Shown here piece after piece: positions 1 to 64,000 of a stretch of 64,000 nt of DNA. This DNA is from Streptomyces sp. NBC_00234 (GTDB lineage Bacteria > Actinomycetota > Actinomycetes > Streptomycetales > Streptomycetaceae), in NCBI RefSeq assembly GCF_036195325.1, contig NZ_CP108101.1:7006001-7070000 (forward strand), read 5' to 3'. Under the pieces are notes generated by a model. It saw nothing but the letters and a program-made list of their open reading frames with translations, made no database searches and was not told the DNA's origin. Within the stretch, counting starts at the first letter, position 1, and each line of letters begins with the position of its first letter. The translations under genes and the position numbers were made by a program.

Positions 1-2
1 GG

Positions 3-1568
3 GAACCCTCCGCCGCCGTCCTGCCGGAGGTCATCGCCGTACTCACCCGCCGCCGCACCGACCTGCTCGACCCGTACCTCGCCGAAATCCCGCCCTACGG
101 ACGCTTCCTCACGCACGGCGCCGCGTGGACACCACCGGTCGGGGACTGCGCGCGGTGGGTGCCCCGCCAGCAACTGGCCGCCGCCAGGACTCTGACGCGG
201 GCGGCCCGGGACGAGAAGCTGCCCCTGTACACACGGGCCGGGGCGATCGCCGATCTGGCCCGCATCCCCGGACACGGCGCGGACGCGGTACGCGAATGGA
301 CCGGATCGGCCGATGTGGTGCTCGCCGAGGCGGCCCTCGCCGCACTCGCCCGGACGGACGTGCCGGCCGACGCGCTGCCCGCGCTGCTCGCCCACACCGG
401 CGACGACCGGGCCCGCGTCGCCGTGTACGCGGCGAGCCGGGCCGCGCTCCACACCCGTCCGTCCACGCTGGGCGCACTGCTGCGCGAGCGCACCGCGCCC
501 GGCACCGGCAAGGTGACCAGCCGCAAGGAGATGGTCAGACTCGCCGCGACCCGGCTGCCGTCGGACCTGGCCGCGGACCTGCTCGCCGAGGCGTACGCGA
601 TGCCGGACCAGCATCCGGACGTCCGGGCCGCGTGCGTGGCGTTCGGTACGGATCTGCTCGGCGACGAGCGGATGTGGGAGGTGATGACGGACGCGGCACG
701 CGGTGAACGCGCCCTGTGCACCGCCGTGCTGCGGGCGCATCCCGCACAGCTGCCCGAGGCCCACCGCCCGCGCTACGCGCGGCTGGTGCAGGAGGTGTGC
801 GCCACCGACGACGAGGAGCTCGCCGCTCTGGCCCACCGCACGCTGGTGCACTGGGTGCCCTGGGCCCCCGGGGCCTGTGACGTACTGGTGGCGGCGGTCA
901 CCGGCCTGGACCGGCGCGGGGCCTGGCGGTCGGCGGCGGACGCACTGGTCGGCGCCGCCTTCGTCACTCCGGAGGCGGCACTCGCCCTGAACCGGACCCT
1001 GTTCGCGCTGGCCGTCGACGACACCGCCGACGAGGCGGGAAGCGCACGGGACCGGCCGGCCAGACAACGGATCGTGCAGGCGGTCCGCTCGCTCACCGCC
1101 CGGGCGATGCCCCGGCACGGCACCGCAGGGCCCGTGCTCTCCGCTGCCGGCGAGGTCCTCGCCCGGCACCGGGACTTCGTACCGCAGGCGGCCGAACTGC
1201 TCGTGCACGCCGTCGACCTGGATCCGGAGACCGGGCCGGGCGCGCTGCACACGGCGCTGGCCAGGCTCGCCGGGCTGCACGAGGGGCGGCCGGTGCTCGC
1301 CTCCCGCACGGCCACGACACTCGGCAAGCGGATCGGCTCCGCCGGCCGGTCCGCGGGCGGCGACACCGAAGCGCTGCTCACCGTGGCCGCACGGCTCACC
1401 GGGAGCGGCGGCTGCGCCGAGGGGCTCTTCGCGGCGGCGATCACCGCGGCGGCCGGGCGGCGCACCGCTTGGACGGGACCGTGGCGCACCCAGCTGAGAC
1501 TGCTGCGCCAGCACCCGGTCGCCGATGTGCGGGACGCGGCGTACGCGCAGGTGACGGCAGCGGAGTGA
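3..1568 (+). CDS. HEAT-repeat-like protein (5' end outside window)
   Basis: The frame is open from the left edge with no stop, so the N-terminus lies outside the window. An internal GTG at 159 is in frame, but the reading continues upstream of it with normal coding character. The visible part, about 520 residues, is almost entirely alanine- and leucine-rich helical pairs, such as runs of LLAEAYAM and LAALARTDVP type. It has no catalytic motif, signal peptide or membrane segment, which is the appearance of HEAT/ARM solenoid scaffolds. Such proteins usually mediate protein-protein contacts, but I cannot name a partner. The stop codon lies inside the stem of the strong hairpin at 1564-1599. Confidence 0.6.
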   Translation, partial: EPSAAVLPEVIAVLTRRRTDLLDPYLAEIPPYGRFLTHGAAWTPPVGDCARWVPRQQLAAARTLTRAARDEKLPLYTRAGAIADLARIPGHGADAVREWTGSADVVLAEAALAALARTDVPADALPALLAHTGDDRARVAVYAASRAALHTRPSTLGALLRERTAPGTGKVTSRKEMVRLAATRLPSDLAADLLAEAYAMPDQHPDVRAACVAFGTDLLGDERMWEVMTDAARGERALCTAVLRAHPAQLPEAHRPRYARLVQEVCATDDEELAALAHRTLVHWVPWAPGACDVLVAAVTGLDRRGAWRSAADALVGAAFVTPEAALALNRTLFALAVDDTADEAGSARDRPARQRIVQAVRSLTARAMPRHGTAGPVLSAAGEVLARHRDFVPQAAELLVHAVDLDPETGPGALHTALARLAGLHEGRPVLASRTATTLGKRIGSAGRSAGGDTEALLTVAARLTGSGGCAEGLFAAAITAAAGRRTAWTGPWRTQLRLLRQHPVADVRDAAYAQVTAAE

Positions 1569-1599
1569 GGGCGCCGGGCGACGGCCCGGCGCCCTCACT
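1564..1599. terminator. bidirectional terminator hairpin
   Basis: A perfect 16-bp stem (1564-1579 with 1584-1599) closes a 4-base GACG loop between two convergent genes. It includes the stop codon of the upstream gene. There is no T-tract, as is usual for Streptomyces terminators. Confidence 0.8.
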
Positions 1600-1607
1600 C
1601 CCCGCGG

Positions 1608-2582
1608 CTATGCCTTGCCGCGCGCGACCATCCGCGCCTTGCGGGCGGCCAGCTTCTCGTCGAACTTCGACGCCTCGCTGTCCAGTCCGCTCATGTACAT
1701 CCCGAGCTCTTCCTGCGCCTTGAGACCCTCCGGGCCGAGCCCGTCGATGTCGAGGACCTTCAGGTAGCGGAGCACCGGCTGGATGACGTCGTCGTGGTGG
1801 ATCCGCATGTTGTAGATCTCGCCGATCGCCATCTGGGCGGCGGCCCGCTCGAAGCCGGGCATGCCGTGTCCGGGCATCCGGAAGTTGACCACGACGTCGC
1901 GTACGGACTGCATCGTGAGGTCGGGGGCGAGCTCGAAGGCCGCGCCCAGGAGGTTCCGGTAGAAGACCATGTGCAGGTTCTCGTCGGTCGCGATCCGCGC
2001 GAGCATCCGGTCGCAGACCGGGTCGCCCGACTGGTGGCCGGTGTTGCGGTGCGAGACGCGGGTCGCCAGCTCCTGGAAGGCGACGTATGCGACGGAGTGC
2101 AGCATCGAGTGGCGGTTGTCGGACTCGAAGCCCTCCGCCATGTGCGCCATCCGGAACTGCTCCAGCTTGTCCGGGTCGACGGCGCGCGAGGTGAGCAGGT
2201 AGTCGCGCATCACGATGCCGTGACGGCCCTCCTCGGCGGTCCAGCGGTGCACCCAGGTGCCCCAGGCGCCGTCGCGGCCGAAGAGGGAGGCGATCTCGTG
2301 GTGGTAGCTGGGGAGGTTGTCCTCGGTCAGCAGGTTGACCACGAGGGCGATCTTGCCGATGTCCGTGACCTTGGACTGCTCGGCCTCCCAGGCCTGGCCG
2401 TCCTCGAAGATGCCGGGGAAGTTGCGACCGTCGGAGAACGGCACGTACTCGTGCGGCATCCAGTCCTTGGCGACCTTGAGATGGCGGTTGAGTTCCTTCT
2501 CCACCACCTCTTCCAGTGCGTACAGCAGCTGGGCGTCTGTCCACGCCTTCGAACTGCCGAGGTGGGGAGAGGTGATCGTCAC
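1608..2582 (-). CDS. acyl-[acyl-carrier-protein] desaturase
   Basis: The 324-residue product is a soluble di-iron fatty-acid desaturase of the FA_desaturase_2 family, which introduces a cis double bond into ACP-bound acyl chains using ferredoxin and oxygen. The two iron-ligand helices are visible: EEGRHG at about residues 116-121, and DENLHM at about 199-204, the second E/DExxH. Length and order match the family, and there is no membrane segment, as expected of the soluble class. It is transcribed away from a promoter region carrying three copies of a CGTAGGTTA-type 9-mer (2606-2642), so repression by a dedicated regulator is likely. The downstream end is the shared terminator at 1564-1599. 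Confidence 0.92.
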   Translation of the reverse strand: MTITSPHLGSSKAWTDAQLLYALEEVVEKELNRHLKVAKDWMPHEYVPFSDGRNFPGIFEDGQAWEAEQSKVTDIGKIALVVNLLTEDNLPSYHHEIASLFGRDGAWGTWVHRWTAEEGRHGIVMRDYLLTSRAVDPDKLEQFRMAHMAEGFESDNRHSMLHSVAYVAFQELATRVSHRNTGHQSGDPVCDRMLARIATDENLHMVFYRNLLGAAFELAPDLTMQSVRDVVVNFRMPGHGMPGFERAAAQMAIGEIYNMRIHHDDVIQPVLRYLKVLDIDGLGPEGLKAQEELGMYMSGLDSEASKFDEKLAARKARMVARGKA

Positions 2583-2605
2583 GGGGGCTCCTGGGGACGG
2601 GAGAA

Positions 2606-2642
2606 TTACCTACGGCTTCGTAGGTTACGTGACCGTAGGTTA
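2606..2642. promoter_or_regulatory. repeat operator upstream of the desaturase gene
   Basis: Three copies of one 9-mer lie within 37 bases, 24-60 bp upstream of the desaturase start. CGTAGGTTA occurs at 2619-2627 and again at 2634-2642. TTACCTACG at 2606-2614 is the inverted form with one mismatch. The first two form an inverted repeat with a 4-base centre and the third is a direct repeat 15 bp on. This is what a TetR-type lipid regulator site looks like, but the regulator is not identifiable here. Confidence 0.55.
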
Positions 2643-2698
2643 AAGCGAGGGTAAGGCCGCAGCCAAGCCCGTCCCCCGGAGCGCCCGATTACGCCCCG

Positions 2699-3475
2699 TT
2701 ATGTGTGCAGGTCGCGGACGCGTACGGAGAGGCAGGTCACGCATCCTTCGAGCTTCTCGTACTCGCTGATGTCCACCACAACGGGTTCGAAACCGAGCTC
2801 GGAGAACAGCTCGGCGGACTTCGGCGCGCTCGCGGCCATCAGCAGTTTCCCGCCGCCGAGCAGCACCACGTGCGCGCCCGCCTCCTCCGGCACCGGAAGG
2901 AAGCGGCCGAAGACGGAGACCTCGTCGACGAGCGGCGGGTACCCGATGACCGTGCCGTCCGGAAGTGCCGTCACCGCGGACTTGAGGTGCAGCACCTTGC
3001 TGACGGGTACGGCCACGACGCGGGCGCCCAGCGGCTCGAAGGCGGCCCGGAGCTGCCGCACCCCCTCGGCGTTCGTCCGGCCGCCCCGTCCGACGTAGAC
3101 GGTGTCGCCGGTCTTGAGGACGTCCCCGCCGTCGAGCGTGCCCGGGGCGCGCACCCGGTTCACCGAGCAGCCGAGCCGGACCAGGGCCTCCTCCACGCCG
3201 GGGGTCTCGCCCCTGCGGGACTCCGCCCCGGACCGGGCGATCAGGGCGACGTTGCGGAACATCACCACGGCGTCCTCGACGAACACGCTGTCCGGGAAGT
3301 CGTCGGCGGCGGCCACCTCGACGGTCTCCCAGCCGTGCTCGCGCAGGGCCGCGCCGTAGCGGTCCCACTGATCGTGGGCGAGGGCGACGTCGACGGGTGT
3401 GCGTTCCAGGTGGGTGACGAGTCCCTCGGCGAGACGCGGACCCGCTCGGCGGACGAGGGCTTTGGTGCTGGACAT
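2699..3475 (-). CDS. ddaH: dimethylarginine dimethylaminohydrolase (DDAH)
   Basis: This 258-residue member of the guanidino-group-modifying (amidinotransferase/ADI-fold) superfamily hydrolyses methylated arginines to citrulline and methylamines. Motifs of the DDAH branch are present in order: FVEDAVVMF at about 46, GTLDGGDVLK near 116, the catalytic histidine in VLHLKSAVTAL near 163, and the nucleophilic cysteine in GCVTCLSVRVR near the C-terminus. The length is typical. Its stop is only about 60 bases from the desaturase promoter, so the two may share transcription, although their functions are unrelated. Arginine deiminase is less likely because that enzyme is about 400 residues. Confidence 0.9.
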   Translation of the reverse strand: MSSTKALVRRAGPRLAEGLVTHLERTPVDVALAHDQWDRYGAALREHGWETVEVAAADDFPDSVFVEDAVVMFRNVALIARSGAESRRGETPGVEEALVRLGCSVNRVRAPGTLDGGDVLKTGDTVYVGRGGRTNAEGVRQLRAAFEPLGARVVAVPVSKVLHLKSAVTALPDGTVIGYPPLVDEVSVFGRFLPVPEEAGAHVVLLGGGKLLMAASAPKSAELFSELGFEPVVVDISEYEKLEGCVTCLSVRVRDLHT

Positions 3476-3608
3476 GGGCGGTGCTCCTCAGGGTCGGTCC
3501 CGGTCCCGGCGGCGGTGTACTCAGAGCTGTCGGCGTACTCGGAGTGACTGGCGCACGGGGACTCGGGAGATCGGTGGTCGTGGTGGGGGGTGACCGGCGG
3601 GGGAGGGG

Positions 3609-3803
3609 TCAGTGCAGGAGGTGGTCGGCCGCGCCGGATTTCACCGCGGAGATCAGTGCCTGCAGGGCCTCCACCGAGTCGCTCACGTAGGTGCCGGTGT
3701 CGGTGGTGGACCCGATGTAGGCCCTCCCCTGACTGTCGAGCCCGAAGCGGAAGCAGTTGGCGCCCTCGCTGCAGAAGGCTTCGTCCCAGTTGATATCGGT
3801 CAT
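3609..3803 (-). CDS. DUF397-like small protein
   Basis: This 64-residue acidic protein begins MTDINWDEAF at 3803, 11 bases after the stop of the XRE regulator gene. The layout WDEAFCSEG...NCFRF...YIGSTTDTG...ALISAVKSG is a divergent form of the DUF397 pattern (W-x-S-S, NCVEVA, DS, F/W-x-A-F-L-x-G-K). In Streptomyces, DUF397 genes sit beside WhiJ/AbaA-type XRE regulators, where they are thought to modulate the partner regulator. The function is inferred from this pairing, not from any catalytic motif. An 8-base RBS-like GAGGAGAG precedes the ATG. Confidence 0.65.
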   Translation of the reverse strand: MTDINWDEAFCSEGANCFRFGLDSQGRAYIGSTTDTGTYVSDSVEALQALISAVKSGAADHLLH

Positions 3804-3814
3804 GATCTCTCTCC

Positions 3815-4666
3815 TCAGAGGTCCTGGGCTATACATCGGATGAAGTCGCGCGACTCCCGGACCGGCAGGGCGAGCGTGCGCAGCCGCTCCAACAGGCCCC
3901 GGTATCGCCTTAGTTGCATGTCGGCGTCGAGCAGCATTGAACCGTGCGAGGAATCGAGCTGCACAGTGTCCAACTGCGGGACCGCTGCGCCGACATAGGT
4001 GAAGGACTGCCCGGCCCCCGGGAATCCGCCGGCCGTGAACGGAATGACGCGGACAGTGATCCGGTCCCGTTCGGACTGTTCCAGGACGTGCTCCAGTTGC
4101 GCTCCCGCCACTTTGGGGCCCCCGAACTGCATGCGCAGCGCGGCTTCGTGGATCACCGCCTCGTACAGCGGCGGCAGGTCCCGCTCCAGCACCTCCTGGC
4201 GGCGCAGCCGCAGGGAGAGCCGTGCCAGCAGGTCCGGTCCCGGCAGGCGGGGGTCGGCCGTGTCGAAGACCGCCCGCGCATGCTCCTCGGTCTGCAGGAG
4301 TCCGGGGATGTGGGTGGTGGTCGCGGTGTTCAACTCGACCGCGTGGTACTCCAGTTCGGCGATGTCGAGCAGGCTGGGAAGCAGTAGCCCCCGGTGTTCC
4401 TCCCACCAGCCGCGCGCCCGCTCCTGCGCCATCTCCGCCAGCAGGTCGACCAACCCGGTGTCCGGGCAGCCGTAGTTGAACGCGAGGGTGCGCACCCGCT
4501 CGGAACTTATCCCGAACCGGCCGGACTCGATGTTGGGAATGCGCGTGCGGTCGACTCCCAGCAGGGCGGCGGCCTGTTGGGCCGACATGCCCGACTGTTC
4601 GCGGAGTTTGCGGAGTTCGTAGCCCAGGCGTTGCTGGCGGGCCGTCGGGGTGCTTCTGGGCGGCAC
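3815..4666 (-). CDS. XRE-family regulator with DUF5753 domain (WhiJ-like)
   Basis: The GTG at 4666 is the best start because a GGAGAGG element sits about 9 bases upstream. The frame stays open to 4804, but that extension has poor coding character. The resulting 283-residue protein has an N-terminal helix-turn-helix at about residues 10-65 (LGYELRKLREQSG, AAALLGVDRTRIPNIESGRFG). A DUF5753 C-terminal region follows (LLLPSLLDIAELE, ATTTHIPGLLQTEEHARAVF). This family includes WhiJ and relatives that act with a DUF397 protein and an anti-sigma-like ATPase in developmental and antibiotic control. Both expected partners are adjacent, one downstream and one divergent. A small palindrome, AGCAC-T-GTGCT at 4722-4732, in the intergenic region could be its operator. 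Confidence 0.85.
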   Translation of the reverse strand: MPPRSTPTARQQRLGYELRKLREQSGMSAQQAAALLGVDRTRIPNIESGRFGISSERVRTLAFNYGCPDTGLVDLLAEMAQERARGWWEEHRGLLLPSLLDIAELEYHAVELNTATTTHIPGLLQTEEHARAVFDTADPRLPGPDLLARLSLRLRRQEVLERDLPPLYEAVIHEAALRMQFGGPKVAGAQLEHVLEQSERDRITVRVIPFTAGGFPGAGQSFTYVGAAVPQLDTVQLDSSHGSMLLDADMQLRRYRGLLERLRTLALPVRESRDFIRCIAQDL

Positions 4667-4816
4667 AGGGCGCGTCCTCTCCGTGGTGGGCCGGCGAAAC
4701 GACCGGAACGCCACAAGTAGTAGCACTGTGCTCCAGCGTGCGCTACGGTCGGTAATGCAAGTTACACACGGGGCGACCAAGTCCGCGTGTGATCGTCCGC
4801 ACATGTGCCGAGAAAT

Positions 4817-4954
4817 GTGAGTATCCGAATGAAGGGCGCACTGCGTTGCCTACCGGCCCCCGCACCTGCCGGACCCCACCCGCCGGTGGCGGACAATCTC
4901 AGCTATTCGTTCGCCCTTCCCGGCGGTGCGTACTGCGCGGGACTCGCCCGCTGA
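4817..4954 (+). pseudogene. apparent N-terminal part of the ATP-binding protein, cut by in-frame TGA
   Basis: Reading in the same frame as the ORF at 4958-5290, GTG at 4817 (or ATG at 4829) opens a stretch ending ...NLSYSFALPGGAYCAGLAR followed by TGA at 4952-4954. That sequence is the usual N-terminal strand and helix of Streptomyces HATPase_c proteins, and it connects directly with the downstream segment VNELMIRHGLKELRE. If the TGA were a sense codon, the product would be 157 residues, a normal family length. The possible explanations are a nonsense mutation, a sequencing error, or read-through/restart at GTG 4958, one codon beyond the stop. Confidence 0.6.
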
Positions 4955-4957
4955 GCC

Positions 4958-5290
4958 GTGAACGAACTGATGATCCGGCACGGTCTGAAGGAACTGCGCG
5001 AGACGGCTGTCCTCGCCGTTTCCGAACTGGTGGCGACCGCTTACCGGTTCACTCCGGACCGCGAGATGCTGCTGCGCATCCACTGGCAGTTCGATGCGCT
5101 GCGCATCGTCCTCTACGACCAGCATCCGGCCCACGAGACGGGCGAGCGGTCGGAGGACTGCCGTGAACGCCGCAGCGCGAGCATGTGGTTGCTCGCCGCG
5201 GCCGTCGACGCGCACGGCGGGGACTGGGGGCTCGCGCCCGCGGTGACGCCGTCCGGCGGATCGAAGACCTGGGCGTTACTCCAGCGATAA
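4958..5290 (+). CDS. ATP-binding protein (HATPase_c, anti-sigma/RsbW-like), N-terminally truncated
   Basis: This 110-residue ORF starts at a GTG immediately after an in-frame TGA (4952-4954). It carries the helix RETAVLAVSELVATAYRFTP, equivalent to the N-box of GHKL ATPases, in which V-SELVTNA-H is usual. Here the acidic E is present but the N is replaced (ELVATAYRF), as in the degenerate members that accompany WhiJ-type regulators. It lies divergent from the XRE/DUF397 pair, the standard arrangement of this trio. Because the first strand and helix are left in the upstream fragment (4817-4954), the protein may be inactive unless the stop is bypassed. Confidence 0.65.
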   Translation: MNELMIRHGLKELRETAVLAVSELVATAYRFTPDREMLLRIHWQFDALRIVLYDQHPAHETGERSEDCRERRSASMWLLAAAVDAHGGDWGLAPAVTPSGGSKTWALLQR

Positions 5291-5340
5291 GCGAGAGCAG
5301 TGTGCTGTGCCGGACGGCCGGGAAGGCCGGGCCGGGAAGG

Positions 5341-5757
5341 TCAGCAGGACCCGCCCAGCAGGTCGGACAGGCTCCGGTCGAGGTCCAGGAAACGGTGCTC
5401 GTCACCGACCGGCACCAATTCCTGTGCACGCTCCAGGAACCGGCGCAGCTCCGCGGTCCGCACATGCACCATGGCCACCCCTTCGGCGGCGTGGAACTCC
5501 AGGACCGTCCGCTCGTATCCGAAGGGCCGCACGCGTACGTCCCCGACGCCGGCCGGGCCGTCCACGCCCGTCGCGAGCAGTTCGCGCGAGAACTCCCAGG
5601 ACACCTCCGTCCCCTCCAGCGTCGCAGGGGCGGGGAACGCCATGCGTACGGCGAACGGGTCCTCGCGGTCGTACTGCAGGGTGGCGGGCAGAGTTTCCAT
5701 CCGCGGAGCGGATGCGACCATGCGGGCCTGTACGGACTGCTCGATAACGCTGGACAC
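5341..5757 (-). CDS. SsgA-family sporulation/cell-division regulator (SALP)
   Basis: The 138-residue protein starts at GTG 5757 (VSSVIEQSVQ), with GAGGGAG about 6 bases upstream; the longer open frame to 6360 is discounted. Family hallmarks are LQYDREDPFAVRMAF near residue 27, SWEFSRELLATG near 53, GDVRVRPFG at about 72-80, and LVPVGDEHRFLDLD near 114. SsgA-like proteins (SALPs) are found only in sporulating actinobacteria and control septum site selection and peptidoglycan remodelling during sporulation; SsgB recruits FtsZ. The opening VIEQ and the PFGYERTVLEFHA segment resemble the SsgD-like branch more than SsgA or SsgB, but I would not assign a symbol. Confidence 0.9.
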   Translation of the reverse strand: MSSVIEQSVQARMVASAPRMETLPATLQYDREDPFAVRMAFPAPATLEGTEVSWEFSRELLATGVDGPAGVGDVRVRPFGYERTVLEFHAAEGVAMVHVRTAELRRFLERAQELVPVGDEHRFLDLDRSLSDLLGGSC

Positions 5758-5938
5758 GACCTGCTCCCTCTCGCGCGCGGTGAACGGTTCCCGGCATTGG
5801 AGTAGACGACGGAACTCCTCGTTTCGTGCACTGGGGTGCGGCGTGAGCTGCGTCACCGCGTGCCTCATTCCGCCATGTGCCCACTTCCGGGCGGTGCACG
5901 CTGGACGGCCCGCCGCCCGTGGGTTAGCTTCCAGCGCC

Positions 5939-7048
5939 ATGAAGGCCATGGGAAAGACGAGACGACTGATAGCAATGGGGCTGTGTGGGGCGGCTGTTAC
6001 CGCCGCTCTGGCCGCACCGAGCGCACAGGCCGCAGCGGACGCACCGGCAGGGCCGGAGCAGCTGACGGCGAGCTGGGCACTCACCGACACCGGCACGACG
6101 GCACGCTTCCGGGGGCTCGCCGCCGTCAGCCGCAGCACCGCATGGGTCGCCGGATCCAAGGGCACCGTCCTGCGGACCTCCGACGGTGGCGCGCACTGGC
6201 AGGACGTCTCGCCGCCGGGGGCGGCCGAGCTGGAGTTCCGGGACGTCGAGGCGTTCGACGGCCGCCGCGCCGTGGCGCTGGCCATCGGGGAGGGCGAGGC
6301 GTCCAGGGTCTTCCGTACGGACGACGGCGGGGCGACCTGGACGGAGTCCTTCCGGAACACCGACGCCCGGGCGTTCTACGACTGCATGACCTTCTTCGAC
6401 CGCCGGCACGGGCTCGCGATGAGCGACCCGGTGGACGGCAGGTTCCGCATCCTGTCGACCGACGACGGCGGCCGGAGCTGGACGGTGCTGCCCACGGCCG
6501 GGATGCCGGCCGCCCAGCCCGGTGAGGCGGGATTCGCCGCGAGCGGCCAGTGCCTGGTCAGCTCGGGTCCGAAGGATGTGTGGCTGGCCACCGGCGGCGC
6601 GGCCACGGCGCGGGTCCTGCACTCCGGGGACCGCGGCCTGACCTGGACCGCGGCCGAGTCGACGCTTCCGGCGGGCGATCCCGCGCGGGGCGTCTTCGGT
6701 GTCGCCTTCCGTGACCGCACGCACGGCATCGCGGTCGGCGGTGACTACCGCGCCGACCAGCAGTCGCCGGACAGCTCGGCGGTCACCTCCGACGGCGGCC
6801 GGGACTGGCGGCAGTCCGCCACCACGCCTCCGGCCTACCGCTCGGGCGTCACCTGGCTGCCGCACAGCCGGTCCGGCGCACTGGCGGTCGGTCCGACCGG
6901 TACGGACCTCACCCTGGACGGCGGCCGGACCTGGCGCACGGTCGACACCGGTTCGTACGACACGGTGGACTGCACGGCCGACTTCGGCTGCTGGGCGTCG
7001 GGGGAGAAGGGGCGGGTGGCGCGGCTCGGCGTCCGTCCGGGGCTCTGA
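5939..7048 (+). CDS. secreted YCF48/BNR-repeat beta-propeller protein
   Basis: This protein of about 369 residues starts at ATG 5939, with ATG 5948 as an alternative. A typical export signal is visible: basic KTRRLIAMG, a hydrophobic GAAVTAALA core, and an AQA-A cleavage region near residue 31. The mature part repeats the sorting-nexin/BNR-like motif S/T-DDGG-x-x-W about every 45-60 residues (TSDGGAHWQ, TDDGGATWT, STDDGGRSW, SGDRGLTWT, TSDGGRDWR, TLDGGRTWR), indicating a six- or seven-bladed propeller like YCF48/HCF136 photosystem assembly factors and sialidase Asp-boxes. In heterotrophs these are surface or periplasmic proteins of unknown partner. The catalytic residues of sialidases are not evident. 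Confidence 0.85.
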   Translation: MKAMGKTRRLIAMGLCGAAVTAALAAPSAQAAADAPAGPEQLTASWALTDTGTTARFRGLAAVSRSTAWVAGSKGTVLRTSDGGAHWQDVSPPGAAELEFRDVEAFDGRRAVALAIGEGEASRVFRTDDGGATWTESFRNTDARAFYDCMTFFDRRHGLAMSDPVDGRFRILSTDDGGRSWTVLPTAGMPAAQPGEAGFAASGQCLVSSGPKDVWLATGGAATARVLHSGDRGLTWTAAESTLPAGDPARGVFGVAFRDRTHGIAVGGDYRADQQSPDSSAVTSDGGRDWRQSATTPPAYRSGVTWLPHSRSGALAVGPTGTDLTLDGGRTWRTVDTGSYDTVDCTADFGCWASGEKGRVARLGVRPGL

Positions 7049-7067
7049 GGCCCCACCCTTCGGGTGG
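7039..7067. terminator. weak hairpin pair between convergent genes
   Basis: There are two short overlapping stems, GGGGC/GCCCC (7039-7054) and CCACCC/GGGTGG (7053-7067). They lie where the propeller gene and the convergent YciI gene end. Confidence 0.35.
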
Positions 7068-7102
7068 ACGACGATACTTTGCGGACACTCCCTAGGGGCG
7101 GG

Positions 7103-7390
7103 CTACTGCCGGTAAGGCTCCAGCCCGGGCGCGGTCTTCGTCGCGATGAACTCCGTGATCCGGTAGGCGCAGACGCCCTGCGCCGCGAAGGGGTCGGCCG
7201 CCGCGATCTTCTCGATCTGCGCGCGGTCGTCCCCGGCGGCCAGGATCACCCCGCCGTCGCGGGGATTCTTGCGGCCCGAAGCGAGAAACACCCCGGCGGC
7301 GTACTGGGCGTCGAGCCAGGTGATGTGCTCCTCCATCAGCGCGTCGACGCGCTCGACGGGGGCGGTGTAGGTCAACTCGAGTACGAACAT
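7103..7390 (-). CDS. YciI family protein
   Basis: The 95-residue protein is a complete YciI-like ferredoxin-fold domain. It begins MFVLELTYTAPVERVD and carries the conserved pocket histidine in EEHITWLD (residue 22). The DPF motif of the family is present in IAAADPFAAQGVC, followed by YRITEF. YciI relatives are small dimeric enzymes or ligand-binding proteins; one branch carries out chemistry in catabolic pathways, but the substrate here is unknown. It is divergently transcribed from endonuclease V with only 31 bases between start codons, so the two promoters must overlap. Confidence 0.9.
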   Translation of the reverse strand: MFVLELTYTAPVERVDALMEEHITWLDAQYAAGVFLASGRKNPRDGGVILAAGDDRAQIEKIAAADPFAAQGVCAYRITEFIATKTAPGLEPYRQ

Positions 7391-7421
7391 GATCGCCAGG
7401 CTACCTAAGCTGGACCCCACT

Positions 7422-8099
7422 ATGACTACCTTCCGCATGCCTGCCGACGAGGCCGAAGCCCGGGCCATCCAGGATTCCCTGCGCGCCCTCGTGGTGCTCG
7501 ACGAACCCGGGCCGCCGCCCGGCACCGGTCTGGTGACGGGCGTCGACGTCGCCTACGACGAGGAGCGGGACGTCGTCGTCGCGGCGGCCGTCGTCCTGGA
7601 CGCCGCGACGCTCGACGTGGTCGAGGAGGCCACCGCCGTCGGCCGCGTCACCTTTCCCTATGTCCCCGGGCTCCTCGCCTTCCGCGAGATGCCCACCGTC
7701 CTGGAGGCGCTGGAGTCCCTCGACAGCGACCCCGGACTCGTCGTCTGCGACGGCTACGGGCTGGCGCACCCGCGCCGCTTCGGGCTGGCCAGCCATCTGG
7801 GCGTAGTCACCGGGCTGCCGGTCATCGGTGTCGGGAAGAACCCGTTCACCTTCCATTACGAGGCTCCGGGGCCCCTGCGCGGAGACTCCTCGCCCCTCGT
7901 CGACGGCGACGAGGAAGTGGGCCGGGCCCTGCGCACCCAGGAGGGCACCAAGCCGGTGTTCGTCTCCGTGGGCCACCGGACCGGGCTCGACAACGCCTGC
8001 GCCCACACCCTCCGCCTCGCCCGTCACTTCCGGCAGCCGGAGACCACCCGCAGGGCCGACGCGCTCTGCCGCAGTGCCCTGCGCGAGGCGACCGCCTGA
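7422..8099 (+). CDS. nfi: endonuclease V (deoxyinosine 3'-endonuclease)
   Basis: The 225-residue protein is a full-length endonuclease V, which nicks DNA one base 3' of deoxyinosine in repair of deaminated adenine. The metal-binding acidic residues lie in GVDVAYDEE near residue 39, in the FREMPTVLEAL helix near 88, and in VVCDGYGLAHPRRFGLASHLG near 108. The strand-separating P-Y-x-P-G-L wedge motif is PYVPGLLAF. It starts at ATG 7422 behind an AAGCTGG element. A small membrane-protein gene follows 50 bases downstream. Confidence 0.93.
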   Translation: MTTFRMPADEAEARAIQDSLRALVVLDEPGPPPGTGLVTGVDVAYDEERDVVVAAAVVLDAATLDVVEEATAVGRVTFPYVPGLLAFREMPTVLEALESLDSDPGLVVCDGYGLAHPRRFGLASHLGVVTGLPVIGVGKNPFTFHYEAPGPLRGDSSPLVDGDEEVGRALRTQEGTKPVFVSVGHRTGLDNACAHTLRLARHFRQPETTRRADALCRSALREATA

Positions 8100-8148
8100 G
8101 TATCCGTACGGATGGCGCCCGCCGCTTCCGATCGGCAGGCTGGAACGT

Positions 8149-8292
8149 ATGAACACGCATCGCACAACCGTCCGAGCCGTACCCGTTCAGCGCGCCGGGG
8201 GCCGCGTCGCGGTGGGCATGCTCCTCGGCGCCGTCGCGGGGCTCGTCTGGGCCGGCGCGATGCTCTACACCCTGGCCTCCTGGATCTTCTGA
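8149..8292 (+). CDS. small single-pass membrane protein
   Basis: This 47-residue protein begins MNTHRTTVRAVPVQR. It has a basic N-terminus and one hydrophobic helix (about residues 20-44, VAVGMLLGAVAGLVWAGAML) near the C-terminus, so it is predicted to be anchored with its N-terminus inside. I do not recognise a named family. It lies 49 bases after endonuclease V, possibly co-transcribed, and ends before the terminator at 8311-8343. Confidence 0.6.
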   Translation: MNTHRTTVRAVPVQRAGGRVAVGMLLGAVAGLVWAGAMLYTLASWIF

Positions 8293-8310
8293 CCCACCGG
8301 CCGCGGCCCG

Positions 8311-8343
8311 CCCCGGTCCTCGGCTGCCCGCCGAGGACCGGGG
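8311..8343. terminator. bidirectional terminator hairpin
   Basis: A perfect 14-bp stem, CCCCGGTCCTCGGC with its complement (8311-8324 and 8330-8343), closes a 5-base loop between convergent genes. Confidence 0.75.
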
Positions 8344-8355
8344 CCGGCGCCGTCC

Positions 8356-9546
8356 TCAGCGGACCGCCGCCACCCGGAAGCCCACTCCGGCGGCCTTCAG
8401 CCGCTCCAGCAGCGCATCGCCCATCGCCGCCGCGGTGGTGACCTGGCCCGAGGTCGCGGGCAGATCGTCCAGGGCGAGGCAGAGTGCCGATTCGGCGAGC
8501 ATCTTCGCCGTCTCGCCGTACCCCGGATCGCCGCCCGCCACCTCGGTGAAGACCCGGCGTCCGCCGCCCTCCCCGACGAAGCGCACGGTGAACCAGCTGC
8601 GCTTCCTGCGCTGCTCGTCGGGCCCCTGTCCCGGTTCGTAGCGCTCCATCAGCCAGTCGCGTGCGGCCGGCAGCTGGGCGGCGGCGAGCAGCGCCCCGAT
8701 GGCCGCGGTGCCGCCGAGCGCCACCGGCAGATGCTTCACCGAGGCGAAGTGCCGGTAGCGGAAGTCGGGGCCGTACCGCTCCAGTGCCCGCGCCGAACGC
8801 TCCACGACCCGCGGGTCCAGGGTCGGCAGGGGGAGCGCCCAGGTGCCGGTCTCCCCGCTGAAGTGCGGGGTCCCCAGCGGGGACCGGGCCCGGCGTCCGA
8901 CCAGACGCGGCTCGTGCAGCCGCCGTTCCTTCGCGGCCCGCAGCATCTGCGGGCCGCGGCCCATCGCGGTCAGCGCCGAGGCGAACGTACCCCCGGAGAA
9001 GGCCGCGTTGCTGCGGACGAAGCCGTCGACGGACAGCGGCACACCGCTCGGCAGCTGCTGGACGGTGAAGTAGACCCCGAGGTCGTGCGGCACGGAGTCG
9101 AAACCGCAGGCGTGCACGATCCGCGCCCCCGTCTCGCGGGCCCGTGCGTCGTGCTCCAGATACATCCGGTCGACGAACTCCGCCTCGCCCGTGAGGTCGG
9201 CGCAGTCCGTGCCGGCCTCCGCGCAGGCGGCCACCAGCTTCTCCCCGTACCAGACGTACGGTCCCACCGTCGTGGCCACGACATGCGTGGACTCGGCCAG
9301 CGCACGCAAGGACGCCGCGTCGTCGGCGTCGGCATGCAACAGGGGCAGGTCCGCGCAGCCCGGGTCGATGGCCGTGAGGCGCTCACGCAGCTGTTCCAGC
9401 TTGGCGCGGTTACGGCCGGCCAGCGCCCAGCGGCACGTGTCGGGGGCGTGCGCGGCCAGATATTCGGCCGTGAGCACCCCCACGAAGCCGGTGGCGCCGA
9501 ATAGGACGACGTCATAGGGGCGTTCTGCCCCGTTCTGCCTGTTCAC
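8356..9546 (-). CDS. saccharopine dehydrogenase-like NAD(P)-binding protein (trans-acting enoyl reductase type)
   Basis: The 396-residue protein has an N-terminal Rossmann fold (VVLFGATGFVGVLTAEYLA near residues 13-31, then WALAGRNRAKLEQL) and the GEAEFVDRMYLEHDARARETG segment typical of the saccharopine dehydrogenase family. In actinobacteria this branch matches the mycobacterial trans-acting enoyl reductase (Rv2953), which acts with polyketide synthases on phthiocerol and glycolipid chains. No such synthase is in the window, so the substrate is unknown, and true lysine metabolism is unlikely given the divergence. It is convergent with the small membrane-protein gene. Confidence 0.8.
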   Translation of the reverse strand: MNRQNGAERPYDVVLFGATGFVGVLTAEYLAAHAPDTCRWALAGRNRAKLEQLRERLTAIDPGCADLPLLHADADDAASLRALAESTHVVATTVGPYVWYGEKLVAACAEAGTDCADLTGEAEFVDRMYLEHDARARETGARIVHACGFDSVPHDLGVYFTVQQLPSGVPLSVDGFVRSNAAFSGGTFASALTAMGRGPQMLRAAKERRLHEPRLVGRRARSPLGTPHFSGETGTWALPLPTLDPRVVERSARALERYGPDFRYRHFASVKHLPVALGGTAAIGALLAAAQLPAARDWLMERYEPGQGPDEQRRKRSWFTVRFVGEGGGRRVFTEVAGGDPGYGETAKMLAESALCLALDDLPATSGQVTTAAAMGDALLERLKAAGVGFRVAAVR

Positions 9547-9651
9547 GAGTGCCTCCGCAGGGGCCGGCGCCGATGTAGCAGGCAGAGGTTAGCGGAGGCG
9601 GACGTGGTGCCGCGCCCCGGGCGGGTTCCTTACGAGAGGATCCGGAGGAAG

Positions 9652-9666
9652 AGCTAAGCGCTTGCT
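9652..9666. promoter_or_regulatory. palindromic site upstream of the beta-oxidation operon
   Basis: AGC(T)AAGC-GCTTGCT at 9652-9666 is a palindrome with one extra base, about 90 bp before the CoA-transferase start. A second imperfect inverted repeat, TGTTACA/TGTCACA, lies at 9714-9734. AAGCGCTT-centred sites are typical of TetR regulators of acyl-CoA metabolism. The rest of the 200-base gap shows nothing else. Confidence 0.4.
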
Positions 9667-9748
9667 CGGCCCAAGGGGTTGTGCGGAGCGCGGCACGTTC
9701 TTAGCATCGTTGATGTTACATCGGTTGTGTCACACCTCTGGGGGCTTG

Positions 9749-10900
9749 ATGGCAAGGGCAGAGAGCGTTCCGCAGGGCCCGCTGACGGGGGTGCGTGTGG
9801 TCGAACTGGCCGGCATCGGCCCGGGTCCGTTCGCCGCCATGCTCCTGGCCGACCTCGGCGCCGACGTGGTCCGGGTCGACCGTCCGGGCGGCGCGGGGCT
9901 CGGTATCGATCCTGCCCTCGACCTCACCAACCGCAACAAGCGCTCCGTCCTCGTCGACCTCAAGGCCGAGGACGGTCCGGCCCGGGTGCTGGATCTCGTC
10001 GAGCGCGCCGACATCCTGATCGAGGGCTACCGGCCCGGAGTCGCCGAGCGTCTCGGCGTGGGTCCCGACGCCTGCCTGGCCCGCAATCCGCGGCTCGTCT
10101 ACGGGCGGATGACCGGCTGGGGCCAGGACGGCCCGCTCGCCCCGCGCGCCGGGCACGACATCGCGTACATCGCCCTCACCGGCACCCTCTCCATGATCGG
10201 CCGTCCCGGCGAGCCCCCGACCGTCCCCGCCAACCTGGTCGGCGACTACGCGGGCGGCTCCCTCTACCTCGTCGTCGGAGTCCTCGCCGCCCTCCAGCAC
10301 GCCAGGACGCCGGGCGGCGCCGGCCAGGTCGTCGACGCGGCGATCGTCGACGGCGCCGCCCATCTCGCCACGATGATCCACGGAATGCTGGCGGCCGGCA
10401 GCTGGCAGGACCGGCGCGGCTCGAACCTGCTGGACGGCGGCTGCCCCTTCTACGGCACCTACGAGACGGCCGACGGGCAGTACATGGCGGTGGGGCCGCT
10501 GGAACAGCGGTTCTACGAGGAGTTCGTCGCACTCCTCGGGATCGCCGGCGAGGCTCCGGACCGGTCGGACCTCACCCGCTGGGGCGATCTGCGCATCGCC
10601 GTCGCCGCGCGCTTCCTGACCCGTACGCGGGAGGAGTGGACCGAGGTCTTCGAGGGCACGGACGCCTGCGTCGCCCCCGTCCTCTCGCTCCGCGAGGCCC
10701 CGCACCATCCGCACAACGCCGCCCGCTCCACCTTCGTCGAGCACGACGGCCTCACCCAGCCCGCACCCGCGCCCCGCTTCTCCGCCACGCCGGTCTCCGT
10801 GCGCCGCGGGCCCGCCCGGCCGGGTGCCGACACCGACGACGTTGCCCGGGACTGGGACGTGCCGGGCCTGCGCACCACCTCCATCGACGACCGGCTCTAG
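9749..10900 (+). CDS. CaiB/BaiF family CoA transferase (alpha-methylacyl-CoA racemase type)
   Basis: The ATG at 9749 (MARAESVPQG) starts a 383-residue class III CoA-transferase domain. The GVRVVELAGIGPGPFAAMLLADLGADV opening and the DLTNRNKRSVLVDLK segment are diagnostic. LAPRAGHDIAYIALTG contains the HD pair used by alpha-methylacyl-CoA racemases, and the GIGPGPFA opening also favours that branch. The likely role is epimerising 2-methyl-branched acyl-CoA so that the dehydrogenase downstream can act, which suits an organism full of branched fatty acids. It is the first gene of a four-gene beta-oxidation set, separated by only 9 bases from the next. Confidence 0.88.
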   Translation: MARAESVPQGPLTGVRVVELAGIGPGPFAAMLLADLGADVVRVDRPGGAGLGIDPALDLTNRNKRSVLVDLKAEDGPARVLDLVERADILIEGYRPGVAERLGVGPDACLARNPRLVYGRMTGWGQDGPLAPRAGHDIAYIALTGTLSMIGRPGEPPTVPANLVGDYAGGSLYLVVGVLAALQHARTPGGAGQVVDAAIVDGAAHLATMIHGMLAAGSWQDRRGSNLLDGGCPFYGTYETADGQYMAVGPLEQRFYEEFVALLGIAGEAPDRSDLTRWGDLRIAVAARFLTRTREEWTEVFEGTDACVAPVLSLREAPHHPHNAARSTFVEHDGLTQPAPAPRFSATPVSVRRGPARPGADTDDVARDWDVPGLRTTSIDDRL

Positions 10901-10909
10901 GGGGCCTCC

Positions 10910-12052
10910 GTGCAGCGGCAGATCTTCACCGAAGAACACGACGCGTTCCGCGAGACCGTCCGTACCTTCCTCACCAAGGAGGTGCTCCCGCACTACGAGC
11001 AGTGGGAGAGGGACGGCATCGTCTCGCGCGAGGCGTGGCTGGCGGCCGGACGGCAGGGACTGCTCGGTCTCGCCGTCCCCGAGGAGTACGGAGGCGGCGG
11101 CACCACCGACTTCCGCTACAGCGCCGTCCTCGCCGAGGAGTTCACCCGGGCGGGCGCCCCCGGCCTCGCCCTCGGCCTGCACAACGACATCATCGGCCCC
11201 TACCTGACCGGGCTGGCGACCGAGGAGCAGAAGCGGCGCTGGCTGCCCGGCTTCTGCAGCGGCGAGATCATCACGGCCATCGCGATGACCGAGCCGGGCG
11301 CGGGCTCCGACCTCCAGGGCATCCGCACCACCGCCGAGGACAAGGGCGACCACTGGCTGCTCAACGGCTCGAAGACGTTCATCTCCAACGGCATCCTCGC
11401 CGACCTGGTGGTCGTCGTCGCCAGGACCACCCCCGAGGGCGGCGCGAAGGGCCTCTCCCTGATCGTCGTCGAGCGCGGCGCGGAGGGCTTCGAGCGGGGC
11501 CGCAACCTCGACAAGATCGGCCAGAAGTCCCAGGACACCGCCGAGCTGTTCTTCCACGACGTCCGCGTCCCCAAGGAGAACCTCCTCGGCGAGCGCGACG
11601 GCGCCTTCATCCACCTCATGACCAACCTGGCGCAGGAACGGATGGGCATCGCGGTCGCCGGAATCGCCGCCGCCGAACACCTCCTGGAGATCACCACCCG
11701 GTACGTCAAGGAGCGCGAGGCGTTCGGACGGCCGCTCTCCAAGCTCCAGCACATCCGGTTCGAGATCGCCGAGATGGCCACCGAGTGCGCCGTCACCCGG
11801 AGCTTCCTCGACCGCTGCATCGTCGACCACTCGGACGGAGTCCTCGACGCCGTACACGCCTCGATGGCCAAGTGGTGGGCCACCGAACTGCAGAAGCGCG
11901 TCGCCGACCGCTGCCTCCAACTCCACGGCGGATACGGCTACATGGCCGAGTTCCCGGTGGCCAGGGCCTTCACCGACGGCCGCATCCAGACCATCTACGG
12001 CGGCACGACCGAGATCATGAAAGAGATCATCGGCCGCTCGCTCCTCGCCTGA
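10910..12052 (+). CDS. acyl-CoA dehydrogenase
   Basis: The 380-residue flavoenzyme starts at GTG 10910 and catalyses alpha,beta-dehydrogenation of acyl-CoA, the first oxidation step of fatty-acid degradation. Diagnostic segments are AMTEPGAGSDLQGIRTTA near residue 125 (FAD and substrate binding), QERMGIAVAGIAAAEHLLE, and the C-terminal LHGGYGYMAEFPVARAFTD and IYGGTTEIMKEIIGRSLL. The catalytic glutamate is expected in the YGGTTEI segment near residue 368. The chain-length class cannot be read from sequence alone. It follows the CoA transferase after 9 bases. Confidence 0.92.
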   Translation: MQRQIFTEEHDAFRETVRTFLTKEVLPHYEQWERDGIVSREAWLAAGRQGLLGLAVPEEYGGGGTTDFRYSAVLAEEFTRAGAPGLALGLHNDIIGPYLTGLATEEQKRRWLPGFCSGEIITAIAMTEPGAGSDLQGIRTTAEDKGDHWLLNGSKTFISNGILADLVVVVARTTPEGGAKGLSLIVVERGAEGFERGRNLDKIGQKSQDTAELFFHDVRVPKENLLGERDGAFIHLMTNLAQERMGIAVAGIAAAEHLLEITTRYVKEREAFGRPLSKLQHIRFEIAEMATECAVTRSFLDRCIVDHSDGVLDAVHASMAKWWATELQKRVADRCLQLHGGYGYMAEFPVARAFTDGRIQTIYGGTTEIMKEIIGRSLLA

Positions 12053-12088
12053 CCTCCGCTGCGCAACCACCCTCGAAAGGCTGCTGTC

Positions 12089-13303
<1,215 letters not shown>

Positions 13304-13342
13304 CCGTCCCCGGCCACCCCTGCTTACGGAGAAGACAAGCCA

Positions 13343-15514
13343 ATGACCCAGAGCACGACCATCCGCTGGGAACAGGACGAGACCGGCGTCGTCACCCTCG
13401 TCCTCGACGACCCCAACCAGTCCGCCAACACGATGAACCAGGCGTTCAGGGACTCCATCGCGGCCGTCGCCGACCGCGCCGAGGCCGAGAAGGACTCCAT
13501 CCGGGGCATTGTCTACACCTCCGCGAAGAAGACCTTCTTCGCGGGCGGTGACCTCAAGGACATGATCAGGATCGGCCCCGAGAACGCCCAGCTGGCGTTC
13601 GACACCGGGACGGCCATCAAGAACTCCCTGCGCCGCATCGAGACCCTCGGCAAGCCCGTCGTCGCCGCCATCAACGGAGCGGCGCTCGGCGGCGGTTACG
13701 AGATCGCGCTCGCCAGCCACCACCGCATCGCCCTCGACGCGCCGGGCTCCCGCATCGGCCTGCCCGAGGTCACGCTCGGCCTGCTGCCCGCGGGCGGCGG
13801 CGTCACCCGCACCGTACGGCTGATGGGCATCGCCGACGCACTGCTGAAGGTCCTGCTGCAGGGCACCCAGTACACCCCGCAGCGCGCGCTGGAGAACGGC
13901 CTGGTCCACGAGGTCGCGGCCACCACCGAAGAGATGCTCGACAAGGCCCGCGCCTTCATCGACGCGAACCCCGAGTCGCAGCAGCCCTGGGACGTCAAGG
14001 GGTACAAGATCCCCGGCGGCACCCCGTCCAACCCGAGGTTCGCCGCCAACCTGCCGGCCTTCCCCTCCAACCTGAAGAAGCAGCTCGCGGGCGCCCCCAT
14101 GCCCGCGCCGCGCAACATCCTCGCCGCCGCGGTCGAGGGTGCGCAGGTCGACTTCGAGACCGCGCTGACCATCGAGGCCCGCTACTTCACCGAGCTGGTC
14201 ACCGGCCAGGTTTCGAAGAACATGATCCAGGCGTTCTTCTTCGACCTCCAGGCCGTCAACTCCGGTGCCAGCCGCCCGAAGGGCATCGAGGAGCGTCCGG
14301 TCCGCAAGGTCGCCGTGCTCGGTGCCGGGATGATGGGCGCGGGCATCGCGTACTCCTGCGCGCGCGCCGGTATCGACGTCGTCCTGAAGGACGTCACCAC
14401 CGAGGCCGCCGCCAGGGGCAAGGCGTACAGCGAGAAGCTGCTCGACAAGGCGCTCTCCCGCGGCCGTACGACCGAGGCGAAGCGCGACGAACTGCTGGCC
14501 CGGATCACCCCGACCGGCGACCCCGCCGACCTCGCCGGCTGCGACGCCGTGATCGAGGCCGTCTTCGAGGACACCTCGCTCAAGCACAAGGTGTTCCAGG
14601 AGATCCAGGACATCATCGAGCCCGACGCCCTGCTCTGCTCCAACACCTCCACGCTGCCCATCACCGTCCTCGCCGAAGGCGTGTCGCGGCCGGTGGACTT
14701 CATCGGGCTGCACTTCTTCTCGCCCGTCGACAAGATGCCGCTCGTCGAGATCATCAAGGGCGAGCGGACCGGCGACGAGGCCCTGGCACGCGCCTTCGAC
14801 CTGGTCCGGCGGATCAAGAAGACCCCCATCGTGGTCAACGACTCGCGGGGCTTCTTCACCTCGCGCGTCATCGGCCAGTTCATCAACGAGGGCGTCGCCA
14901 TGATCGGCGAGGGCGTGGAGCCGGCCTCGGTCGAACAGGCCGCGGCGCAGGCCGGATACCCGGCCAAGGTGCTCTCCCTGATGGACGAGCTGACACTCAC
15001 CCTGCCCCGCAAGATCCGCAACGAGACGAAGCGCGCCGTCGAGGAGACGGGCGGCACGTGGGCCGGGCACCCCTCGGACGCGGTGATCGACCGGATGGTC
15101 GACGAGTTCGGACGCCCGGGACGCAGCGGCGGCGCGGGCTTCTACGAGTACGACGAAGCCGGCAAGCGGACCCGCCTCTGGCCCGGCCTGCGCGAGCACT
15201 TCGCCCGGCCCGGCGTGGACGTCCCCTTCACCGACATGCAGGAGCGGATGCTGTTCTCCGAGGCGCTGGACAGCGTCCGCTGCCTGGAGGAGGAGGTCCT
15301 CATCACGGTCGCCGACGCCAACATCGGCTCCATCATGGGCATCGGCTTCCCGGCCTGGACCGGCGGAGTGCTCCAGTACATCAACGGCTACGAGGGCGGT
15401 CTGCCCGGCTTCGTGGCGCGCGCCCGGGAACTCGCCGAGAAGTACGGCGACCGCTTCCTGCCGCCCGCCCTGCTCGTGGAGAAGGCGGAGAAGGGCGAGA
15501 CCTTCCACGACTGA
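13343..15514 (+). CDS. fadB: fatty-acid oxidation multifunctional protein (enoyl-CoA hydratase / 3-hydroxyacyl-CoA dehydrogenase)
   Basis: This 723-residue bifunctional alpha subunit has three parts. The N-terminal crotonase domain (about 1-190) has NGAALGGGYEIALASHH and LPEVTLGLLPAGGGVTR. A linker of about 100 residues follows. The NAD-binding dehydrogenase (about 315-500) starts with VLGAGMMGAGIAYSCARAG and includes GLHFFSPVDKMPLVEII with the catalytic histidine. Two C-terminal 3-hydroxyacyl-CoA dehydrogenase helical domains complete it. It hydrates enoyl-CoA and oxidises the 3-hydroxy product, handing 3-ketoacyl-CoA to the upstream thiolase. The gene ends at a bidirectional hairpin. Confidence 0.94.
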   Translation: MTQSTTIRWEQDETGVVTLVLDDPNQSANTMNQAFRDSIAAVADRAEAEKDSIRGIVYTSAKKTFFAGGDLKDMIRIGPENAQLAFDTGTAIKNSLRRIETLGKPVVAAINGAALGGGYEIALASHHRIALDAPGSRIGLPEVTLGLLPAGGGVTRTVRLMGIADALLKVLLQGTQYTPQRALENGLVHEVAATTEEMLDKARAFIDANPESQQPWDVKGYKIPGGTPSNPRFAANLPAFPSNLKKQLAGAPMPAPRNILAAAVEGAQVDFETALTIEARYFTELVTGQVSKNMIQAFFFDLQAVNSGASRPKGIEERPVRKVAVLGAGMMGAGIAYSCARAGIDVVLKDVTTEAAARGKAYSEKLLDKALSRGRTTEAKRDELLARITPTGDPADLAGCDAVIEAVFEDTSLKHKVFQEIQDIIEPDALLCSNTSTLPITVLAEGVSRPVDFIGLHFFSPVDKMPLVEIIKGERTGDEALARAFDLVRRIKKTPIVVNDSRGFFTSRVIGQFINEGVAMIGEGVEPASVEQAAAQAGYPAKVLSLMDELTLTLPRKIRNETKRAVEETGGTWAGHPSDAVIDRMVDEFGRPGRSGGAGFYEYDEAGKRTRLWPGLREHFARPGVDVPFTDMQERMLFSEALDSVRCLEEEVLITVADANIGSIMGIGFPAWTGGVLQYINGYEGGLPGFVARARELAEKYGDRFLPPALLVEKAEKGETFHD

Positions 15515-15523
15515 CCCGTCCCG

Positions 15524-15570
15524 TGCGGGCCGCGTTCGCCGGTGCTACTCCGCCGTGAACGCGGCCCGCA
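15524..15570. terminator. long-loop hairpin between convergent fadB and merR-type genes
   Basis: A perfect 14-bp stem, TGCGGGCCGCGTTC (15524-15537) with its complement at 15557-15570, encloses a 19-base loop. The right arm lies inside the 3' end of the MerR-type gene. Confidence 0.55.
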
Positions 15571-16276
15571 GCTCTTCCTTCAGCGAACGCTGGAACGCGG
15601 TCACCAGGGCCTGCACCACCATCGGCTGCATATGGGCGGACAGCGACTTCATCGCCGCGACATGCTCGGGATCGGACTCGCGCTCCCGGTAGGGGTTCCA
15701 CACCTCGTCACGGAAGAGCCGCGTCAGCTCCTGTGCGGCCGAGCGGGTGTGCTCCAGCAGGACCGTGCGCGCGGCAAGGATCGTCCCGTGCGCGATCGGT
15801 ACGTCCAGAAGCTCCACGCCGAGCCGGAGCAGCCCGGGATCGACCCGGAATCCCTCGCCGCCCTCCCCGCACCGCTCCAGCACGGCCATCGCCGCCAGCA
15901 GATCGAGATCCGGCTCGGTGAGCGCCCGCCCCGCGCGCCGCTCCAGCTCGGCCCGCGTCATGTCCTCGGTCTTGTCCGGAGCCCAGGACGCCACCAGCGC
16001 CCGGTGGATCGCCAGATCGTGCGCGCTCAGGTCGGGCGGCAACTGCTCCAGATACCGTTCGATCGCGGCCAGGGTCATGCCCTGGTGCTGGAGTTCCTCG
16101 ATCAGGGCCAGCCGTGCGAGGTGGTCGCGCCCGTAGTGTCCGACCCGGCGCGGCCCGATCACCGGCGGCGGGAGCAGACCCCGGGTGCTGTAGAAGCGCA
16201 CGGTGCGGACGGTGACCCCGGCGCGCGCCGCAAGCTCGTCGACGGTGAGCGTCGGCTCCTCGGTCCCGGTCGCCAT
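15545..16276 (-). CDS. MerR-family transcriptional regulator
   Basis: The 243-residue protein starts at ATG 16276 (MATGTEEPTLT). The winged HTH is TVDELAARAGVTVRTVRFYSTRGLLPPP (about residues 10-37), followed by HYGRDHLARLALIEELQHQGMTLAAIERYL, the usual MerR dimer-helix entry. The C-terminal 120 residues are helical and carry no cysteine cluster, so it should not be a metal sensor; the ligand is unknown. An inverted repeat, CAACAGT/ACTGTTG at 16341-16368, lies in the divergent region facing the macro-domain gene and is a candidate operator. Confidence 0.88.
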   Translation of the reverse strand: MATGTEEPTLTVDELAARAGVTVRTVRFYSTRGLLPPPVIGPRRVGHYGRDHLARLALIEELQHQGMTLAAIERYLEQLPPDLSAHDLAIHRALVASWAPDKTEDMTRAELERRAGRALTEPDLDLLAAMAVLERCGEGGEGFRVDPGLLRLGVELLDVPIAHGTILAARTVLLEHTRSAAQELTRLFRDEVWNPYRERESDPEHVAAMKSLSAHMQPMVVQALVTAFQRSLKEELRAAFTAE

Positions 16277-16340
16277 GTCTGCTCCTCGCTGCTGACCGCC
16301 TGGTACTGCCGGGTAGCACATGACCTGCGCCCCCGTGGTT

Positions 16341-16368
16341 CAACAGTATTGCTGTCTCACCACTGTTG
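16341..16368. promoter_or_regulatory. candidate MerR operator
   Basis: The perfect 7-bp inverted arms CAACAGT (16341-16347) and ACTGTTG (16362-16368) have 14 bases between them. They lie in the promoter region shared by the MerR-type regulator and the macro-domain gene. Confidence 0.35.
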
Positions 16369-16449
16369 TGAAAGTGCGCGACGGCAATCGCCGGTCCCCG
16401 GACCGGCGGCAGCGGCCCGACTGTCAGTGGGGCCCTCTACCGTGAGGAC

Positions 16450-16926
16450 ATGTCGGAGATCATGTACGTGAGGGGCGACGCGACCGCTCCCCGCGGCAAG
16501 GGCGTCAAGCTGATCGCGCACGTCTGCAACGACCTGGGCGGCTGGGGCAAGGGATTCGTCCTCGCCGTCTCGGGCCGCTGGCCCGAGCCCGAGGCCGCCT
16601 ACCGCCGCTGGCACCGCGACCGTGCGGGCAACGACTTCGGCCTCGGCGCGGTCCAGTTCGTCCGGACCGGCCCGTACGTCTGGGTGGCGAACATGGTGGG
16701 ACAGCGGGGGATACGCACCGGCAGCAAGGGGGTTCCGGTGCGGTACGAGGCGGTGGACACGGCTCTGGAGACGGTGAGCGGGCGGGCCGCCGAGCTGGGC
16801 GCGTCGGTCCACATGCCGCGGATCGGCTGCGGCCTCGCCGGCGGCAAGTGGTCCAGGATCGAGCCGCTGATCGAAGAGCGCCTGGTGAAGCGGGGCATAT
16901 CCGTCACCGTCTACGACTACGACTGA
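16450..16926 (+). CDS. macro-domain protein (ADP-ribose binding/hydrolysing)
   Basis: The 158-residue protein is a single macro domain. It starts MSEIMYVRGDATAP, giving the GDAT strand, and then has LIAHVCNDLGGWGKGFVLAVS, where N-D-x-G-x-W-G-x-G-F forms the ADP-ribose loop as in yeast Poa1-type ADP-ribose-1''-phosphate phosphatases. The second loop is HMPRIGCGLAGGKW. It probably removes or recycles ADP-ribose derivatives. No ADP-ribosyltransferase partner such as DarT is adjacent, so an immunity role is not supported. It is divergent from the MerR-type gene. Confidence 0.88.
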   Translation: MSEIMYVRGDATAPRGKGVKLIAHVCNDLGGWGKGFVLAVSGRWPEPEAAYRRWHRDRAGNDFGLGAVQFVRTGPYVWVANMVGQRGIRTGSKGVPVRYEAVDTALETVSGRAAELGASVHMPRIGCGLAGGKWSRIEPLIEERLVKRGISVTVYDYD

Positions 16927-17023
16927 CGGACCGGACGTACGCCACCTGGTGTCCGGATGTCTCCTTGTCCATGTGTCGACCTGGCTATCGTGGTGAGTAC
17001 GGGGGCGGATCGGGGGAGGATCC

Positions 17024-17710
17024 ATGGCGCGACGTAGTACGAACGAGGCATTTCTCGCCCGAGCGCTCACGGAGACGCCGCCGTCCGACGCCCTGAGCGA
17101 GCAGATACTCGACGCGGCCCGCGAGCAGTTCATGACCCACGGGGTCCGGCGCTCGACCGTCGAGCACATAGCCAGGCGCGCCAAGGTCTCCCGGATCACC
17201 GTGCACCGGCGGATCGGCGGCAGGGACGACCTGCTGGCGGCCTGTCTGTTGCGCGAGTACCGCCGCTTCGTCGTCGACGTGGACGCGGTGGTCACGGCCC
17301 TGCCCACCCGGGAGGAGCGGCTCGTCGAGGGCTTCGTCGCCGTCCTGGAGCACATCCGCGAACACCCGCTCTTCGGCGGGCTGTTGCGGGTCGAGCCGGA
17401 GATCGTGCTGCCCTTCCTCGCCGCGGAGGGCAGTCCCGCACTGCTCGCCCTGCGTGGCTATCTGGCCGACCGGCTGCGCCACGTCGCGTGTGCGCAGGGA
17501 CGGCCAGACGCGGATCCGCCGGGGGACACCGCGCCCGCCGCCGAGCTGGCGGTGCGGCTCGTCGTCTCCCTGCTGCTCAACCCGGCCGGCTCCTTCGGGC
17601 CCGCCGACGACGAACAGCTCCGGCTTCTCGCCCGCCGCAGTCTGGTGCCCCTCCTGGTCGCCGGACGGCCCGCGTCGGCCCCGCCCCCCGGCGCACCGGA
17701 CCACCCGTGA
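17024..17710 (+). CDS. TetR-family transcriptional regulator
   Basis: The 228-residue protein starts at ATG 17024 behind a strong GGGGGAGG. The HTH lies at about residues 25-72 (QILDAAREQFMTHGVRRSTVEHIARRAKVSRITVHRRIGGRDDLLAAC). Histidine replaces the usual tyrosine in the recognition helix (ITVHRRIG). The remainder is the helical ligand domain. Its stop is 64 bases before the MpaB-type oxygenase start on the same strand, so the two are probably co-transcribed and this regulator may control that gene. Confidence 0.9.
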   Translation: MARRSTNEAFLARALTETPPSDALSEQILDAAREQFMTHGVRRSTVEHIARRAKVSRITVHRRIGGRDDLLAACLLREYRRFVVDVDAVVTALPTREERLVEGFVAVLEHIREHPLFGGLLRVEPEIVLPFLAAEGSPALLALRGYLADRLRHVACAQGRPDADPPGDTAPAAELAVRLVVSLLLNPAGSFGPADDEQLRLLARRSLVPLLVAGRPASAPPPGAPDHP

Positions 17711-17774
17711 TCGCATACTGGAACACATCCGGGCCGGTCAGGGGACCGCGGCCCACGCGACGCCGGGAGCCCGT

Positions 17775-18677
17775 ATGGACAGCACAGCGGCCACGGCGGC
17801 GGACGCGGGCGAGGCTCCCGCTCCGCCCCCGCCCGGCGGTGTGCTCTGGAGCCTGTCCGGCGACATCCGCGCCCTGCTGATGCTGCCCGCCGCCCTGACT
17901 CTTCAGGTGGCCCACCCGGCGGTCGGCGCGGGCGTCGACGAGCACTCCGTCTTCCGCACCGATCCGTGGGGGCGCGGTGAGCGGTCCCTGCGCTCGCTCC
18001 AGCTCTGGGTGTACGGAGGAGACGCGGCGGCCGAAGAGGGACGCCGGCTCCGCAGGCTCCACCGGACCATCCGGGGTACCGACACACGGGGCCGCCGCTA
18101 CCACGCGCTGACACCCGCGAACTACGCCTGGGTGCACGCCACCGGCTTCCCCGTGTACCGGCACGCCGCGAGCTATCTGGTCCGCCCGATGACCGAGGAA
18201 CAGGAGCGGGCCCTGTACCGCGAATGGCTCCAGGTCGGGCGGATCCTCGGTATCCACGACCGGGACATGCCCGCGACGATCGAGGAGTTCTGGCCGTACT
18301 ACCGCAGGATGCTCGCCGAGGAGATCGAGGCGACCGCCGTCGTCCGCGAACTGGTGGCCCCCGACGCCGTCGTGCCCCCGCCGGACCGCGGCCCGCTGCT
18401 CGTGCGGCTCCTGCTCCGCGCCCTGTGGCCGGTCCTGCTGCCGCCCCTGGCGCGGTTCCGCAGTTTCGTCACCGTGGGGCTCATGCCGCCGGAGGCCCGC
18501 GCGGCGATCGGCCTGGAGTGGACGCCGGAGCAGGAGCGGACACTGCGTCGCTTCTGCGGCGTCGTACGGACCGTGGTCCCCGCGCTGCCCGAGCGCCTGC
18601 GCTACCTGCCGCTCGCCCGCAGGGCGCGGGCCGCGCACCGGCGGGCGGGCAACGGACCGGCTCCGTCGCGGCGGTAG
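17775..18677 (+). CDS. oxygenase MpaB family protein (DUF2236)
   Basis: The 300-residue protein starts at ATG 17775, 5 bases after GGGAG. It shows the DUF2236 pattern: LMLPAALTLQVAHPAVGAGVDEHS near residues 37-60 with the conserved HP and H, the R-T-x-Y/L segment RSLRSLQLWVYGG, and ALTPANYAWVHATGFPVY near 115 with a conserved histidine. The family includes fungal MpaB and the latex-clearing protein Lcp, which use a b-type haem to split C=C bonds with oxygen. The substrate here is unknown. An isoprenoid substrate is conceivable given the large isoprenoid clusters nearby, but that is speculation. Confidence 0.82.
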   Translation: MDSTAATAADAGEAPAPPPPGGVLWSLSGDIRALLMLPAALTLQVAHPAVGAGVDEHSVFRTDPWGRGERSLRSLQLWVYGGDAAAEEGRRLRRLHRTIRGTDTRGRRYHALTPANYAWVHATGFPVYRHAASYLVRPMTEEQERALYREWLQVGRILGIHDRDMPATIEEFWPYYRRMLAEEIEATAVVRELVAPDAVVPPPDRGPLLVRLLLRALWPVLLPPLARFRSFVTVGLMPPEARAAIGLEWTPEQERTLRRFCGVVRTVVPALPERLRYLPLARRARAAHRRAGNGPAPSRR

Positions 18678-18823
18678 CCGCCCCGCTCCACCGGCTCACC
18701 GGCCGGCCACCCGGTGATCGCCCCCTGTTGCACAGGAGTTGACCGAGGTACCTTCCGCACACGTCGATACGTGGGCGGGCACCGCGTCGTGCCCGCGCAC
18801 CGCATCCCGGGAGGCAGCCGCAG

Positions 18824-20167
18824 ATGACCCCTCGCATCGCCCGTGCACTCCGCATCACCCGAACACCGGATACTCCGCGCAGGCGCCGCGCCGGCCTGCG
18901 CGAACTCGCCCTGACGGTCGCCGCCGCGGCCCTCGCCGTACCGTTCGCCACCGTCCCCGCCGAGGCCGCGCACGCCGCGCCCCGCACCGGATTCGAGACG
19001 AGCGACGGGGCCCGCTGGACCGGGCAGCCCGAGGAGCAGGAGTTCCTCTCCGCGGTCGACCGGGCGAGCGACCGGGTCGCGATCGAACGGATCGGCACGA
19101 CGAAGCAGGGCCGACCCCTCCAGCTCGTCCGCATCGGAGCCCCCCGGCCCGCCGCCCACACGATGCTGCTGATCTGCAGCCAGCACGGCAACGAACCGTC
19201 CGGCCGCGAGGCGTGCCTGTCCACCGTCCGGGATCTCGCCTTCGCCCGGGACCGGGCGACCAGCACCTTCCTGTCCCGCACGAACGTGCTCGTCCTGCCC
19301 ACCGCCAACCCCGACGGGCGGGCGGCGAACACCCGGGGCAACGCGGACGGCGTCGACATCAACCGTGACCACATCGCCCTCCAGACCGCCGAGGGCCGTG
19401 CCATGGCCGGTGTCATCCGGGACCAACGGCCCGACGTGATCTACGACTTGCACGAGTACGGGGCCACTCCGCCGTACTACGACAAGGACCTCTTCGTCCT
19501 CTGGCCCCGCAACCCCAACGTCCACGACGGGGTGCACGACGCCTCGCAGACCCTGTCGGACCGGTACGTCAGGCCCGCTGCGGCGGAGTCCGGCTACAGC
19601 AGCGGCATCTACGGGATCTGGACCGACCCGGTCACCGGAGACCCCATCAAGCAGACCGCGGGCGACGGGCAGGAGCGGATCCTGCGCAACACCTCGGGCC
19701 TCAAGCACGCGGTGGGCCTGCTCATCGAATCCCGCGTCGACGCCCTCTCCGAGGCGGAGAAGGCCGACCCCGCGCTCAACCAGCGGCGCAGGGTCGAGTC
19801 CCAGCACGCCGCGCTCGGCGGCCTGTTCACCTTCGACGACGAGCAGCGCGGCCGGATCGAGGCGGCCACCGCCGTGTCCCGCCTCGCTGGCTTCGCCGAC
19901 CGCGGCCCGGTGTACCTCGGGGGCGCCGACAACGACCCGGCCGAGCCCGGCGAGGTCATCCAGGACCCGCCCTGCGGGTACCGGCTCACCGCAGCCCAGT
20001 ACGCCGATGTGGGCGACGAACTGGCCCTGCACGGGGTCACCTCCCGGCCCGACGGTGACGGAGCGTATGTACCGCTGAGGCAGTCGGCGCGGAATCTCGT
20101 TCCGCTCCTCCTCGACGAGCGGGCGACATATCACCTCACAAACGGTCAAGCCCTTACGGCTTGTTGA
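18824..20167 (+). CDS. secreted M14-family zinc carboxypeptidase
   Basis: The 447-residue protein has an arginine-rich N-terminus and hydrophobic core ([15 protein letters not shown]) ending near AHA-A at residue 52, a Sec or Tat-like signal. Zinc ligands follow the M14 pattern: H121 and E124 in SQHGNEPSG, and H210 in VIYDLHEYG. The substrate arginine and asparagine region is in DGVDINRDH near residue 177. A catalytic glutamate is expected in [11 protein letters not shown]. Unlike canonical carboxypeptidases, there is a C-terminal region of about 130 residues after the catalytic core. It is likely an extracellular peptide- or peptidoglycan-trimming enzyme. Confidence 0.87.
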
Positions 20168-20241
20168 TCCCGGAAGTTGCCTGTCCTGTGTGGTACTGCC
20201 TACGGAGAGCGATTTTTCGGACTCCGTGAAAGGTGCCATTT

Positions 20242-21993
20242 GTGTCGCAGGACGATCAGAGAAGGGATGGGCGGGGGGAGCTGGCGGTCACCGCCGACCT
20301 CCCCGCCGAACCGGACCACGGCCGGAGTCCCACGACCGACCGGGTGGTCTTCGGAGTCACCGCGGTGTTCACCCTCGCCTTCGTGGTCTGGGGAGCCACC
20401 GCCACGGACTCGCTGGAGAGCGTCTCCAGCAAGCTGCTCAACGGGCTCATCCACAACGGCGGCTGGGCCTTCATGCTCGCTGCCTCCGGGTTCGTCGTCT
20501 TCGCCCTCTGGCTCGCGATCAGCCGGTACGGGAAGATCTCGCTCGGACAGGAGGGCGAGGAACCCGAGTTCCGTACCGTCTCCTGGGTCGCGATGATGTT
20601 CAGCGCCGGCATGGGCATCGGTCTGATGTTCTACGGCGTGAGCGAGCCACTCGCCCACTTCATCAACCCGCCGCCCGGCACCCACCCCGTCGACGCCGCC
20701 GAGGCGATGCAGACGGCGATGGCCACCACCCTCTTCCACTGGACGCTGCACCCCTGGGCGATCTACGCGGTGGTCGGCCTGGCCATCGCGTACAGCACCT
20801 ACCGGCGGCGCAGGCGGCAGACGATCAGCGCGGTGTTCGAGCCGCTCATCGGCGAGCGGCACGCCCGCGGAGGCGTGGGCCGTGTCATCGACATCCTCGC
20901 CATCTTCGCCACACTCTTCGGCTCCGCCGCCTCCCTGGGCCTCGGCACCCTCCAGATCGGGAGCGGATTCCAGGAGCTGAACTGGATGGAGAAGACGGGC
21001 ACGGGCCTGCTCGTCACCATCATCGCCGTCCTGACGGTCGCCTTCGTCGCCTCGGCGGTCTCCGGCGTCGAGAGGGGCATCCAGTGGCTGTCCAACATCA
21101 ACATGGTGCTCGCCCTGATTCTCGCCACCTTCGTCTTCATCGCCGGGCCCACGATCATCGTGCTGGACCTGCTGCCCACCTCGATCGCCGCCTACTTCGA
21201 GAACCTCCCCCAGCTGGCCGGCCGCACCGAGGCCACGGGCAAGGGGGAAGTGGCCGACTGGCTCGCGAGCTGGACGGTCTTCTACTGGGCCTGGTGGATC
21301 TCCTGGACACCCTTCGTGGGCATGTTCATCGCCAGGATCAGCCGCGGCAGGACCATCCGTCAGTTCGTCGGCGGAGTCATCCTCGTGCCCAGCACCGTCA
21401 GCCTGGTGTGGTTCGCGGTCTTCGGCGGTTCGGCGATCCGGCTCCAGGAGGCCGGCAGGCTCAGTGACGCGGACACCCCGGAGGCACAGCTCTTCGGCGT
21501 GCTCCAGGAGTTCCCGATTCCCACGGTCATGAGCATTCTGGTGATGATCCTCGTCGGGATCTTCTTCGTCTCCGGTGCCGACGCGGCCTCCATCGTGATG
21601 GGCACGCTCTCCCAGAAGGGCGTCCTCGAACCCGCCACCTGGGTCGTGGTCTTCTGGGGCGTCGTGACGGGCGCCGTCGCCGCGATCATGCTGCTCATCG
21701 GTAACGGCAAGGGGGACGCGCTCGCCGGGCTCCAGAACCTCACCATCCTGGTCGCCGCCCCGTTCACCATCGTCATGGTCGGCATGTGCGTGGCCCTGAT
21801 GCGGGACCTGCGGCAGGACCCGCAGATCGTGCGGCAGGAGTTCGGCGTCGAAGCGGTCGAGTCCGCGGTCATCGAGGGTCACGCCAAGTACGACGGCGAC
21901 TTCGAGATCCGGATCGGCCCCGGCACCAGCCAGATCACCACGGAACGCATGAACAGGACCGACAGGACCGACAAGGCCGACCCGGACGCCTGA
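20242..21993 (+). CDS. BCCT-family betaine/choline/carnitine transporter
   Basis: The 583-residue protein is placed at GTG 20242, with GAAAGG 8 bases upstream; GTG 20233 is an in-frame alternative that overlaps the ribosome site. It has twelve predicted membrane helices and the family signature WASWTVFYWAWWISWTPFVG with the tryptophan box of the substrate site, plus GMGIGLMFYGVSEPLAHF near residue 125. The hydrophilic C-terminal tail of about 50 residues may serve in osmosensing, as in BetP. It takes up quaternary ammonium compatible solutes with sodium or proton. A DAO-type oxidase gene is convergent. Confidence 0.93.
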   Translation: MSQDDQRRDGRGELAVTADLPAEPDHGRSPTTDRVVFGVTAVFTLAFVVWGATATDSLESVSSKLLNGLIHNGGWAFMLAASGFVVFALWLAISRYGKISLGQEGEEPEFRTVSWVAMMFSAGMGIGLMFYGVSEPLAHFINPPPGTHPVDAAEAMQTAMATTLFHWTLHPWAIYAVVGLAIAYSTYRRRRRQTISAVFEPLIGERHARGGVGRVIDILAIFATLFGSAASLGLGTLQIGSGFQELNWMEKTGTGLLVTIIAVLTVAFVASAVSGVERGIQWLSNINMVLALILATFVFIAGPTIIVLDLLPTSIAAYFENLPQLAGRTEATGKGEVADWLASWTVFYWAWWISWTPFVGMFIARISRGRTIRQFVGGVILVPSTVSLVWFAVFGGSAIRLQEAGRLSDADTPEAQLFGVLQEFPIPTVMSILVMILVGIFFVSGADAASIVMGTLSQKGVLEPATWVVVFWGVVTGAVAAIMLLIGNGKGDALAGLQNLTILVAAPFTIVMVGMCVALMRDLRQDPQIVRQEFGVEAVESAVIEGHAKYDGDFEIRIGPGTSQITTERMNRTDRTDKADPDA

Positions 21994-22020
21994 CGTAGGC
22001 GCGGGGGCGGGCCCGGCACG

Positions 22021-22968
22021 TCACTCCGGCGTGGCCGGGCCCACCAGCCGGGCCGCCTCCCGCGCACAGCCCCAGGCGACCGTCACCCCGGCGCCCCCGT
22101 GCCCGTAGTTGTGCACGAGGCGCCCTCCGCCCGGCAGCGGCACGGCCTCGATCCGTACCCCGGCGTCCCGGGCGGGCCGCAGACCCACCCGGTGCCCGAT
22201 GATCCGCGCCCCGGCTATCTCGGGCCTGATCCGTGCGCAGCGCGCCACGATCTCCTCGGCCGTACGGGGATCGGGTTCCGTGCGCGGGTCGTCCGGCTCG
22301 GCGGTCCCGCCCAGCACCAGCCCGCCGGGCTGCGGGAAGAAGTACGTCGTCGCGCTCGACGCCGGGTCCGCATGCGTGAACCACTCGTCGATCCCCGGGT
22401 TCTCCACCACGGTCAACTGTCCGCGTACCGCCCGGACCCCGGCATCCGGCACCAGCGCGCGAGCACCCAGACCGGTGCAGTTCACCACGGCCGGAGCCTC
22501 CGCCGCCGCCTCGTCGAAGCTCTTCACCGTACGCCGCTCGATCACGCCTCCGGACGCTGCCAGACGCCGCTCCAGCCAGCCCAGATGCACCGGCATGTCG
22601 AGGAGCGGCAGCGTCACCCGCAGACCGTCCGGCACCTCGGCCGCGTCGCCGAGCTGCCGGGCCCAGGGCCCGAGCGCGGCGAACCGCTCGCCCCGGTGCA
22701 CCCCGGCGACCAGCCGTACGCCGGTCTCCCCGGGCGAAGCGGCCAGCTCCTCGTACACCCGCAGGGTCGTCAGTGCCCAGTCCCCGACCAGCGCCTCGGG
22801 CTCGATCCGGTACGGCCACCACAGCGCGCCGGCCACCGCCGACGTCGTGCTCACGGCCGGTTCCCGCGACCAGACCCGGACCCGGCGGCCGGACTCCGCG
22901 AGCACCACCGCGGTGGTCAGCCCGATCACCCCGCTCCCCACCACGATCACGTCCGCCACCGCTGTCAC
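22021..22968 (-). CDS. D-amino-acid oxidase (FAD)
   Basis: The 315-residue protein starts at GTG 22968. It has the dinucleotide motif VIVVGSGVIGLTTAVVLAESG (about residues 7-27) and the DAAO-specific segments GALWWPYR, NCTGLGARALV, VRGQLTVVEN, and the C-terminal GLRPARDAGVRIE and HNYGHGGAGVTVAWG. These give oxidative deamination of D-amino acids to keto acids with peroxide. D-aspartate oxidase is a close alternative, since the choice depends on substrate-pocket residues that I cannot assign reliably. It converges on the BCCT gene with a 27-base gap. Confidence 0.9.
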   Translation of the reverse strand: MTAVADVIVVGSGVIGLTTAVVLAESGRRVRVWSREPAVSTTSAVAGALWWPYRIEPEALVGDWALTTLRVYEELAASPGETGVRLVAGVHRGERFAALGPWARQLGDAAEVPDGLRVTLPLLDMPVHLGWLERRLAASGGVIERRTVKSFDEAAAEAPAVVNCTGLGARALVPDAGVRAVRGQLTVVENPGIDEWFTHADPASSATTYFFPQPGGLVLGGTAEPDDPRTEPDPRTAEEIVARCARIRPEIAGARIIGHRVGLRPARDAGVRIEAVPLPGGGRLVHNYGHGGAGVTVAWGCAREAARLVGPATPE

Positions 22969-23081
22969 CCCTGCCTCTCAGCTTCCAACCGAATGAAAGA
23001 CCCTGGCCGGACGGTAACGGATGTCCCATGCACCGGGCGGGCTGCTCGGGCAGCCGGACGCCGATTAGGATCGACCCCCTG

Positions 23082-24722
23082 ATGACTGCCACTCTCGTCG
23101 CCAAGGATCTCGCCGCCGGACACGGCGACCGCACTCTCTTCGCAGGGCTCGACCTCGTCGTCGCGCCCGGCGACGTGATCGGTCTCGTCGGAGTCAACGG
23201 CGCCGGTAAATCGTCCCTGCTCCGCCTCCTCGCCGGGCTCGACCGCCCGGAGGAGGGCGAGCTGCGTCTCTCGCCGCCGACCGCCACCGTCGGACACCTC
23301 CCGCAGGAGCCCGAGCGGCGCCCGGAGGAGACCGTGCGGATGTTCCTCGCCCGCCGCACCGGGGTCGCCGACGCCCAGGAGGCGATGGACACCGCGACCC
23401 AGGCCCTCGTCGACGGAGCGCCGGGCGCGGACGACGCCTACTCCGAGACGCTGGAGCGCTGGCTCTCGCTCGGCGGCGCCGACCTGGACGAGAGGGCCGA
23501 GGAGGTCGCCGCCGACCTCGGCCTGACCGTCGGCCTCGACCTGCCGATGACGGCGCTCTCCGGCGGCCAGGCGGCCCGCGCCGGACTCGCCTCGCTGCTG
23601 CTGTCCCGGTACGACATCTTCCTGCTGGACGAACCGACCAACGACCTGGACCTGGACGGCCTGGAACGCCTGGAGCGCTACGTGGCGGGTCTGCGCATGG
23701 GCACGGTCGTCATCAGCCACGACCGCGAGTTCCTGATGCGTACGGTCACCAAGGTCCTGGAGCTCGACCTCGCGCAGCAGGAGATCAACCTGTACGGCGG
23801 CGGCTACGCGGCCTACCTGGAGGAGCGCGACCGCGCCCGCCGGCACGCCCGTGAGGAGTTCGACGAGTACGCGGACAAGCGTTCCGCCCTCGAAGGACGC
23901 GCCCAGACCCAGCGCTCCTGGATGGACAAGGGCGTCAAGAACGCCCGCCGCAAGGCCAGCGACAATGACAAGGTCGGCCGCAAGTTCCGCAGCGAGTCGA
24001 GTGAGAAGCAGGCCGCGAAGGCCCGGCAGACGCAGCGCATGATCGAGCGCCTCGATGTCGTCGAGGAGCCCCGCAAGGAGTGGGAACTGCGGATGGAGAT
24101 CGCCTCCGCCCCGCGCTCCGGCTCGGTCGTCGCCTCCCTCCGCGACGCGCAGGTCGTACGCGGCGACTTCGCGTTCGGCCCGGCCACGCTGCAGATCGAC
24201 TGGGCCGACCGGGTCGCCATCACCGGGGCCAACGGAGCGGGCAAGTCCACGCTGCTCGCCGCTCTGCTCGGCAGGCTCCCGCTCGACTCGGGCCATGCCG
24301 CACTCGGCTCGGGAGTCGTGGTCGGCGAGGTCGACCAGGCACGCAAGCTGTTCCACGGTTCGGAGAGCCTGCTGGAGGCGTTCTGCGCCGCGGTGCCCGA
24401 CACCGAACCGGCCGAAGTGCGCACGCTGCTCGCCAAGTTCGGTCTCCGGGCGGATCATGTGACGCGCCCGGCAACGACCCTCTCCCCGGGTGAACGCACC
24501 CGCGCGGCGCTCGCCCTTCTCCAGGGCCGGGGCGTCAACCTCCTGGTCCTGGACGAGCCGACGAACCACCTGGACCTGCCGGCCATCGAACAGCTGGAGT
24601 CGGCACTCGACTCGTACACGGGGACGCTGCTCCTGGTCACGCACGACCGGCGGATGCTCGAAGCCGTCCACACGACCCGGCGGGTCGAGGTGGCCGACGG
24701 CAAGGTCGTCGAGAGGGCCTGA
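23082..24722 (+). CDS. ABC-F family ATP-binding protein
   Basis: The 546-residue protein has two ATPase domains in one chain and no membrane segments. The first has Walker A GVNGAGKSS near residue 40, signature LSGGQAARAG, and Walker B LLDEPTNDLDLDG. The second has Walker A GANGAGKST, LSPGERTRA, and LVLDEPTNHLD. They are joined by a charged linker with EERDRARRHAREEFDEYADKR, the P-site tRNA-interaction motif of ABC-F factors. Such proteins act on the ribosome as translation factors or in antibiotic target protection. A housekeeping EttA/Uup-like role is more likely, since there is no antibiotic cluster nearby. Confidence 0.92.
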   Translation: MTATLVAKDLAAGHGDRTLFAGLDLVVAPGDVIGLVGVNGAGKSSLLRLLAGLDRPEEGELRLSPPTATVGHLPQEPERRPEETVRMFLARRTGVADAQEAMDTATQALVDGAPGADDAYSETLERWLSLGGADLDERAEEVAADLGLTVGLDLPMTALSGGQAARAGLASLLLSRYDIFLLDEPTNDLDLDGLERLERYVAGLRMGTVVISHDREFLMRTVTKVLELDLAQQEINLYGGGYAAYLEERDRARRHAREEFDEYADKRSALEGRAQTQRSWMDKGVKNARRKASDNDKVGRKFRSESSEKQAAKARQTQRMIERLDVVEEPRKEWELRMEIASAPRSGSVVASLRDAQVVRGDFAFGPATLQIDWADRVAITGANGAGKSTLLAALLGRLPLDSGHAALGSGVVVGEVDQARKLFHGSESLLEAFCAAVPDTEPAEVRTLLAKFGLRADHVTRPATTLSPGERTRAALALLQGRGVNLLVLDEPTNHLDLPAIEQLESALDSYTGTLLLVTHDRRMLEAVHTTRRVEVADGKVVERA

Positions 24723-24729
24723 CGGCGAG

Positions 24730-24766
24730 GGACCCGCCCTTCCCGGCTGATGGGAAGGGCGGGTCC
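24730..24766. terminator. bidirectional terminator hairpin
   Basis: A perfect 15-bp stem, GGACCCGCCCTTCCC (24730-24744) with 24752-24766, and a 7-base loop lie between the convergent ABC-F and pectate lyase genes. Confidence 0.8.
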
Positions 24767-24792
24767 GTCATGCGCTCCCGGAAGGGGCCGCC

Positions 24793-26106
24793 TCAGTCGA
24801 CGTAAGTGATGTCGGACGAGGAGTAGATGCAGTTCGTCCCGTCCGCTCCCGAGCCGATCTCGCTCGGTTCGCCGCTGGTCGTGCCCTTGTACTTGGTGCA
24901 GATCTTCATGTCACGGTCGGCGTCGTCATAGATCGTGACGCCCGAGATCCGTGCCGTGTCACCGTAGTTGGTGTTGATGCCGACCAGGCTCGTGCCGGGG
25001 GCCGTCGCCCAGATGTTCTGGAGCTGGATGTGCCGGGCGTTCTGCGTGGAGCAGTTGCCGCAGGAGCGGACCAGCTTGCCGAAGTCGTCGACCTGGAAGT
25101 TCTTGACGACCAGCGTGCCGACGCCGTTGTGCTGGAAGACCTTGTCCTCCGCCAGTTTCGCACCGCCGCCGTCGATCGTGCGGACCGTCGAGGAGGAGCC
25201 GCCGCGGAAGGTCGCCGCGTCCTCGCCCACGTCCTCCCACCAGACGTTCTTGAGGGTGCAGGTGCCCGCGCAGTGCACACCGTCCGCGGCCGGAGCGCCG
25301 AGGATGACGTTCTGCAGGGTGGCGCCGTCCGCCAGCTTGATCATCGGGGGCTGGTCCTCGTCCTGGCCGCCGCTGCCCAGGTCACCACTGCCGTAGAGGC
25401 GCTTCAGACCACCGTCGTACGTACCCGAGACCTCGATGGTCGCGGAAACGGCCTGGCTGCCGTTGGCCGTCGGCCACGACGGCCGGGAGCCCGGGTCGGT
25501 CGGCGGGTCGGTGGGCGGGTCGGTCGGGTCGGTGGGCGGGTCCGTGGGGACCGTGCCCGAGGCGGTGAAGGTCCAGTTCTTGCTGGTCACCGAGTCGCAG
25601 GAGTTCTGCTGGATCAGCGCGCCCGACGCGGTCGAACTGTCCTTCACGTTCAGGCACTTGCCGCCGTTGCTGTTGACCACCCGGTAGGTGCTGCCGCTGA
25701 CCGCCGTCAGCGTCCAGACCTGGGTCGCCGCACCGCTGCAGGTCTGCTGTTCCACCGCCTTGCCTGCGCTGGTGGAGGCATCCTTCACCCCGGCGCACTG
25801 GGAGCTGTGCGCGGCGGCCAGCGTGTAGCCGCTTCCGGAGGTGGTCAGCTTCCAGGTCTGATTGGCGGCCGTGTTGCAGGCGCTCTGGGCGAGCTGCACT
25901 CCGGCGGAGGTGCTCGATCCGGGAACGGCCAGACACAGTCCGCTGGCAGCGTTCTTCAGGGTGTACGAGCCGGTCGCCGGTGCGGCTGTCGCCGAGCCGG
26001 TCGCGAACAGCGCGGTGAGGCCTGCGGCGATCACGGAGACGGCGGCGACGAGTGAGGCGGCTGCACGGCCGCCACGCCTTCTGACGTGCTGATTCTTGGT
26101 GCGCAC
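24793..26106 (-). CDS. secreted pectate lyase (PL3-like) with N-terminal ricin-type carbohydrate-binding domain
   Basis: The 437-residue protein has several parts. It begins with a twin-arginine-like signal peptide (residues 1-42, RRRGGRAAASLVAAVSVIAAG). The ricin/CBM13 beta-trefoil (about 44-185) has three Q-x-W-type repeats (NQTWKLT, TQVWTLT, SKNWTFT). A linker of repeated TDPPTDP follows (about 187-207). The catalytic domain (about 215-437) has PPMIKLADGATLQNVILG, ADGVHCAGTCTLKNVWWEDVGEDAATF and FQHNGVGTLVVKNF, typical of PL3 pectate lyases. It cleaves de-esterified polygalacturonate by beta-elimination outside the cell. A LacI regulator lies just upstream on the same strand. The promoter carries repeats at 26202-26231. 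Confidence 0.92.
   Translation of the reverse strand: MRTKNQHVRRRGGRAAASLVAAVSVIAAGLTALFATGSATAAPATGSYTLKNAASGLCLAVPGSSTSAGVQLAQSACNTAANQTWKLTTSGSGYTLAAAHSSQCAGVKDASTSAGKAVEQQTCSGAATQVWTLTAVSGSTYRVVNSNGGKCLNVKDSSTASGALIQQNSCDSVTSKNWTFTASGTVPTDPPTDPTDPPTDPPTDPGSRPSWPTANGSQAVSATIEVSGTYDGGLKRLYGSGDLGSGGQDEDQPPMIKLADGATLQNVILGAPAADGVHCAGTCTLKNVWWEDVGEDAATFRGGSSSTVRTIDGGGAKLAEDKVFQHNGVGTLVVKNFQVDDFGKLVRSCGNCSTQNARHIQLQNIWATAPGTSLVGINTNYGDTARISGVTIYDDADRDMKICTKYKGTTSGEPSEIGSGADGTNCIYSSSDITYVD
25492..25548 (-). repeat. short tandem repeat encoding the TDPP linker
   Basis: Irregular repeats of a 9-12 base GGGTCGGT(G/C)GGC unit encode the proline-threonine linker between the two domains of the pectate lyase. 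Such tracts can change copy number by slippage. Confidence 0.6.
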
Positions 26107-26201
26107 TAGGTGTTCCTTTCACCGCCTGCGGCATCGTCCGCAGGCACCTGTCGGTGGTTTCGTGCGGTGGTGAAGGTCGTTCTCGATTCCGAAGCAGATT
26201 C

Positions 26202-26231
26202 CATACATGAACTGAGTTCGCGTATATGAAC
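26202..26231. promoter_or_regulatory. operator-like repeats in the pectate lyase promoter
   Basis: CATACATGAAC (26202-26212) and CGTATATGAAC (26221-26231) are direct repeats 19 bp apart, matching at 9 of 11 positions. They surround the palindrome GAAC-TGA-GTTC (26209-26219). The site is about 95-125 bp upstream of the start. An 8-bp hairpin, GCCTGCGG/CCGCAGGC at 26124-26145, lies in the untranslated leader. The adjacent LacI's own motif is not found here. Confidence 0.45.
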
Positions 26232-26284
26232 AGCGGTGACGGTACGTCACCCGCCCCGAGCGGTCAAGAAGTTGGTGCGGACGA

Positions 26285-27283
26285 TCAGTCGGCAGGGTGC
26301 GCCGGTGCTGCTGTGGAGTCCCGGACGACCAGGGAGGTCGCCAGGGTGGTCTGTGCCGTGGCCGGAACGCCGCCCGATGCCTCCACGGTCTGGATGAGCA
26401 GATCGACCGCCGTGCGACCCGCCGCGGCGGTGGGCATGGCGACCGTGGTCAGCCGCGGGCGGTTCAGTCGACCGGCCACGGTGTCGTCCACGCCGATCAC
26501 GCTGAGGTCTCCCGGTACCCGCACGTTCCGGTCGTCGAGCCCTTCGATGAGCCCGATGGCGACCAGGTCGTTGTAGGCGATCACCCCGGTGGCGCCCGTC
26601 GCCAGGACGGCGGGTGTCGCCGCGATGCCGCCCTGCTCCGTCGGCCGGTTGGGGCCGAGCACGTCCAGCCTGACCCCCTCGTCCGCAGCCGCCCTGCCGG
26701 CGGCCCTGCGCATCTGCGCGCTGGTCCACGAGCCGCGGGGGCCGCCGACCAGGGCCAGGTGCTCGTGACCCAGTCCGGCCAGGTGCTCCACGGCCAGCTC
26801 CGCGCCGTGCGCCACGTCCATCAGTACGGCGGACATGCCTGCCACGGACCGGTTGACCAGGACGAACGGCAGTTCACCGCCCAGCCGGTCGATGGCGTCG
26901 TTGGCCAGCCGTGGGCTGACCAGGACCACTCCGTCCACCTGGCGGGCCAGGGTCCGGATCAGCTCCTCCTCCACAGCCGCGTCCTCGTCCGTGTCGGCCA
27001 CGAAGACCTGGTAGCCGCGGACCCTGGCGTATGCCTGGGCGGCCTTGATGAGCGGCGGGTAGAAGGGGTTGGCGATATCGGAGACGATCAGTCCCAGATT
27101 CCGGGTGCGCCCCGTGGTCAGGGCACGTGCGGTCTCGTTGGGCTCGTAGCCCAGCTCCGCGGCGATGGCGAGCACCCGGTCCCGGGTCTCCCGCTTGACC
27201 AGGTGGGAGGCCGAGAAGGCCCGGGAGACGGTCGAGACGTGAACCCCGGCGGCCTGGGCGACGTCACGGATGGTCATGGCCAC
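26285..27283 (-). CDS. LacI-family transcriptional regulator
   Basis: The 332-residue protein starts at GTG 27283, placed by GGGGAG 7 bases upstream; ATG 27277 is the alternative. The N-terminal HTH is TIRDVAQAAGVHVSTVSRAFSAS with the minor-groove hinge helix NETARALTTGRTRNLGLIV at about 50-68. A periplasmic-binding-protein-like sugar domain follows (FYPPLIKAAQAYARVRGYQVFVADTDE and IGVDDTVAGRLNRPRLTTV). The effector is presumably a sugar or uronide. Two identical TGCAACCGGTTGCA operators (27420-27433, 27620-27633) lie upstream of this gene, which indicates autoregulation. Confidence 0.92.
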   Translation of the reverse strand: MAMTIRDVAQAAGVHVSTVSRAFSASHLVKRETRDRVLAIAAELGYEPNETARALTTGRTRNLGLIVSDIANPFYPPLIKAAQAYARVRGYQVFVADTDEDAAVEEELIRTLARQVDGVVLVSPRLANDAIDRLGGELPFVLVNRSVAGMSAVLMDVAHGAELAVEHLAGLGHEHLALVGGPRGSWTSAQMRRAAGRAAADEGVRLDVLGPNRPTEQGGIAATPAVLATGATGVIAYNDLVAIGLIEGLDDRNVRVPGDLSVIGVDDTVAGRLNRPRLTTVAMPTAAAGRTAVDLLIQTVEASGGVPATAQTTLATSLVVRDSTAAPAHPAD

Positions 27284-27419
27284 GGTTGTTCTCCCCTTGC
27301 CCGCCCTGCGTCGCCGCCCGCTCGTCCCTCACCGCGTGCCGGTCGACGCTTCTCCCCAGGTTCTTCAGCCTAGTCAGCGCGGTCCGGCCCGTGCGGACGA
27401 GGGGGAGGCCCGAAGGTTC

Positions 27420-27433
27420 TGCAACCGGTTGCA
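27420..27433. promoter_or_regulatory. LacI operator O1 (TGCAACCGGTTGCA)
   Basis: A perfect 14-bp palindrome with the central CG typical of LacI/CcpA-type sites lies 137 bp upstream of the LacI gene start. It is identical to O2 exactly 200 bp away. Confidence 0.75.
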
Positions 27434-27619
27434 ACAATGTGGACAGTGACGCGGCTCGCCGGTGCGGGACCGGAGCGAGTGGGTGAGCGGGCTGTGCCGG
27501 ACACGAGTAGTCCTCTCCGCAAGGAAATGGTGGGGGTGCGAGGTTGTGAGGCGGGGGGCCTCGCCTCCTGCGGCGTGTGGCGTGCGATCTGTGCGTTGTG
27601 CGGCTCCTGCGGCTCGAAA
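27434..27619. other. non-coding spacer between the two LacI operators
   Basis: The gap between the LacI and Tex genes (27284-27796) contains the two operators and the Tex terminator. I see no convincing gene in the stretch between the operators. Its open frames have poor codon bias and no ribosome-binding sites. It may hold the LacI-gene promoter and form a repression loop. Confidence 0.4.
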
Positions 27620-27633
27620 TGCAACCGGTTGCA
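27620..27633. promoter_or_regulatory. LacI operator O2 (TGCAACCGGTTGCA)
   Basis: This is the same 14-bp palindrome as O1, here extended to a perfect 18 bp (27618-27635). The two centres are 200 bp apart, close to 19 helical turns, so repressors bound at both sites could face the same side and form a loop. Confidence 0.75.
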
Positions 27634-27749
27634 TTCCATGCCGGGAATCAGGGTGGCGGCGGGTCCAGGACATGTCAATGCTTCGGACGGCACCTGTCCC
27701 ACGCGACGGTTCCGTTCCGTCCTGCCCAGGGCTGCCCGGGCAGGAAAAG

Positions 27750-27792
27750 ACGGAGCGGGCGGACAGGAAGAGCTCCTGTCCGCCCGCTCCGT
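27750..27792. terminator. strong terminator downstream of tex
   Basis: A perfect 19-bp stem (27750-27768 with 27774-27792) closes a 5-base loop 5 bases beyond the Tex stop codon. It is the longest perfect stem I noted in this window. Confidence 0.85.
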
Positions 27793-27796
27793 TGCC

Positions 27797-30247
27797 TCAG
27801 CGCTTGCGGCCGCCCCGGTCGGGTCCCGTGAGCCCTGCGCGGCGCAACGCGTCGGCCATCGCGCTGTTGGCCGGTGCGGCGGCCGGACGCGGGGCAGTGC
27901 CCTGGCCGTCGCCGCGCCGGTCGCGGCCCTGGCCGCCACCGCCCTGACGGCCGCCCTGCGTCTGCCGCTGCCCCTGGCCGGCCTGCCGCTGGCGCGGCGG
28001 ACGCTCGCCGTCCCCCTGCCCGTTCTTCTCGCGCCGCGGGCCCTGCCCGCCGCCCTGCGCGTCCGCGGCCTCGTCGTCCAGCCGCAGCGTCAGCGAGATC
28101 CGCTTGCGCGGAATGTCGACGTCCATGACCTTGACCTTCACGATGTCACCCGGCTTGACGACGTCGCGCGGGTCCTTCACGAAGGTCCTGGACATCGCCG
28201 ACACATGGACCAGGCCGTCCTGGTGGACACCGATGTCCACGAACGCCCCGAACGCCGCCACGTTCGTGACGACGCCCTCCAGCACCATCCCGGACGCCAG
28301 GTCGCCGATCTTCTCGACGCCCTCCTTGAAGGTGGCCGTCTTGAACGCCGGACGCGGGTCACGGCCCGGCTTCTCCAGCTCCTTGAGGATGTCCGTGACC
28401 GTCGGAAGACCGAACTTCTCGCTGACGAAGTCGTCCGCCCGCAGCGTCCGCAGCGCGCCCGCGTTGCCGATCAGCGACGCCACCTCGCTGCCCGTCGTCT
28501 TCACCATCGCCCGCACCACCGGATACGCCTCGGGGTGCACGCTCGACGCGTCCAGCGGGTCGTCGCCGCCCCGGATGCGGAGGAAGCCCGCACACTGCTC
28601 GTACGCCTTCGGGCCCAGCCGTGCGACATCCTTCAGCGCCCGCCGCGAACGGAACGGCCCATTGGTGTCCCGGTGCGCGACGATGTTCTCGGCGAGCCCG
28701 GATCCGATGCCGGAGACCCGTGAAAGCAGCGGCGCGGAAGCGGTGTTGACGTCGACGCCGACGCCGTTCACACAGTCCTCGACGACCGCGTCCAGCGAGC
28801 GCGAGAGCTTCACCTCGGACAGGTCGTGCTGGTACTGGCCGACGCCGATCGACTTCGGGTCGATCTTCACCAGTTCGGCCAGCGGGTCCTGGAGCCGCCG
28901 CGCGATCGACACCGCGCCGCGCAAGGACACGTCCATGTCCGGGAGTTCCTGCGAGGCGAAGGCGGACGCCGAGTACACCGACGCCCCGGCCTCCGACACC
29001 ATCACCTTGGTGAGCTTCAACTCCGGGTGCTTCTCGCACAGTTCACCGGCGAGCTTGTCCGTCTCGCGCGACGCCGTGCCGTTGCCGATCGCGATCAGGT
29101 CGACGGAGTGGGCCTTCGCCAGCCGCTCCAGCTTGGCCAGCGACTCGTCCCACCTGTTGGCGGGAACATGCGGGTGGATGACGTCCGTCGCCACCACCTT
29201 GCCCGTCGCGTCGACGACGGCGACCTTCACTCCCGTACGGAAGCCGGGGTCGAGCCCCAGCGTCGCCCGTGTGCCGGCCGGCGCGGCGAGCAGCAGGTCG
29301 CGCAGGTTCGACGCGAAGACGCGGACCGCCTCGTCCTCCGCCGCCGTGCGCAGCCGCAGCCGCAGGTCGATCCCGAGGTGCACGAGGACGCGGGTGCGCC
29401 AGGCCCAGCGCACCGTGTCGCCGAGCCATTTGTCGCCGGGGCGCCCGCGGTCGTTGACCCCGAAGCGGCGGGCGATCATGTTCTCGTACGTCGAGGGGCC
29501 GGGCTGCGCCGAGGTCTCGGGCTCCTCGGGCTCCAGGACCAGATCGAGCACGTCCTCCTTCTCGCCCCGCAGCATGGCCAGCACCCGGTGCGAGGGCAGG
29601 GCGGTGAACGGCTCCGCGAAGTCGAAGTAGTCGGCGAACTTCGCGCCGGCCTCCTCCTTGCCGTCCCGGACCTTCGCCGTCAGCCGCCCGCGCGACCACA
29701 TGCGCTCACGCAGTTCACCCGTGAGGTCGGCGTCCTCGGAGAAGCGTTCGGCGAGGATGGCGCGGGCGCCGTCCAGCGCCGCCGCCCCGTCCGCCACCCC
29801 CTTGTCCGCGTCGACGAACGCGGCAGCCGCCACGAGCGGATCGACCGACGGATTGCCGAGCAGCCCGTCCGCCAGCGGTTCGAGGCCCGCCTCGCGGGCG
29901 ATCTGCGCCTTCGTCCGGCGCTTGGGCTTGAACGGAAGATAGATGTCCTCAAGACGCGCCTTGGTGTCGGCGGCGCGGATCTGCGCCTCCAGCGCCTCGT
30001 CGAGCTTGCCCTGCTCGCGTACGGATTCGAGGATCGCCGCACGACGGTCCTCCAGCTCCCGCAGATACCGCAGCCGTTCCTCGAGCGTGCGCAGCTGCGC
30101 GTCGTCGAGCATCTCGGTGGCTTCCTTGCGGTAGCGCGCGATGAACGGCACGGTCGACCCGCCGTCGAGCAGCTCGACGGCCGCCTTCACCTGCCGCTCA
30201 CGTACGCCGAGCTCCTCGGCGATCCTGCCTTCGATGGACGTCGTCAC
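27797..30247 (-). CDS. tex: Tex-family S1 RNA-binding transcription accessory protein
   Basis: The start is placed at GTG 30247 ([14 protein letters not shown]), giving 816 residues. The frame stays open far upstream, but Tex homologues begin at this point. The order matches Tex: an N-terminal helical domain ([30 protein letters not shown]), a YqgF/RuvC-like domain ([23 protein letters not shown]), a helix-hairpin-helix region ([26 protein letters not shown]), and an S1 domain ([33 protein letters not shown]). A C-terminal tail of about 90 residues is rich in Gly, Gln and Arg and probably disordered. Tex binds nucleic acid and affects transcription in many bacteria. Confidence 0.93.
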
Positions 30248-30390
30248 GGTTTTCCCGACTCGCCTTCTCGTACTGGCTGTGCTGGCTGTGCTTGCTGGGG
30301 ATGGTCCCCTTCGCCTGCATTGTGCCGGGTGGCCGGGGGCCGTGTCGCGTGACCTGGCGCTTCTCCTTCGAACACGGCCCGGCGGCCGGG

Positions 30391-31254
30391 TCAGCCCTTC
30401 CCGGTCAGCCCCTCCGGGAACGCTCCCGCGGAGGCCGCCGCGAACAGGAATCCGCGCCCCAGATCGGTGAGCCGTGCCACCCCGTCCGCGCCCAGCAGCT
30501 CGTACGGTGCGGCGTCCATCGTGTCCGTCGCCTCTTCGAGTCCGGCCCGCAGGGCCACGCCCGCCTCCGTCAGCTCGCCCCCGGCGTCCAGCAGCCCGCG
30601 TCCGCGCAGCCGCTCGGCCGCCGCGTCCCAGTCGGCGCGGCGCCAGCCGCGGGTGGCGAGGATCCACCGCGGAGCCATGCCCTTGCCGGTCGCCGTGTGG
30701 CTGACCATGGCCTCGACCGGGTCCAGGCCGGCGGCGAGGAGCGCGGCGAGGTGCGCGTCGCCGCGGTGTTCGCGCAGGAGGGTCGCGGCGTGCCAGTAGG
30801 CCAGGTGCGGCTGGTCCGGTACGGGCAGGTCGGCGTGGGCGGCGTACAGCGGCCGTGCGTGGCGGGTGCAGCCCTCGGTCGCGCGCAGTGCCAGCTCGGC
30901 CGCCTCGGCCAGCTCGGCCGAGGCGATGACCTCCTCGCCGAGCAGCCGGCGAAGCGTTGAGTCGGCGGCCCGCAGGCGGGCGTCCAGAACCGCCTGCGGG
31001 GAGGCGACGGACCACACGGCGGGAACATGGCGGGCCACCAGCTCCGGGTTGAAGTTGTAGAAGGTCGCGCTGACGGTGCCCGCCCCGACGGCGCCCAGTG
31101 CGGCGCCGCGCGCGGCGAAGTAGGCGGCGTTCGAGTCGTCGATGCCCAGCTCGCCCATCTCCTTCCCGAGGTCGGGGGAGAAGTAGACCGTGGAGTGCAG
31201 CGGGTTGAGGGCGTTGTGGCAGCGGCGTCCGGCGCGGGGAGGGAGAGTGCTCAT
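30391..31254 (-). CDS. SCO6745-family protein (SalK-like)
   Basis: The 287-residue soluble, helix-rich protein opens [23 protein letters not shown] and carries [39 protein letters not shown], the pattern of the actinobacterial SCO6745/SalK family (a MarR-like winged-helix C-terminal part with an N-terminal helical cap). The biochemical role is not established. A perfect TetR-type palindrome (31265-31280) lies only 10 bases upstream of its ATG, so it is probably tightly repressed. There is no clear Shine-Dalgarno sequence, so translation may be from a short or leaderless mRNA. Confidence 0.8.
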
Positions 31255-31264
31255 GCCCGCACGT

Positions 31265-31280
31265 TACCGACTGGTCGGTA
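31265..31280. promoter_or_regulatory. TetR-type operator upstream of the SCO6745-family gene
   Basis: TACCGAC-TG-GTCGGTA is a perfect 7-2-7 palindrome, 11-26 bp upstream of the minus-strand ATG at 31254. The ACCGAC/GTCGGT half-sites are classic for TetR/AcrR repressors. The only TetR gene in the window (17024) is 14 kb away. Confidence 0.6.
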
Positions 31281-31422
31281 CGTCGCGAAAGCCGTACGGC
31301 GAGTAATTCCGGTGGCGGAGGGAGGCCCGCAGGGACGGCGGGGGTACGGCGAGGGCCCATGGCAGGAAAGGTGGGCTACTCGTCATTGCGGCCGTCCTGC
31401 CCGGCCGCCCAGGATGGCGGAC

Positions 31423-32385
31423 ATGAAGCAGCGATCCGTACTCGTCGTTCTCTTCGACGGCGTCCAGAGCCTCGATGTCAGTGGCCCGATGGAGGTCTTC
31501 GCCGGCGCCTCCCGGTTCCCCGAGGTCTCGTACGAGCTGCACACCGCCTCTCTGGACGGCGCCCCGGTCCGCAGCTCCAGCGGACTCACGCTCGTCCCCG
31601 ACGGCGCCCTGGCCGACGCCCGCCCGCCCCACACGCTCCTCGTGCCCGGCGGCGAGGGTACGCGCGCTCCCCGTCCGGCACTCGTCGACTGGCTCCGCGA
31701 CCGCGCCCCGCACGCCGAACGGCTCGTCTCGGTCTGCACCGGTGCCCTGCTGCTCGCCGAGGCGGGCCTGCTGGACGGTCATCGCGTCACGACGCACTGG
31801 GCGAGCTGCGAGCACCTCGCCCGCACCTATCCGGCCGTCGAGGTGGACCCGGACCCGATCTTCGTACGGGACGGCAGGCTCGCCACCTCCGCCGGAGTCA
31901 CGGCGGGCATCGATCTCGCGCTCGCACTCGTCGAGGAGGACCACGGACGGGAGGTGGCGCTCACCGTGGCCCGCCATCTCGTGGTGTTCCTGCGGCGACC
32001 GGGGAACCAGGCCCAGTTCAGCGCCCAGCTGACCGCCCAGACGGCCCGCCGCGAGCCGCTTCAGGACGTCCAGCACTGGATCACCGAGCATCCCGGGGAC
32101 GACCTCTCCGTGGAGGCGCTCGCCGTACGCGCCGGGCTCTCGCCCCGGCACTTCGCCCGTGTCTTCCAGACGGAGACCGGGATGACGCCCGGCCGCTATG
32201 TCGACCGCGTGCGCCTTGAACAGGCCCGCCGGCTGCTGGAGGACACCGCGGACGGGGTCGCCCGGATCGCGCGGGCCAGCGGCTACGGCACCCCCGAGGC
32301 GATGCGCCGCGCCTTCGTCAAGGCGCTCGGCACGGCGCCCGCCGAGTACCGGCGCCGCTTCCGCCCCTCCCACACTCCGACCTGA
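31423..32385 (+). CDS. GlxA-family transcriptional regulator (DJ-1/PfpI + AraC HTH)
   Basis: The start is ATG 31423 (MKQRSVLVVLFDG), with AGGA 8 bases upstream; ATG 31414 is in frame but overlaps that site. The N-terminal 175 residues are a DJ-1/PfpI class I amidotransferase-like domain with the nucleophile-elbow SVCTGALLLAEAGLLDG. The C-terminal 100 residues are two AraC helix-turn-helices (LSVEALAVRAGLSPRHFARVFQTETGMTP and GVARIARASGYGTPEAMRRAFVKALG). This GlxA-type architecture regulates metabolism of small nitrogen or carbon compounds. The DJ-1 protein gene directly downstream, 55 bases on, is the likely target. Confidence 0.9.
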   Translation: MKQRSVLVVLFDGVQSLDVSGPMEVFAGASRFPEVSYELHTASLDGAPVRSSSGLTLVPDGALADARPPHTLLVPGGEGTRAPRPALVDWLRDRAPHAERLVSVCTGALLLAEAGLLDGHRVTTHWASCEHLARTYPAVEVDPDPIFVRDGRLATSAGVTAGIDLALALVEEDHGREVALTVARHLVVFLRRPGNQAQFSAQLTAQTARREPLQDVQHWITEHPGDDLSVEALAVRAGLSPRHFARVFQTETGMTPGRYVDRVRLEQARRLLEDTADGVARIARASGYGTPEAMRRAFVKALGTAPAEYRRRFRPSHTPT

Positions 32386-32440
32386 TCAGCGGGACCGCCG
32401 CAGGGGCCGCCCCGCAGGACACCGCCCGAAAGGAACCACC

Positions 32441-33076
32441 GTGCAGATCGCCATCGTGCTCTTCGACCGGTTCACCGCACTCGACGCCGTGGGCCCGTAC
32501 GAGATGCTCAGCCGCACCCCAGGTGCCGAGACCGTCTTCGTCGCCGAGCGGACCGGTCCCGTCCGCAACGACAGCGGAAGCCTCTCGCTCGTCGCCGACC
32601 GCACGTTCGCCGATGTGCCCTCGCCGGACGTGGTGATCGTGCCCGGCGGACCCGGCCAGAGCGACCAGATGGAGAACGGGACGCTCCTCGGCTGGCTGCG
32701 CTCGGCCGACGCCACCAGCACCTGGACGACCTCGGTGTGCACCGGCTCCCTGCTGCTGGCCGCGGCCGGTCTGCTGACCGGCAGGCGCGCCACCTCGCAC
32801 TGGCTCGCCCTCGACGTCCTGAAGGGGTACGACGTCGAGCCGACCGGCGAACGCGTCGTCACCGACGGCAAGTACGTCACGGCCGCGGGCGTCTCGTCCG
32901 GTATCGACATGGGCCTCACCCTGCTCGGCCGGATCGCGGGCGACGAACACGCGCAGGCCGTACAGCTGCTGACGGAGTACGACCCGCAGCCGCCGTACGA
33001 CTGCGGATCACCGGCCAAGGCCCCGGCGGCCCTGGTCGAGGAGTTCCGCGGGAAGAGCCGCTTCATCCTGCGGTAG
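32441..33076 (+). CDS. DJ-1/PfpI family protein (isonitrile hydratase-like)
   Basis: The 211-residue single-domain protein starts at GTG 32441 behind GAAAGGAACC. It carries IAIVLFDRFTALDAVGPYEML, VIVPGGPGQ and the nucleophile elbow SVCTGSLLLAAAGLLTGRRATSHW, the pattern shared by isonitrile hydratases (InhA) and stand-alone GlxA-like proteins. The cysteine in VCTG is the probable nucleophile. It follows the related GlxA-type regulator, and the two share the domain, which suggests an old duplication. The substrate is unknown; an isocyanide or other small nitrogen compound is only an inference. Its stop abuts the convergent crotonase gene without a gap. Confidence 0.87.
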   Translation: MQIAIVLFDRFTALDAVGPYEMLSRTPGAETVFVAERTGPVRNDSGSLSLVADRTFADVPSPDVVIVPGGPGQSDQMENGTLLGWLRSADATSTWTTSVCTGSLLLAAAGLLTGRRATSHWLALDVLKGYDVEPTGERVVTDGKYVTAAGVSSGIDMGLTLLGRIAGDEHAQAVQLLTEYDPQPPYDCGSPAKAPAALVEEFRGKSRFILR

Positions 33077-33847
33077 TCACGCCGGCGGAGGTCCCGTGGT
33101 CCAGGTGAAGACGGGCGCGCGCCGCTCCAGGAACGCGGCGACCCCCTCCGCGGTGTCTCCGCTGCGGCGCGCCTGGTCCGCCCAGTACGGGTCCCGGTCC
33201 TCGCGCCCCGAGGCGAATTCCTTCGCCGCGGCCTGGGTGAGCTGCGAACGGGAAGCGAGGACCCGTACGAAGGCGTCGACGCGCTTGTCCAGCTCACCCG
33301 TCGGCAGCACCTCGTCGACCAGCCCGGTGCGCAGTGCCCGTTCCGTACCGATCAGCTCTCCCGAGAACAGCAGGAACTTCGCCGTCGCGGGCCCCACCAG
33401 CGCCACCAGCCGCCGGGTGGACGACGAGGGATAGACGATGCCGAGCTTGGCCGGGGTGATGCCGAAGGAGGCGCCCTCCTCGGCGAACCGCAGATCGCAG
33501 GCAGCCGCCAGCTGGCCGCCGCCTCCCACGCAGAATCCGCGCACCGCGGCGAGCGTCGGCCGGGGGAAGGCGGCCAGCGCCTCCTCGGCCCGCACCGCGA
33601 GCGTCTGCGGGCTGCCGCCCGGTTCCTGGAGCGAGGCGATGTCCGCCCCCGCGCAGAACGTGTCACCCGCACCCGTCAGCACGAGCGCGCGCACCGCCCG
33701 GTCGGCGGCCAGCCGCTCCAGAAGGGCCGGCAGCGCCCGCCACATGTCCGCCGTCATCGCGTTGCGCTTGGCGGGGTTGCTGATGACGACGGTGGCGATC
33801 CCGTCCACAACGGTGTGCTCCAGCCGGGGCTGATCCGTACGGTCCAT
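33077..33847 (-). CDS. enoyl-CoA hydratase/isomerase family protein
   Basis: The 256-residue crotonase starts at ATG 33847 (MDRTDQPRLEHTVV). The first oxyanion-hole region is TFCAGADIASLQ near residue 61 and the second is GFCVGGGGQLAAACDLRFA near 105. The glutamate expected at the hydratase site after the second motif appears as FAEEGASFGITPAKLGIVYPSSSTRRL. One of the two catalytic glutamates is not obvious, so an isomerase or other crotonase reaction is possible. It stands apart from the beta-oxidation operon and converges on the DJ-1 gene. Confidence 0.87.
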   Translation of the reverse strand: MDRTDQPRLEHTVVDGIATVVISNPAKRNAMTADMWRALPALLERLAADRAVRALVLTGAGDTFCAGADIASLQEPGGSPQTLAVRAEEALAAFPRPTLAAVRGFCVGGGGQLAAACDLRFAEEGASFGITPAKLGIVYPSSSTRRLVALVGPATAKFLLFSGELIGTERALRTGLVDEVLPTGELDKRVDAFVRVLASRSQLTQAAAKEFASGREDRDPYWADQARRSGDTAEGVAAFLERRAPVFTWTTGPPPA

Positions 33848-33927
33848 GCGCCGGATGCTATCCGGACCGTTCGAACCTATGATCAAGAAGGGGTCGCGAT
33901 GCGGACACGCACGGTGAGGAGCTGTCG

Positions 33928-34566
33928 ATGGCCGGTCCCGCAGCCGAGGGCAAGAAGCTCAGCCGCAGTTTCGGCTGGCTGACCGTGCTCGGCATCCTGC
34001 TCGTCATCGCGGGCCTGGTGGGTCTCGTCTACACCGGCGTGGCCACCCTGACCTCGATGCTCCTCTTCGGCTGGCTGCTCCTGATCGGCGGCGTGGTGGG
34101 GCTGGCCCACGCGATCCAGTCCAGGGGCACCAACTTCTTCTGGCTCGGCGTGGTGGTCGCCGCTCTGAACATCGCGGCCGGTGTCGTCGTGATCCACCAC
34201 CCGACCGGCACCGCCGAGGCGCTGACCATGTTCGCCGCGCTGCTCTTCCTCACCGGCGGAGTGTTCCGTCTGGTCGGCAGCGTCGTCGTACGCGGCCCGC
34301 AGTTCGGCTGGACGCTGCTGCAGGGCGCGTTCGGCCTGCTCCTCGGCCTGCTGGTGCTCTTCGACTGGCCGGACAGCAGCCTCTACGTGCTCGGCTGCTT
34401 CTTCTCGCTCGCGTTGCTGTTCGACGGGCTCGGCCTCATCGCGTTCGGGGTCGGGGGCCGGCACATCGTCGGTCTGGTATCGGACCAGTTGGCGTCCGAG
34501 GAAGACGCCGGTGAGCCCGCTGCGGACAAGGCATCAGAAGACCATCAGAAGCGGTCCAACAACTGA
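33928..34566 (+). CDS. HdeD-family (DUF308) membrane protein
   Basis: The 212-residue protein starts at ATG 33928 and has six hydrophobic segments in three pairs, such as LTVLGILLVIAGLVGLVYTGVA, LLFGWLLLIGGVVGLAHAI and LLLGLLVLFDWPDSSLYVLGCFFSLALLFDG. The repeated G-x-x-L-L-x-G pattern is that of DUF308/HdeD, the acid-resistance membrane family of enterobacteria. A hydrophilic acidic tail of about 30 residues ends the protein. The function outside enterobacteria is unknown. It is followed 36 bases later by the anti-sigma-type ATPase gene. Confidence 0.85.
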   Translation: MAGPAAEGKKLSRSFGWLTVLGILLVIAGLVGLVYTGVATLTSMLLFGWLLLIGGVVGLAHAIQSRGTNFFWLGVVVAALNIAAGVVVIHHPTGTAEALTMFAALLFLTGGVFRLVGSVVVRGPQFGWTLLQGAFGLLLGLLVLFDWPDSSLYVLGCFFSLALLFDGLGLIAFGVGGRHIVGLVSDQLASEEDAGEPAADKASEDHQKRSNN

Positions 34567-34602
34567 CGCTGTCATACCCACTCGATCAAATGTCGTCGAT
34601 AA

Positions 34603-35157
34603 GTGACTACTTCTGAGCAGTGGCACGGTACGGACCAAGCGGTTCCCAACACTCTTTACTCGACGGTCAGTGATGCGCGAGTCGAGAGCGGGTACCGGAT
34701 TATGGAGAGCCGCGGGAGTGTCCCGGCCCATACCGTGTCGTACGAGGGGGTGTGGCGTTTCACCGCCCCCGCGGTCGACGTCTCCGTGCCCCAGGCGCGG
34801 CACGCCGTACGGGATCTGGTGAACCGCCAAGGTGTGCCCCTCGAGGACGAGATCCTGCAGGGCCTGCTGCTGATCGTCTCGGAACTGGTCACCAACGGGG
34901 TGAAGCACGCGGCGCTCCTCTCGCCGGAGCTCGCCGTCGAGGTGGCCATCGGCACCGAGTGGATCAGGATCTCGGTCGAGGACAACCATCCGTACCGCCC
35001 CACGGCCCTGGAGACCGACTACGCCCAGACGGGCGGCCGGGGGCTGCTGCTGGTCCGGGAGGTCACCGCGGAGGCGGGCGGCACCTGCGACGTCGAGCAC
35101 ACCGCGAGCGGCGGGAAGATCATCTGGGCGGCGCTGCCGTTGAAGACGCAGCTCTGA
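34603..35157 (+). CDS. ATP-binding anti-sigma-factor-like protein (HATPase_c)
   Basis: The 184-residue protein starts at GTG 34603 without a clear ribosome site. The GHKL ATPase domain is at about residues 50-180, with N-box LQGLLLIVSELVTNGVKHA, G1 box VEDNHPYRP and G2 box GGRGLLLVREVTAEAG, so the ATP site appears intact. This is the RsbW/SpoIIAB-like class that Streptomyces uses in large numbers as anti-sigma switch kinases. No sigma factor or anti-anti-sigma gene is adjacent, so its partner must be elsewhere. Confidence 0.88.
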   Translation: MTTSEQWHGTDQAVPNTLYSTVSDARVESGYRIMESRGSVPAHTVSYEGVWRFTAPAVDVSVPQARHAVRDLVNRQGVPLEDEILQGLLLIVSELVTNGVKHAALLSPELAVEVAIGTEWIRISVEDNHPYRPTALETDYAQTGGRGLLLVREVTAEAGGTCDVEHTASGGKIIWAALPLKTQL

Positions 35158-35179
35158 CCGCCCTGTACGGAGGGTGCCG

Positions 35180-35773
35180 TCACCAGCCCGCGGACGGCCC
35201 CGTCAGCTCTCTGATCGCCGGCCTCGCGGCATCCAGCACCGTCAGGAACCACGCCGAGAACGGCGCCTTCGCGTGGCGCTCGGCCAGCTCCTCCGCGGTC
35301 ACGAAGGCCGTCTCGCCGACCTCCTCCGCGTCCGGCCTCAACTGCTCCTGGGCCAGGCCCACGAAGAGGTGGTTGAACTCCTGCTCCACCAGGCCCGACG
35401 CCGGGTCCGGGTGGTTGTAACGGACCGTGCCCGCCTCGGCGAGCAGCGAGGGGGAGATCCCCAGCTCCTCGTACGTACGACGGGCGGCGGCGGCGAAGGG
35501 GGCCTCGCCCGGATAGGGGTGGCCGCAGCAGGTGTTCGACCAGACGCCGGGGGAGTGGTACTTGCCGAGCGCGCGGCGCTGGAGCAGCAGCCGCCCCTGC
35601 TCGTCGAAGAGGAAGACGGAGAAGGCCCGGTGCAGCTGACCGGGGGCCTGATGGGCTGCGAGCTTCTCCGCGGTGCCGATGGTGGTGCCGCTCTCGTCGA
35701 CCAGTTCGAGCATGATCGCTTCTGCGGTGCCGTTCGACGACATGTGCGCCGCGGTGGCTGGTGTGGTCGGCAT
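35180..35773 (-). CDS. idi: isopentenyl-diphosphate delta-isomerase (type I)
   Basis: The 197-residue protein starts at ATG 35773, with GAAGGA 5 bases upstream; ATG 35779 would overlap that site. It interconverts isopentenyl and dimethylallyl diphosphate. The Nudix-type core is HRAFSVFLFDEQGRLLLQRR. The catalytic cysteine is in SNTCCGHPYPGE (residue 82 or 83) and the catalytic glutamate in EQEFNHLFVG (about 130-132). HRAF, TCCGHP and EFNHL contribute the metal-binding histidines. It supplies both C5 units for the hopanoid operon that begins about 12 kb downstream. Confidence 0.94.
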   Translation of the reverse strand: MPTTPATAAHMSSNGTAEAIMLELVDESGTTIGTAEKLAAHQAPGQLHRAFSVFLFDEQGRLLLQRRALGKYHSPGVWSNTCCGHPYPGEAPFAAAARRTYEELGISPSLLAEAGTVRYNHPDPASGLVEQEFNHLFVGLAQEQLRPDAEEVGETAFVTAEELAERHAKAPFSAWFLTVLDAARPAIRELTGPSAGW

Positions 35774-35878
35774 ACCCATCCTTCGCTTTGGTCCCCGGCC
35801 CCGTGCGCCGGGCCCCTGGAGTCCGGTCAAGTCTGCCGCACAAAAGCCGCTTGTCAGTACTTCGCCCCCGGGCATGTC

Positions 35879-35910
35879 CCCCTGCCGCGCCGCGAACGGC
35901 GCGGCAGGGG
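35879..35910. terminator. terminator hairpin
   Basis: A perfect 13-bp stem, CCCCTGCCGCGCC (35879-35891) with 35898-35910, and a 6-base loop lie about 35 bases after the methyltransferase-GNAT gene and before idi on the same strand. Confidence 0.75.
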
Positions 35911-35943
35911 AAACCCGGCCCCGGCCGGAACCGGACGCCGGAC

Positions 35944-37212
35944 TCAGACTCCGAAGGCCGCCGGGTACTGGATCATGCCCGTCGCCACCGGTGCGGAATC
36001 GTCGAGCACCAGGGCCATCATCGCCTCGTCGGGCACCTCGAAGCCGGGCCGGATGGCGAACCGCGACGCCGGTACGAAGCCGAACGCCGGGTAGTAGTCC
36101 GGATGGCCGAGCACCAGGACCAGCCGCTCGCCGCGCAGGCGGGCCGCGTCCAGCACGGCCCGCACCACCGCGCGGCCCGCGCCCTGCTTCTGGTACGCGG
36201 GGGCGGTGGACACCGGGGCCAGTGCCAGTGCCGGGGCGTCACCGACCCGGCACCGGGTCAGCAGGGCGTACGCCGCAACGGAACCGTCCGGGGCCTCCGC
36301 GACGTACGAGAGGCCCGACAGCCAGGCCCCGGGATCCTCGCGCAGCGCGTCGACGAGACCGGCCTCGTCGGGCGTCGGGAAGGCCGCCGCGTTCACGGCG
36401 TGGACGGCGGCCCGGTCGGCCTCCGTCTCCGGCCGGGTCGGCCAGCGCGGATCGGCGGGGCGCAGCACGTAGCCGGCGTAGCCGTACTCCGCGCCGTGCT
36501 CGCGCCGCATGGCCAGCTCCTCACGGGTGGACGCGAGCGCCCACTCCATACCCGGAGCCGAGGGATCGGCGGCGGCCGCGTGCTCGGCGAGCGGGACGTA
36601 GTACTCGTCCCAGTCGCTCTCGGGCTGCACCAGCATCCCGAGCACCCGGCAGCCCGCCGCGACGGCCGCCGCCGTGTTCGCGGCCACCGGGCGCAGCGAA
36701 CCGTGCCGCTCCCAGAAGGCGCGGGCCTCGTCGGTGGGTGCGTCCGTCGTCCAGACGCACTCGGTGATCACCAGCGAGCCGCCCGGGGCGAGCAGCCGCT
36801 GCCAGTCGCGCAGCGCGGTGTCGAAGCCGATGTTGTACGCCGAGCCCTCGGCCCAGACGAGATCGAACGATCCGTCCGGGAAGTCGGGACCGGTGAGGTC
36901 GGCCATGTCGGCCTTGACGGTGCGGATGCGGTCGCCGAGACCCCGGGACTCGGCGGCCTCGCGCAGTTCGTCGAGGAACGGCTCGTGCAGATCGACGGCG
37001 GTCACCTCGGCGCCCGCCTCCGCCGCGAGCAGCAGGGCGGCCCGGCCGGGGCCGCAGCCCAGGTCGAGGACGCGCGGACGGACCGGCTGCGGTCCCGCGA
37101 GGGCGAGCAGCTGCCGGGTGGTGGCATCGGAGCCGGGGCTCTGCCGGGGAAGGTGGTGGTGCAGGGAGAAGAACGCCTCGTAACGCACGGCGGCGTCGGA
37201 GTGGTCGGTCAA
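35944..37212 (-). CDS. fusion protein: SAM-dependent methyltransferase + GNAT N-acetyltransferase
   Basis: The 422-residue protein starts at ATG 37212. Residues 1-250 form a class I methyltransferase with motif I VLDLGCGPGRAALLLAAEAGAEVTAVDLHEPF, a motif II region DLVWAEGSAYNIGF, and LLAPGGSLVITE. Residues 265-422 form a GNAT acetyltransferase with acceptor strand LALAPVSTAPAYQKQGAGRAVVRAVLDAA, where Q-K-Q-G-A-G-R is the acetyl-CoA loop, and VLVLGHPDYYPAFGFVPAS. Both active-site loops look intact, so two activities are expected. The C-terminal half resembles putative acetyltransferases such as YhbS. The substrates are unknown, and the fusion suggests sequential modification of one substrate or a regulatory pairing. 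Confidence 0.87.
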   Translation of the reverse strand: MTDHSDAAVRYEAFFSLHHHLPRQSPGSDATTRQLLALAGPQPVRPRVLDLGCGPGRAALLLAAEAGAEVTAVDLHEPFLDELREAAESRGLGDRIRTVKADMADLTGPDFPDGSFDLVWAEGSAYNIGFDTALRDWQRLLAPGGSLVITECVWTTDAPTDEARAFWERHGSLRPVAANTAAAVAAGCRVLGMLVQPESDWDEYYVPLAEHAAAADPSAPGMEWALASTREELAMRREHGAEYGYAGYVLRPADPRWPTRPETEADRAAVHAVNAAAFPTPDEAGLVDALREDPGAWLSGLSYVAEAPDGSVAAYALLTRCRVGDAPALALAPVSTAPAYQKQGAGRAVVRAVLDAARLRGERLVLVLGHPDYYPAFGFVPASRFAIRPGFEVPDEAMMALVLDDSAPVATGMIQYPAAFGV

Positions 37213-37268
37213 CGTGGGAAACCCTTGTGTGAGAGGGCTCCGGCCAACGCGGCGACGGTGAGTCGGGG

Positions 37269-37340
37269 CTACTGGCCGAGAACCCGGGAGATGAGGAAGG
37301 ACCGATTGCTGCGCCGGGCAGCCGTCGCCGTGACCGTCAT
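37269..37340 (-). CDS. candidate 23-residue leader peptide or micro-gene
   Basis: An ATG at 37340 preceded by GAGGAG with a 9-base gap opens a 23-codon frame (MTVTATAARRSNRSFLISR, then VLGQ) ending at TAG 37269, 56 bases before the methyltransferase-GNAT fusion start. The ribosome site is as good as that of any large gene here. It could be a regulatory leader of that gene or a tiny protein. I do not recognise the sequence as a described family. Confidence 0.4.
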   Translation of the reverse strand: MTVTATAARRSNRSFLISRVLGQ

Positions 37341-37428
37341 CAATCTCAGCTCCTCATTCGCACACGGTGTCGCACCACAGGAAGACCCGCAGGGCTCGGG
37401 GAACCCTAGCACCGGCCGCCCACAGCCG

Positions 37429-38370
37429 TCAGAGACAGAGCTTCGCCTCGTGCTCGGCATGCCCGGCCGGCTCCAGCTGGAAGGTGCAGTGCTCCACGTC
37501 GAAGTGGTCGCCGAGGCAGCCCTGGAGCTCGTGGAGCAGCTTCTCGTGCCCTATCGAGTCCAGCACCTCCTGGCGCACCACCACGTGTGCGGAGAGGACC
37601 GGCATGCCCGAGGTGATCGTCCACGCGTGCAGATCGTGGACGTCCAGCACCCCCGGCAGCGCCGTGATGTGCTCCCTGACCTCGCCCATGTCGACCCCCT
37701 TGGGCGCCGCCTCCAGCAGCACGTTGAGCGTCTCCCGGAGGAGTTTCACCGTACGGGGGACGATCATGAGGCCGATCACCAGTGAGGCGATGGGGTCGGC
37801 GGCCTGCCAGCCGGTGGCCATGATGATGCCCGCCGACACCAGCACGGCGACCGAGCCCAGGGTGTCCGCCAGGACCTCCAGATAGGCGCCCCGCACGTTG
37901 ATGCTGTCCTTCTGCCCCCGCATCAGCAGGGACAGGGAGACCAGGTTGGCGACCATGCCCACGGCGGCGAAGGCGATGGCGAGTCCGCCCTTGGTCTCGG
38001 CCGGGGTGATGAAACGGTTGACCGCCTCGAAGACCAGGAATCCGCCGACCCCCAGCAGCAGCAGACAGTTGGCCAGTGCCGCGAGGATCTCGGCGCGGGC
38101 GAAGCCGAAGGTCCGGTTGAGCCCGGCCGGCCGGTTGGCGAAGTGGATGGCGAGCAGGGCCATGCCGAGACCCAGCGCGTCGGTCGCCATGTGGGCCGCG
38201 TCCGCGATCAGGGCCAGCGAGTCGGAGAGCACGCCACCGACGATCTCCATGACCATGACACCGAGCGTGATGCCCAGCGCGATCCGCAGCCGTCCCTTGT
38301 ACGCGGCAGCCGCCGTGCCCGTCGGGGGCGGCCCGCCGTGCGTATGCCCGTGATCGTGGCCAGCCCCCAT
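37429..38370 (-). CDS. cation diffusion facilitator (zinc/cadmium-type) transporter
   Basis: The 313-residue protein has a histidine-rich N-terminus (GAGHDHGHTHGG) likely to bind metal, six membrane helices, and the CDF transport-site motifs LIADAAHMATDALG (H-x-x-x-D, helix II) and EVLADTLGSVAVLV (helix V). A cytoplasmic C-terminal domain follows (ITALPGVLDVHDLHAWTITSGMPVLSAHVVV), a ferredoxin-like dimerisation domain with histidines. It exports divalent metal by proton exchange. The HxxxD/D-type site points to zinc, cadmium or cobalt. It belongs to the CzcD/ZitB branch. Confidence 0.93.
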   Translation of the reverse strand: MGAGHDHGHTHGGPPPTGTAAAAYKGRLRIALGITLGVMVMEIVGGVLSDSLALIADAAHMATDALGLGMALLAIHFANRPAGLNRTFGFARAEILAALANCLLLLGVGGFLVFEAVNRFITPAETKGGLAIAFAAVGMVANLVSLSLLMRGQKDSINVRGAYLEVLADTLGSVAVLVSAGIIMATGWQAADPIASLVIGLMIVPRTVKLLRETLNVLLEAAPKGVDMGEVREHITALPGVLDVHDLHAWTITSGMPVLSAHVVVRQEVLDSIGHEKLLHELQGCLGDHFDVEHCTFQLEPAGHAEHEAKLCL

Positions 38371-38481
38371 GAAAACGCCTCCGGTCCGGTGGAACGACGC
38401 GGGCGCGGTCCGCCCGATGGGGTTCAGTCAACTACGGGTGGGGGGTATAGGGCAACACGGCACTGAACACCGTTGTCATAT

Positions 38482-38515
38482 GCTCTGACCTGCGGAAACG
38501 TTCGCAGGTCAGAGC
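38482..38515. terminator. terminator hairpin downstream of galE
   Basis: A perfect 13-bp stem, GCTCTGACCTGCG with 38503-38515, and an 8-base loop GAAACGTT lie 22 bases beyond the galE stop and precede the CDF transporter promoter on the same strand. Confidence 0.8.
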
Positions 38516-38536
38516 CGTGCGGTGATCGTGTACGAG

Positions 38537-39520
38537 TCAGAGGGCACGCGCTTCGGGATGGCGCAGGCACCAGCCCTCCCAGGCGGACTCGACCATGTCG
38601 CGCACCCCGCGGCGGGCGGTCCAGTCCAGTTCCTCCGACATCCGGGCGGCCGAGGCGACGGCCTTGGCCGCGTCACCGGCCCGGCGCGGCTCGACGACGG
38701 GATCCAGCGGCAGGCCGGTGACCTCGCCCACCAGATCGGCCAGCTCGCGCACCGAGACGCCTTCGCCCCGGCCCACGTTCACCGTCAGGTCTCCCGCACC
38801 GGTCCGCTCGCCGAGCTTCCGAGCGACGGCGAGGTGCGCCTCGGCGAGATCCGCGACATGGATGTAGTCGCGCACACAGGTGCCGTCCGGCGTCGGGTAG
38901 TCGTCGCCGAAGATCCGCGGGGCCTCACCGCGCGTGAGCCGGTCGAAGAACATCGGGATGACATTGAAGACACCGGTGTCCGCGAGTTCGGGCTGCGCGG
39001 CGCCCGCCACGTTGAAGTAGCGCAGACAGGCGGTCGAGAGGGAGTGCGCCCGCCCCGTCGCACGCACCAGCCACTCGCCGGTGAGCTTCGTCTCGCCGTA
39101 GGGGTTGATGGGGGCGCACGGGGTGTCCTCGGTGATGAGCTCCACATCGGGCACGCCGTAGACGGCGGCGGACGAGGAGAAGAGGAAGCGCTGCACACCG
39201 GCGGCGACGACGGCTTCGAGCAGCACGGTCAGCCCGCCCACGTTCTCGCGGTAGTAGAGCAGCGGCTGCTCCACGGACTCACCGACCTGCTTCTTCGCCG
39301 CGAGATGCACCACACCGGTCACGGAGTGCTCGGCCAGGACCCGGTCGAGCAGCTCACGGTCCGATGCCGAGCCCCGCACGAGGGGGATGTCCTCGGGCAG
39401 CCGTCCCGCCATACCCGTGGAGATGTCGTCGAGTACGACGACGCTCTCCCCGGCCGAGGCCATGGCCTTCGCCACATGCGCCCCGATGTAACCCGCTCCA
39501 CCTGTAATCAGCCACGTCAT
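38537..39520 (-). CDS. galE: UDP-glucose 4-epimerase
   Basis: The 327-residue extended short-chain dehydrogenase has an N-terminal NAD motif GGAGYIGAHVAKAMASAGESVVVLDD, the catalytic SSSAAVYG serine region, and the YxxxK in NPYGETKLTGEW. The FNVAGAAQPELADTG and RDYIHVADLAEAHLAV segments are galE-typical. It interconverts UDP-glucose and UDP-galactose. It is divergent from the glycopolymer operon (start at 39748), so it may supply the sugar nucleotide that the GT2 enzyme there uses. That link is contextual only. Confidence 0.93.
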   Translation of the reverse strand: MTWLITGGAGYIGAHVAKAMASAGESVVVLDDISTGMAGRLPEDIPLVRGSASDRELLDRVLAEHSVTGVVHLAAKKQVGESVEQPLLYYRENVGGLTVLLEAVVAAGVQRFLFSSSAAVYGVPDVELITEDTPCAPINPYGETKLTGEWLVRATGRAHSLSTACLRYFNVAGAAQPELADTGVFNVIPMFFDRLTRGEAPRIFGDDYPTPDGTCVRDYIHVADLAEAHLAVARKLGERTGAGDLTVNVGRGEGVSVRELADLVGEVTGLPLDPVVEPRRAGDAAKAVASAARMSEELDWTARRGVRDMVESAWEGWCLRHPEARAL

Positions 39521-39747
39521 GGCGCCAGCTTAGGTGGTGCCCCCACCGCGGTTTGTGGGCCGAGGTGTTGATCGACGATGATGATCGCGAACGGCGCCGG
39601 ATAGTGCCCGACCGTCCCGAACGGAGCATAAACGGGCGGTGAACTCGGCCTTCCGTTCATCCGATAGCCTCAGCCGACGTGCCGCGGGCCCGCCTCCGGG
39701 CCGCACTGTCGCGCGCCGTTTCCGCCAGCGCCAAGGAGTGAGTTCGT

Positions 39748-41580
39748 CTGTCGACCGCCATCCTCACCGGTGCGCCGGTACCCGGATCGTCGCTCGAGGA
39801 CGATCTGCGGTCCCTGGGCTTTGACGTACGGGCAGCCAACGACGCGACCGAGGCCGCCGAACTGCTCGCCGCGGTTCCCGCCGGCCGACGCGTCGCACTG
39901 GTCGACCCCCGCTTCGTCGGTCACGTCCACGCGCTGCGGCTCGGCCTGACCGACCCCCGGTTCGCCGCCGCCACCGTCCCCGGAGCACTCACCGCGCAGC
40001 CCGAGGCCCGGGCGGCACTCGTGCGCGCCCTGGACAGGACCGTGGCCGCGGTCGGCGCGGGAAGCCCCGTCGGGCCCGCGACCGCCGACCCGGACGCCGA
40101 GGACCGTACGGTCCCGGGCCGCCTCGCCGTGGCCCTGGCGGCCGAGGGCACCCCGGTGCAGCGCCCCGAGCTCGGTTCGCTCACCGCCGCCGTGCCCACC
40201 GATCCCGAAGCACGCGCCGCGGCCCGGACGGCCGTCGACGCCGTGGACGACGAGGCGGTACGGCTGCGCAGCGCGGTGAAGGCCCACGACGGCTTCGTCA
40301 CCACCTTCTTCATCAGCCCGTACTCCCGCTACATCGCCCGCTGGTGCGCGCGCCGCGGGTTCACCCCGAACCAGGTCACCACCGCCTCGCTGATCACCGC
40401 TCTGATCGCGGCCGGCAGCGCGGCGACCGGCACCCGCGGCGGCTACGTCGCCGCCGGTGTGCTGCTGCTCCTCTCCTTCGTCCTGGACTGCACGGACGGG
40501 CAGCTCGCCCGCTACTCGCTGCAGTACTCGACGATGGGCGCCTGGCTGGACGCCACGTTCGACCGGGCCAAGGAGTACGCGTACTACGCGGGCCTCGCGC
40601 TCGGAGCGGCCCGGGGCGGCGACGACGTATGGGTGCTCGCGCTCGGCGCGATGGTGCTCCAGGCGTGCCGCCACATAGTCGACTTCTCGTTCAACGAGGC
40701 CAATCACGACGCGGTCTCCAACACGAGCCCAACGGCAGCGCTCTCCGACCGGCTCGACAGCGTCGGCTGGACGGTCTGGCTGCGGCGGATGATAGTGCTG
40801 CCGATCGGCGAGCGCTGGGCCATGATCGCCGTGCTGACCGCGCTGACCACCCCCCGGATCGTGTTCTACGCCCTGCTCGTCGGCTGTTCCCTGGCCGCCT
40901 GCTACACCACCGCGGGCCGTCTGCTGCGCTCGCTGACCCGCAAGGCGCGGCGCACCGACCGGGCCGCGGTGGCCCTCGCGGACCTCGCGGACTCCGGGCC
41001 GCTCGCCCGCGCCGTGGCCGCCGTGAGCCCCCGGCTGCGCGGTGGCTTCACCGCCCCGCTGGTGGCGCTCACCGGCGCGCTGGCGATGATCGCCGCCGCC
41101 CTCTTCCTGCCGTACGGCAGCTGGCTTACGGTGGCCGTGGCCGCGCTCTACGTGGTCCTTTCCGGCATCGCCGTATCGCGCCCGCTCAAGGGCGCCCTCG
41201 ACTGGCTCGTACCCCCGTTCTTCCGGGCGGCGGAGTACTGCACGGTCCTCGTTCTGGCGGCCCGCAGTGACGTGCCGCACGCCGTTCCCGCGGCTTTCGG
41301 ACTGGTCTCGGCCGTCGCCTACCATCACTACGACACGGTGTACCGCATTCGCGGAGGCACCGGCGCGCCGCCCCAGTGGCTGGTGCGGACGATCGGTGGA
41401 CACGAGGGCCGGACCGCTGTGGTGGCCGTGTTCGCCGCCGTACTGACTCAGCACTCAGGTTTCACCACGGCTCTCACCGCGCTCGCGGTGGCCGTGGCTC
41501 TGGTGGTGCTCGTGGAGTCCATCCGCTTCTGGGTGTCCTCCTCGGCCCCCGCCGTACACGACGAAGGAGAACTCGCATGA
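39748..41580 (+). CDS. CDP-alcohol phosphatidyltransferase, DUF5941-type, large fusion
   Basis: The frame opens after a TGA at 39739 and has no ATG, GTG or TTG until GTG 40021, yet coding character and sequence continue upstream. A CTG at 39748 lies 9 bases after a perfect AAGGAG (39733-39738), so CTG is the probable start (610 residues). Residues 1-190 look like a Rossmann domain with degenerate nucleotidyltransferase character. The CDP-alcohol phosphotransferase core follows, beginning SPYSRYIARWCARRGFTPNQVT and including DCTDGQLARYSLQYSTMGAWLDATFD, which contains all four motif aspartates, plus multiple membrane helices. It would transfer a phosphoalcohol from a CDP- or NDP-activated donor. 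It overlaps the next gene by 4 bases. Confidence 0.82.
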   Translation: MSTAILTGAPVPGSSLEDDLRSLGFDVRAANDATEAAELLAAVPAGRRVALVDPRFVGHVHALRLGLTDPRFAAATVPGALTAQPEARAALVRALDRTVAAVGAGSPVGPATADPDAEDRTVPGRLAVALAAEGTPVQRPELGSLTAAVPTDPEARAAARTAVDAVDDEAVRLRSAVKAHDGFVTTFFISPYSRYIARWCARRGFTPNQVTTASLITALIAAGSAATGTRGGYVAAGVLLLLSFVLDCTDGQLARYSLQYSTMGAWLDATFDRAKEYAYYAGLALGAARGGDDVWVLALGAMVLQACRHIVDFSFNEANHDAVSNTSPTAALSDRLDSVGWTVWLRRMIVLPIGERWAMIAVLTALTTPRIVFYALLVGCSLAACYTTAGRLLRSLTRKARRTDRAAVALADLADSGPLARAVAAVSPRLRGGFTAPLVALTGALAMIAAALFLPYGSWLTVAVAALYVVLSGIAVSRPLKGALDWLVPPFFRAAEYCTVLVLAARSDVPHAVPAAFGLVSAVAYHHYDTVYRIRGGTGAPPQWLVRTIGGHEGRTAVVAVFAAVLTQHSGFTTALTALAVAVALVVLVESIRFWVSSSAPAVHDEGELA

Positions 41581-42314
41581 TCGGCCTCGTACTGGCAGCC
41601 GGTGCAGGACGACGTCTGCGCCCCTACACGGACACGCTTCCCAAGGCGCTCGTCCCTGTCGACGGCGACAAGACGGTCCTCGACCTCACGCTGGCCAACT
41701 TCGCCGAGGTCGGACTCACCGAGGTCGCGATCGTGGTCGGCTACCGCAAGGAAGCCGTCTACGCCCGCCAGGCGGAGCTCGAGGCGAAGTACGGCGTGAC
41801 GCTCACGCTGATCGACAACGACAAGGCCGAGGAGTGGAACAACGCCTACTCCCTGTGGTGCGCGCGTGAGGTCCTGAAGCGGGGCGTCATCCTCGCCAAC
41901 GGCGACACCGTGCACCCGGTCTCCGTCGAGAAGACCCTCCTGGACGCCCGCGGCAAGGGCCAGAAGATCATCCTCGCCCTCGACACGGTGAAGAACCTCG
42001 CCGACGAGGAGATGAAGGTCATCACGGAGGAGGGCAAGGGCGTCCAGCGCATCACCAAGCTGATGGACCCGGCCACCGCCACCGGCGAGTACATCGGTGT
42101 CACCCTCATCGAGCCCGAGGCCGCCGAGGAGCTCGCCGACGCGCTGAAGGTCACTTTCGAGCGCGACCCCGACCTCTACTACGAGGACGGCTACCAGGAG
42201 CTCGTGAACCGCGGCTTCCAGATCGACGTGGCCCCGATCGGCGAAGTGACGTGGGTCGAGATCGACAACCACGACGACCTCGCGAAGGGCCGTGAGATCG
42301 CGTGCCAGTACTGA
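41577..42314 (+). CDS. nucleotidyltransferase (LicC/IPCT-like, sugar- or alcohol-phosphate)
   Basis: The 245-residue protein begins MIGLVLAAGAGRRLRPYTDTLPKALVPV, the NTP-binding loop GAGxRLxPxT with the conserved PKxL/PK lysine. ANGDTVHPV carries the metal-binding aspartate and EEWNNAYSLWCA matches the phosphocholine or inositol-1-phosphate cytidylyltransferase group (IPCT, LicC). The product is therefore probably a CDP- (or other NDP-) alcohol that feeds the CDP-alcohol phosphotransferases encoded either side. It overlaps the previous gene as ATGA, and the next gene starts inside its last codons. The exact alcohol is not determined by sequence; glycerol-1-phosphate is suggested by the next gene. 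Confidence 0.88.
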   Translation: MIGLVLAAGAGRRLRPYTDTLPKALVPVDGDKTVLDLTLANFAEVGLTEVAIVVGYRKEAVYARQAELEAKYGVTLTLIDNDKAEEWNNAYSLWCAREVLKRGVILANGDTVHPVSVEKTLLDARGKGQKIILALDTVKNLADEEMKVITEEGKGVQRITKLMDPATATGEYIGVTLIEPEAAEELADALKVTFERDPDLYYEDGYQELVNRGFQIDVAPIGEVTWVEIDNHDDLAKGREIACQY

Positions 42315-43363
42315 CCCGGCTCATTCCGTCCCCGGTCGTCGTCGACATCAGGCGCGGCGCCATGGACGATCTGGCGGGTCTCCTGGCGGACCAGCGGATC
42401 TCCAACTCGGGCAAGCTCGCGATCGCGATCAGCGACGGCTCGGGACGCGCCCTGCGCGAGAGGCTCGCCCCGCTGCTCCCGGGTGCCGACTGGTATCCGG
42501 TGACCGACGGCACGATCGACTCGGCGGTGAAACTCGCCGACGGCATCAAGGGCAACCGGTACGACGCCGTCGTCGGCCTAGGCGGCGGGAAGATCATCGA
42601 CGTGGCGAAGTACGCCGCGGCGCGCGTCGGCCTGCCGCTGGTCGCGGTCGCGACGAACCTGTCGCACGACGGGCTCTGCTCGCCGGTCGCCACCCTCGAC
42701 AACGACAACGGGCGCGGCTCCTACGGAGTCCCCACCCCGATCGCCGTGGTCATCGACCTCGACATCATCCGTGAGGCACCCGCCCGGTACGTACGTTCCG
42801 GCATCGGCGACGCGATCTCGAACATCTCCTGCGTCGCCGACTGGGAACTCGCCCACGAGGTCAACGGCGAGGAGATCGACGGTCTCGCCGCGGCCATGGC
42901 GCGACAGGCCGGCGAGGCCGTGCTGCGCCACCCCGGCGGTGTCGGCGACGACGCCTTCCTCAAGGTGCTGGCCGAGGGTCTCGTCCTGACGGGCATCTCC
43001 ATGTCGGTCGCCGGGGACTCCCGGCCGGCCTCCGGTGCCTGCCACGAGATCAACCACGCCTTCGACCTGCTGTATCCCCAGCGGGCGGCCAGCCACGGCG
43101 AGCAGGTCGGCCTCGGCGCCTGCTTCGCCATGCACCTGCGCGGAGCACACGAGGAATCGCTGCTGATGGCGGAGATACTGCGACGCCACGGCCTGCCGGT
43201 GCTGCCCGAGGAGATCGGCTTCACGGTCGACGAGTTCGTGACCGCCGTCGACTACGCGCCGCAGACGCGGCCCGGACGCTTCACGATCCTGGAACACCTC
43301 AACCTGTCCACCGACCAGATCAAGGACGCATACGCCGACTATGCAAAAGCCATCGGTAGCTGA
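42302..43363 (+). CDS. iron-containing alcohol dehydrogenase (sn-glycerol-1-phosphate dehydrogenase-like)
   Basis: The 353-residue protein starts at GTG 42302, inside the previous gene by 13 bases. The NAD loop is VVGLGGGKIIDVAKYAAARVGLPLVAVAT, then TNLSHDGLCSPVATL. The metal-site histidines lie in SGACHEINHAFD near residue 255 and in AASHGEQVGLG near 273. This layout is that of AraM/EgsA, the NAD(P)-dependent sn-glycerol-1-phosphate dehydrogenases, rather than of ordinary group III alcohol dehydrogenases. It would reduce dihydroxyacetone phosphate to sn-glycerol-1-phosphate, an alcohol mostly known from archaeal lipids. 3-Dehydroquinate-like or other dehydrogenases remain possible. Confidence 0.85.
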   Translation: MPVLTRLIPSPVVVDIRRGAMDDLAGLLADQRISNSGKLAIAISDGSGRALRERLAPLLPGADWYPVTDGTIDSAVKLADGIKGNRYDAVVGLGGGKIIDVAKYAAARVGLPLVAVATNLSHDGLCSPVATLDNDNGRGSYGVPTPIAVVIDLDIIREAPARYVRSGIGDAISNISCVADWELAHEVNGEEIDGLAAAMARQAGEAVLRHPGGVGDDAFLKVLAEGLVLTGISMSVAGDSRPASGACHEINHAFDLLYPQRAASHGEQVGLGACFAMHLRGAHEESLLMAEILRRHGLPVLPEEIGFTVDEFVTAVDYAPQTRPGRFTILEHLNLSTDQIKDAYADYAKAIGS

Positions 43364-44120
43364 GCTCCGGCCGGTCGTTCACCCCCCGGGTGTGAAGGAC
43401 CGCAGGAGCGGCGAGCACTGGGCCGGCCGGCTCTACATGCGCGAGGTCTCCCTCCGCATCGACCGGCACCTGGTGAACACACGGGTCACGCCCAACCAAG
43501 TGACCTACGTGATGACCGTCGCGGGTGCCCTCGCCGCCCCGGCACTCCTCGTGCCGGGCATCGCGGGCGCCCTGCTCGGCGTGCTGATGGTCCAGCTCTA
43601 TCTGCTGCTCGACTGCGTCGACGGCGAGATCGCCCGCTGGAGGAAGCAGTACTCGCTCGCCGGTGTCTATCTGGACCGGGTCGCCGCCTACCTCTGCGAC
43701 GCCGCGGTCCTGGTCGGCTTCGGCCTGCGCGCCTCCGACCTCTGGGGCGAGGGGCGGATCGACTGGCTGTGGGCCTTCCTCGGCACCCTGGCCGCACTCG
43801 GCGCGATCCTGATCAAGGCGGAGACCGACCTCGTCGGCGTCGCCCGTCACCAGGGCGGCATGCCCCCGGTGAAGGAGTCGGCCTCCGAGCCCCGCTCGTC
43901 CGGCATGGCGCTGGCCCGCAAGGCCGCCGCCGCGCTGAAGTTCCACCGGCTGGTCCTCGGGGTCGAGGCGTCCCTGCTGATCCTGGCCGCGGCGATCGCG
44001 GACAGCATCAGGGGCGACCTGTTCTTCTCGCGGCTCGGCGTCGCCGTCCTGGCGGGGATCGCCCTTCTGCAGACCGTGCTCCACCTGGTGTCGGTCCTCG
44101 CTTCGAGCAGGCTGAAGTGA
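43341..44120 (+). CDS. CDP-alcohol phosphatidyltransferase family protein with altered motif
   Basis: The 259-residue membrane protein overlaps the previous gene by 23 bases. The core motif is DCVDGEIARWRKQYSLAG, then VYLDRVAAY. Compared with the consensus DG-x2-AR-x8-G-x3-D-x3-D, the last aspartate is replaced by alanine (GCC), and that residue is thought to be the catalytic base in characterised members. The neighbouring TPNQVTYVMTV and the DG and AR elements are intact. It may use a different base, or be a non-catalytic partner of the large CDP-alcohol enzyme encoded earlier in the operon. Confidence 0.85.
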   Translation: MQKPSVAELRPVVHPPGVKDRRSGEHWAGRLYMREVSLRIDRHLVNTRVTPNQVTYVMTVAGALAAPALLVPGIAGALLGVLMVQLYLLLDCVDGEIARWRKQYSLAGVYLDRVAAYLCDAAVLVGFGLRASDLWGEGRIDWLWAFLGTLAALGAILIKAETDLVGVARHQGGMPPVKESASEPRSSGMALARKAAAALKFHRLVLGVEASLLILAAAIADSIRGDLFFSRLGVAVLAGIALLQTVLHLVSVLASSRLK

Positions 44121-45001
44121 GTTCTCCCATGAAACTCGGCGCAGTCGTCATCACCATGGGGAACCGGCCCGCCGAGTTGCGTGCCCTCCTCGATTCGGTC
44201 GCCCAGCAGGACGGCGATCGGATCGAGGTGGTCGTCGTCGGCAACGGCGCCCCCGTCCCGGACGTGCCCGCAGGCGTACGGACGGTGGAGCTGCCCGAGA
44301 ATCTGGGAATCCCCGGTGGCCGCAATGTCGGCATCGAGGCGTTCGGCCCGTCCGGCGCCGATGTCGACGCCCTGCTCTTCCTCGACGACGACGGGCTCCT
44401 CCCGAACACCGACACCGCCGAGCTCTGCCGGCAGGCGTTCGGCGTGGACGAGAAGCTGGGCATCATCACCTTCCGTATCGCCGACCCGGACACCGGAGTC
44501 ACCCAGCGCCGGCACGTGCCCAGGCTCCGGGCCTCCGACCCGATGCGCTCGTCCCGGGTGACGACCTTCCTCGGCGGCGCCAACGCCGTACGCACGCAGG
44601 TCCTCGCCGAGGTCGGCGGGCTGCCGGACGACTTCTTCTACGCCCACGAGGAGACCGATCTGGCCTGGCGGGCGCTCAACGCCGGCTGGATGATCGACTA
44701 CCGCGCGGACATGGTGCTCAACCACCCGACCACCGCTCCTTCGCGGCACGCCGTCTACCACCGTATGGTTGCCCGGAACAGGGTCTGGCTCGCACGTCGC
44801 AACCTTCCCGCGCCCCTGGTTCCCGTCTACGTCGGTGTCTGGCTGCTGCTGACCCTGGTCCGCAGGCCGTCCGGCCCCGCGCTCAAGGCATGGTTCGGTG
44901 GTTTCCGGGAAGGCTGGGCAACGCCCTGCGGACCTCGACGTCCGATGAAGTGGCGTACGGTGTGGCGGCTGACCAGACTGGGCCGCCCTCCCGTGATCTG
45001 A
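44117..45001 (+). CDS. family 2 glycosyltransferase
   Basis: The start is placed at GTG 44117, overlapping the previous stop as GTGA; ATG 44129 is in frame but has a poor ribosome site. At 294 residues it has the GT-A fold opening LGAVVITMGNRPAELRALLDSVAQQ, LPENLGIPGGRNVGIEAF, and the metal-binding DDD of FLDDDGLLPNTDT near residue 92. YAHEETDLAWRALNAGWMIDY carries the ED/x-W acceptor-side motif of bacterial GT2 enzymes. The GGRN and ExDL segments resemble rhamnosyl- and galactosyl-type transferases. It would add a sugar to the polymer exported by the next two genes. Confidence 0.9.
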   Translation: MSSPMKLGAVVITMGNRPAELRALLDSVAQQDGDRIEVVVVGNGAPVPDVPAGVRTVELPENLGIPGGRNVGIEAFGPSGADVDALLFLDDDGLLPNTDTAELCRQAFGVDEKLGIITFRIADPDTGVTQRRHVPRLRASDPMRSSRVTTFLGGANAVRTQVLAEVGGLPDDFFYAHEETDLAWRALNAGWMIDYRADMVLNHPTTAPSRHAVYHRMVARNRVWLARRNLPAPLVPVYVGVWLLLTLVRRPSGPALKAWFGGFREGWATPCGPRRPMKWRTVWRLTRLGRPPVI

Positions 45002-45105
45002 GAGGCTCGCCTCTGAGAGCATGAGGCGTATTTTCTTTCCGGGACCTGTCCGCCTGAGCCGCGCCCGCGACTGGCTGCGCATCTTGAAGACGAGAGTTTC
45101 AACTT

Positions 45106-46035
45106 GTGAGTGACACAACCCATGACGGCTCGGTCGCGCTGAGCGACCTGCCGTCCGCCGACAAGGGCCTCAGCGCGGCCCAGGTGGCCGACAAGTACGG
45201 CCTCACGGTGAGCGGCGCCCGGCCGGGGCTGACCCAGTACATCCGGCAGCTCTGGGGCCGGCGCCACTTCATCATGGCGTTCTCCCGGGCGAAGCTGACG
45301 GCTCAGTACAGCCAGGCCAAACTCGGCCAGCTGTGGCAGGTGGCGACACCGCTGCTGAACGCCCTGGTCTACTACCTGATCTTCGGGCTGATCCTGGGGA
45401 CCCGGAAGGGGATGACCCAGGAGGTCTTCATCCCGTTCCTGGTGACCGGCGTCTTCGTGTTCACCTTCACGCAGAGCTCGGTCATGGCGGGAGTCCGCTC
45501 GATCTCCGGCAATCTCGGGCTGGTCCGGGCGCTGCACTTCCCCCGTGCCTCGCTGCCCATCTCCTTCTCGCTCCAGCAGCTCCAGCAGCTGATGTTCTCG
45601 ATGATCGTGCTGGTGGCCGTGGCCGTGGGCTTCGGCAGCTATCCGTCGCTCTCCTGGCTGCTGGTCGTGCCCGCGCTCGTCATGCAGTTCTTCTTCAACA
45701 CGGGGCTGGCGCTCGCCATGGCCAGGCTGGGCAGCAAGACGCCCGACCTGGCGCAGCTGATGCCGTTCGTGATGCGGACCTGGATGTACGCGTCGGGTGT
45801 CATGTTCTCCATCCCGGTGATGCTCGCGGACAAGCCGCAATGGATCGCCGACGTGCTGCAGTACAACCCGGCTGCCATCTACATGGACCTGGTGCGCTTC
45901 GCGCTCATCGACGGGTACGGCTCCGAGAACCTGCCGCAGCACGTCTGGGCCGTCGGGCTCGCCTGGGCGCTCTTCGTGGGCATCGCGGGCTTCGTGTACT
46001 TCTGGAAGGCAGAGGAACGGTACGGCCGTGGCTGA
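45106..46035 (+). CDS. ABC transporter permease, polysaccharide/teichoic-acid export type
   Basis: The 309-residue integral membrane protein starts at GTG 45106 and has six predicted helices, with an N-terminal cytoplasmic part of about 60 residues. It belongs to the ABC-2 TagG/Wzm class: RRHFIMAFSRAKLTAQYSQAKLGQLWQVATPLLNALVYYLIFG is the typical entry, and WMYASGVMFSIPVMLADKP the exit. These permeases export undecaprenyl-linked glycopolymers. The ATPase partner follows with an 8-base overlap. It is preceded by a 104-base gap containing a small AGAGGC/GCCTCT hairpin. Confidence 0.9.
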   Translation: MSDTTHDGSVALSDLPSADKGLSAAQVADKYGLTVSGARPGLTQYIRQLWGRRHFIMAFSRAKLTAQYSQAKLGQLWQVATPLLNALVYYLIFGLILGTRKGMTQEVFIPFLVTGVFVFTFTQSSVMAGVRSISGNLGLVRALHFPRASLPISFSLQQLQQLMFSMIVLVAVAVGFGSYPSLSWLLVVPALVMQFFFNTGLALAMARLGSKTPDLAQLMPFVMRTWMYASGVMFSIPVMLADKPQWIADVLQYNPAAIYMDLVRFALIDGYGSENLPQHVWAVGLAWALFVGIAGFVYFWKAEERYGRG

Positions 46036-46813
46036 GGACAAGATCCAGGGGAAGATTCCCACCGTCATCGCCGACGACGTGCACATCGTGTACCGCGTCA
46101 ACGGTGCCGGCGGAGGCAGGGGAAGCGCCACCGCGGCACTGAGCCGGATAGTGCGCCGCGGCAAGGGCGAGTCGCGCGGTGTCCGCACGGTGCACGCCGT
46201 GCGTGGTGTCACCTTCACCGCGTACCGGGGCGAGGCCATCGGCCTCATCGGAACCAACGGCTCCGGCAAGTCGACGCTGCTCCGGGCCATCGCCGGGCTT
46301 CTGCCGACCGAGCACGGCAAGGTGTACACGGACGGTCAGCCCTCGCTGCTCGGTGTGAACGCCGCGCTCATGAGCGATCTGACCGGTGAGCGCAACGTCG
46401 TCCTCGGTGGCCTGGCCATGGGGATGAGCCGCGAGGAGATCCGCTCGCGCTACGACGAGATCGTCGAGTTCTCGGGCATCAACGAGAAGGGCGACTTCAT
46501 CACGCTGCCGATGCGGACGTACTCCTCGGGTATGGCCGCCCGGCTGCGCTTCTCGATCGCCGCCGCCAAGAACCACGACGTACTCATGATCGACGAGGCG
46601 CTGGCCACCGGTGACCGCAAGTTCCGCATCCGCTCCGAGGAGCGGATCCGCGAGCTCCGCAAGGAGGCGGGCACCGTCTTCCTGGTCAGTCACAACAACA
46701 AGTCGATCAGGGACACCTGCGACCGCGTGCTGTGGCTGGAGAAGGGTGAGCTCCTGATGGACGGGCCCACCGAAGAGGTCCTCAAGGCGTACGAGCGGGA
46801 GACCAGCAAGTAG
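46028..46813 (+). CDS. ABC transporter ATP-binding protein, TagH/Wzt-like
   Basis: The 261-residue protein starts at GTG 46028 inside the permease gene. Walker A is GTNGSGKST near residue 75, the TagH-type segments LGVNAALMSDLTGERNVVLGG and YSSGMAARLRFSIAAAKNHDVLMIDEAL carry the signature and Walker B, and VSHNNKSIRDTCDRVLWLEKG has the switch histidine. About 50 N-terminal residues precede the ATPase core. There is no C-terminal carbohydrate-binding domain of the long Wzt type, so export is not coupled to chain-end recognition by this protein. The stop is followed by a strong terminator that ends the operon. Confidence 0.92.
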   Translation: MAEDKIQGKIPTVIADDVHIVYRVNGAGGGRGSATAALSRIVRRGKGESRGVRTVHAVRGVTFTAYRGEAIGLIGTNGSGKSTLLRAIAGLLPTEHGKVYTDGQPSLLGVNAALMSDLTGERNVVLGGLAMGMSREEIRSRYDEIVEFSGINEKGDFITLPMRTYSSGMAARLRFSIAAAKNHDVLMIDEALATGDRKFRIRSEERIRELRKEAGTVFLVSHNNKSIRDTCDRVLWLEKGELLMDGPTEEVLKAYERETSK

Positions 46814-46826
46814 TCGCCTCCGTTCC

Positions 46827-46864
46827 TGTGGCCTCCGCCCGAGCACGCCCGGGCGGAGGCCACA
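46827..46864. terminator. terminator of the glycopolymer operon
   Basis: A perfect 15-bp stem, TGTGGCCTCCGCCCG (46827-46841) with 46850-46864, and an 8-base loop lie 14 bases after the ABC ATPase stop. Confidence 0.85.
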
Positions 46865-46981
46865 GCGGTGTACGGACCGGTCCCCTTCCGGCGGAAGGCA
46901 TCAATTCCCTTGGTACAGGGGAAAGTTGGCCGAGATTGGCGCATTGTTGTAACGCGCGCAATACCCCGCCGGGGACGTGTG

Positions 46982-47003
46982 AGCTGTACAACGTAAGCTG
47001 TAC
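46982..47003 (+). promoter_or_regulatory. direct repeat in the hopanoid-operon leader region
   Basis: AGCTGTAC occurs at 46982-46989 and at 46996-47003, 14 bp apart. A GGGGCG-ATA-CGCCCC hairpin follows at 47025-47039. The 280-base region between the terminator and the leader ORF must contain the operon promoter, but I cannot place -35 and -10 elements with confidence. Confidence 0.4.
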
Positions 47004-47141
47004 CGGTGCTGATTCGTGGCAAGTGGGGCGATACGCCCCAGGGTGAGCGCCCCTGCTGCTCCACTGCACTGGGGAGAGCGAGCGGCGTGTCCGAAAAGGG
47101 ATGTTTTGGGTCAGCAGTGTAGAACGGGAGATGTGACGGCA

Positions 47142-47204
47142 ATGACGGTAAATCTCCAGCTCCGACGTGGTCTCGCCGTCCCCGCGCCGGGCGGTACGCA
47201 GTGA
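47142..47204 (+). CDS. candidate 20-residue leader peptide overlapping hpnC start
   Basis: ATG 47142 with GGGAG about 11 bases upstream opens a 20-codon frame (MTVNLQLRRGLAVPAPGGTQ). Its TGA overlaps the GTG start of hpnC as GTGA at 47201-47204. This matches the stop-start coupling used throughout the operon, so translation of hpnC may depend on it. It has no family resemblance that I recognise. Confidence 0.45.
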   Translation: MTVNLQLRRGLAVPAPGGTQ

Positions 47205-48121
47205 CCCGTACCCCTCAGGCACGCCCCGACGCGGCGGTCACCGGCACGCTCGACAAGGCCGCGGACGAGAACTTCCCCGTGGCTCCTTTCTTCCTGCCCC
47301 GCGCCTGGCGCGACGACCTGATGGCCGTCTACGGATTCGCCCGCCTCGTCGACGACATCGGTGACGGCGACCTCGCCCCCGGTGGCGCCGACGCCCGCCA
47401 TCTCGGCCTGGACCCGGCCGCGGCCGACGACCGGCTCGCCATGCTCGACGCCTTCGAGGCCGACCTGCACCGGGTCTTCGCGACCACGGGCGACGGTCCG
47501 CGTCACCCCCTGCTGCGTGCACTGCGCCCCACCGTGCGGCGCTGCGCGCTCACCCCCGAGCCGTTCCTCGGACTCGTCGAGGCTAACCGGCAGGACCAGA
47601 AGATCCGCCGCTACGGGACCTACGGGGAACTCCTCGCCTACTGCGAGCTCTCCGCCAACCCGGTCGGCCGCCTGGTCCTCCAGATCACCGGCACCGCCAG
47701 CCCCGAACGGATCCGGCGCTCCGACGCGATCTGCACGGCCCTGCAGATCGTCGAGCACCTCCAGGACGTCACCGAGGACCTCGGACGCGACCGGATCTAT
47801 CTGCCGGCCGAGGACATGGCCCGGTTCCATGTCGGCGAATCCGACCTGGCAGCCCCCTCAGGGGGCGCGTCGGTGCGCAGCCTCGTGGCCTACGAGGCCG
47901 AACGCGCGCGTGACCTGTTGAATGAAGGCACCCCGCTGGTGGGTAGCGTCCACGGCAGACTCAAGCTGCTGCTCGCCGGATTCGTCGCCGGAGGGCGAGC
48001 CGCCCTCACCGCGATCGGAGCCGCCGGGTTCGACGTACTGCCCGGACCGCCCAGACCCACGACGCCCAGCTTGCTGCGCGAAGTGGGAGTTGTCTTGCGA
48101 AGAGCGCGTAGAGAGGGATGA
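47201..48121 (+). CDS. hpnC: hydroxysqualene synthase HpnC
   Basis: The 306-residue protein of the squalene/phytoene synthase fold is the first main gene of the hopanoid operon. The two aspartate-rich diphosphate-binding motifs are YGFARLVDDIGDGD near residue 45 and EHLQDVTEDLGRDRIYLPAEDM near 185. In the HpnCDE route, HpnD makes presqualene diphosphate, HpnC converts it to hydroxysqualene, and HpnE reduces that to squalene. The assignment as C rather than D rests on gene order and on the shorter active-site loop. The stop overlaps the hpnD start as ATGA. Confidence 0.92.
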   Translation: MTRTPQARPDAAVTGTLDKAADENFPVAPFFLPRAWRDDLMAVYGFARLVDDIGDGDLAPGGADARHLGLDPAAADDRLAMLDAFEADLHRVFATTGDGPRHPLLRALRPTVRRCALTPEPFLGLVEANRQDQKIRRYGTYGELLAYCELSANPVGRLVLQITGTASPERIRRSDAICTALQIVEHLQDVTEDLGRDRIYLPAEDMARFHVGESDLAAPSGGASVRSLVAYEAERARDLLNEGTPLVGSVHGRLKLLLAGFVAGGRAALTAIGAAGFDVLPGPPRPTTPSLLREVGVVLRRARREG

Positions 48122-49071
48122 GCCGGACCGTGGAGGGACAGACGACGTACATGTCGGCACCGGTACAGGCCGCATACAGTTACTGCGAGGCCGTCACCGG
48201 ACAGCAGGCCCGTAACTTCGCGTACGGCATCAGGCTGTTGCCGTACGAGAAGCGGCAGGCCATGTCGGCGCTGTACGCCTTCTCCCGTCGGGTCGACGAC
48301 ATCGGCGACGGTGAGCTGGCCCCGGAGATCAAGCGGACCCGGCTGGAAAGCACCCGGGACCTGCTCGACCGGATCAGGAACGGTGCGGTCGACGAGGACG
48401 ACACCGACCCGGTGGCCGTCGCGCTCGCCGACACCGCCCGGCGCTTCCCCCTGCCGCTCGGCGGGCTCGACGAGCTCATCGACGGCGTGCTGATGGACGT
48501 CCGCGGCGCGACGTACGAGACCTGGGACGACCTCAAGACGTACTGCCGGTGTGTCGCGGGCGCCATCGGACGGCTCAGCCTGGGCGTTTTCGGTACGGAA
48601 CCGGGCGCACCCGGCGCCGAGCGCGCCGCCGACTACGCCGACACCCTCGGCCTCGCCCTCCAGCTCACCAACATCCTGCGCGACGTCCGGGAGGACGCCG
48701 CCAACGGGCGGACGTATCTGCCGGCCGACGACCTGGCCAAATTCGGCTGCTCCGCCGGATTCCACCGGGCCACCCCGCCGCCCGGCTCCGACTTCGCGGG
48801 CCTGGTGCACTTCGAGGTACGGCGCGCCCGGACGCTGTTCGCCGAGGGCTACCGGCTGCTGCCGATGCTCGACCGCCGCAGCGGAGCGTGCGTGGCCGCG
48901 ATGGCCGGTATCTACCGCCGCCTCCTCGACCGGATCGAGCGCGACCCCGAGGCCGTGCTGCGTGGCCGGGTCTCGCTGCCGGGACACGAGAAGGCGTACG
49001 TGGCGGTGCGCGGCCTGTCCGGCCTCGACGCGCGCCACATCTCGCGCCTCACGACGAGGGGACGGGGCTGA
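48118..49071 (+). CDS. hpnD: presqualene diphosphate synthase HpnD
   Basis: The 317-residue squalene/phytoene synthase family member starts at ATG 48118, overlapping hpnC by 4 bases; ATG 48151 is a later alternative. The motifs are ALYAFSRRVDDIGDGE near residue 52 and LTNILRDVREDAANGRTYLPADD near 182, and AVTGQQARNFAYGIRLLPYEKRQAMSALYAF is the typical HpnD opening. It condenses two farnesyl diphosphates head to head. The product passes to HpnC. Its TGA overlaps the ATG of the following micro-gene as TGATG. Confidence 0.93.
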   Translation: MSRTVEGQTTYMSAPVQAAYSYCEAVTGQQARNFAYGIRLLPYEKRQAMSALYAFSRRVDDIGDGELAPEIKRTRLESTRDLLDRIRNGAVDEDDTDPVAVALADTARRFPLPLGGLDELIDGVLMDVRGATYETWDDLKTYCRCVAGAIGRLSLGVFGTEPGAPGAERAADYADTLGLALQLTNILRDVREDAANGRTYLPADDLAKFGCSAGFHRATPPPGSDFAGLVHFEVRRARTLFAEGYRLLPMLDRRSGACVAAMAGIYRRLLDRIERDPEAVLRGRVSLPGHEKAYVAVRGLSGLDARHISRLTTRGRG

Positions 49072-49220
49072 TGCGCACCACGGACAGTCACCACGCCCCT
49101 GCGCGACGCCACCCCGCGTCGGCCGGCCCTCCGGGGTCCCGGGCAACCCTCCGGTGGCCTGACGCGTCCCTGACTGCGACGATCTGGATGGCGGAGAACC
49201 AGCGAGAGGGGGACGCATGA
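49071..49220 (+). CDS. DUF6380-like small protein in the hopanoid operon
   Basis: This 49-residue gene lies between hpnD and hpnE. It is coupled on both sides: its ATG overlaps the hpnD stop (TGATG at 49069-49073), and its TGA overlaps the hpnE ATG (ATGA at 49217-49220). Its centre, RATLRWPDASLTATIWMA, resembles what I recall of DUF6380, a small Streptomyces family with the core RATLR...ASLTATA. It is arginine- and histidine-rich with no membrane segment. The function is unknown. The exact interlocking of start and stop codons argues that it is really translated. Confidence 0.6.
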   Translation: MRTTDSHHAPARRHPASAGPPGSRATLRWPDASLTATIWMAENQREGDA

Positions 49221-50605
49221 GCGACGAGAGCCTGCGCTCCTCCCGTGCGGTGGTCGTCGGCGGCGGCCTCGCCGGGATCACGACCGCCCTGCGTCTCGCG
49301 GACGCCGGGGTTGACGTGACCCTGCTCGAAGGGCGGCCCCGGCTGGGCGGCCTCGCCTTCTCCTTCCGCCGCGGCGAGCTCAGCGTCGACAACGGCCAGC
49401 ACGTCTACCTGCGCTGCTGCACGGGCTACCGGTGGTTCCTCGACCGGATCGACGGTGCCCACCTCGCCCCGCTCCAGGACCGCCTCGACGTACCCGTGCT
49501 CGACGTCGGGCGCGCCGCCGGGCCACGCCTCGGCAGGCTGCGCCGCACCGGCCTCCCCGTGCCCCTGCACCTCGCGCCTGGCCTCGCCGCCTATCCGCAC
49601 CTCTCGCTGGCCGAAAAGGCGAGCGTCGGACGGGCCGCACTCGCGCTCGGCCGCCTCGACCCGGCCGACCCCGCGCTCGACGGCATCGACTTCGCGACCT
49701 GGCTCGGCCGGCACGGGCAGTCGCCGCGCACCATCGAGGCCCTGTGGGACCTCGTCGGGGTGGCCACGCTCAACGCCACCGCGGCGAACGCCTCCATGGC
49801 CCTGGCCGCCATGGTCTTCAAGACGGGGCTGCTGTCCGAGCCCGGTGCCGCGGACATCGGCTGGGCGGCCGTGCCGCTCGGGGAGCTCCACGACACCCTC
49901 GCCCGCAAGGCCCTGGACTCGGCCGGCGTACGGACCGAGCTGCGGACCCGGGTCGGTTCCCTGTCCCGTACCGAGGACGGCCGCTGGGCCGTCGAGACGG
50001 ACAGTGAGCGGATCGAGGCGGAGACCGTCGTCCTCGCCGTCCCGCAGGACGAGACCCACGGGCTGCTGCCCGAAGGCGCGCTGCACGACCCGGACCGGCT
50101 CCTCGACATCGGCACCGCGCCCATTCTGAACGTGCACGTCGTCTACGACCGCAAGGTGCTGCGCAGGCCCTTCTTCGCCGCACTCGGCTCGCCCGTGCAG
50201 TGGGTCTTCGACCGCACCGAATCCTCCGGGCTCCAGGGTCCGGGACAGTACCTCGCGGTCTCCCAGTCGGCGGCCCAGGACGAGATCGACCTGCCCGTGG
50301 CCGAGCTGCGCAGGCGCTATCTGCCCGAGCTGGAGCGGCTTCTTCCGGCCGCCCGCGGGGCAGGCGTCCGCGACTTCTTCGTCACCCGGGAGCGCACCGC
50401 GACGTTCGCGCCCGCACCCGGAGTCGGCCGGCTCCGGCCGGGCACCCGTACCCGCGCACCCGGCCTCCACCTGGCGGGCGCGTGGACCGCAACCGGCTGG
50501 CCCGCGACGATGGAGGGCGCGGTGCGCAGCGGTATGAGCGCTGCCGACGCCGCGCTCGGCGCTCTCGGCCGCCCCCATGAACATCCGCTGCAGGAGGCGG
50601 CATGA
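49217..50605 (+). CDS. hpnE: hydroxysqualene dehydroxylase HpnE (FAD)
   Basis: The 462-residue amine-oxidase-type flavoprotein begins with the FAD motif AVVVGGGLAGITTALRLADAGVDVTLLEGRPRLGG, followed by FRRGELSVDNGQHVYLRCCTGYRWFLDRI, the HpnE signature. The C-terminal flavin-contact region is APGLHLAGAWTATGWPATMEGAVRSG. It reduces hydroxysqualene to squalene, so the operon makes squalene without classical squalene synthase. It starts inside the micro-gene stop codon, and its own stop overlaps the next start as ATGA. Confidence 0.93.
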   Translation: MSDESLRSSRAVVVGGGLAGITTALRLADAGVDVTLLEGRPRLGGLAFSFRRGELSVDNGQHVYLRCCTGYRWFLDRIDGAHLAPLQDRLDVPVLDVGRAAGPRLGRLRRTGLPVPLHLAPGLAAYPHLSLAEKASVGRAALALGRLDPADPALDGIDFATWLGRHGQSPRTIEALWDLVGVATLNATAANASMALAAMVFKTGLLSEPGAADIGWAAVPLGELHDTLARKALDSAGVRTELRTRVGSLSRTEDGRWAVETDSERIEAETVVLAVPQDETHGLLPEGALHDPDRLLDIGTAPILNVHVVYDRKVLRRPFFAALGSPVQWVFDRTESSGLQGPGQYLAVSQSAAQDEIDLPVAELRRRYLPELERLLPAARGAGVRDFFVTRERTATFAPAPGVGRLRPGTRTRAPGLHLAGAWTATGWPATMEGAVRSGMSAADAALGALGRPHEHPLQEAA

Positions 50606-51705
50606 GCTGTACCACCGGAACAAGAGGAGAGTCAGTGACCCCGGCGAATCCGGCTTTCGACACCGTGGCAGACACCGCGGACGTCATCGCGCTTCTGGAG
50701 CGCGGACGGGCCATGTCCACGCCGGTGCTGCGGGCTGCCGTGGACCGGCTCGCGCCGCCCATGGACACCGTCGCCGCCTACCACTTCGGCTGGATCGACG
50801 CCCAGGGCCGGCCCGCCGACGGCGACGGGGGCAAGGCGGTACGCCCCGCCCTCGCCCTGCTGTCCGCCGAGGTGGCGGGTGCCCCGGCCGAGGCCGGGCT
50901 CCCCGGCGCCGTGGCCGTCGAGCTCGTACACAACTTCTCGCTGCTGCACGACGACCTGATGGACGGTGACGAGCAGCGCCGCCACCGGGACACGGTGTGG
51001 AAGGTGCACGGACCGGCGCAGGCGATCCTCGTCGGCGACGCGCTCTTCGCGCTCGCCAACGAGATCCTGCTGGAGCTCGGCACCGTCGAGGCGGGCCGGG
51101 CGGCCCGCCGGCTGACCACGGCCACGCGCAAGCTGATCGACGGCCAGGCCCAGGACATCTCGTACGAACACCGCGAGCGGGTCACCGTCGAGGAGTGCCT
51201 GGAGATGGAGGGCAACAAGACGGGCGCCCTGCTCGCCTGCGCCGTCTCCATCGGCGCCGTGCTCGGCGGGGCGGACGACCGCACCGCCGACACCCTGGAG
51301 GCGTACGGCTACCACCTCGGCCTCGCCTTCCAGGCCGTCGACGACCTGCTCGGCATCTGGGGCGACCCGGAGGCCACCGGCAAGCAGACCTGGAGCGATC
51401 TGCGCCAGCGCAAGAAGTCGCTGCCGGTCGTCGCCGCGCTCGCCGCGGGCGGACCCGCCTCGGAGCGCCTCGGCGAACTGCTGGCCGCCGATGCGAAGAG
51501 CGCCGACTTCGACAGCTTCTCCGAAGAGGAGTTCGCCGTCCGTGCGGCGCTCATCGAGGAGGCGGGCGGCCGGGAATGGACCGCCCAGGAAGCACGCAGG
51601 CAGCACGCGGTCGCCATCGAGGCGCTGCACGGTGTGGACATGCCCGAAGAGGTGCGGGCCCAGCTCACCGCGCTCGCCGATTTCGTCGTCGTACGAAAGA
51701 GATGA
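50602..51705 (+). CDS. polyprenyl (farnesyl) diphosphate synthase
   Basis: The 367-residue trans-isoprenyl diphosphate synthase starts at ATG 50602 (AGGAGG 4 bases upstream); GTG 50635, with GAGGAG 5 bases upstream, is a close alternative. The first aspartate motif is LHDDLMDGDEQRR with GGKAVRP upstream, and the second is FQAVDDLLGIWGD. The tyrosine-type residue five positions before the first DDxxD that limits chain length is not clearly aromatic here, so the C15 or C20 product cannot be fixed. In the operon its job is to supply farnesyl diphosphate for HpnD. Confidence 0.9.
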   Translation: MSCTTGTRGESVTPANPAFDTVADTADVIALLERGRAMSTPVLRAAVDRLAPPMDTVAAYHFGWIDAQGRPADGDGGKAVRPALALLSAEVAGAPAEAGLPGAVAVELVHNFSLLHDDLMDGDEQRRHRDTVWKVHGPAQAILVGDALFALANEILLELGTVEAGRAARRLTTATRKLIDGQAQDISYEHRERVTVEECLEMEGNKTGALLACAVSIGAVLGGADDRTADTLEAYGYHLGLAFQAVDDLLGIWGDPEATGKQTWSDLRQRKKSLPVVAALAAGGPASERLGELLAADAKSADFDSFSEEEFAVRAALIEEAGGREWTAQEARRQHAVAIEALHGVDMPEEVRAQLTALADFVVVRKR

Positions 51706-51812
51706 TGACCATCCGCTCCATATGACTCGCAGTCGCCGGCCGGCGCCCTCACCGGGTGCCGGCCGACGGAGACCCCAGCACAGCAGAGGACCAACTGCAC
51801 GAAGGGGAAGCC

Positions 51813-53813
51813 ATGACAGCGACGACCGACGGAAGCACCGGAGCCGCGAACCTCCGCGCAGCCTCGGCCAGCGAACCGACCGACACAACCATCGCCGCGG
51901 ACGACGTTCTCGCCGCCGCGCGGCGGGCCGCGGAACGCTCGGTGGAGCATCTCCTCGGCAGGCAGGACGAGCAGGGCTGGTGGAAGGGGGACCTCGCCAC
52001 CAACGTCACCATGGACGCAGAGGACCTGCTGCTGCGCCAGTTTCTCGGGATCCAGGATCCCGCCACCGTCGAGGCGACCGCCCGCTTCATCCGGGGCGAG
52101 CAGCTCGGCGACGGCACCTGGGCGACCTTCTACGAGGGGCCGGGCGACCTCTCCGCCACCATCGAGGCGTACGTGGCGCTCCGGCTGGCCGGAGACAGCC
52201 CGCAGGATCCGCACATGGCCCGGGCGGCCCGCTGGGTCCGGGAACAGGGCGGCATCGCCGCCGCCCGTGTCTTCACCAGGATCTGGCTCGCCCTCTTCGG
52301 CTGGTGGAAGTGGGACGACCTGCCCGAGCTGCCACCCGAGTTGATGTTCTTTCCCAAATGGGTTCCGCTCAACATCTATGACTTCGGCTGCTGGGCCCGC
52401 CAGACCATCGTTCCGCTCACCGTCGTCTCGGCCAAGCGGCCGGTACGGCCCGCCCCGTTCGCCCTCGACGAGCTGCACACCGATCCCGCCTGCCCGAACC
52501 CGCCCAAGCGCATGGCGCCGACGGCGAGTTGGGACGGGATCTTCCAGCGGCTCGACAAGGCGATGCACGTCTACCACCGGGTCGCCCCCCGTCGGCTGCG
52601 GCGCATCGCCATGAACGCCGCGGCCCGGTGGATCATCGAGCGTCAGGAGAACGACGGCTGCTGGGGCGGAATCCAGCCGCCCGCCGTGTACTCCGTGATC
52701 GCCCTGCATCTGCTCGGCTACGACCTCGACCACCCGGTCATGCGGGCCGGACTGGCCTCGCTCGACCGCTTCGCCGTCCGGCGCGAGGACGGCGCCCGCA
52801 TGATCGAGGCGTGCCAGTCCCCGGTCTGGGACACCTGTCTCGCGACCATCGCGCTCGCCGACGCCGGGCTCCGCCCCGACCACCCGGCTCTGGTGAAGGC
52901 CGCCGACTGGATGCTCGGCGAAGAGATCGGCAGGCCCGGCGACTGGTCGGTACGCAAACCCGAACTCGCCCCGGGTGGCTGGGCGTTCGAGTTCCACAAC
53001 GACAACTACCCCGATATCGACGACACCGCGGAGGTGGTCCTGGCGCTGCGCCGGGTCCGCCACCCCGACCCCGTACGGCTCGAAGCCGCCATCGAGCGGG
53101 GCGTGCGCTGGAACCTGGGCATGCAGTCCCGCAACGGTGCCTGGGGAGCCTTCGACGCGGACAACACCAGTCCGTTCCCCAACCGGCTGCCGTTCTGCGA
53201 CTTCGGCGAGGTCATCGACCCGCCGTCCGCCGACGTCACCGGGCACGTGGTGGAGATGCTCGCCGTCGAGGGCAGGTCCCACCACCCCCGTACCCGGCGG
53301 GGCATCGAGTGGCTGCTCGCCGAACAGGAGGCGAGCGGGGCGTGGTTCGGGCGGTGGGGCGTCAACTACATCTACGGAACGGGGTCCGTGGTGCCCGCAC
53401 TGGTCGCCGCGGGACTGCCCGCGGGGCATCCGTCGATCCGCCGCGCCGTTGGCTGGCTGGAGTCCGTCCAGAACGACGACGGCGGCTGGGGCGAGGACCT
53501 GCGCTCCTACCAGGAGGAGAAGTGGATCGGTCACGGCGCCTCGACCGCGTCCCAGACCGCCTGGGCGCTCCTCGCGCTCCTGGCCGCCGGAGAGCGTGAC
53601 GGCAGGTCCGTGGAGCGAGGTGTGACCTGGCTGGCCGAGGCCCAGCAGCCGGACGGCTCCTGGGACGAGCCGTACTTCACCGGAACCGGGTTCCCCTGGG
53701 ACTTCTCCATCAATTACCACCTGTACCGGCAGGTCTTCCCGCTCACCGCGCTCGGCAGGTACGTGTACGGCGACCCGTTCGCCGACCGCGCCCCCCTCCG
53801 TAAGGGGGCCTGA
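51813..53813 (+). CDS. shc: squalene-hopene cyclase
   Basis: The start is ATG 51813 (MTATTDG) behind GAAGGGG, giving 666 residues; the longer open frame from 51756 is not needed. The catalytic acid motif is DIDDTAEVVL, D401-IDD, the DxDD that protonates squalene. Several QW repeats are present (QDEQGWWKGD, QENDGCWGGI, QSRNGAWGAF, QEASGAWFGR, QNDDGGWGED, QQPDGSWDEP). WGVNYIYGTGSVV and WDFSINYHLYRQVFPL are typical family ends. It is a monotopic membrane enzyme cyclising squalene to hopene and hopanol. It overlaps hpnG as TGATG. Confidence 0.96.
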   Translation: MTATTDGSTGAANLRAASASEPTDTTIAADDVLAAARRAAERSVEHLLGRQDEQGWWKGDLATNVTMDAEDLLLRQFLGIQDPATVEATARFIRGEQLGDGTWATFYEGPGDLSATIEAYVALRLAGDSPQDPHMARAARWVREQGGIAAARVFTRIWLALFGWWKWDDLPELPPELMFFPKWVPLNIYDFGCWARQTIVPLTVVSAKRPVRPAPFALDELHTDPACPNPPKRMAPTASWDGIFQRLDKAMHVYHRVAPRRLRRIAMNAAARWIIERQENDGCWGGIQPPAVYSVIALHLLGYDLDHPVMRAGLASLDRFAVRREDGARMIEACQSPVWDTCLATIALADAGLRPDHPALVKAADWMLGEEIGRPGDWSVRKPELAPGGWAFEFHNDNYPDIDDTAEVVLALRRVRHPDPVRLEAAIERGVRWNLGMQSRNGAWGAFDADNTSPFPNRLPFCDFGEVIDPPSADVTGHVVEMLAVEGRSHHPRTRRGIEWLLAEQEASGAWFGRWGVNYIYGTGSVVPALVAAGLPAGHPSIRRAVGWLESVQNDDGGWGEDLRSYQEEKWIGHGASTASQTAWALLALLAAGERDGRSVERGVTWLAEAQQPDGSWDEPYFTGTGFPWDFSINYHLYRQVFPLTALGRYVYGDPFADRAPLRKGA

Positions 53814-54466
53814 TGGGCCATGCGCAGGGGCCGTCCGGCGCCGCGATCCCGCTCCTGATCGCCTGCGCGCTCTCCATCGAGCACCTCGCGCTGCGCAGTG
53901 GCAGGGCCGGCGGGGCTCCCGGCCCGGTGAGCGTCGTCAGGACCGGGATGGGCCCCAGGGCGGCCGAGGCGGCCGTCGGGCGCGCGCTGGGCCGCGAGCG
54001 GACCGCCGACGCCGCCGTCATCGCCTCGGGCTTCTGTGCGGGCCTGGCCCCCGGCATGCACCCCGGGGACCTGGTGGTGGCCGAGGAGACCAGGGACGCC
54101 GCAGGCGCGTCCCTCTGTACCGGCTCGGGCGTCCTCGTCGACGCCCTGGCCAGGGCGGTGCCCGGGCGCACCGTCCACACCGGTCCGCTGACCGGTTCGG
54201 ACCATGTCGTACGCGGCTCCGAGCGGGCCGAGCTGCGGGCCACCGGGGCCATCGCGGTGGACATGGAGTCCGCCGCCACGCTGCGTACCGCCCTGCGGGA
54301 GGGGCCGCGCCCGGTTGCGGCCGTACGGGTGGTCGTGGACGCTCCAGAGCATGAGCTCGTCCGTATCGGCACGGTTCGCGGTGGAATATCGGCTTTCCGC
54401 GTTCTTCGTGCTGTCCTGCCGGCTTTCTATGAATGGCACCGTTCTTTGCTGCTCCCCAGGAGGTGA
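53813..54466 (+). CDS. hpnG: adenosylhopane nucleosidase HpnG
   Basis: The 217-residue protein of the MTA/SAH-nucleosidase (purine phosphorylase) fold has the segments SGFCAGLAPGMHPGDLVVAEETRD and ATGAIAVDMESAATLRTAL, where the M-E-S is the ribose-binding motif. It removes adenine from adenosylhopane to give ribosylhopane (or its phosphate). The substrate is inferred from its place between shc and hpnH rather than from motifs, because other nucleosidases share them. The ATG overlaps the shc stop, and hpnH begins 6 bases after this stop. Confidence 0.9.
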   Translation: MGHAQGPSGAAIPLLIACALSIEHLALRSGRAGGAPGPVSVVRTGMGPRAAEAAVGRALGRERTADAAVIASGFCAGLAPGMHPGDLVVAEETRDAAGASLCTGSGVLVDALARAVPGRTVHTGPLTGSDHVVRGSERAELRATGAIAVDMESAATLRTALREGPRPVAAVRVVVDAPEHELVRIGTVRGGISAFRVLRAVLPAFYEWHRSLLLPRR

Positions 54467-54472
54467 GCCCAG

Positions 54473-55492
54473 ATGGCCATGCCGCTCCGTCAGTCCATCA
54501 AGGTTGCGACGTATCTCATCGAACAAAAGCTCCGCAAGCGGGAGAAGTTCCCGCTGATCGTCGAGCTGGAGCCCCTGTTCGCCTGCAATCTGGCGTGCGA
54601 GGGCTGTGGGAAGATCCAGCACCCGGCAGGTGTGCTCAAGCAGCGCATGCCGGTGGCCCAGGCCGTCGGGGCGGTGCTCGAATCGGGTGCCCCGATGGTG
54701 TCCATCGCCGGCGGTGAGCCGCTGATGCACCCTCAGATCGACGAGATCGTGCGTCAGTTGGTGGCCAGGAAGAAGTACGTCTTCCTCTGCACCAACGCGA
54801 TGCTGATGCGCAAGAAGCTCGACAAGTTCACGCCGTCGCCGTACTTCGCCTTCGCCGTGCACATCGACGGACTGCGCGAGCGGCACGACGAGTCCGTCGC
54901 CAAGGAAGGGGTCTTCGACGAGGCGGTGGCGGCGATGAAGGAAGCCAAGCGCCGCGGCTTCCGGGTCACCACCAACTCCACCTTCTTCAACACGGACACC
55001 CCCCAGACCATCATCGAGGTCCTCAACTACCTCAATGACGATCTGAAGGTCGACGAGATGATGATCTCGCCCGCCTACGCCTACGAGAAGGCCCCCGACC
55101 AGGAGCACTTCCTCGGGGTCGAGCAGACCCGGGAACTGTTCAAGAAGGCTTTCGCGGGCGGCAACCGGGCCCGCTGGCGCCTCAACCACTCGCCGCTCTT
55201 CCTGGACTTCCTGGAAGGCAAGGCCGACTTCCCGTGCACGGCGTGGGCGATCCCCAACTACTCGCTCTTCGGCTGGCAGCGCCCCTGCTATCTGATGAGC
55301 GACGGGTACGTACCGACGTACCGGGAGCTCGTCGACGACACCGACTGGGACAAGTACGGACGGGGCAAGGACCCGCGATGCGCGAACTGCATGGCGCACT
55401 GCGGGTACGAGCCGACCGCCGTCCTCGCGACGATGGGCTCGCTGAAGGAGTCCCTGCGTGCCGCACGGGAGACCATCGGCGGGAACAGGTGA
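54473..55492 (+). CDS. hpnH: radical SAM adenosylhopene transferase HpnH
   Basis: The 339-residue radical SAM enzyme has the [4Fe-4S] cluster cysteines C38, C42 and C45 in [15 protein letters not shown]. The SAM motif [14 protein letters not shown] near residue 82 follows. The HpnH-typical C-terminal cysteines occur in [15 protein letters not shown], consistent with a second conserved cysteine region. It adds the adenosyl radical to diploptene, giving adenosylhopane, the precursor of all extended hopanoids. The ribosome site AGGAGG lies 6-10 bases before ATG 54473. A 4-base gap separates it from ispG. Confidence 0.95.
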
Positions 55493-55496
55493 GGCC

Positions 55497-56663
55497 ATGA
55501 CCTCCGGAGAACCGGTCGCACTGGGTCTCCCCGGGCTGCCGGCCCGGCCGCTCGCGATGCGCCGCCACTCGCGGCGTATCCAGGTCGGGTCGGTCGCGGT
55601 CGGCGGTGACGCACCTGTGTCGGTGCAGTCGATGACGACGACGCGTACGTCGGACATCGGGGCGACGTTGCAGCAGATCGCGGAGCTGACGGCTTCGGGC
55701 TGTCAGATCGTGCGGGTGGCGTGTCCGACGCAGGACGATGCGGACGCGTTGTCGACGATCGCGCGGAAGTCGCAGATCCCGGTGATCGCGGATATCCACT
55801 TCCAGCCGAAGTACGTGTTCGCGGCGATCGACGCGGGCTGTGCGGCGGTGCGGGTGAATCCGGGGAACATCAAGCAGTTCGACGACAAGGTCAAGGAGAT
55901 CGCGCACGCCGCGAAGGATGCGGGTACGCCGATCCGGATCGGTGTGAACGCGGGTTCGCTGGACGCGCGGCTGCTGAAGAAGTACGGGAAGGCGACGCCG
56001 GAGGCTCTGGTGGAGTCGGCGTTGTGGGAGGCGTCGCTCTTCGAGGAGCACGGCTTCGGTGACATCAAGATCTCGGTGAAGCACAACGACCCGGTCGTGA
56101 TGGTGAACGCCTACCGTCAGCTGGCTGCGCAGAGCGATTACCCGTTGCACCTGGGTGTGACGGAGGCGGGTCCGGCGTTCCAGGGGACGATCAAGTCGGC
56201 GGTGGCGTTCGGTGCGCTGTTGTCGGAGGGGATCGGGGACACGATCCGGGTCTCGCTGTCGGCTCCGCCGGCGGAGGAGGTCAAGGTCGGTCTGCAGATC
56301 CTCGAGGCGTTGAATCTGAAGCAGCGGCGGCTGGAGATCGTGTCGTGTCCGTCGTGCGGGCGGGCGCAGGTGGATGTGTACAAGCTGGCCGACCAGGTGA
56401 GTGCGGGTCTGGAGGGCATGGAGGTTCCGCTGCGGGTCGCGGTGATGGGCTGTGTCGTCAACGGTCCGGGTGAGGCCCGTGAGGCGGACCTGGGTGTGGC
56501 GTCCGGCAACGGCAAGGGCCAGATCTTCGTGAAGGGCGAGGTCATCAAGACCGTCCCGGAATCCAAGATCGTCGAGACCCTCATCGAAGAAGCCATGAAG
56601 ATCGCCGACGGTATGGAGGAGGCAGGGATCCCGTCAGGGATTCCGGCCGTGACCGTGAGCTGA
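55497..56663 (+). CDS. ispG: 4-hydroxy-3-methylbut-2-en-1-yl diphosphate synthase (MEP pathway)
   Basis: The start is ATG 55497 ([10 protein letters not shown]), giving 388 residues. It reduces MEcPP to HMBPP using a 4Fe-4S cluster; cluster cysteines lie in [14 protein letters not shown] and CVVNGPGEA. The TIM-barrel opening is VSVQSMTTT. Between about 55560 and 56540 the codon style changes to G- and T-ending codons, with at least six TTG leucines, unlike the C-ending style before and after. This points to gene conversion or recent transfer, probably from a chromosomal ispG paralogue. It lies between hpnH and dxs and is probably co-transcribed. Confidence 0.95.
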
Positions 56664-56689
56664 AAACCGGACCAGAGAGGGGCCCGAGC

Positions 56690-58600
56690 GTGACACTGCT
56701 GGAATCCATCAAGGGGCCGCAGGACCTCAAGGCACTGAGCGGACCGGAACTCGACGAACTCGCCGGTGACATCAGGACGTTCCTGGTCCACGCGGTGTCC
56801 AGGACAGGTGGTCACCTCGGGCCCAACCTCGGGGTGGTGGAACTCTCCATCGCCCTGCACCGGGCCTTCGACTCGCCCGTGGACCGCATCCTGTGGGACA
56901 CCGGGCACCAGAGTTACGTGCACAAGCTCCTCACCGGGCGCCAGGACTTCTCCAAGCTGCGGGGGAAGGGCGGTCTCTCCGGCTACCCGTCCCGCGAGGA
57001 GTCCGAACACGACGTCATCGAGAACTCCCACGCCTCCACCGTGCTCGGCTGGGCCGACGGCCTCGCCAAGGCCAACGAGGTGCTGGGACTCCCCGACCAC
57101 GTCGTCGCGGTCATCGGGGACGGCGCGCTCACCGGGGGCATGGCCTGGGAGGCGCTGAACAACATCGCCGCGGCGGAGAACCGCCCGCTGATCATCGTGG
57201 TGAACGACAACGAGCGCTCGTACGCCCCGACCATCGGCGGCGTGGCCGACCACCTCGCCACCCTCCGTACGACCGACGGCTACGAACGCTTCCTGGCGTG
57301 GGGCAAGGACGTGCTCCAGCAGACCCCCGTCATCGGCCAGCCGCTCTACGGGTCGCTGCACGGCGCCAAGAAGGGCTTCAAGGACACCTTCGCCCCCCAG
57401 GGCATGTTCGAGGACCTGGGGCTCAAGTACGTCGGACCGGTCGACGGACACGACGTCGCCGCCGTCGAAGCCGCGCTGACCCGAGCGAAACGGTTCCACG
57501 GCCCCGTGCTCGTGCACTGCATCACCGAGAAGGGGCGCGGCTACCCGCCCGCGCTCCGGGACGACGCGGACCGCTTCCACACCGTCGGTGCGATGGACCC
57601 GCTGACCTGCGAACCCCTCGTGGTCCCCGCGGGCCCCTCCTGGACCTCCGTCTTCGGCGACGAGATCGCCGCGATCGGCGCCGAACGCCCGGACGTCGTC
57701 GCCGTCACCGCGGCCATGCTGCACCCGGTCGGGCTCACCCGGTTCGCCGAGGCGTTCCCCGGCCGGATCTGGGACGTCGGGATCGCCGAGCAGCACGCGG
57801 CCGTCTCGGCGGCGGGCCTGGCCACCGGCGGACTGCACCCCGTCGTCGCGGTCTACGCGACCTTCCTGAACCGGGCCTTCGACCAGTTGCTCATGGATGT
57901 CGCCCTGCACCGCTGCGGCGTGACCTTCGTCCTCGACCGGGCCGGCGTCACCGGCACCGACGGGCCCTCGCACAACGGCATGTGGGACATGTCGGTGCTC
58001 CAGGTCGTCCCGGGACTGCGCATCGCCGCACCCCGCGACGCCGACCAGCTCCGCGCGCAGCTGCGCGAAGCCGTCGACGTGGACGACGCGCCGACGGTGC
58101 TCCGGTTCCCCAAGGCGGCGGTGGGGGAGCCGATCGCGGCCGTCGGCAGGATCGGCGGCATGGACGTACTGCACCGCGCCGACGATCCCGATGTGCTGCT
58201 GGTGGCCGTCGGCGTGCTCGCCGAGGTCTGCCTCCGGGCCGTCGACCTGCTGGCCGGGGCCGGTATCCGGTGCACGGTGGTCGACCCCCGCTGGGTGAAG
58301 CCGGTCGACGAGCAGCTCGCCCCGCTCGCCGCCGGCCACCGGCTCGTCGCCGTGGTGGAGGACAACAGCCGTACGGGCGGCGTCGGCTGGGCCGTGGGGC
58401 AGGCGCTGCGGGACGCCGAAGTCGACGTACCGTTGCGGACGTTCGGCATTCCGGAGCGGTTCCTCGCCCACGCCAAACGAGGCGAGGTGCTCGCCGACAT
58501 CGGACTCACCCCGGTGGAGATCGCCGGACAGATCAGTGCCGTCCTCGCCGCGAAGCGGGCGAAGGCGGAGCAGCCGGCGCTGAAGGAGAGCGGGGCATGA
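56690..58600 (+). CDS. dxs: 1-deoxy-D-xylulose-5-phosphate synthase (MEP pathway)
   Basis: The 636-residue thiamine-dependent transketolase-like enzyme starts at GTG 56690 with GAGAGGGG upstream. It has the TPP/Mg motif [18 protein letters not shown] near residue 143 and the conserved [16 protein letters not shown]. The second-domain [18 protein letters not shown] and the C-terminal domain [19 protein letters not shown] follow. It condenses pyruvate with glyceraldehyde 3-phosphate in the first MEP step. A second copy presumably exists elsewhere in the genome, and this one would boost flux to hopanoids. The stop overlaps the next start as ATGA. Confidence 0.95.
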
Positions 58601-59994
58601 ACGACGACCGGCCCAAGGGCTTCGATCTGACGCGGCTCCTCGCCGAACGGGGCGCCGAACGCTACGAGTTGCATACCGAGTACCTCAATCACCAACTGCC
58701 GCGCATGCTCCGCACGATCGGCTTCGACAAGGTCTACGAGCGGGCCGAGGGCGCGTACTTCTGGGACGCGGAGGGCAACGACTACCTCGACATGCTCGCC
58801 GGATTCGGGGTGATGGGACTCGGCCGGCACCACCCCGTCGTACGCAAGGCGCTGCACGACGTCCTCGACGCCTCGCTCGCCGACCTCACCCGGTTCGACT
58901 GTCAGCCGCTCCCCGGGCTGTTGGCCGAGAAACTGCTCACCCACAGCCCTCACCTGGACCGGGTGTTCTTCGGCAACAGCGGGACGGAAGCAGTCGAGAC
59001 AGCCCTGAAGTTCGCCCGGTACGCCACCGGGAAGCCCAGGATCCTGTACTGCACGCACGCCTTCCACGGGCTGACCACCGGCTCGCTCTCGGTCAACGGG
59101 GAGGCGGGCTTCCGGGACGGCTTCGCCCCGCTGCTGCCGGACACGGCGATCGAGCTCGGCGACCTGGACGCGCTCCGGCGCGAGCTGAAGCGCGGCGACG
59201 TCGCGGCTCTCGTCGTCGAGCCGATCCAGGGCAAGGGGGTGCACGCCTCGCCGCCCGGCTTCCTGCGCGCCGCGCAGGAGCTGCTGCACAAGCACAAGGC
59301 GCTGCTCATCGCGGACGAGGTGCAGACGGGCCTCGGCAGGACCGGCGACTTCTACGCGTACCAGCACGAGGAAGGCGTCGAGCCCGACCTGGTCTGTGTC
59401 GCCAAGGCGCTCTCCGGCGGCTATGTGCCGGTCGGGGCGACGCTCGGCAAGGACTGGATCTTCAAGCGCGTCTACTCGTCCATGGACCGCGTTCTCGTCC
59501 ACTCGGCGAGCTTCGGCTCGAACGCGCAGGCCATGGCGGCCGGTCTCGCCGTCCTCGCGGTGATGGAGGACGAGGAGACCGTGGCGAACGCCCGGCGCAC
59601 CGGTGATCTCCTGCGCGAACGGCTGGCCGCGCTCGTCGGCCGCTACGAGCTGCTGCACGAGGTGCGCGGGCGCGGGCTGATGATCGGCATCGAGTTCGGC
59701 CGGCCGTCGTCGCTGGGGCTCCGCAGCCGCTGGACCATGCTCCAGACGGCCCGCAAGGGGCTCTTCTCGCAGATGGTCGTGGTGCCGCTGCTGCAGAAGC
59801 ACCGGATCCTCACCCAGGTGTCCGGCGACCATCTGGAAGTGATCAAGCTGATTCCGCCGCTGGTCATCGGGGAGCCGGAGGTGGACCGGTTCGTGAACGC
59901 CTTCACGGCCGTGATGGACGACGCGCACAGCGGGGGCGGGCTGATGTGGGACTTCGGCAGGACCCTGGTGAAACAGGCCGTCGCCAACCGTTGA
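58597..59994 (+). CDS. hpnO: aminotransferase, class III, HpnO-like
   Basis: The 465-residue PLP-dependent class III aminotransferase has the cofactor-lysine region [18 protein letters not shown] near residue 272, preceded by the D-x-V aspartate in [15 protein letters not shown] near 244. The [20 protein letters not shown] motif is present too. In hopanoid clusters this gene (SCO6769-type) produces aminobacteriohopanetriol from ribosylhopane-derived aldehyde, as expected for an operon ending in hpnH. An ornithine or acetylornithine aminotransferase is the main alternative by sequence. It overlaps dxs and ends 10 bases before the operators of the next gene. Confidence 0.85.
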
Positions 59995-60003
59995 CGCGAG
60001 GCT

Positions 60004-60038
60004 TTGCCTCAGAGGCAAGAAATTTGCCTCTGAGGAAA
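60004..60038. promoter_or_regulatory. tandem operators of the XRE-cupin regulator
   Basis: TTGCCTC-A-GAGGCAA at 60004-60018 is a perfect 7-1-7 palindrome. TTGCCTC-T-GAGGAAA at 60024-60038 repeats it with one mismatch. Their centres are 20 bp apart, about two helical turns. They lie 21-55 bp before the regulator start and just after hpnO. Confidence 0.65.
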
Positions 60039-60058
60039 GATCCTGGCCCAATGGACGT

Positions 60059-60667
60059 ATGAATCCTCCCGACGGAGGGGTGGCCGACGAGCTGCCCGGG
60101 GTCGCTCCGCGCCTGCGCGAGCTGCGCCGCAGCCGTGGCCTCACCCTGGAGACCGCCGCCCAGCGGGCGGAGCTTTCCCCCGCCCATCTCTCCCGGCTGG
60201 AAACCGGCCGCCGACAGCCGTCGCTGCCCATGCTGCTGGGCCTCGCACGTGTCTACGGTACGACGGTCTCCGAGCTTCTGGGAGAGACGCCGACCCAACG
60301 TGACGCGATCGTCCGCGGCGGCCCTTTCACGGGCGCCGAGGCCGACGGCTGGATGTACCGCCAGGCCGGCGGCTCCGGCCGGGCCATGCAGGCGCTCCGC
60401 GTCCGGGTTCCGTACGGCGCCCAGGGCGACCTGGTGCGGGTCCACCCCGGTGAGGAATGGCTGTACGTGCTGGAGGGACGGCTGCGCGTCGGTCTCGGCG
60501 AGACCGTGCACGACCTCGAACCGGGGGACAGCGCGCACTTCGACTCGCTCACTCCGCACCGGATCGCCGCCGCCGACCGCGGCGGCGCCGAGCTGCTCTT
60601 CGTCCACACGCTGCTGCAGAGTCCGGTCGCCGAACTCTGTCTGGGCAGCGGACTCCACCACCGCTGA
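60059..60667 (+). CDS. XRE-family regulator with cupin domain
   Basis: The 202-residue protein starts at ATG 60059; GTG 60080 is a possible internal start behind GGAGG. Residues 15-75 are the HTH (APRLRELRRSRGLTLETAAQRAELSPAHLSRLETGRRQPS). Residues 105-190 are a small cupin with VHPGEEWLYVLEGRLRVGLG and DLEPGDSAHFDSLTPHRI, the beta-barrel metal or ligand motifs. Such SAP/PuuR-type proteins sense small molecules such as amino-acid derivatives or polyamines. The tandem palindromes just upstream indicate self-regulation. A DUF6126-like gene follows 26 bases on. Confidence 0.88.
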   Translation: MNPPDGGVADELPGVAPRLRELRRSRGLTLETAAQRAELSPAHLSRLETGRRQPSLPMLLGLARVYGTTVSELLGETPTQRDAIVRGGPFTGAEADGWMYRQAGGSGRAMQALRVRVPYGAQGDLVRVHPGEEWLYVLEGRLRVGLGETVHDLEPGDSAHFDSLTPHRIAAADRGGAELLFVHTLLQSPVAELCLGSGLHHR

Positions 60668-60693
60668 CCCCTGGCCCCGAAAGAGGGACTGTC

Positions 60694-60867
60694 ATGTCCG
60701 ATTCAGAGCACTACGACCCGCTCAGCTCGCGGTCCCCGAAGGGTCGCGGCTCGCAGGAGAAGAAGTTTCCGCGCGGCGTGGTGATCCGGCTGGTCGCCTA
60801 CCTGGTCGCCGGACACGTCTTCGCGGCCTTCCTCTACCTGCTGTTCGAGGTGGCGGGCAAGGGCTGA
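60694..60867 (+). CDS. DUF6126-like small membrane protein
   Basis: This 57-residue protein has a hydrophilic N-terminus (MSDSEHYDPLSSRSPKGRG), a short basic KKFPRG stretch and one helix (GVVIRLVAYLVAGHVFAAFLYLLFEV). The FPRGxVIRLxxYLxAxHxxAxFxYLLF pattern corresponds to what I recall as DUF6126 in Streptomyces. The family has been seen beside XRE-cupin genes, as here (26 bases), and is probably controlled by that regulator. The function is unknown. Confidence 0.65.
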   Translation: MSDSEHYDPLSSRSPKGRGSQEKKFPRGVVIRLVAYLVAGHVFAAFLYLLFEVAGKG

Positions 60868-60886
60868 GGCCGGGGGGCGAGGGTGG

Positions 60887-61699
60887 TCACGCCTCCTCGA
60901 CGAGGCGCTCCCGCAGCCGCCCACGAGTCTCGGCGGAGAGCTTCAGACCCTCGGTGAGGTAGCGCTCGGTGCCGCCCCAGGTCTCCTCGATGGTCTCGAA
61001 GGCCGCCGCCAGGTAGTCGGCACGCGCACCGAAGAGGGGGTTGAGGAGCTCCATGACCTCGTCGGACATGCCGACCGCCGAGCTGTCGCTGCGCTTCACC
61101 TTGTACCGGCGGTGGGCGTCGTTGGACATGAGGTAGTCGGCCTCGATGGCATCGCGCTCCACGCCGACGGCCAGCAGCGACACCGCTATCGAGAGCCCCG
61201 CGCGGTCCTTGCCCGCGGCGCAGTGCATCAGGGCGGGGACGCTGTCCTCGGCCAGGGAGTGCAGCACCCGGCTGTGTTCCGCGGTGCGGTCCTTGATGAT
61301 CGAGCGGTACGAGGCGATCATGCGGTCCGCGCCCTTGCCGTCGGCGAGGATCGAGCGCAGCTGCTCGATGTTGCCGTCCCGGACCAGTCGCCAGAACTCG
61401 GCGCCGTCGGCCGGGTCGGAGAGCGGAATGCTGACATTGCGGACACCCGGCAGCTCCACGTCGTAGCCGTCCAGCTTGTGGTCGGCCGCGTTGCGGAAGT
61501 CGAAGATCGTGTGGAGTCCGAGCCCGCCGAGGAACGCCGCGTCCTGCTCGGTGGCGTTCGCCAGGTGACCGCTGCGGTAGAGCCGACCGAACCGCACCGT
61601 GCGGCCGTCCGTGGTCGGAAGGCCCCCGACGTCACGGAAGTTGCGGACGCCCGTCAGCTCAGTGTGCGTCGACGGGACCTGCGGCAGCTGCTGCGTCAC
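60887..61699 (-). CDS. tyrosine-protein phosphatase (DSP-like)
   Basis: The start is GTG 61699 (VTQQLPQVPS) with AGGAG 7 bases upstream, giving 270 residues. The nucleophile motif is HCAAGKDRAG (C160, R166), fitting C-x5-R. GVRNFRDVGGLPTTDGRTVRFGRLYRSGHL is the N-terminal signature of the actinobacterial Tyr phosphatase (MptpB/lipid-phosphatase-like) group. The family removes phosphate from tyrosine and often from phosphoinositides, and it has been linked to secreted virulence factors in mycobacteria. No export signal is present here, so the protein is cytoplasmic. It converges with the DUF6126-like gene. Confidence 0.9.
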   Translation of the reverse strand: MTQQLPQVPSTHTELTGVRNFRDVGGLPTTDGRTVRFGRLYRSGHLANATEQDAAFLGGLGLHTIFDFRNAADHKLDGYDVELPGVRNVSIPLSDPADGAEFWRLVRDGNIEQLRSILADGKGADRMIASYRSIIKDRTAEHSRVLHSLAEDSVPALMHCAAGKDRAGLSIAVSLLAVGVERDAIEADYLMSNDAHRRYKVKRSDSSAVGMSDEVMELLNPLFGARADYLAAAFETIEETWGGTERYLTEGLKLSAETRGRLRERLVEEA

Positions 61700-62101
61700 G
61701 GTGACTCCTGGAGTGTCTGGCGCCGGCGCTGCTCGCCGACGAGGGCACGGTCGTGACGATACGACATTGATTCCCCAGGCAATCATCTTGCCCCGGAGGC
61801 CGCCGTTCCGTGCCGTGCCGTGACCCGCGCTCCGCTACATGTCCGTATTGATGCATTTAGCGGAACATGCCCTGCTTATGGGGGAGATGGCGGTCGACTG
61901 GTGAGCGGGATCATATCCGTGACGGTGTGTGGCGAACCCGCCGAAGGGCATTCCGCGCGCCGTACGGAATGCCAAGATCCGTAATCCACGGAGTGTGACC
62001 GGAAATCCCGGCGGAAATTGAATCGCGCATTCCGGTACCTCGGACGCGGCTTGTTCCGGCCGTCCTTACTCGCTTACGGTCACCGTCAATCCGGACGGAC
62101 C
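61700..62101. other. intergenic region before the riboswitch
   Basis: The first 400 bases of this gap hold no convincing gene. They should contain the divergent promoters of the phosphatase and of the riboswitch-controlled peptidase gene. I cannot place either -35/-10 pair with confidence. Confidence 0.3.
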
Positions 62102-62266
62102 GCCTAATCCTGCCGCCGCCCGGAATCCGCATCCCACTCACGTGTGGCAGGAGCGGGGGACCCAGGTAAGCCGCCGGTCCGGAGAAATCCGGAACGGCTC
62201 GGGGTGAAGTCGCGCTCAGCGCGACCGGGCATCTCCAGCCCGAACCCGACAGCTCACCTCGTAGGC
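62102..62266 (+). promoter_or_regulatory. ydaO/yuaA (c-di-AMP) riboswitch
   Basis: The leader of the M23 peptidase gene carries the motif blocks of this riboswitch in order: GGGGGACCCAGG (62155-62166), then CTCGGGGTGAAG (62199-62210), then CCCGAACCCGACAGCTCACC followed by TCGTAGGCG (62239-62267). The helix-closing GCCTA (62102-62106) pairs with TAGGC (62262-62266). Boundaries are approximate. In Streptomyces the same element sits upstream of cell-wall hydrolases such as rpfA and the swl genes. Bound c-di-AMP would reduce expression. Confidence 0.88.
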
Positions 62267-62285
62267 GCCGGAGAGGAATTCCCCC

Positions 62286-63233
62286 ATGCCCGCAAAGGGT
62301 AAGCACCGTCGTACGAAGTCCGGCCCGCTCGCCCGCGGCGTCCTCGCCGCCGGGACCGGCGGAGCCGCTCTGGCCCTCCCACTGATCGGTGCCACCGGCG
62401 CGCATGCCGCTGAGCAGTCCGCACCCGTCGCCAAGCCCGCGGCGGCCTCGGTCGCCGCGGCGCACACCGCTCCCGCCGCCGCGGCCAAGACCGCCCCGAA
62501 GACCTACTCCGTGGTCTCCGGCGACTACCTGTCGAAGATCGCCGCCGAGCAGAAGATCAAGGGCGGCTGGCAGAAGCTGTACCAGGACAACCGCGACGTC
62601 GTCGGTGAGAACCCGAGCCTGATCTTCCCCGGCACCGAACTGACCCTCGGCGCCAAGGCGTCCGGCTCGGCGAAGGCCATCCCGTCCAAGGCCGCGGCTC
62701 CGAAGGCCGCCGCTCCGAAGACCGAGGCCCCGAAGGCGGACACGTCCTCCGACTCGGCCTCCTCCGCCGAGGCGACCACCTCGACGGACACCGGCACCTC
62801 CACCGGTGCCTCGGAGAGCAACAGCTCCGGCTGGACGACCCCCGTGGCCGACGCCACCGTCACCACGCAGTACCGCGCCTCCGGCTCCATGTGGTCCAGT
62901 GGCTACCACACCGGTGCGGACTTCCAGGCTGCCTCCGGCACCAGTGTCCGGGCCATCGGCCCCGGCACCGTGGTCTCGGCCGGCTGGAGCGGTGCGTACG
63001 GCAACGAGGTCGTCATCCAGCACGCCGACGGCATGTACTCCCAGTACGCCCACCAGTCCTCGCTCAACGTGTCGGTCGGCGAGACCGTCACGGGCGGCCA
63101 GCAGATCGGCCTCTCCGGTTCCACCGGCAACTCCAGCGGCCCGCACCTCCACTTCGAGGTCCGCACCGGCCCGAGCTACGGCTCGGACGTCGACCCGGTC
63201 TCGTACCTGCGTCAGCACGGCGTCTCCATCTGA
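62286..63233 (+). CDS. secreted LysM / M23-family peptidoglycan hydrolase
   Basis: The 315-residue protein has a signal peptide (KHRRTKSGPLARGVLAAGTGGAALALPLIGATGAHA, cleavage near residue 42). A LysM domain at about 70-120 includes TYSVVSGDYLSKIAAEQKIKGGWQKLYQDNRDVVG. An alanine-, serine- and threonine-rich linker of about 70 residues follows. The C-terminal M23 peptidase domain has zinc ligands in YHTGADF and PHLHFEVRTG. It binds peptidoglycan via LysM and cleaves peptide cross-links. A GGAGAGGA site precedes ATG 62286. It is controlled by the c-di-AMP riboswitch at 62102-62266. Confidence 0.93.
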   Translation: MPAKGKHRRTKSGPLARGVLAAGTGGAALALPLIGATGAHAAEQSAPVAKPAAASVAAAHTAPAAAAKTAPKTYSVVSGDYLSKIAAEQKIKGGWQKLYQDNRDVVGENPSLIFPGTELTLGAKASGSAKAIPSKAAAPKAAAPKTEAPKADTSSDSASSAEATTSTDTGTSTGASESNSSGWTTPVADATVTTQYRASGSMWSSGYHTGADFQAASGTSVRAIGPGTVVSAGWSGAYGNEVVIQHADGMYSQYAHQSSLNVSVGETVTGGQQIGLSGSTGNSSGPHLHFEVRTGPSYGSDVDPVSYLRQHGVSI

Positions 63234-63250
63234 GACGAGCGGCGGTGAGA

Positions 63251-63280
63251 AAAGGGCGGTGCGCGGCGGCGCACCGCCCT
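63251..63280. terminator. terminator hairpin
   Basis: A perfect 13-bp stem, AAGGGCGGTGCGC (63251-63263) with 63268-63280, and a 4-base GGCG loop lie 17 bases after the peptidase stop codon. Confidence 0.85.
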
Positions 63281-63422
63281 TCCGTGCGTTCCGTACTGTC
63301 CCGCGCCGGGGCCGCCACTTATTCCGGCTTTACCAAAAACTGACCGGGTGGTCTATCTCACCACCCGTCAACCCCTTATTACGGTCGCGTAGGTCACATT
63401 CGCGGGTGCAGGATACGTGTTT

Positions 63423-64000
63423 GTGGCAGACGATTCGAAACTCAATCAGCACGGTCTCAAGGACGTCATGGACGTCCCCGGCTTCATAGGGTCGTACGCG
63501 GCGATCGGCGACAGCTTCACCGAGGGCGTCGGGGACCCCGGCCCCGACGGAACCCTTGTCGGCTGGGCCGACCGATTCGCGGTACTGCTGGCGGATCAGC
63601 TCCCGGTCTCCGACGCGGGGACGGGCGTCGGCGCATCACGGCACGGCAATTTCCGTTACGCCAACCTCGCCGTACGCGGACGGCTCCTGGACCAGATCGT
63701 CGAGGAGCAGATCCCGCGCGCCAAGGAGCTGGCGCCCGACCTGGTCAGCTTCTGCGCCGGCGGCAACGACATCCTCCGGCCGGGGAGCGACCCCGACGAC
63801 GTGGCCGAGCGCTTCGAGCGCGCCGTCGCCGAACTGAGCGGTGCGGTCGGCACCGTCATGGTCACCACCGGCTTCGACACCCGCCACATGCCGGTGCTGC
63901 GCCACCTCCGCGGCAAGATCGCCACGTACACCGCCCATGTGCGCTCCATCGCCGACCGCTACGACTGCCCGGTCCTCGACCTGTGGTCGCTGCGGTCCGT
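63423..64000 (+). CDS. SGNH/GDSL hydrolase (3' end outside window)
   Basis: The start is GTG 63423 (VADDSKLNQH), with AGGA about 9 bases upstream. The frame runs to the window edge, showing 192 residues. The catalytic serine is in AAIGDSFTEGVGD near residue 29, block II glycine in RYANLAVRGR, and the block III asparagine in CAGGNDILRPG near 118. The aspartate and histidine of block V should lie beyond the edge. No signal peptide is visible, so this is the intracellular branch. The substrate is unknown; esterase or lipase activity on acyl esters is typical. Confidence 0.9.
   Translation, partial: MADDSKLNQHGLKDVMDVPGFIGSYAAIGDSFTEGVGDPGPDGTLVGWADRFAVLLADQLPVSDAGTGVGASRHGNFRYANLAVRGRLLDQIVEEQIPRAKELAPDLVSFCAGGNDILRPGSDPDDVAERFERAVAELSGAVGTVMVTTGFDTRHMPVLRHLRGKIATYTAHVRSIADRYDCPVLDLWSLRS

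Follow-up and report, generated by a model that had tools for sequence, protein, structure and literature searches.

The described systems closest to the locus analysed here each share part of its gene content. The TagD/TagF/TagGH pathway for poly(glycerol phosphate) resembles it in its CDP-glycerol logic and TagGH-type exporter, and in several lineages TagF lies beside the nucleotidyltransferase-dehydrogenase pair described below. However, our operon carries a dehydrogenase and a LicC-like enzyme in the place of TagD, implying sn-glycerol 1-phosphate (G1P) rather than G3P, and CDP-alcohol phosphotransferases instead of TagB/TagF. IPCT/DIPPS systems for di-myo-inositol phosphate (4mnd; AF2299, 4o6m) likewise join an NTP transferase to a membrane CDP-alcohol phosphotransferase using a CDP-polyol, and the predicted folds of both operon phosphotransferases match them; unlike these systems, the operon has separate genes, a G1P dehydrogenase (G1PDH)-like enzyme, an exporter and a GT2, its CdpB lacks the fourth Asp and its CdpA carries DUF5941. 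The AraM/PcrB and archaeal G1PDH/GGGPS systems share the G1PDH-family dehydrogenase, but here G1P would enter CTP activation rather than a prenyl ether. Mycobacterial galactan export (GlfT1, RfbDE) also combines a GT2 with an ABC-2 exporter, although its profiles match the operon GT2 and ABC genes far below cut-off. Within the genus, Streptomyces hygroscopicus makes polyglycerolphosphate lipoteichoic acid (LTA) and wall teichoic acid (WTA), LtaS being absent, and the route by which Streptomyces does so has been a standing question from the first description of its LTA onwards (PMC3196553).

We analysed a window of 64,000 nucleotides from Streptomyces sp. NBC_00234 for open reading frames and Pfam/NCBIfam families, which bore out the seven-gene operon (39748-46813) and divergent galE of the first-pass annotation (Table 1). 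The successive junctions measure -4, -13, -23, -4, +104 and -8 bp; five of the six are overlaps and +104 bp is the sole gap, in agreement with its statement that all genes but one overlap. Each operon gene is present in 79-80 of 80 named Streptomyces loci, gene order is identical in all 75 of these that hold the seven genes plus hpnC, and the dehydrogenase occurs in 150/150 Streptomyces and 198/200 Streptomycetaceae genomes. The arrangement is therefore not due to chance; the genus-wide presence, which the annotation would read as a sign of an essential surface component, is real, and the gene set is kept together as a single pathway would predict, whereas essentiality and a polymer made by this operon alone are at most conjectural. 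A literature search on the S. coelicolor counterparts, which we take to be SCO6752-6758, returned no functional paper. The earlier remark that no Streptomyces polymer had been described from this set needs qualification, since a 2026 synteny paper had already placed the gene set with teichoic acid genes (PMC13118837).

Table 1. Genes of the operon and its divergent neighbour, in window coordinates
Feature	Coordinates	Strand	Family or structural match
galE, UDP-glucose 4-epimerase	38537..39520	-	TIGR01179, 324 bits (cut-off 262)
CdpA: alpha/beta N-domain, CDP-alcohol phosphotransferase domain, C-terminal DUF5941 membrane domain	39748..41580	+	PF01066 and PF19365, above cut-off
LicC/IPCT-like nucleotidyltransferase (NTP_transferase)	41577..42314	+	PF00483
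G1PDH-like dehydrogenase (Fe-ADH_2)	42302..43363	+	PF13685; best NCBIfam match, G1P dehydrogenase model
CdpB: second CDP-alcohol phosphotransferase (CDP-OH_P_transf)	43341..44120	+	PF01066, above cut-off
GT2 glycosyltransferase (Glycos_transf_2)	44117..45001	+	PF00535
ABC-2 permease, TarG/Wzm type (ABC2_membrane)	45106..46035	+	PF01061; PDB 9cfp, 6jbh (TarG)
ABC ATPase, TagH type, no C-terminal carbohydrate-binding extension	46028..46813	+	NF010066; PDB TagH 7dd0 (1.9e-51)

At the centre of the operon lie the two genes that would supply its activated alcohol. The best solved relative of the nucleotidyltransferase is 1jyk, the CTP:phosphocholine cytidylyltransferase LicC, with NDK..NN.YSL common to both; family and structure thus uphold a cytidylyltransferase-like enzyme with predicted CTP use, and we propose that it acts as a CTP:glycerol-phosphate cytidylyltransferase. 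The dehydrogenase scores 234.5 bits against NF002022, under the equivalog cut-off of 413, which we count against our preferred explanation; the glycerol dehydrogenase model gives 87.7 bits. Solved G1PDHs match it at 131-140 bits, versus 66 bits for the best GldA-type glycerol dehydrogenase. Alignment with orthologues and solved G1PDHs shows conserved Zn ligands Asp, His and His and the motif SRP[AC]SG..H, the one exception among the ligands being Glu for Asp in a distant orthologue (L153). The enzyme thus groups with G1PDHs, as originally annotated, and its proposed reaction is reduction of DHAP to sn-glycerol 1-phosphate, the sn-1 stereochemistry being suggested by family resemblance. The parallel drawn earlier with archaeal ether lipids holds up to G1P and fails beyond it, no PcrB/GGGPS homologue being found in 30 genomes searched.

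What is new here is that this nucleotidyltransferase-dehydrogenase pair forms a portable module, found repeatedly next to TagF polymerases, GlfT2/UDP-Galp mutase (UGM) and TagGH-type exporters; the pair, or the dehydrogenase alone, also occurs without CdpA/CdpB in envelope-polymer contexts. One locus (L211) reads NTP transferase-G1PDH-permease-ATPase-TagF-GT4 with UGM nearby, the pair heading a TagGH-TagF operon in the position expected for TagD; another (L205) couples the pair to GlfT2, permease and ATPase, again with UGM nearby, a further likeness to galactan systems. Twelve Streptomyces genomes carry second copies, located between rne and rplU-rpmA-obg, and in at least 10 of these genomes a TagF gene lies within ~15 kb; the second copies share one ancestral locus, so the counts are not independent. 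As TagF is a CDP-glycerol glycerophosphotransferase, this recurrence supports glycerol as the substrate, and the pair probably makes CDP-glycerol for envelope glycerol-phosphate polymers from sn-glycerol 1-phosphate. We regard it as improbable that the activated alcohol is instead inositol or another polyol, as in IPCT/DIPPS systems: the phosphotransferase domains are indeed closest to IPCT-DIPPS and AF2299, and IspD+SDR fusions resembling CDP-ribitol makers adjoin the operon in two loci (L202, L210), but the dehydrogenase groups with G1PDHs, the pair recurs beside TagF genes, and among the loci that were read we noticed no gene for inositol-1-phosphate synthase.

The two phosphotransferases differ in their catalytic motifs. 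In CdpA, the class I motif D1xxD2Gxx(A/S)R...GxxxD3xxxD4 is intact in the window, with the conserved form DCTDGQLARYSLQYSTMGAWLDATFD, and in those orthologues whose motif was read. CdpA starts at a CTG codon (39748), and the 71 orthologues that were checked all have CTG at this position. CdpB retains D1-D3, with Ala at D4 (GVYLDRVAA); D4 is His in non-Streptomyces orthologues and Asp in none of the orthologues read, leaving CdpB outside the set of complete-motif enzymes. In CDP-alcohol phosphotransferases, D4 is the presumed base and a Mg ligand (PMC6506517). Structure comparison of the predicted folds, moderately confident at pLDDT 74-76 and showing little for DUF5941 beyond a membrane domain, matched CdpA to 4mnd and AF2299 and CdpB to AF2299. 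A search of the accessible literature for DUF5941 found nothing. The annotation of two CDP-alcohol phosphotransferases is therefore sound as to family and DIPPS-type relatives but not as to both being normal catalysts, and the suggested parallel with di-myo-inositol phosphate enzymes gains from those relatives, although scores against the IPCT/DIPPS equivalog NF041135 reach 49-53 bits (cut-off 580). CDP-alcohol phosphotransferases are not known to act as polymerases, and this, together with the missing presumed base of CdpB, counts against our preferred explanation. DIPPS-type enzymes make solutes, and NCBIfam gives such relatives solute-synthesis names; we nevertheless consider a soluble phosphodiester such as diglycerol phosphate very improbable, given the conserved co-transcription with a GT2 and a TagGH-type ABC-2 exporter.

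The remaining genes encode the glycosyltransferase and the exporter. The GT2 shows weak GlfT1/rhamnosyltransferase similarity (NF050113 and TIGR01556, far below cut-off) and a single weak PDB match, PglI 9jma. The exporter falls by profiles and solved relatives within the TagGH/Wzm-Wzt type, in line with its first description, export being predicted. Its ATPase scores 178.9 bits against the TagH equivalog NF010066 (cut-off 320), its best solved relatives still being TagH/TarH, and the shortfall of the ABC genes from the TagGH equivalog cut-offs also weighs against our explanation. Scores likewise led us to reject assignment to the equivalog for mycobacterial galactan exporters. The TagF cluster of this genome holds paralogues of the permease (61%) and ATPase (75%), and no gene for making CDP-glycerol was seen there. 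The usual products of CDP-alcohol phosphotransferases are small phosphodiesters, and the operon has one glycosyltransferase and no obvious polymerase, so that CdpA/CdpB might attach G1P as the head group of a lipid or hopanoid, with the ABC pair flipping the resulting small glycerophospholipid or modified hopanoid. Hopanoid genes do lie downstream of the Streptomyces operon, hpnC following it in 76 of 80 named loci. However, the surroundings of 22 non-Streptomyces loci contain none of hpnC, hpnD and hpnE, so the link is one of local synteny, and the nearest relatives of the exporter are those for teichoic acid and galactan; we hold this alternative unlikely. Distant actinobacteria (L148, L149, L150, L153, L204 and L208) keep the whole or partial gene set with no hopanoid genes nearby. 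With hopanoid genes missing near the non-Streptomyces loci and PcrB from the 30 genomes searched, a hopanoid or ether-lipid role was set aside.

On balance, we favor, with some confidence, an operon for the synthesis and export of an envelope glycoconjugate that contains glycerol phosphate, the CDP-glycerol of the pair probably also feeding TagF clusters; we infer all substrates, stereochemistry, acceptor, product and the flux to TagF. The dehydrogenase would reduce DHAP to sn-glycerol 1-phosphate, which the LicC-like enzyme would convert with CTP to CDP-glycerol. CdpA, helped or partnered by the altered CdpB, would use CDP-glycerol as donor and place its phosphoglycerol on the hydroxyl group of a membrane or lipid-linked acceptor, the GT2 would add a sugar, with galE likely supplying UDP-Gal, and the TagGH-type pair would flip the product outward. 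The same CDP-glycerol would probably feed separate Streptomyces TagF clusters for poly(glycerol phosphate) teichoic acid, where TagD is missing above cut-off. A broader proposal, which we advance tentatively, is that Streptomyces and many other actinobacteria build glycerol teichoic and lipoteichoic acids from CDP-sn-glycerol-1-phosphate, the archaeal enantiomer, through a G1P dehydrogenase and LicC-like cytidylyltransferase replacing TagD, the universal operon making a primer or lipid-linked unit with a phosphotransferase pair of which one lacks the catalytic base. If true, the G1P enantiomer, a textbook marker of archaeal lipids, would serve routinely in building a major bacterial envelope. 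A CDP-glycerol module that is present throughout the genus and expected to have the opposite stereochemistry would be a concrete answer to the LTA/WTA question and could explain teichoic acid without TagD.

The distribution of TagD and TagF bears on both proposals. TagD (TIGR01518) is found above cut-off in none of 60 panel genomes, the window's included, whereas the TagF family (PF04464) occurs in 57 of them (56 of the 59 Streptomyces); strong TagF with no TagD-like match of at least 54 bits characterizes 29/60. Sub-cut-off TagD-like proteins (54-70 bits), present in 28/60, count against our explanation, as does the report of LTA in some Streptomyces species only, set against a universal operon. 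An orthodox TagD was rejected, only sub-cut-off PF01467 proteins being found; that of the window's genome (170 aa) belongs to an EPS-like region, where its neighbour is a further CDP-alcohol phosphotransferase. Across 297 genomes of the class, 72 have the dehydrogenase and 24 a TagD-like match, with no overlap (5.8 expected), a result we do not lean on since 18 of the 24 belong to one family and the counts are not independent (P = 0.0009 by genome, P = 0.09 by genus). Finally, and also counting against our explanation, three Streptomyces genomes (G517, G417 and G484) have no TagF match and a fourth (G425) a very weak one; all four keep the dehydrogenase, and G484 the whole operon, so the operon has a role independent of TagF.

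The seven genes of the operon encode two CDP-alcohol phosphotransferases (CdpA, gene 1, and CdpB), a nucleotidyltransferase, a dehydrogenase resembling sn-glycerol 1-phosphate (G1P) dehydrogenases, a GT2 enzyme, and an ABC-2 permease with its ATPase. They lie on a chromosome of 8.27 Mb, with successive junctions of -4, -13, -23, -4, +104 and -8 bp. Each was found in 79–80 of 80 named Streptomyces loci, and gene order was identical in all 75 Streptomyces loci carrying the full set plus hpnC. The dehydrogenase was present in all 150 Streptomyces genomes and in 198 of 200 from the Streptomycetaceae, in 72 of 297 genomes across the class (E 1e-60) and in 42 of 396 across the phylum (E 1e-30). Locus L148, from a different class of the same phylum, retains the window's order (CdpA-nucleotidyltransferase-dehydrogenase-CdpB-GT2-permease-ATPase), and L204 and L208 place permease-ATPase ahead of the other five, which keep that sequence. 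Among 22 non-Streptomyces loci, none had hpnC, hpnD or hpnE nearby. ORFs of distant loci came from a simple GC-frame caller, with key loci verified by tblastn.

Features of the window and of related loci in the same genome
Feature	Position	Strand	Remarks
galE	38537-39520		divergent from operon
Seven-gene operon	39748-46813	+	five of six junctions overlap
Start codon of CdpA	39748-39750		CTG
CdpB	43341-44120		
Hopanoid/isoprenoid (MEP-pathway) cluster	47201-58600		hpnC, hpnD, hpnE, polyprenyl synthase, shc, one unassigned gene, hpnH, ispG, dxs
TagF cluster	G000:C1:3.15-3.17 Mb; L181/L182		several TagF genes
TagD-like protein	L183:8558-10229		PF01467

Upstream of codon 92, CdpA contains no ATG, GTG or TTG; its CTG, preceded by AAGGAG, is the start codon in 71/71 Streptomyces orthologues, a rare start retained genus-wide. 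The polyprenyl synthase of the hopanoid cluster had as its top match a family 2 encapsulin cargo model, slightly under the cut-off (408.6 vs 450 bits).

We infer the substrates of all operon enzymes from family membership. Searched against the archaeal G1P dehydrogenase model (cut-off 413), the dehydrogenase (Fe-ADH_2, PF13685) reached 234.5 bits and so fell under the threshold; the glycerol dehydrogenase model gave 87.7 bits. Solved archaeal-type G1P dehydrogenases matched at 131-140 bits; the best solved match, 3ce9 (152 bits), is labelled a glycerol dehydrogenase yet shares the SG.EH..SHALD motif. Metal ligands and the SRP[AC]SG motif are retained, and a Cys occupies the position of a Glu in solved enzymes (SGACHEINHAFD). 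The nucleotidyltransferase is closest to LicC, a CTP:phosphocholine cytidylyltransferase (1jyk). In both sequence and predicted fold, CdpA and CdpB (each PF01066) most closely resemble AF2299 and IPCT-DIPPS. The four-aspartate motif is complete in CdpA, whereas CdpB keeps D1-D3 and has Ala or His at the D4 position in Streptomyces; orthologues read from other actinobacteria have His there, and D4 was uniformly absent from the orthologues read across the CdpB clade. In the M. tuberculosis enzyme this aspartate is presumed to be the catalytic base and coordinates Mg-2 (PMC6506517), so CdpB would be a variant catalyst or else a partner subunit. The GT2 enzyme has only weak relatives, and the exporter is TagGH/Wzm-Wzt-like, scoring under equivalog cut-offs.

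The CDP-glycerol glycerophosphotransferase family (TagF, PF04464) was matched in 57 of 60 panel genomes (59 Streptomyces and one class-mate), and glycerol-3-phosphate cytidylyltransferase (TagD, TIGR01518) reached its cut-off in none. Strong TagF occurred without a TIGR01518 match of at least 54 bits in 29/60; another 28 carried a 54-70 bit relative. The TagD-like protein of the window's genome (67 bits with TIGR01518) is divergent from another CDP-alcohol phosphotransferase in an EPS-like region. Class-wide, dehydrogenase-positive and TagD-like genomes overlapped in 0 cases vs 5.8 expected (P = 0.0009; by genus, P = 0.09). In the TagF cluster of the window's genome, the permease shares 61% and the ATPase 75% identity with its counterpart in the operon, and no CDP-glycerol maker was recognised.

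Twelve Streptomyces genomes carry a second dehydrogenase copy (65-81% identity with that of the window) between rne and rplU-rpmA-obg (L110-L115, L161, L177-L180), without CdpA/CdpB; the nucleotidyltransferase accompanies it in most, and elsewhere the dehydrogenase stands alone. At least 10 of the 12 have a TagF gene no more than about 15 kb away, against a random-site expectation of about 2%, although this locus is common by descent, so the proximity amounts to one or few events. Cases independent of it occur in other loci: L211 (contiguous nucleotidyltransferase-dehydrogenase-permease-ATPase-TagF-GT4), L205 (nucleotidyltransferase-dehydrogenase-GlfT2-permease-ATPase), L160 (permease-ATPase-CdpA-TagF), L152 (CdpA-nucleotidyltransferase-TagF-like) and L202 (where the operon is divergent from a TagF-like gene and an IspD+SDR fusion). 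UDP-galactopyranose mutase lies near the nucleotidyltransferase-dehydrogenase pair in L205 and L211, joined in L205 by GlfT2, suggesting a glycerol-phosphate-substituted galactofuranan.

Streptomyces hygroscopicus has polyglycerolphosphate LTA and WTA whose structures are nearly the same; LtaS is absent from Actinobacteria, and LTA is present in only some of the species covered (PMC3196553). A 2026 pan-proteome synteny paper places CDP-alcohol transferase, GT2 and sugar-phosphate nucleotidyltransferase clusters in one region with crtB, tagH, tagG and araM and terms it teichoic-acid-associated; the relevant passage gives no pathway (PMC13118837). The present analysis adds the reading of the pair as a module, the argument from TagD, the loss in the CdpB motif and the CTG start. 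The gene contexts of pair and operon favour glycerol as the alcohol and the cell envelope as its destination. On the simplest account, the pair would supply CDP-glycerol, probably the sn-1 form, for envelope polymers in general, and the operon would itself spend it through CdpA/CdpB and GT2 on a glycoconjugate that the ABC pair would export. Such a use of its own is required because one genome lacking a TagF match (G484) keeps the entire operon and two others (G517, G417) keep the dehydrogenase. As LTA was not found in every Streptomyces species, we do not claim it as the product of this operon, which is universal in the genus.

A more distant dehydrogenase-nucleotidyltransferase pair (about 40% identity) occurs in L155, L156 and L157, in clusters that also encode a WbaP-type sugar transferase, a DUF4012 protein and a protein resembling type I phosphodiesterases; these may represent a further system for a polysaccharide containing glycerol phosphate.
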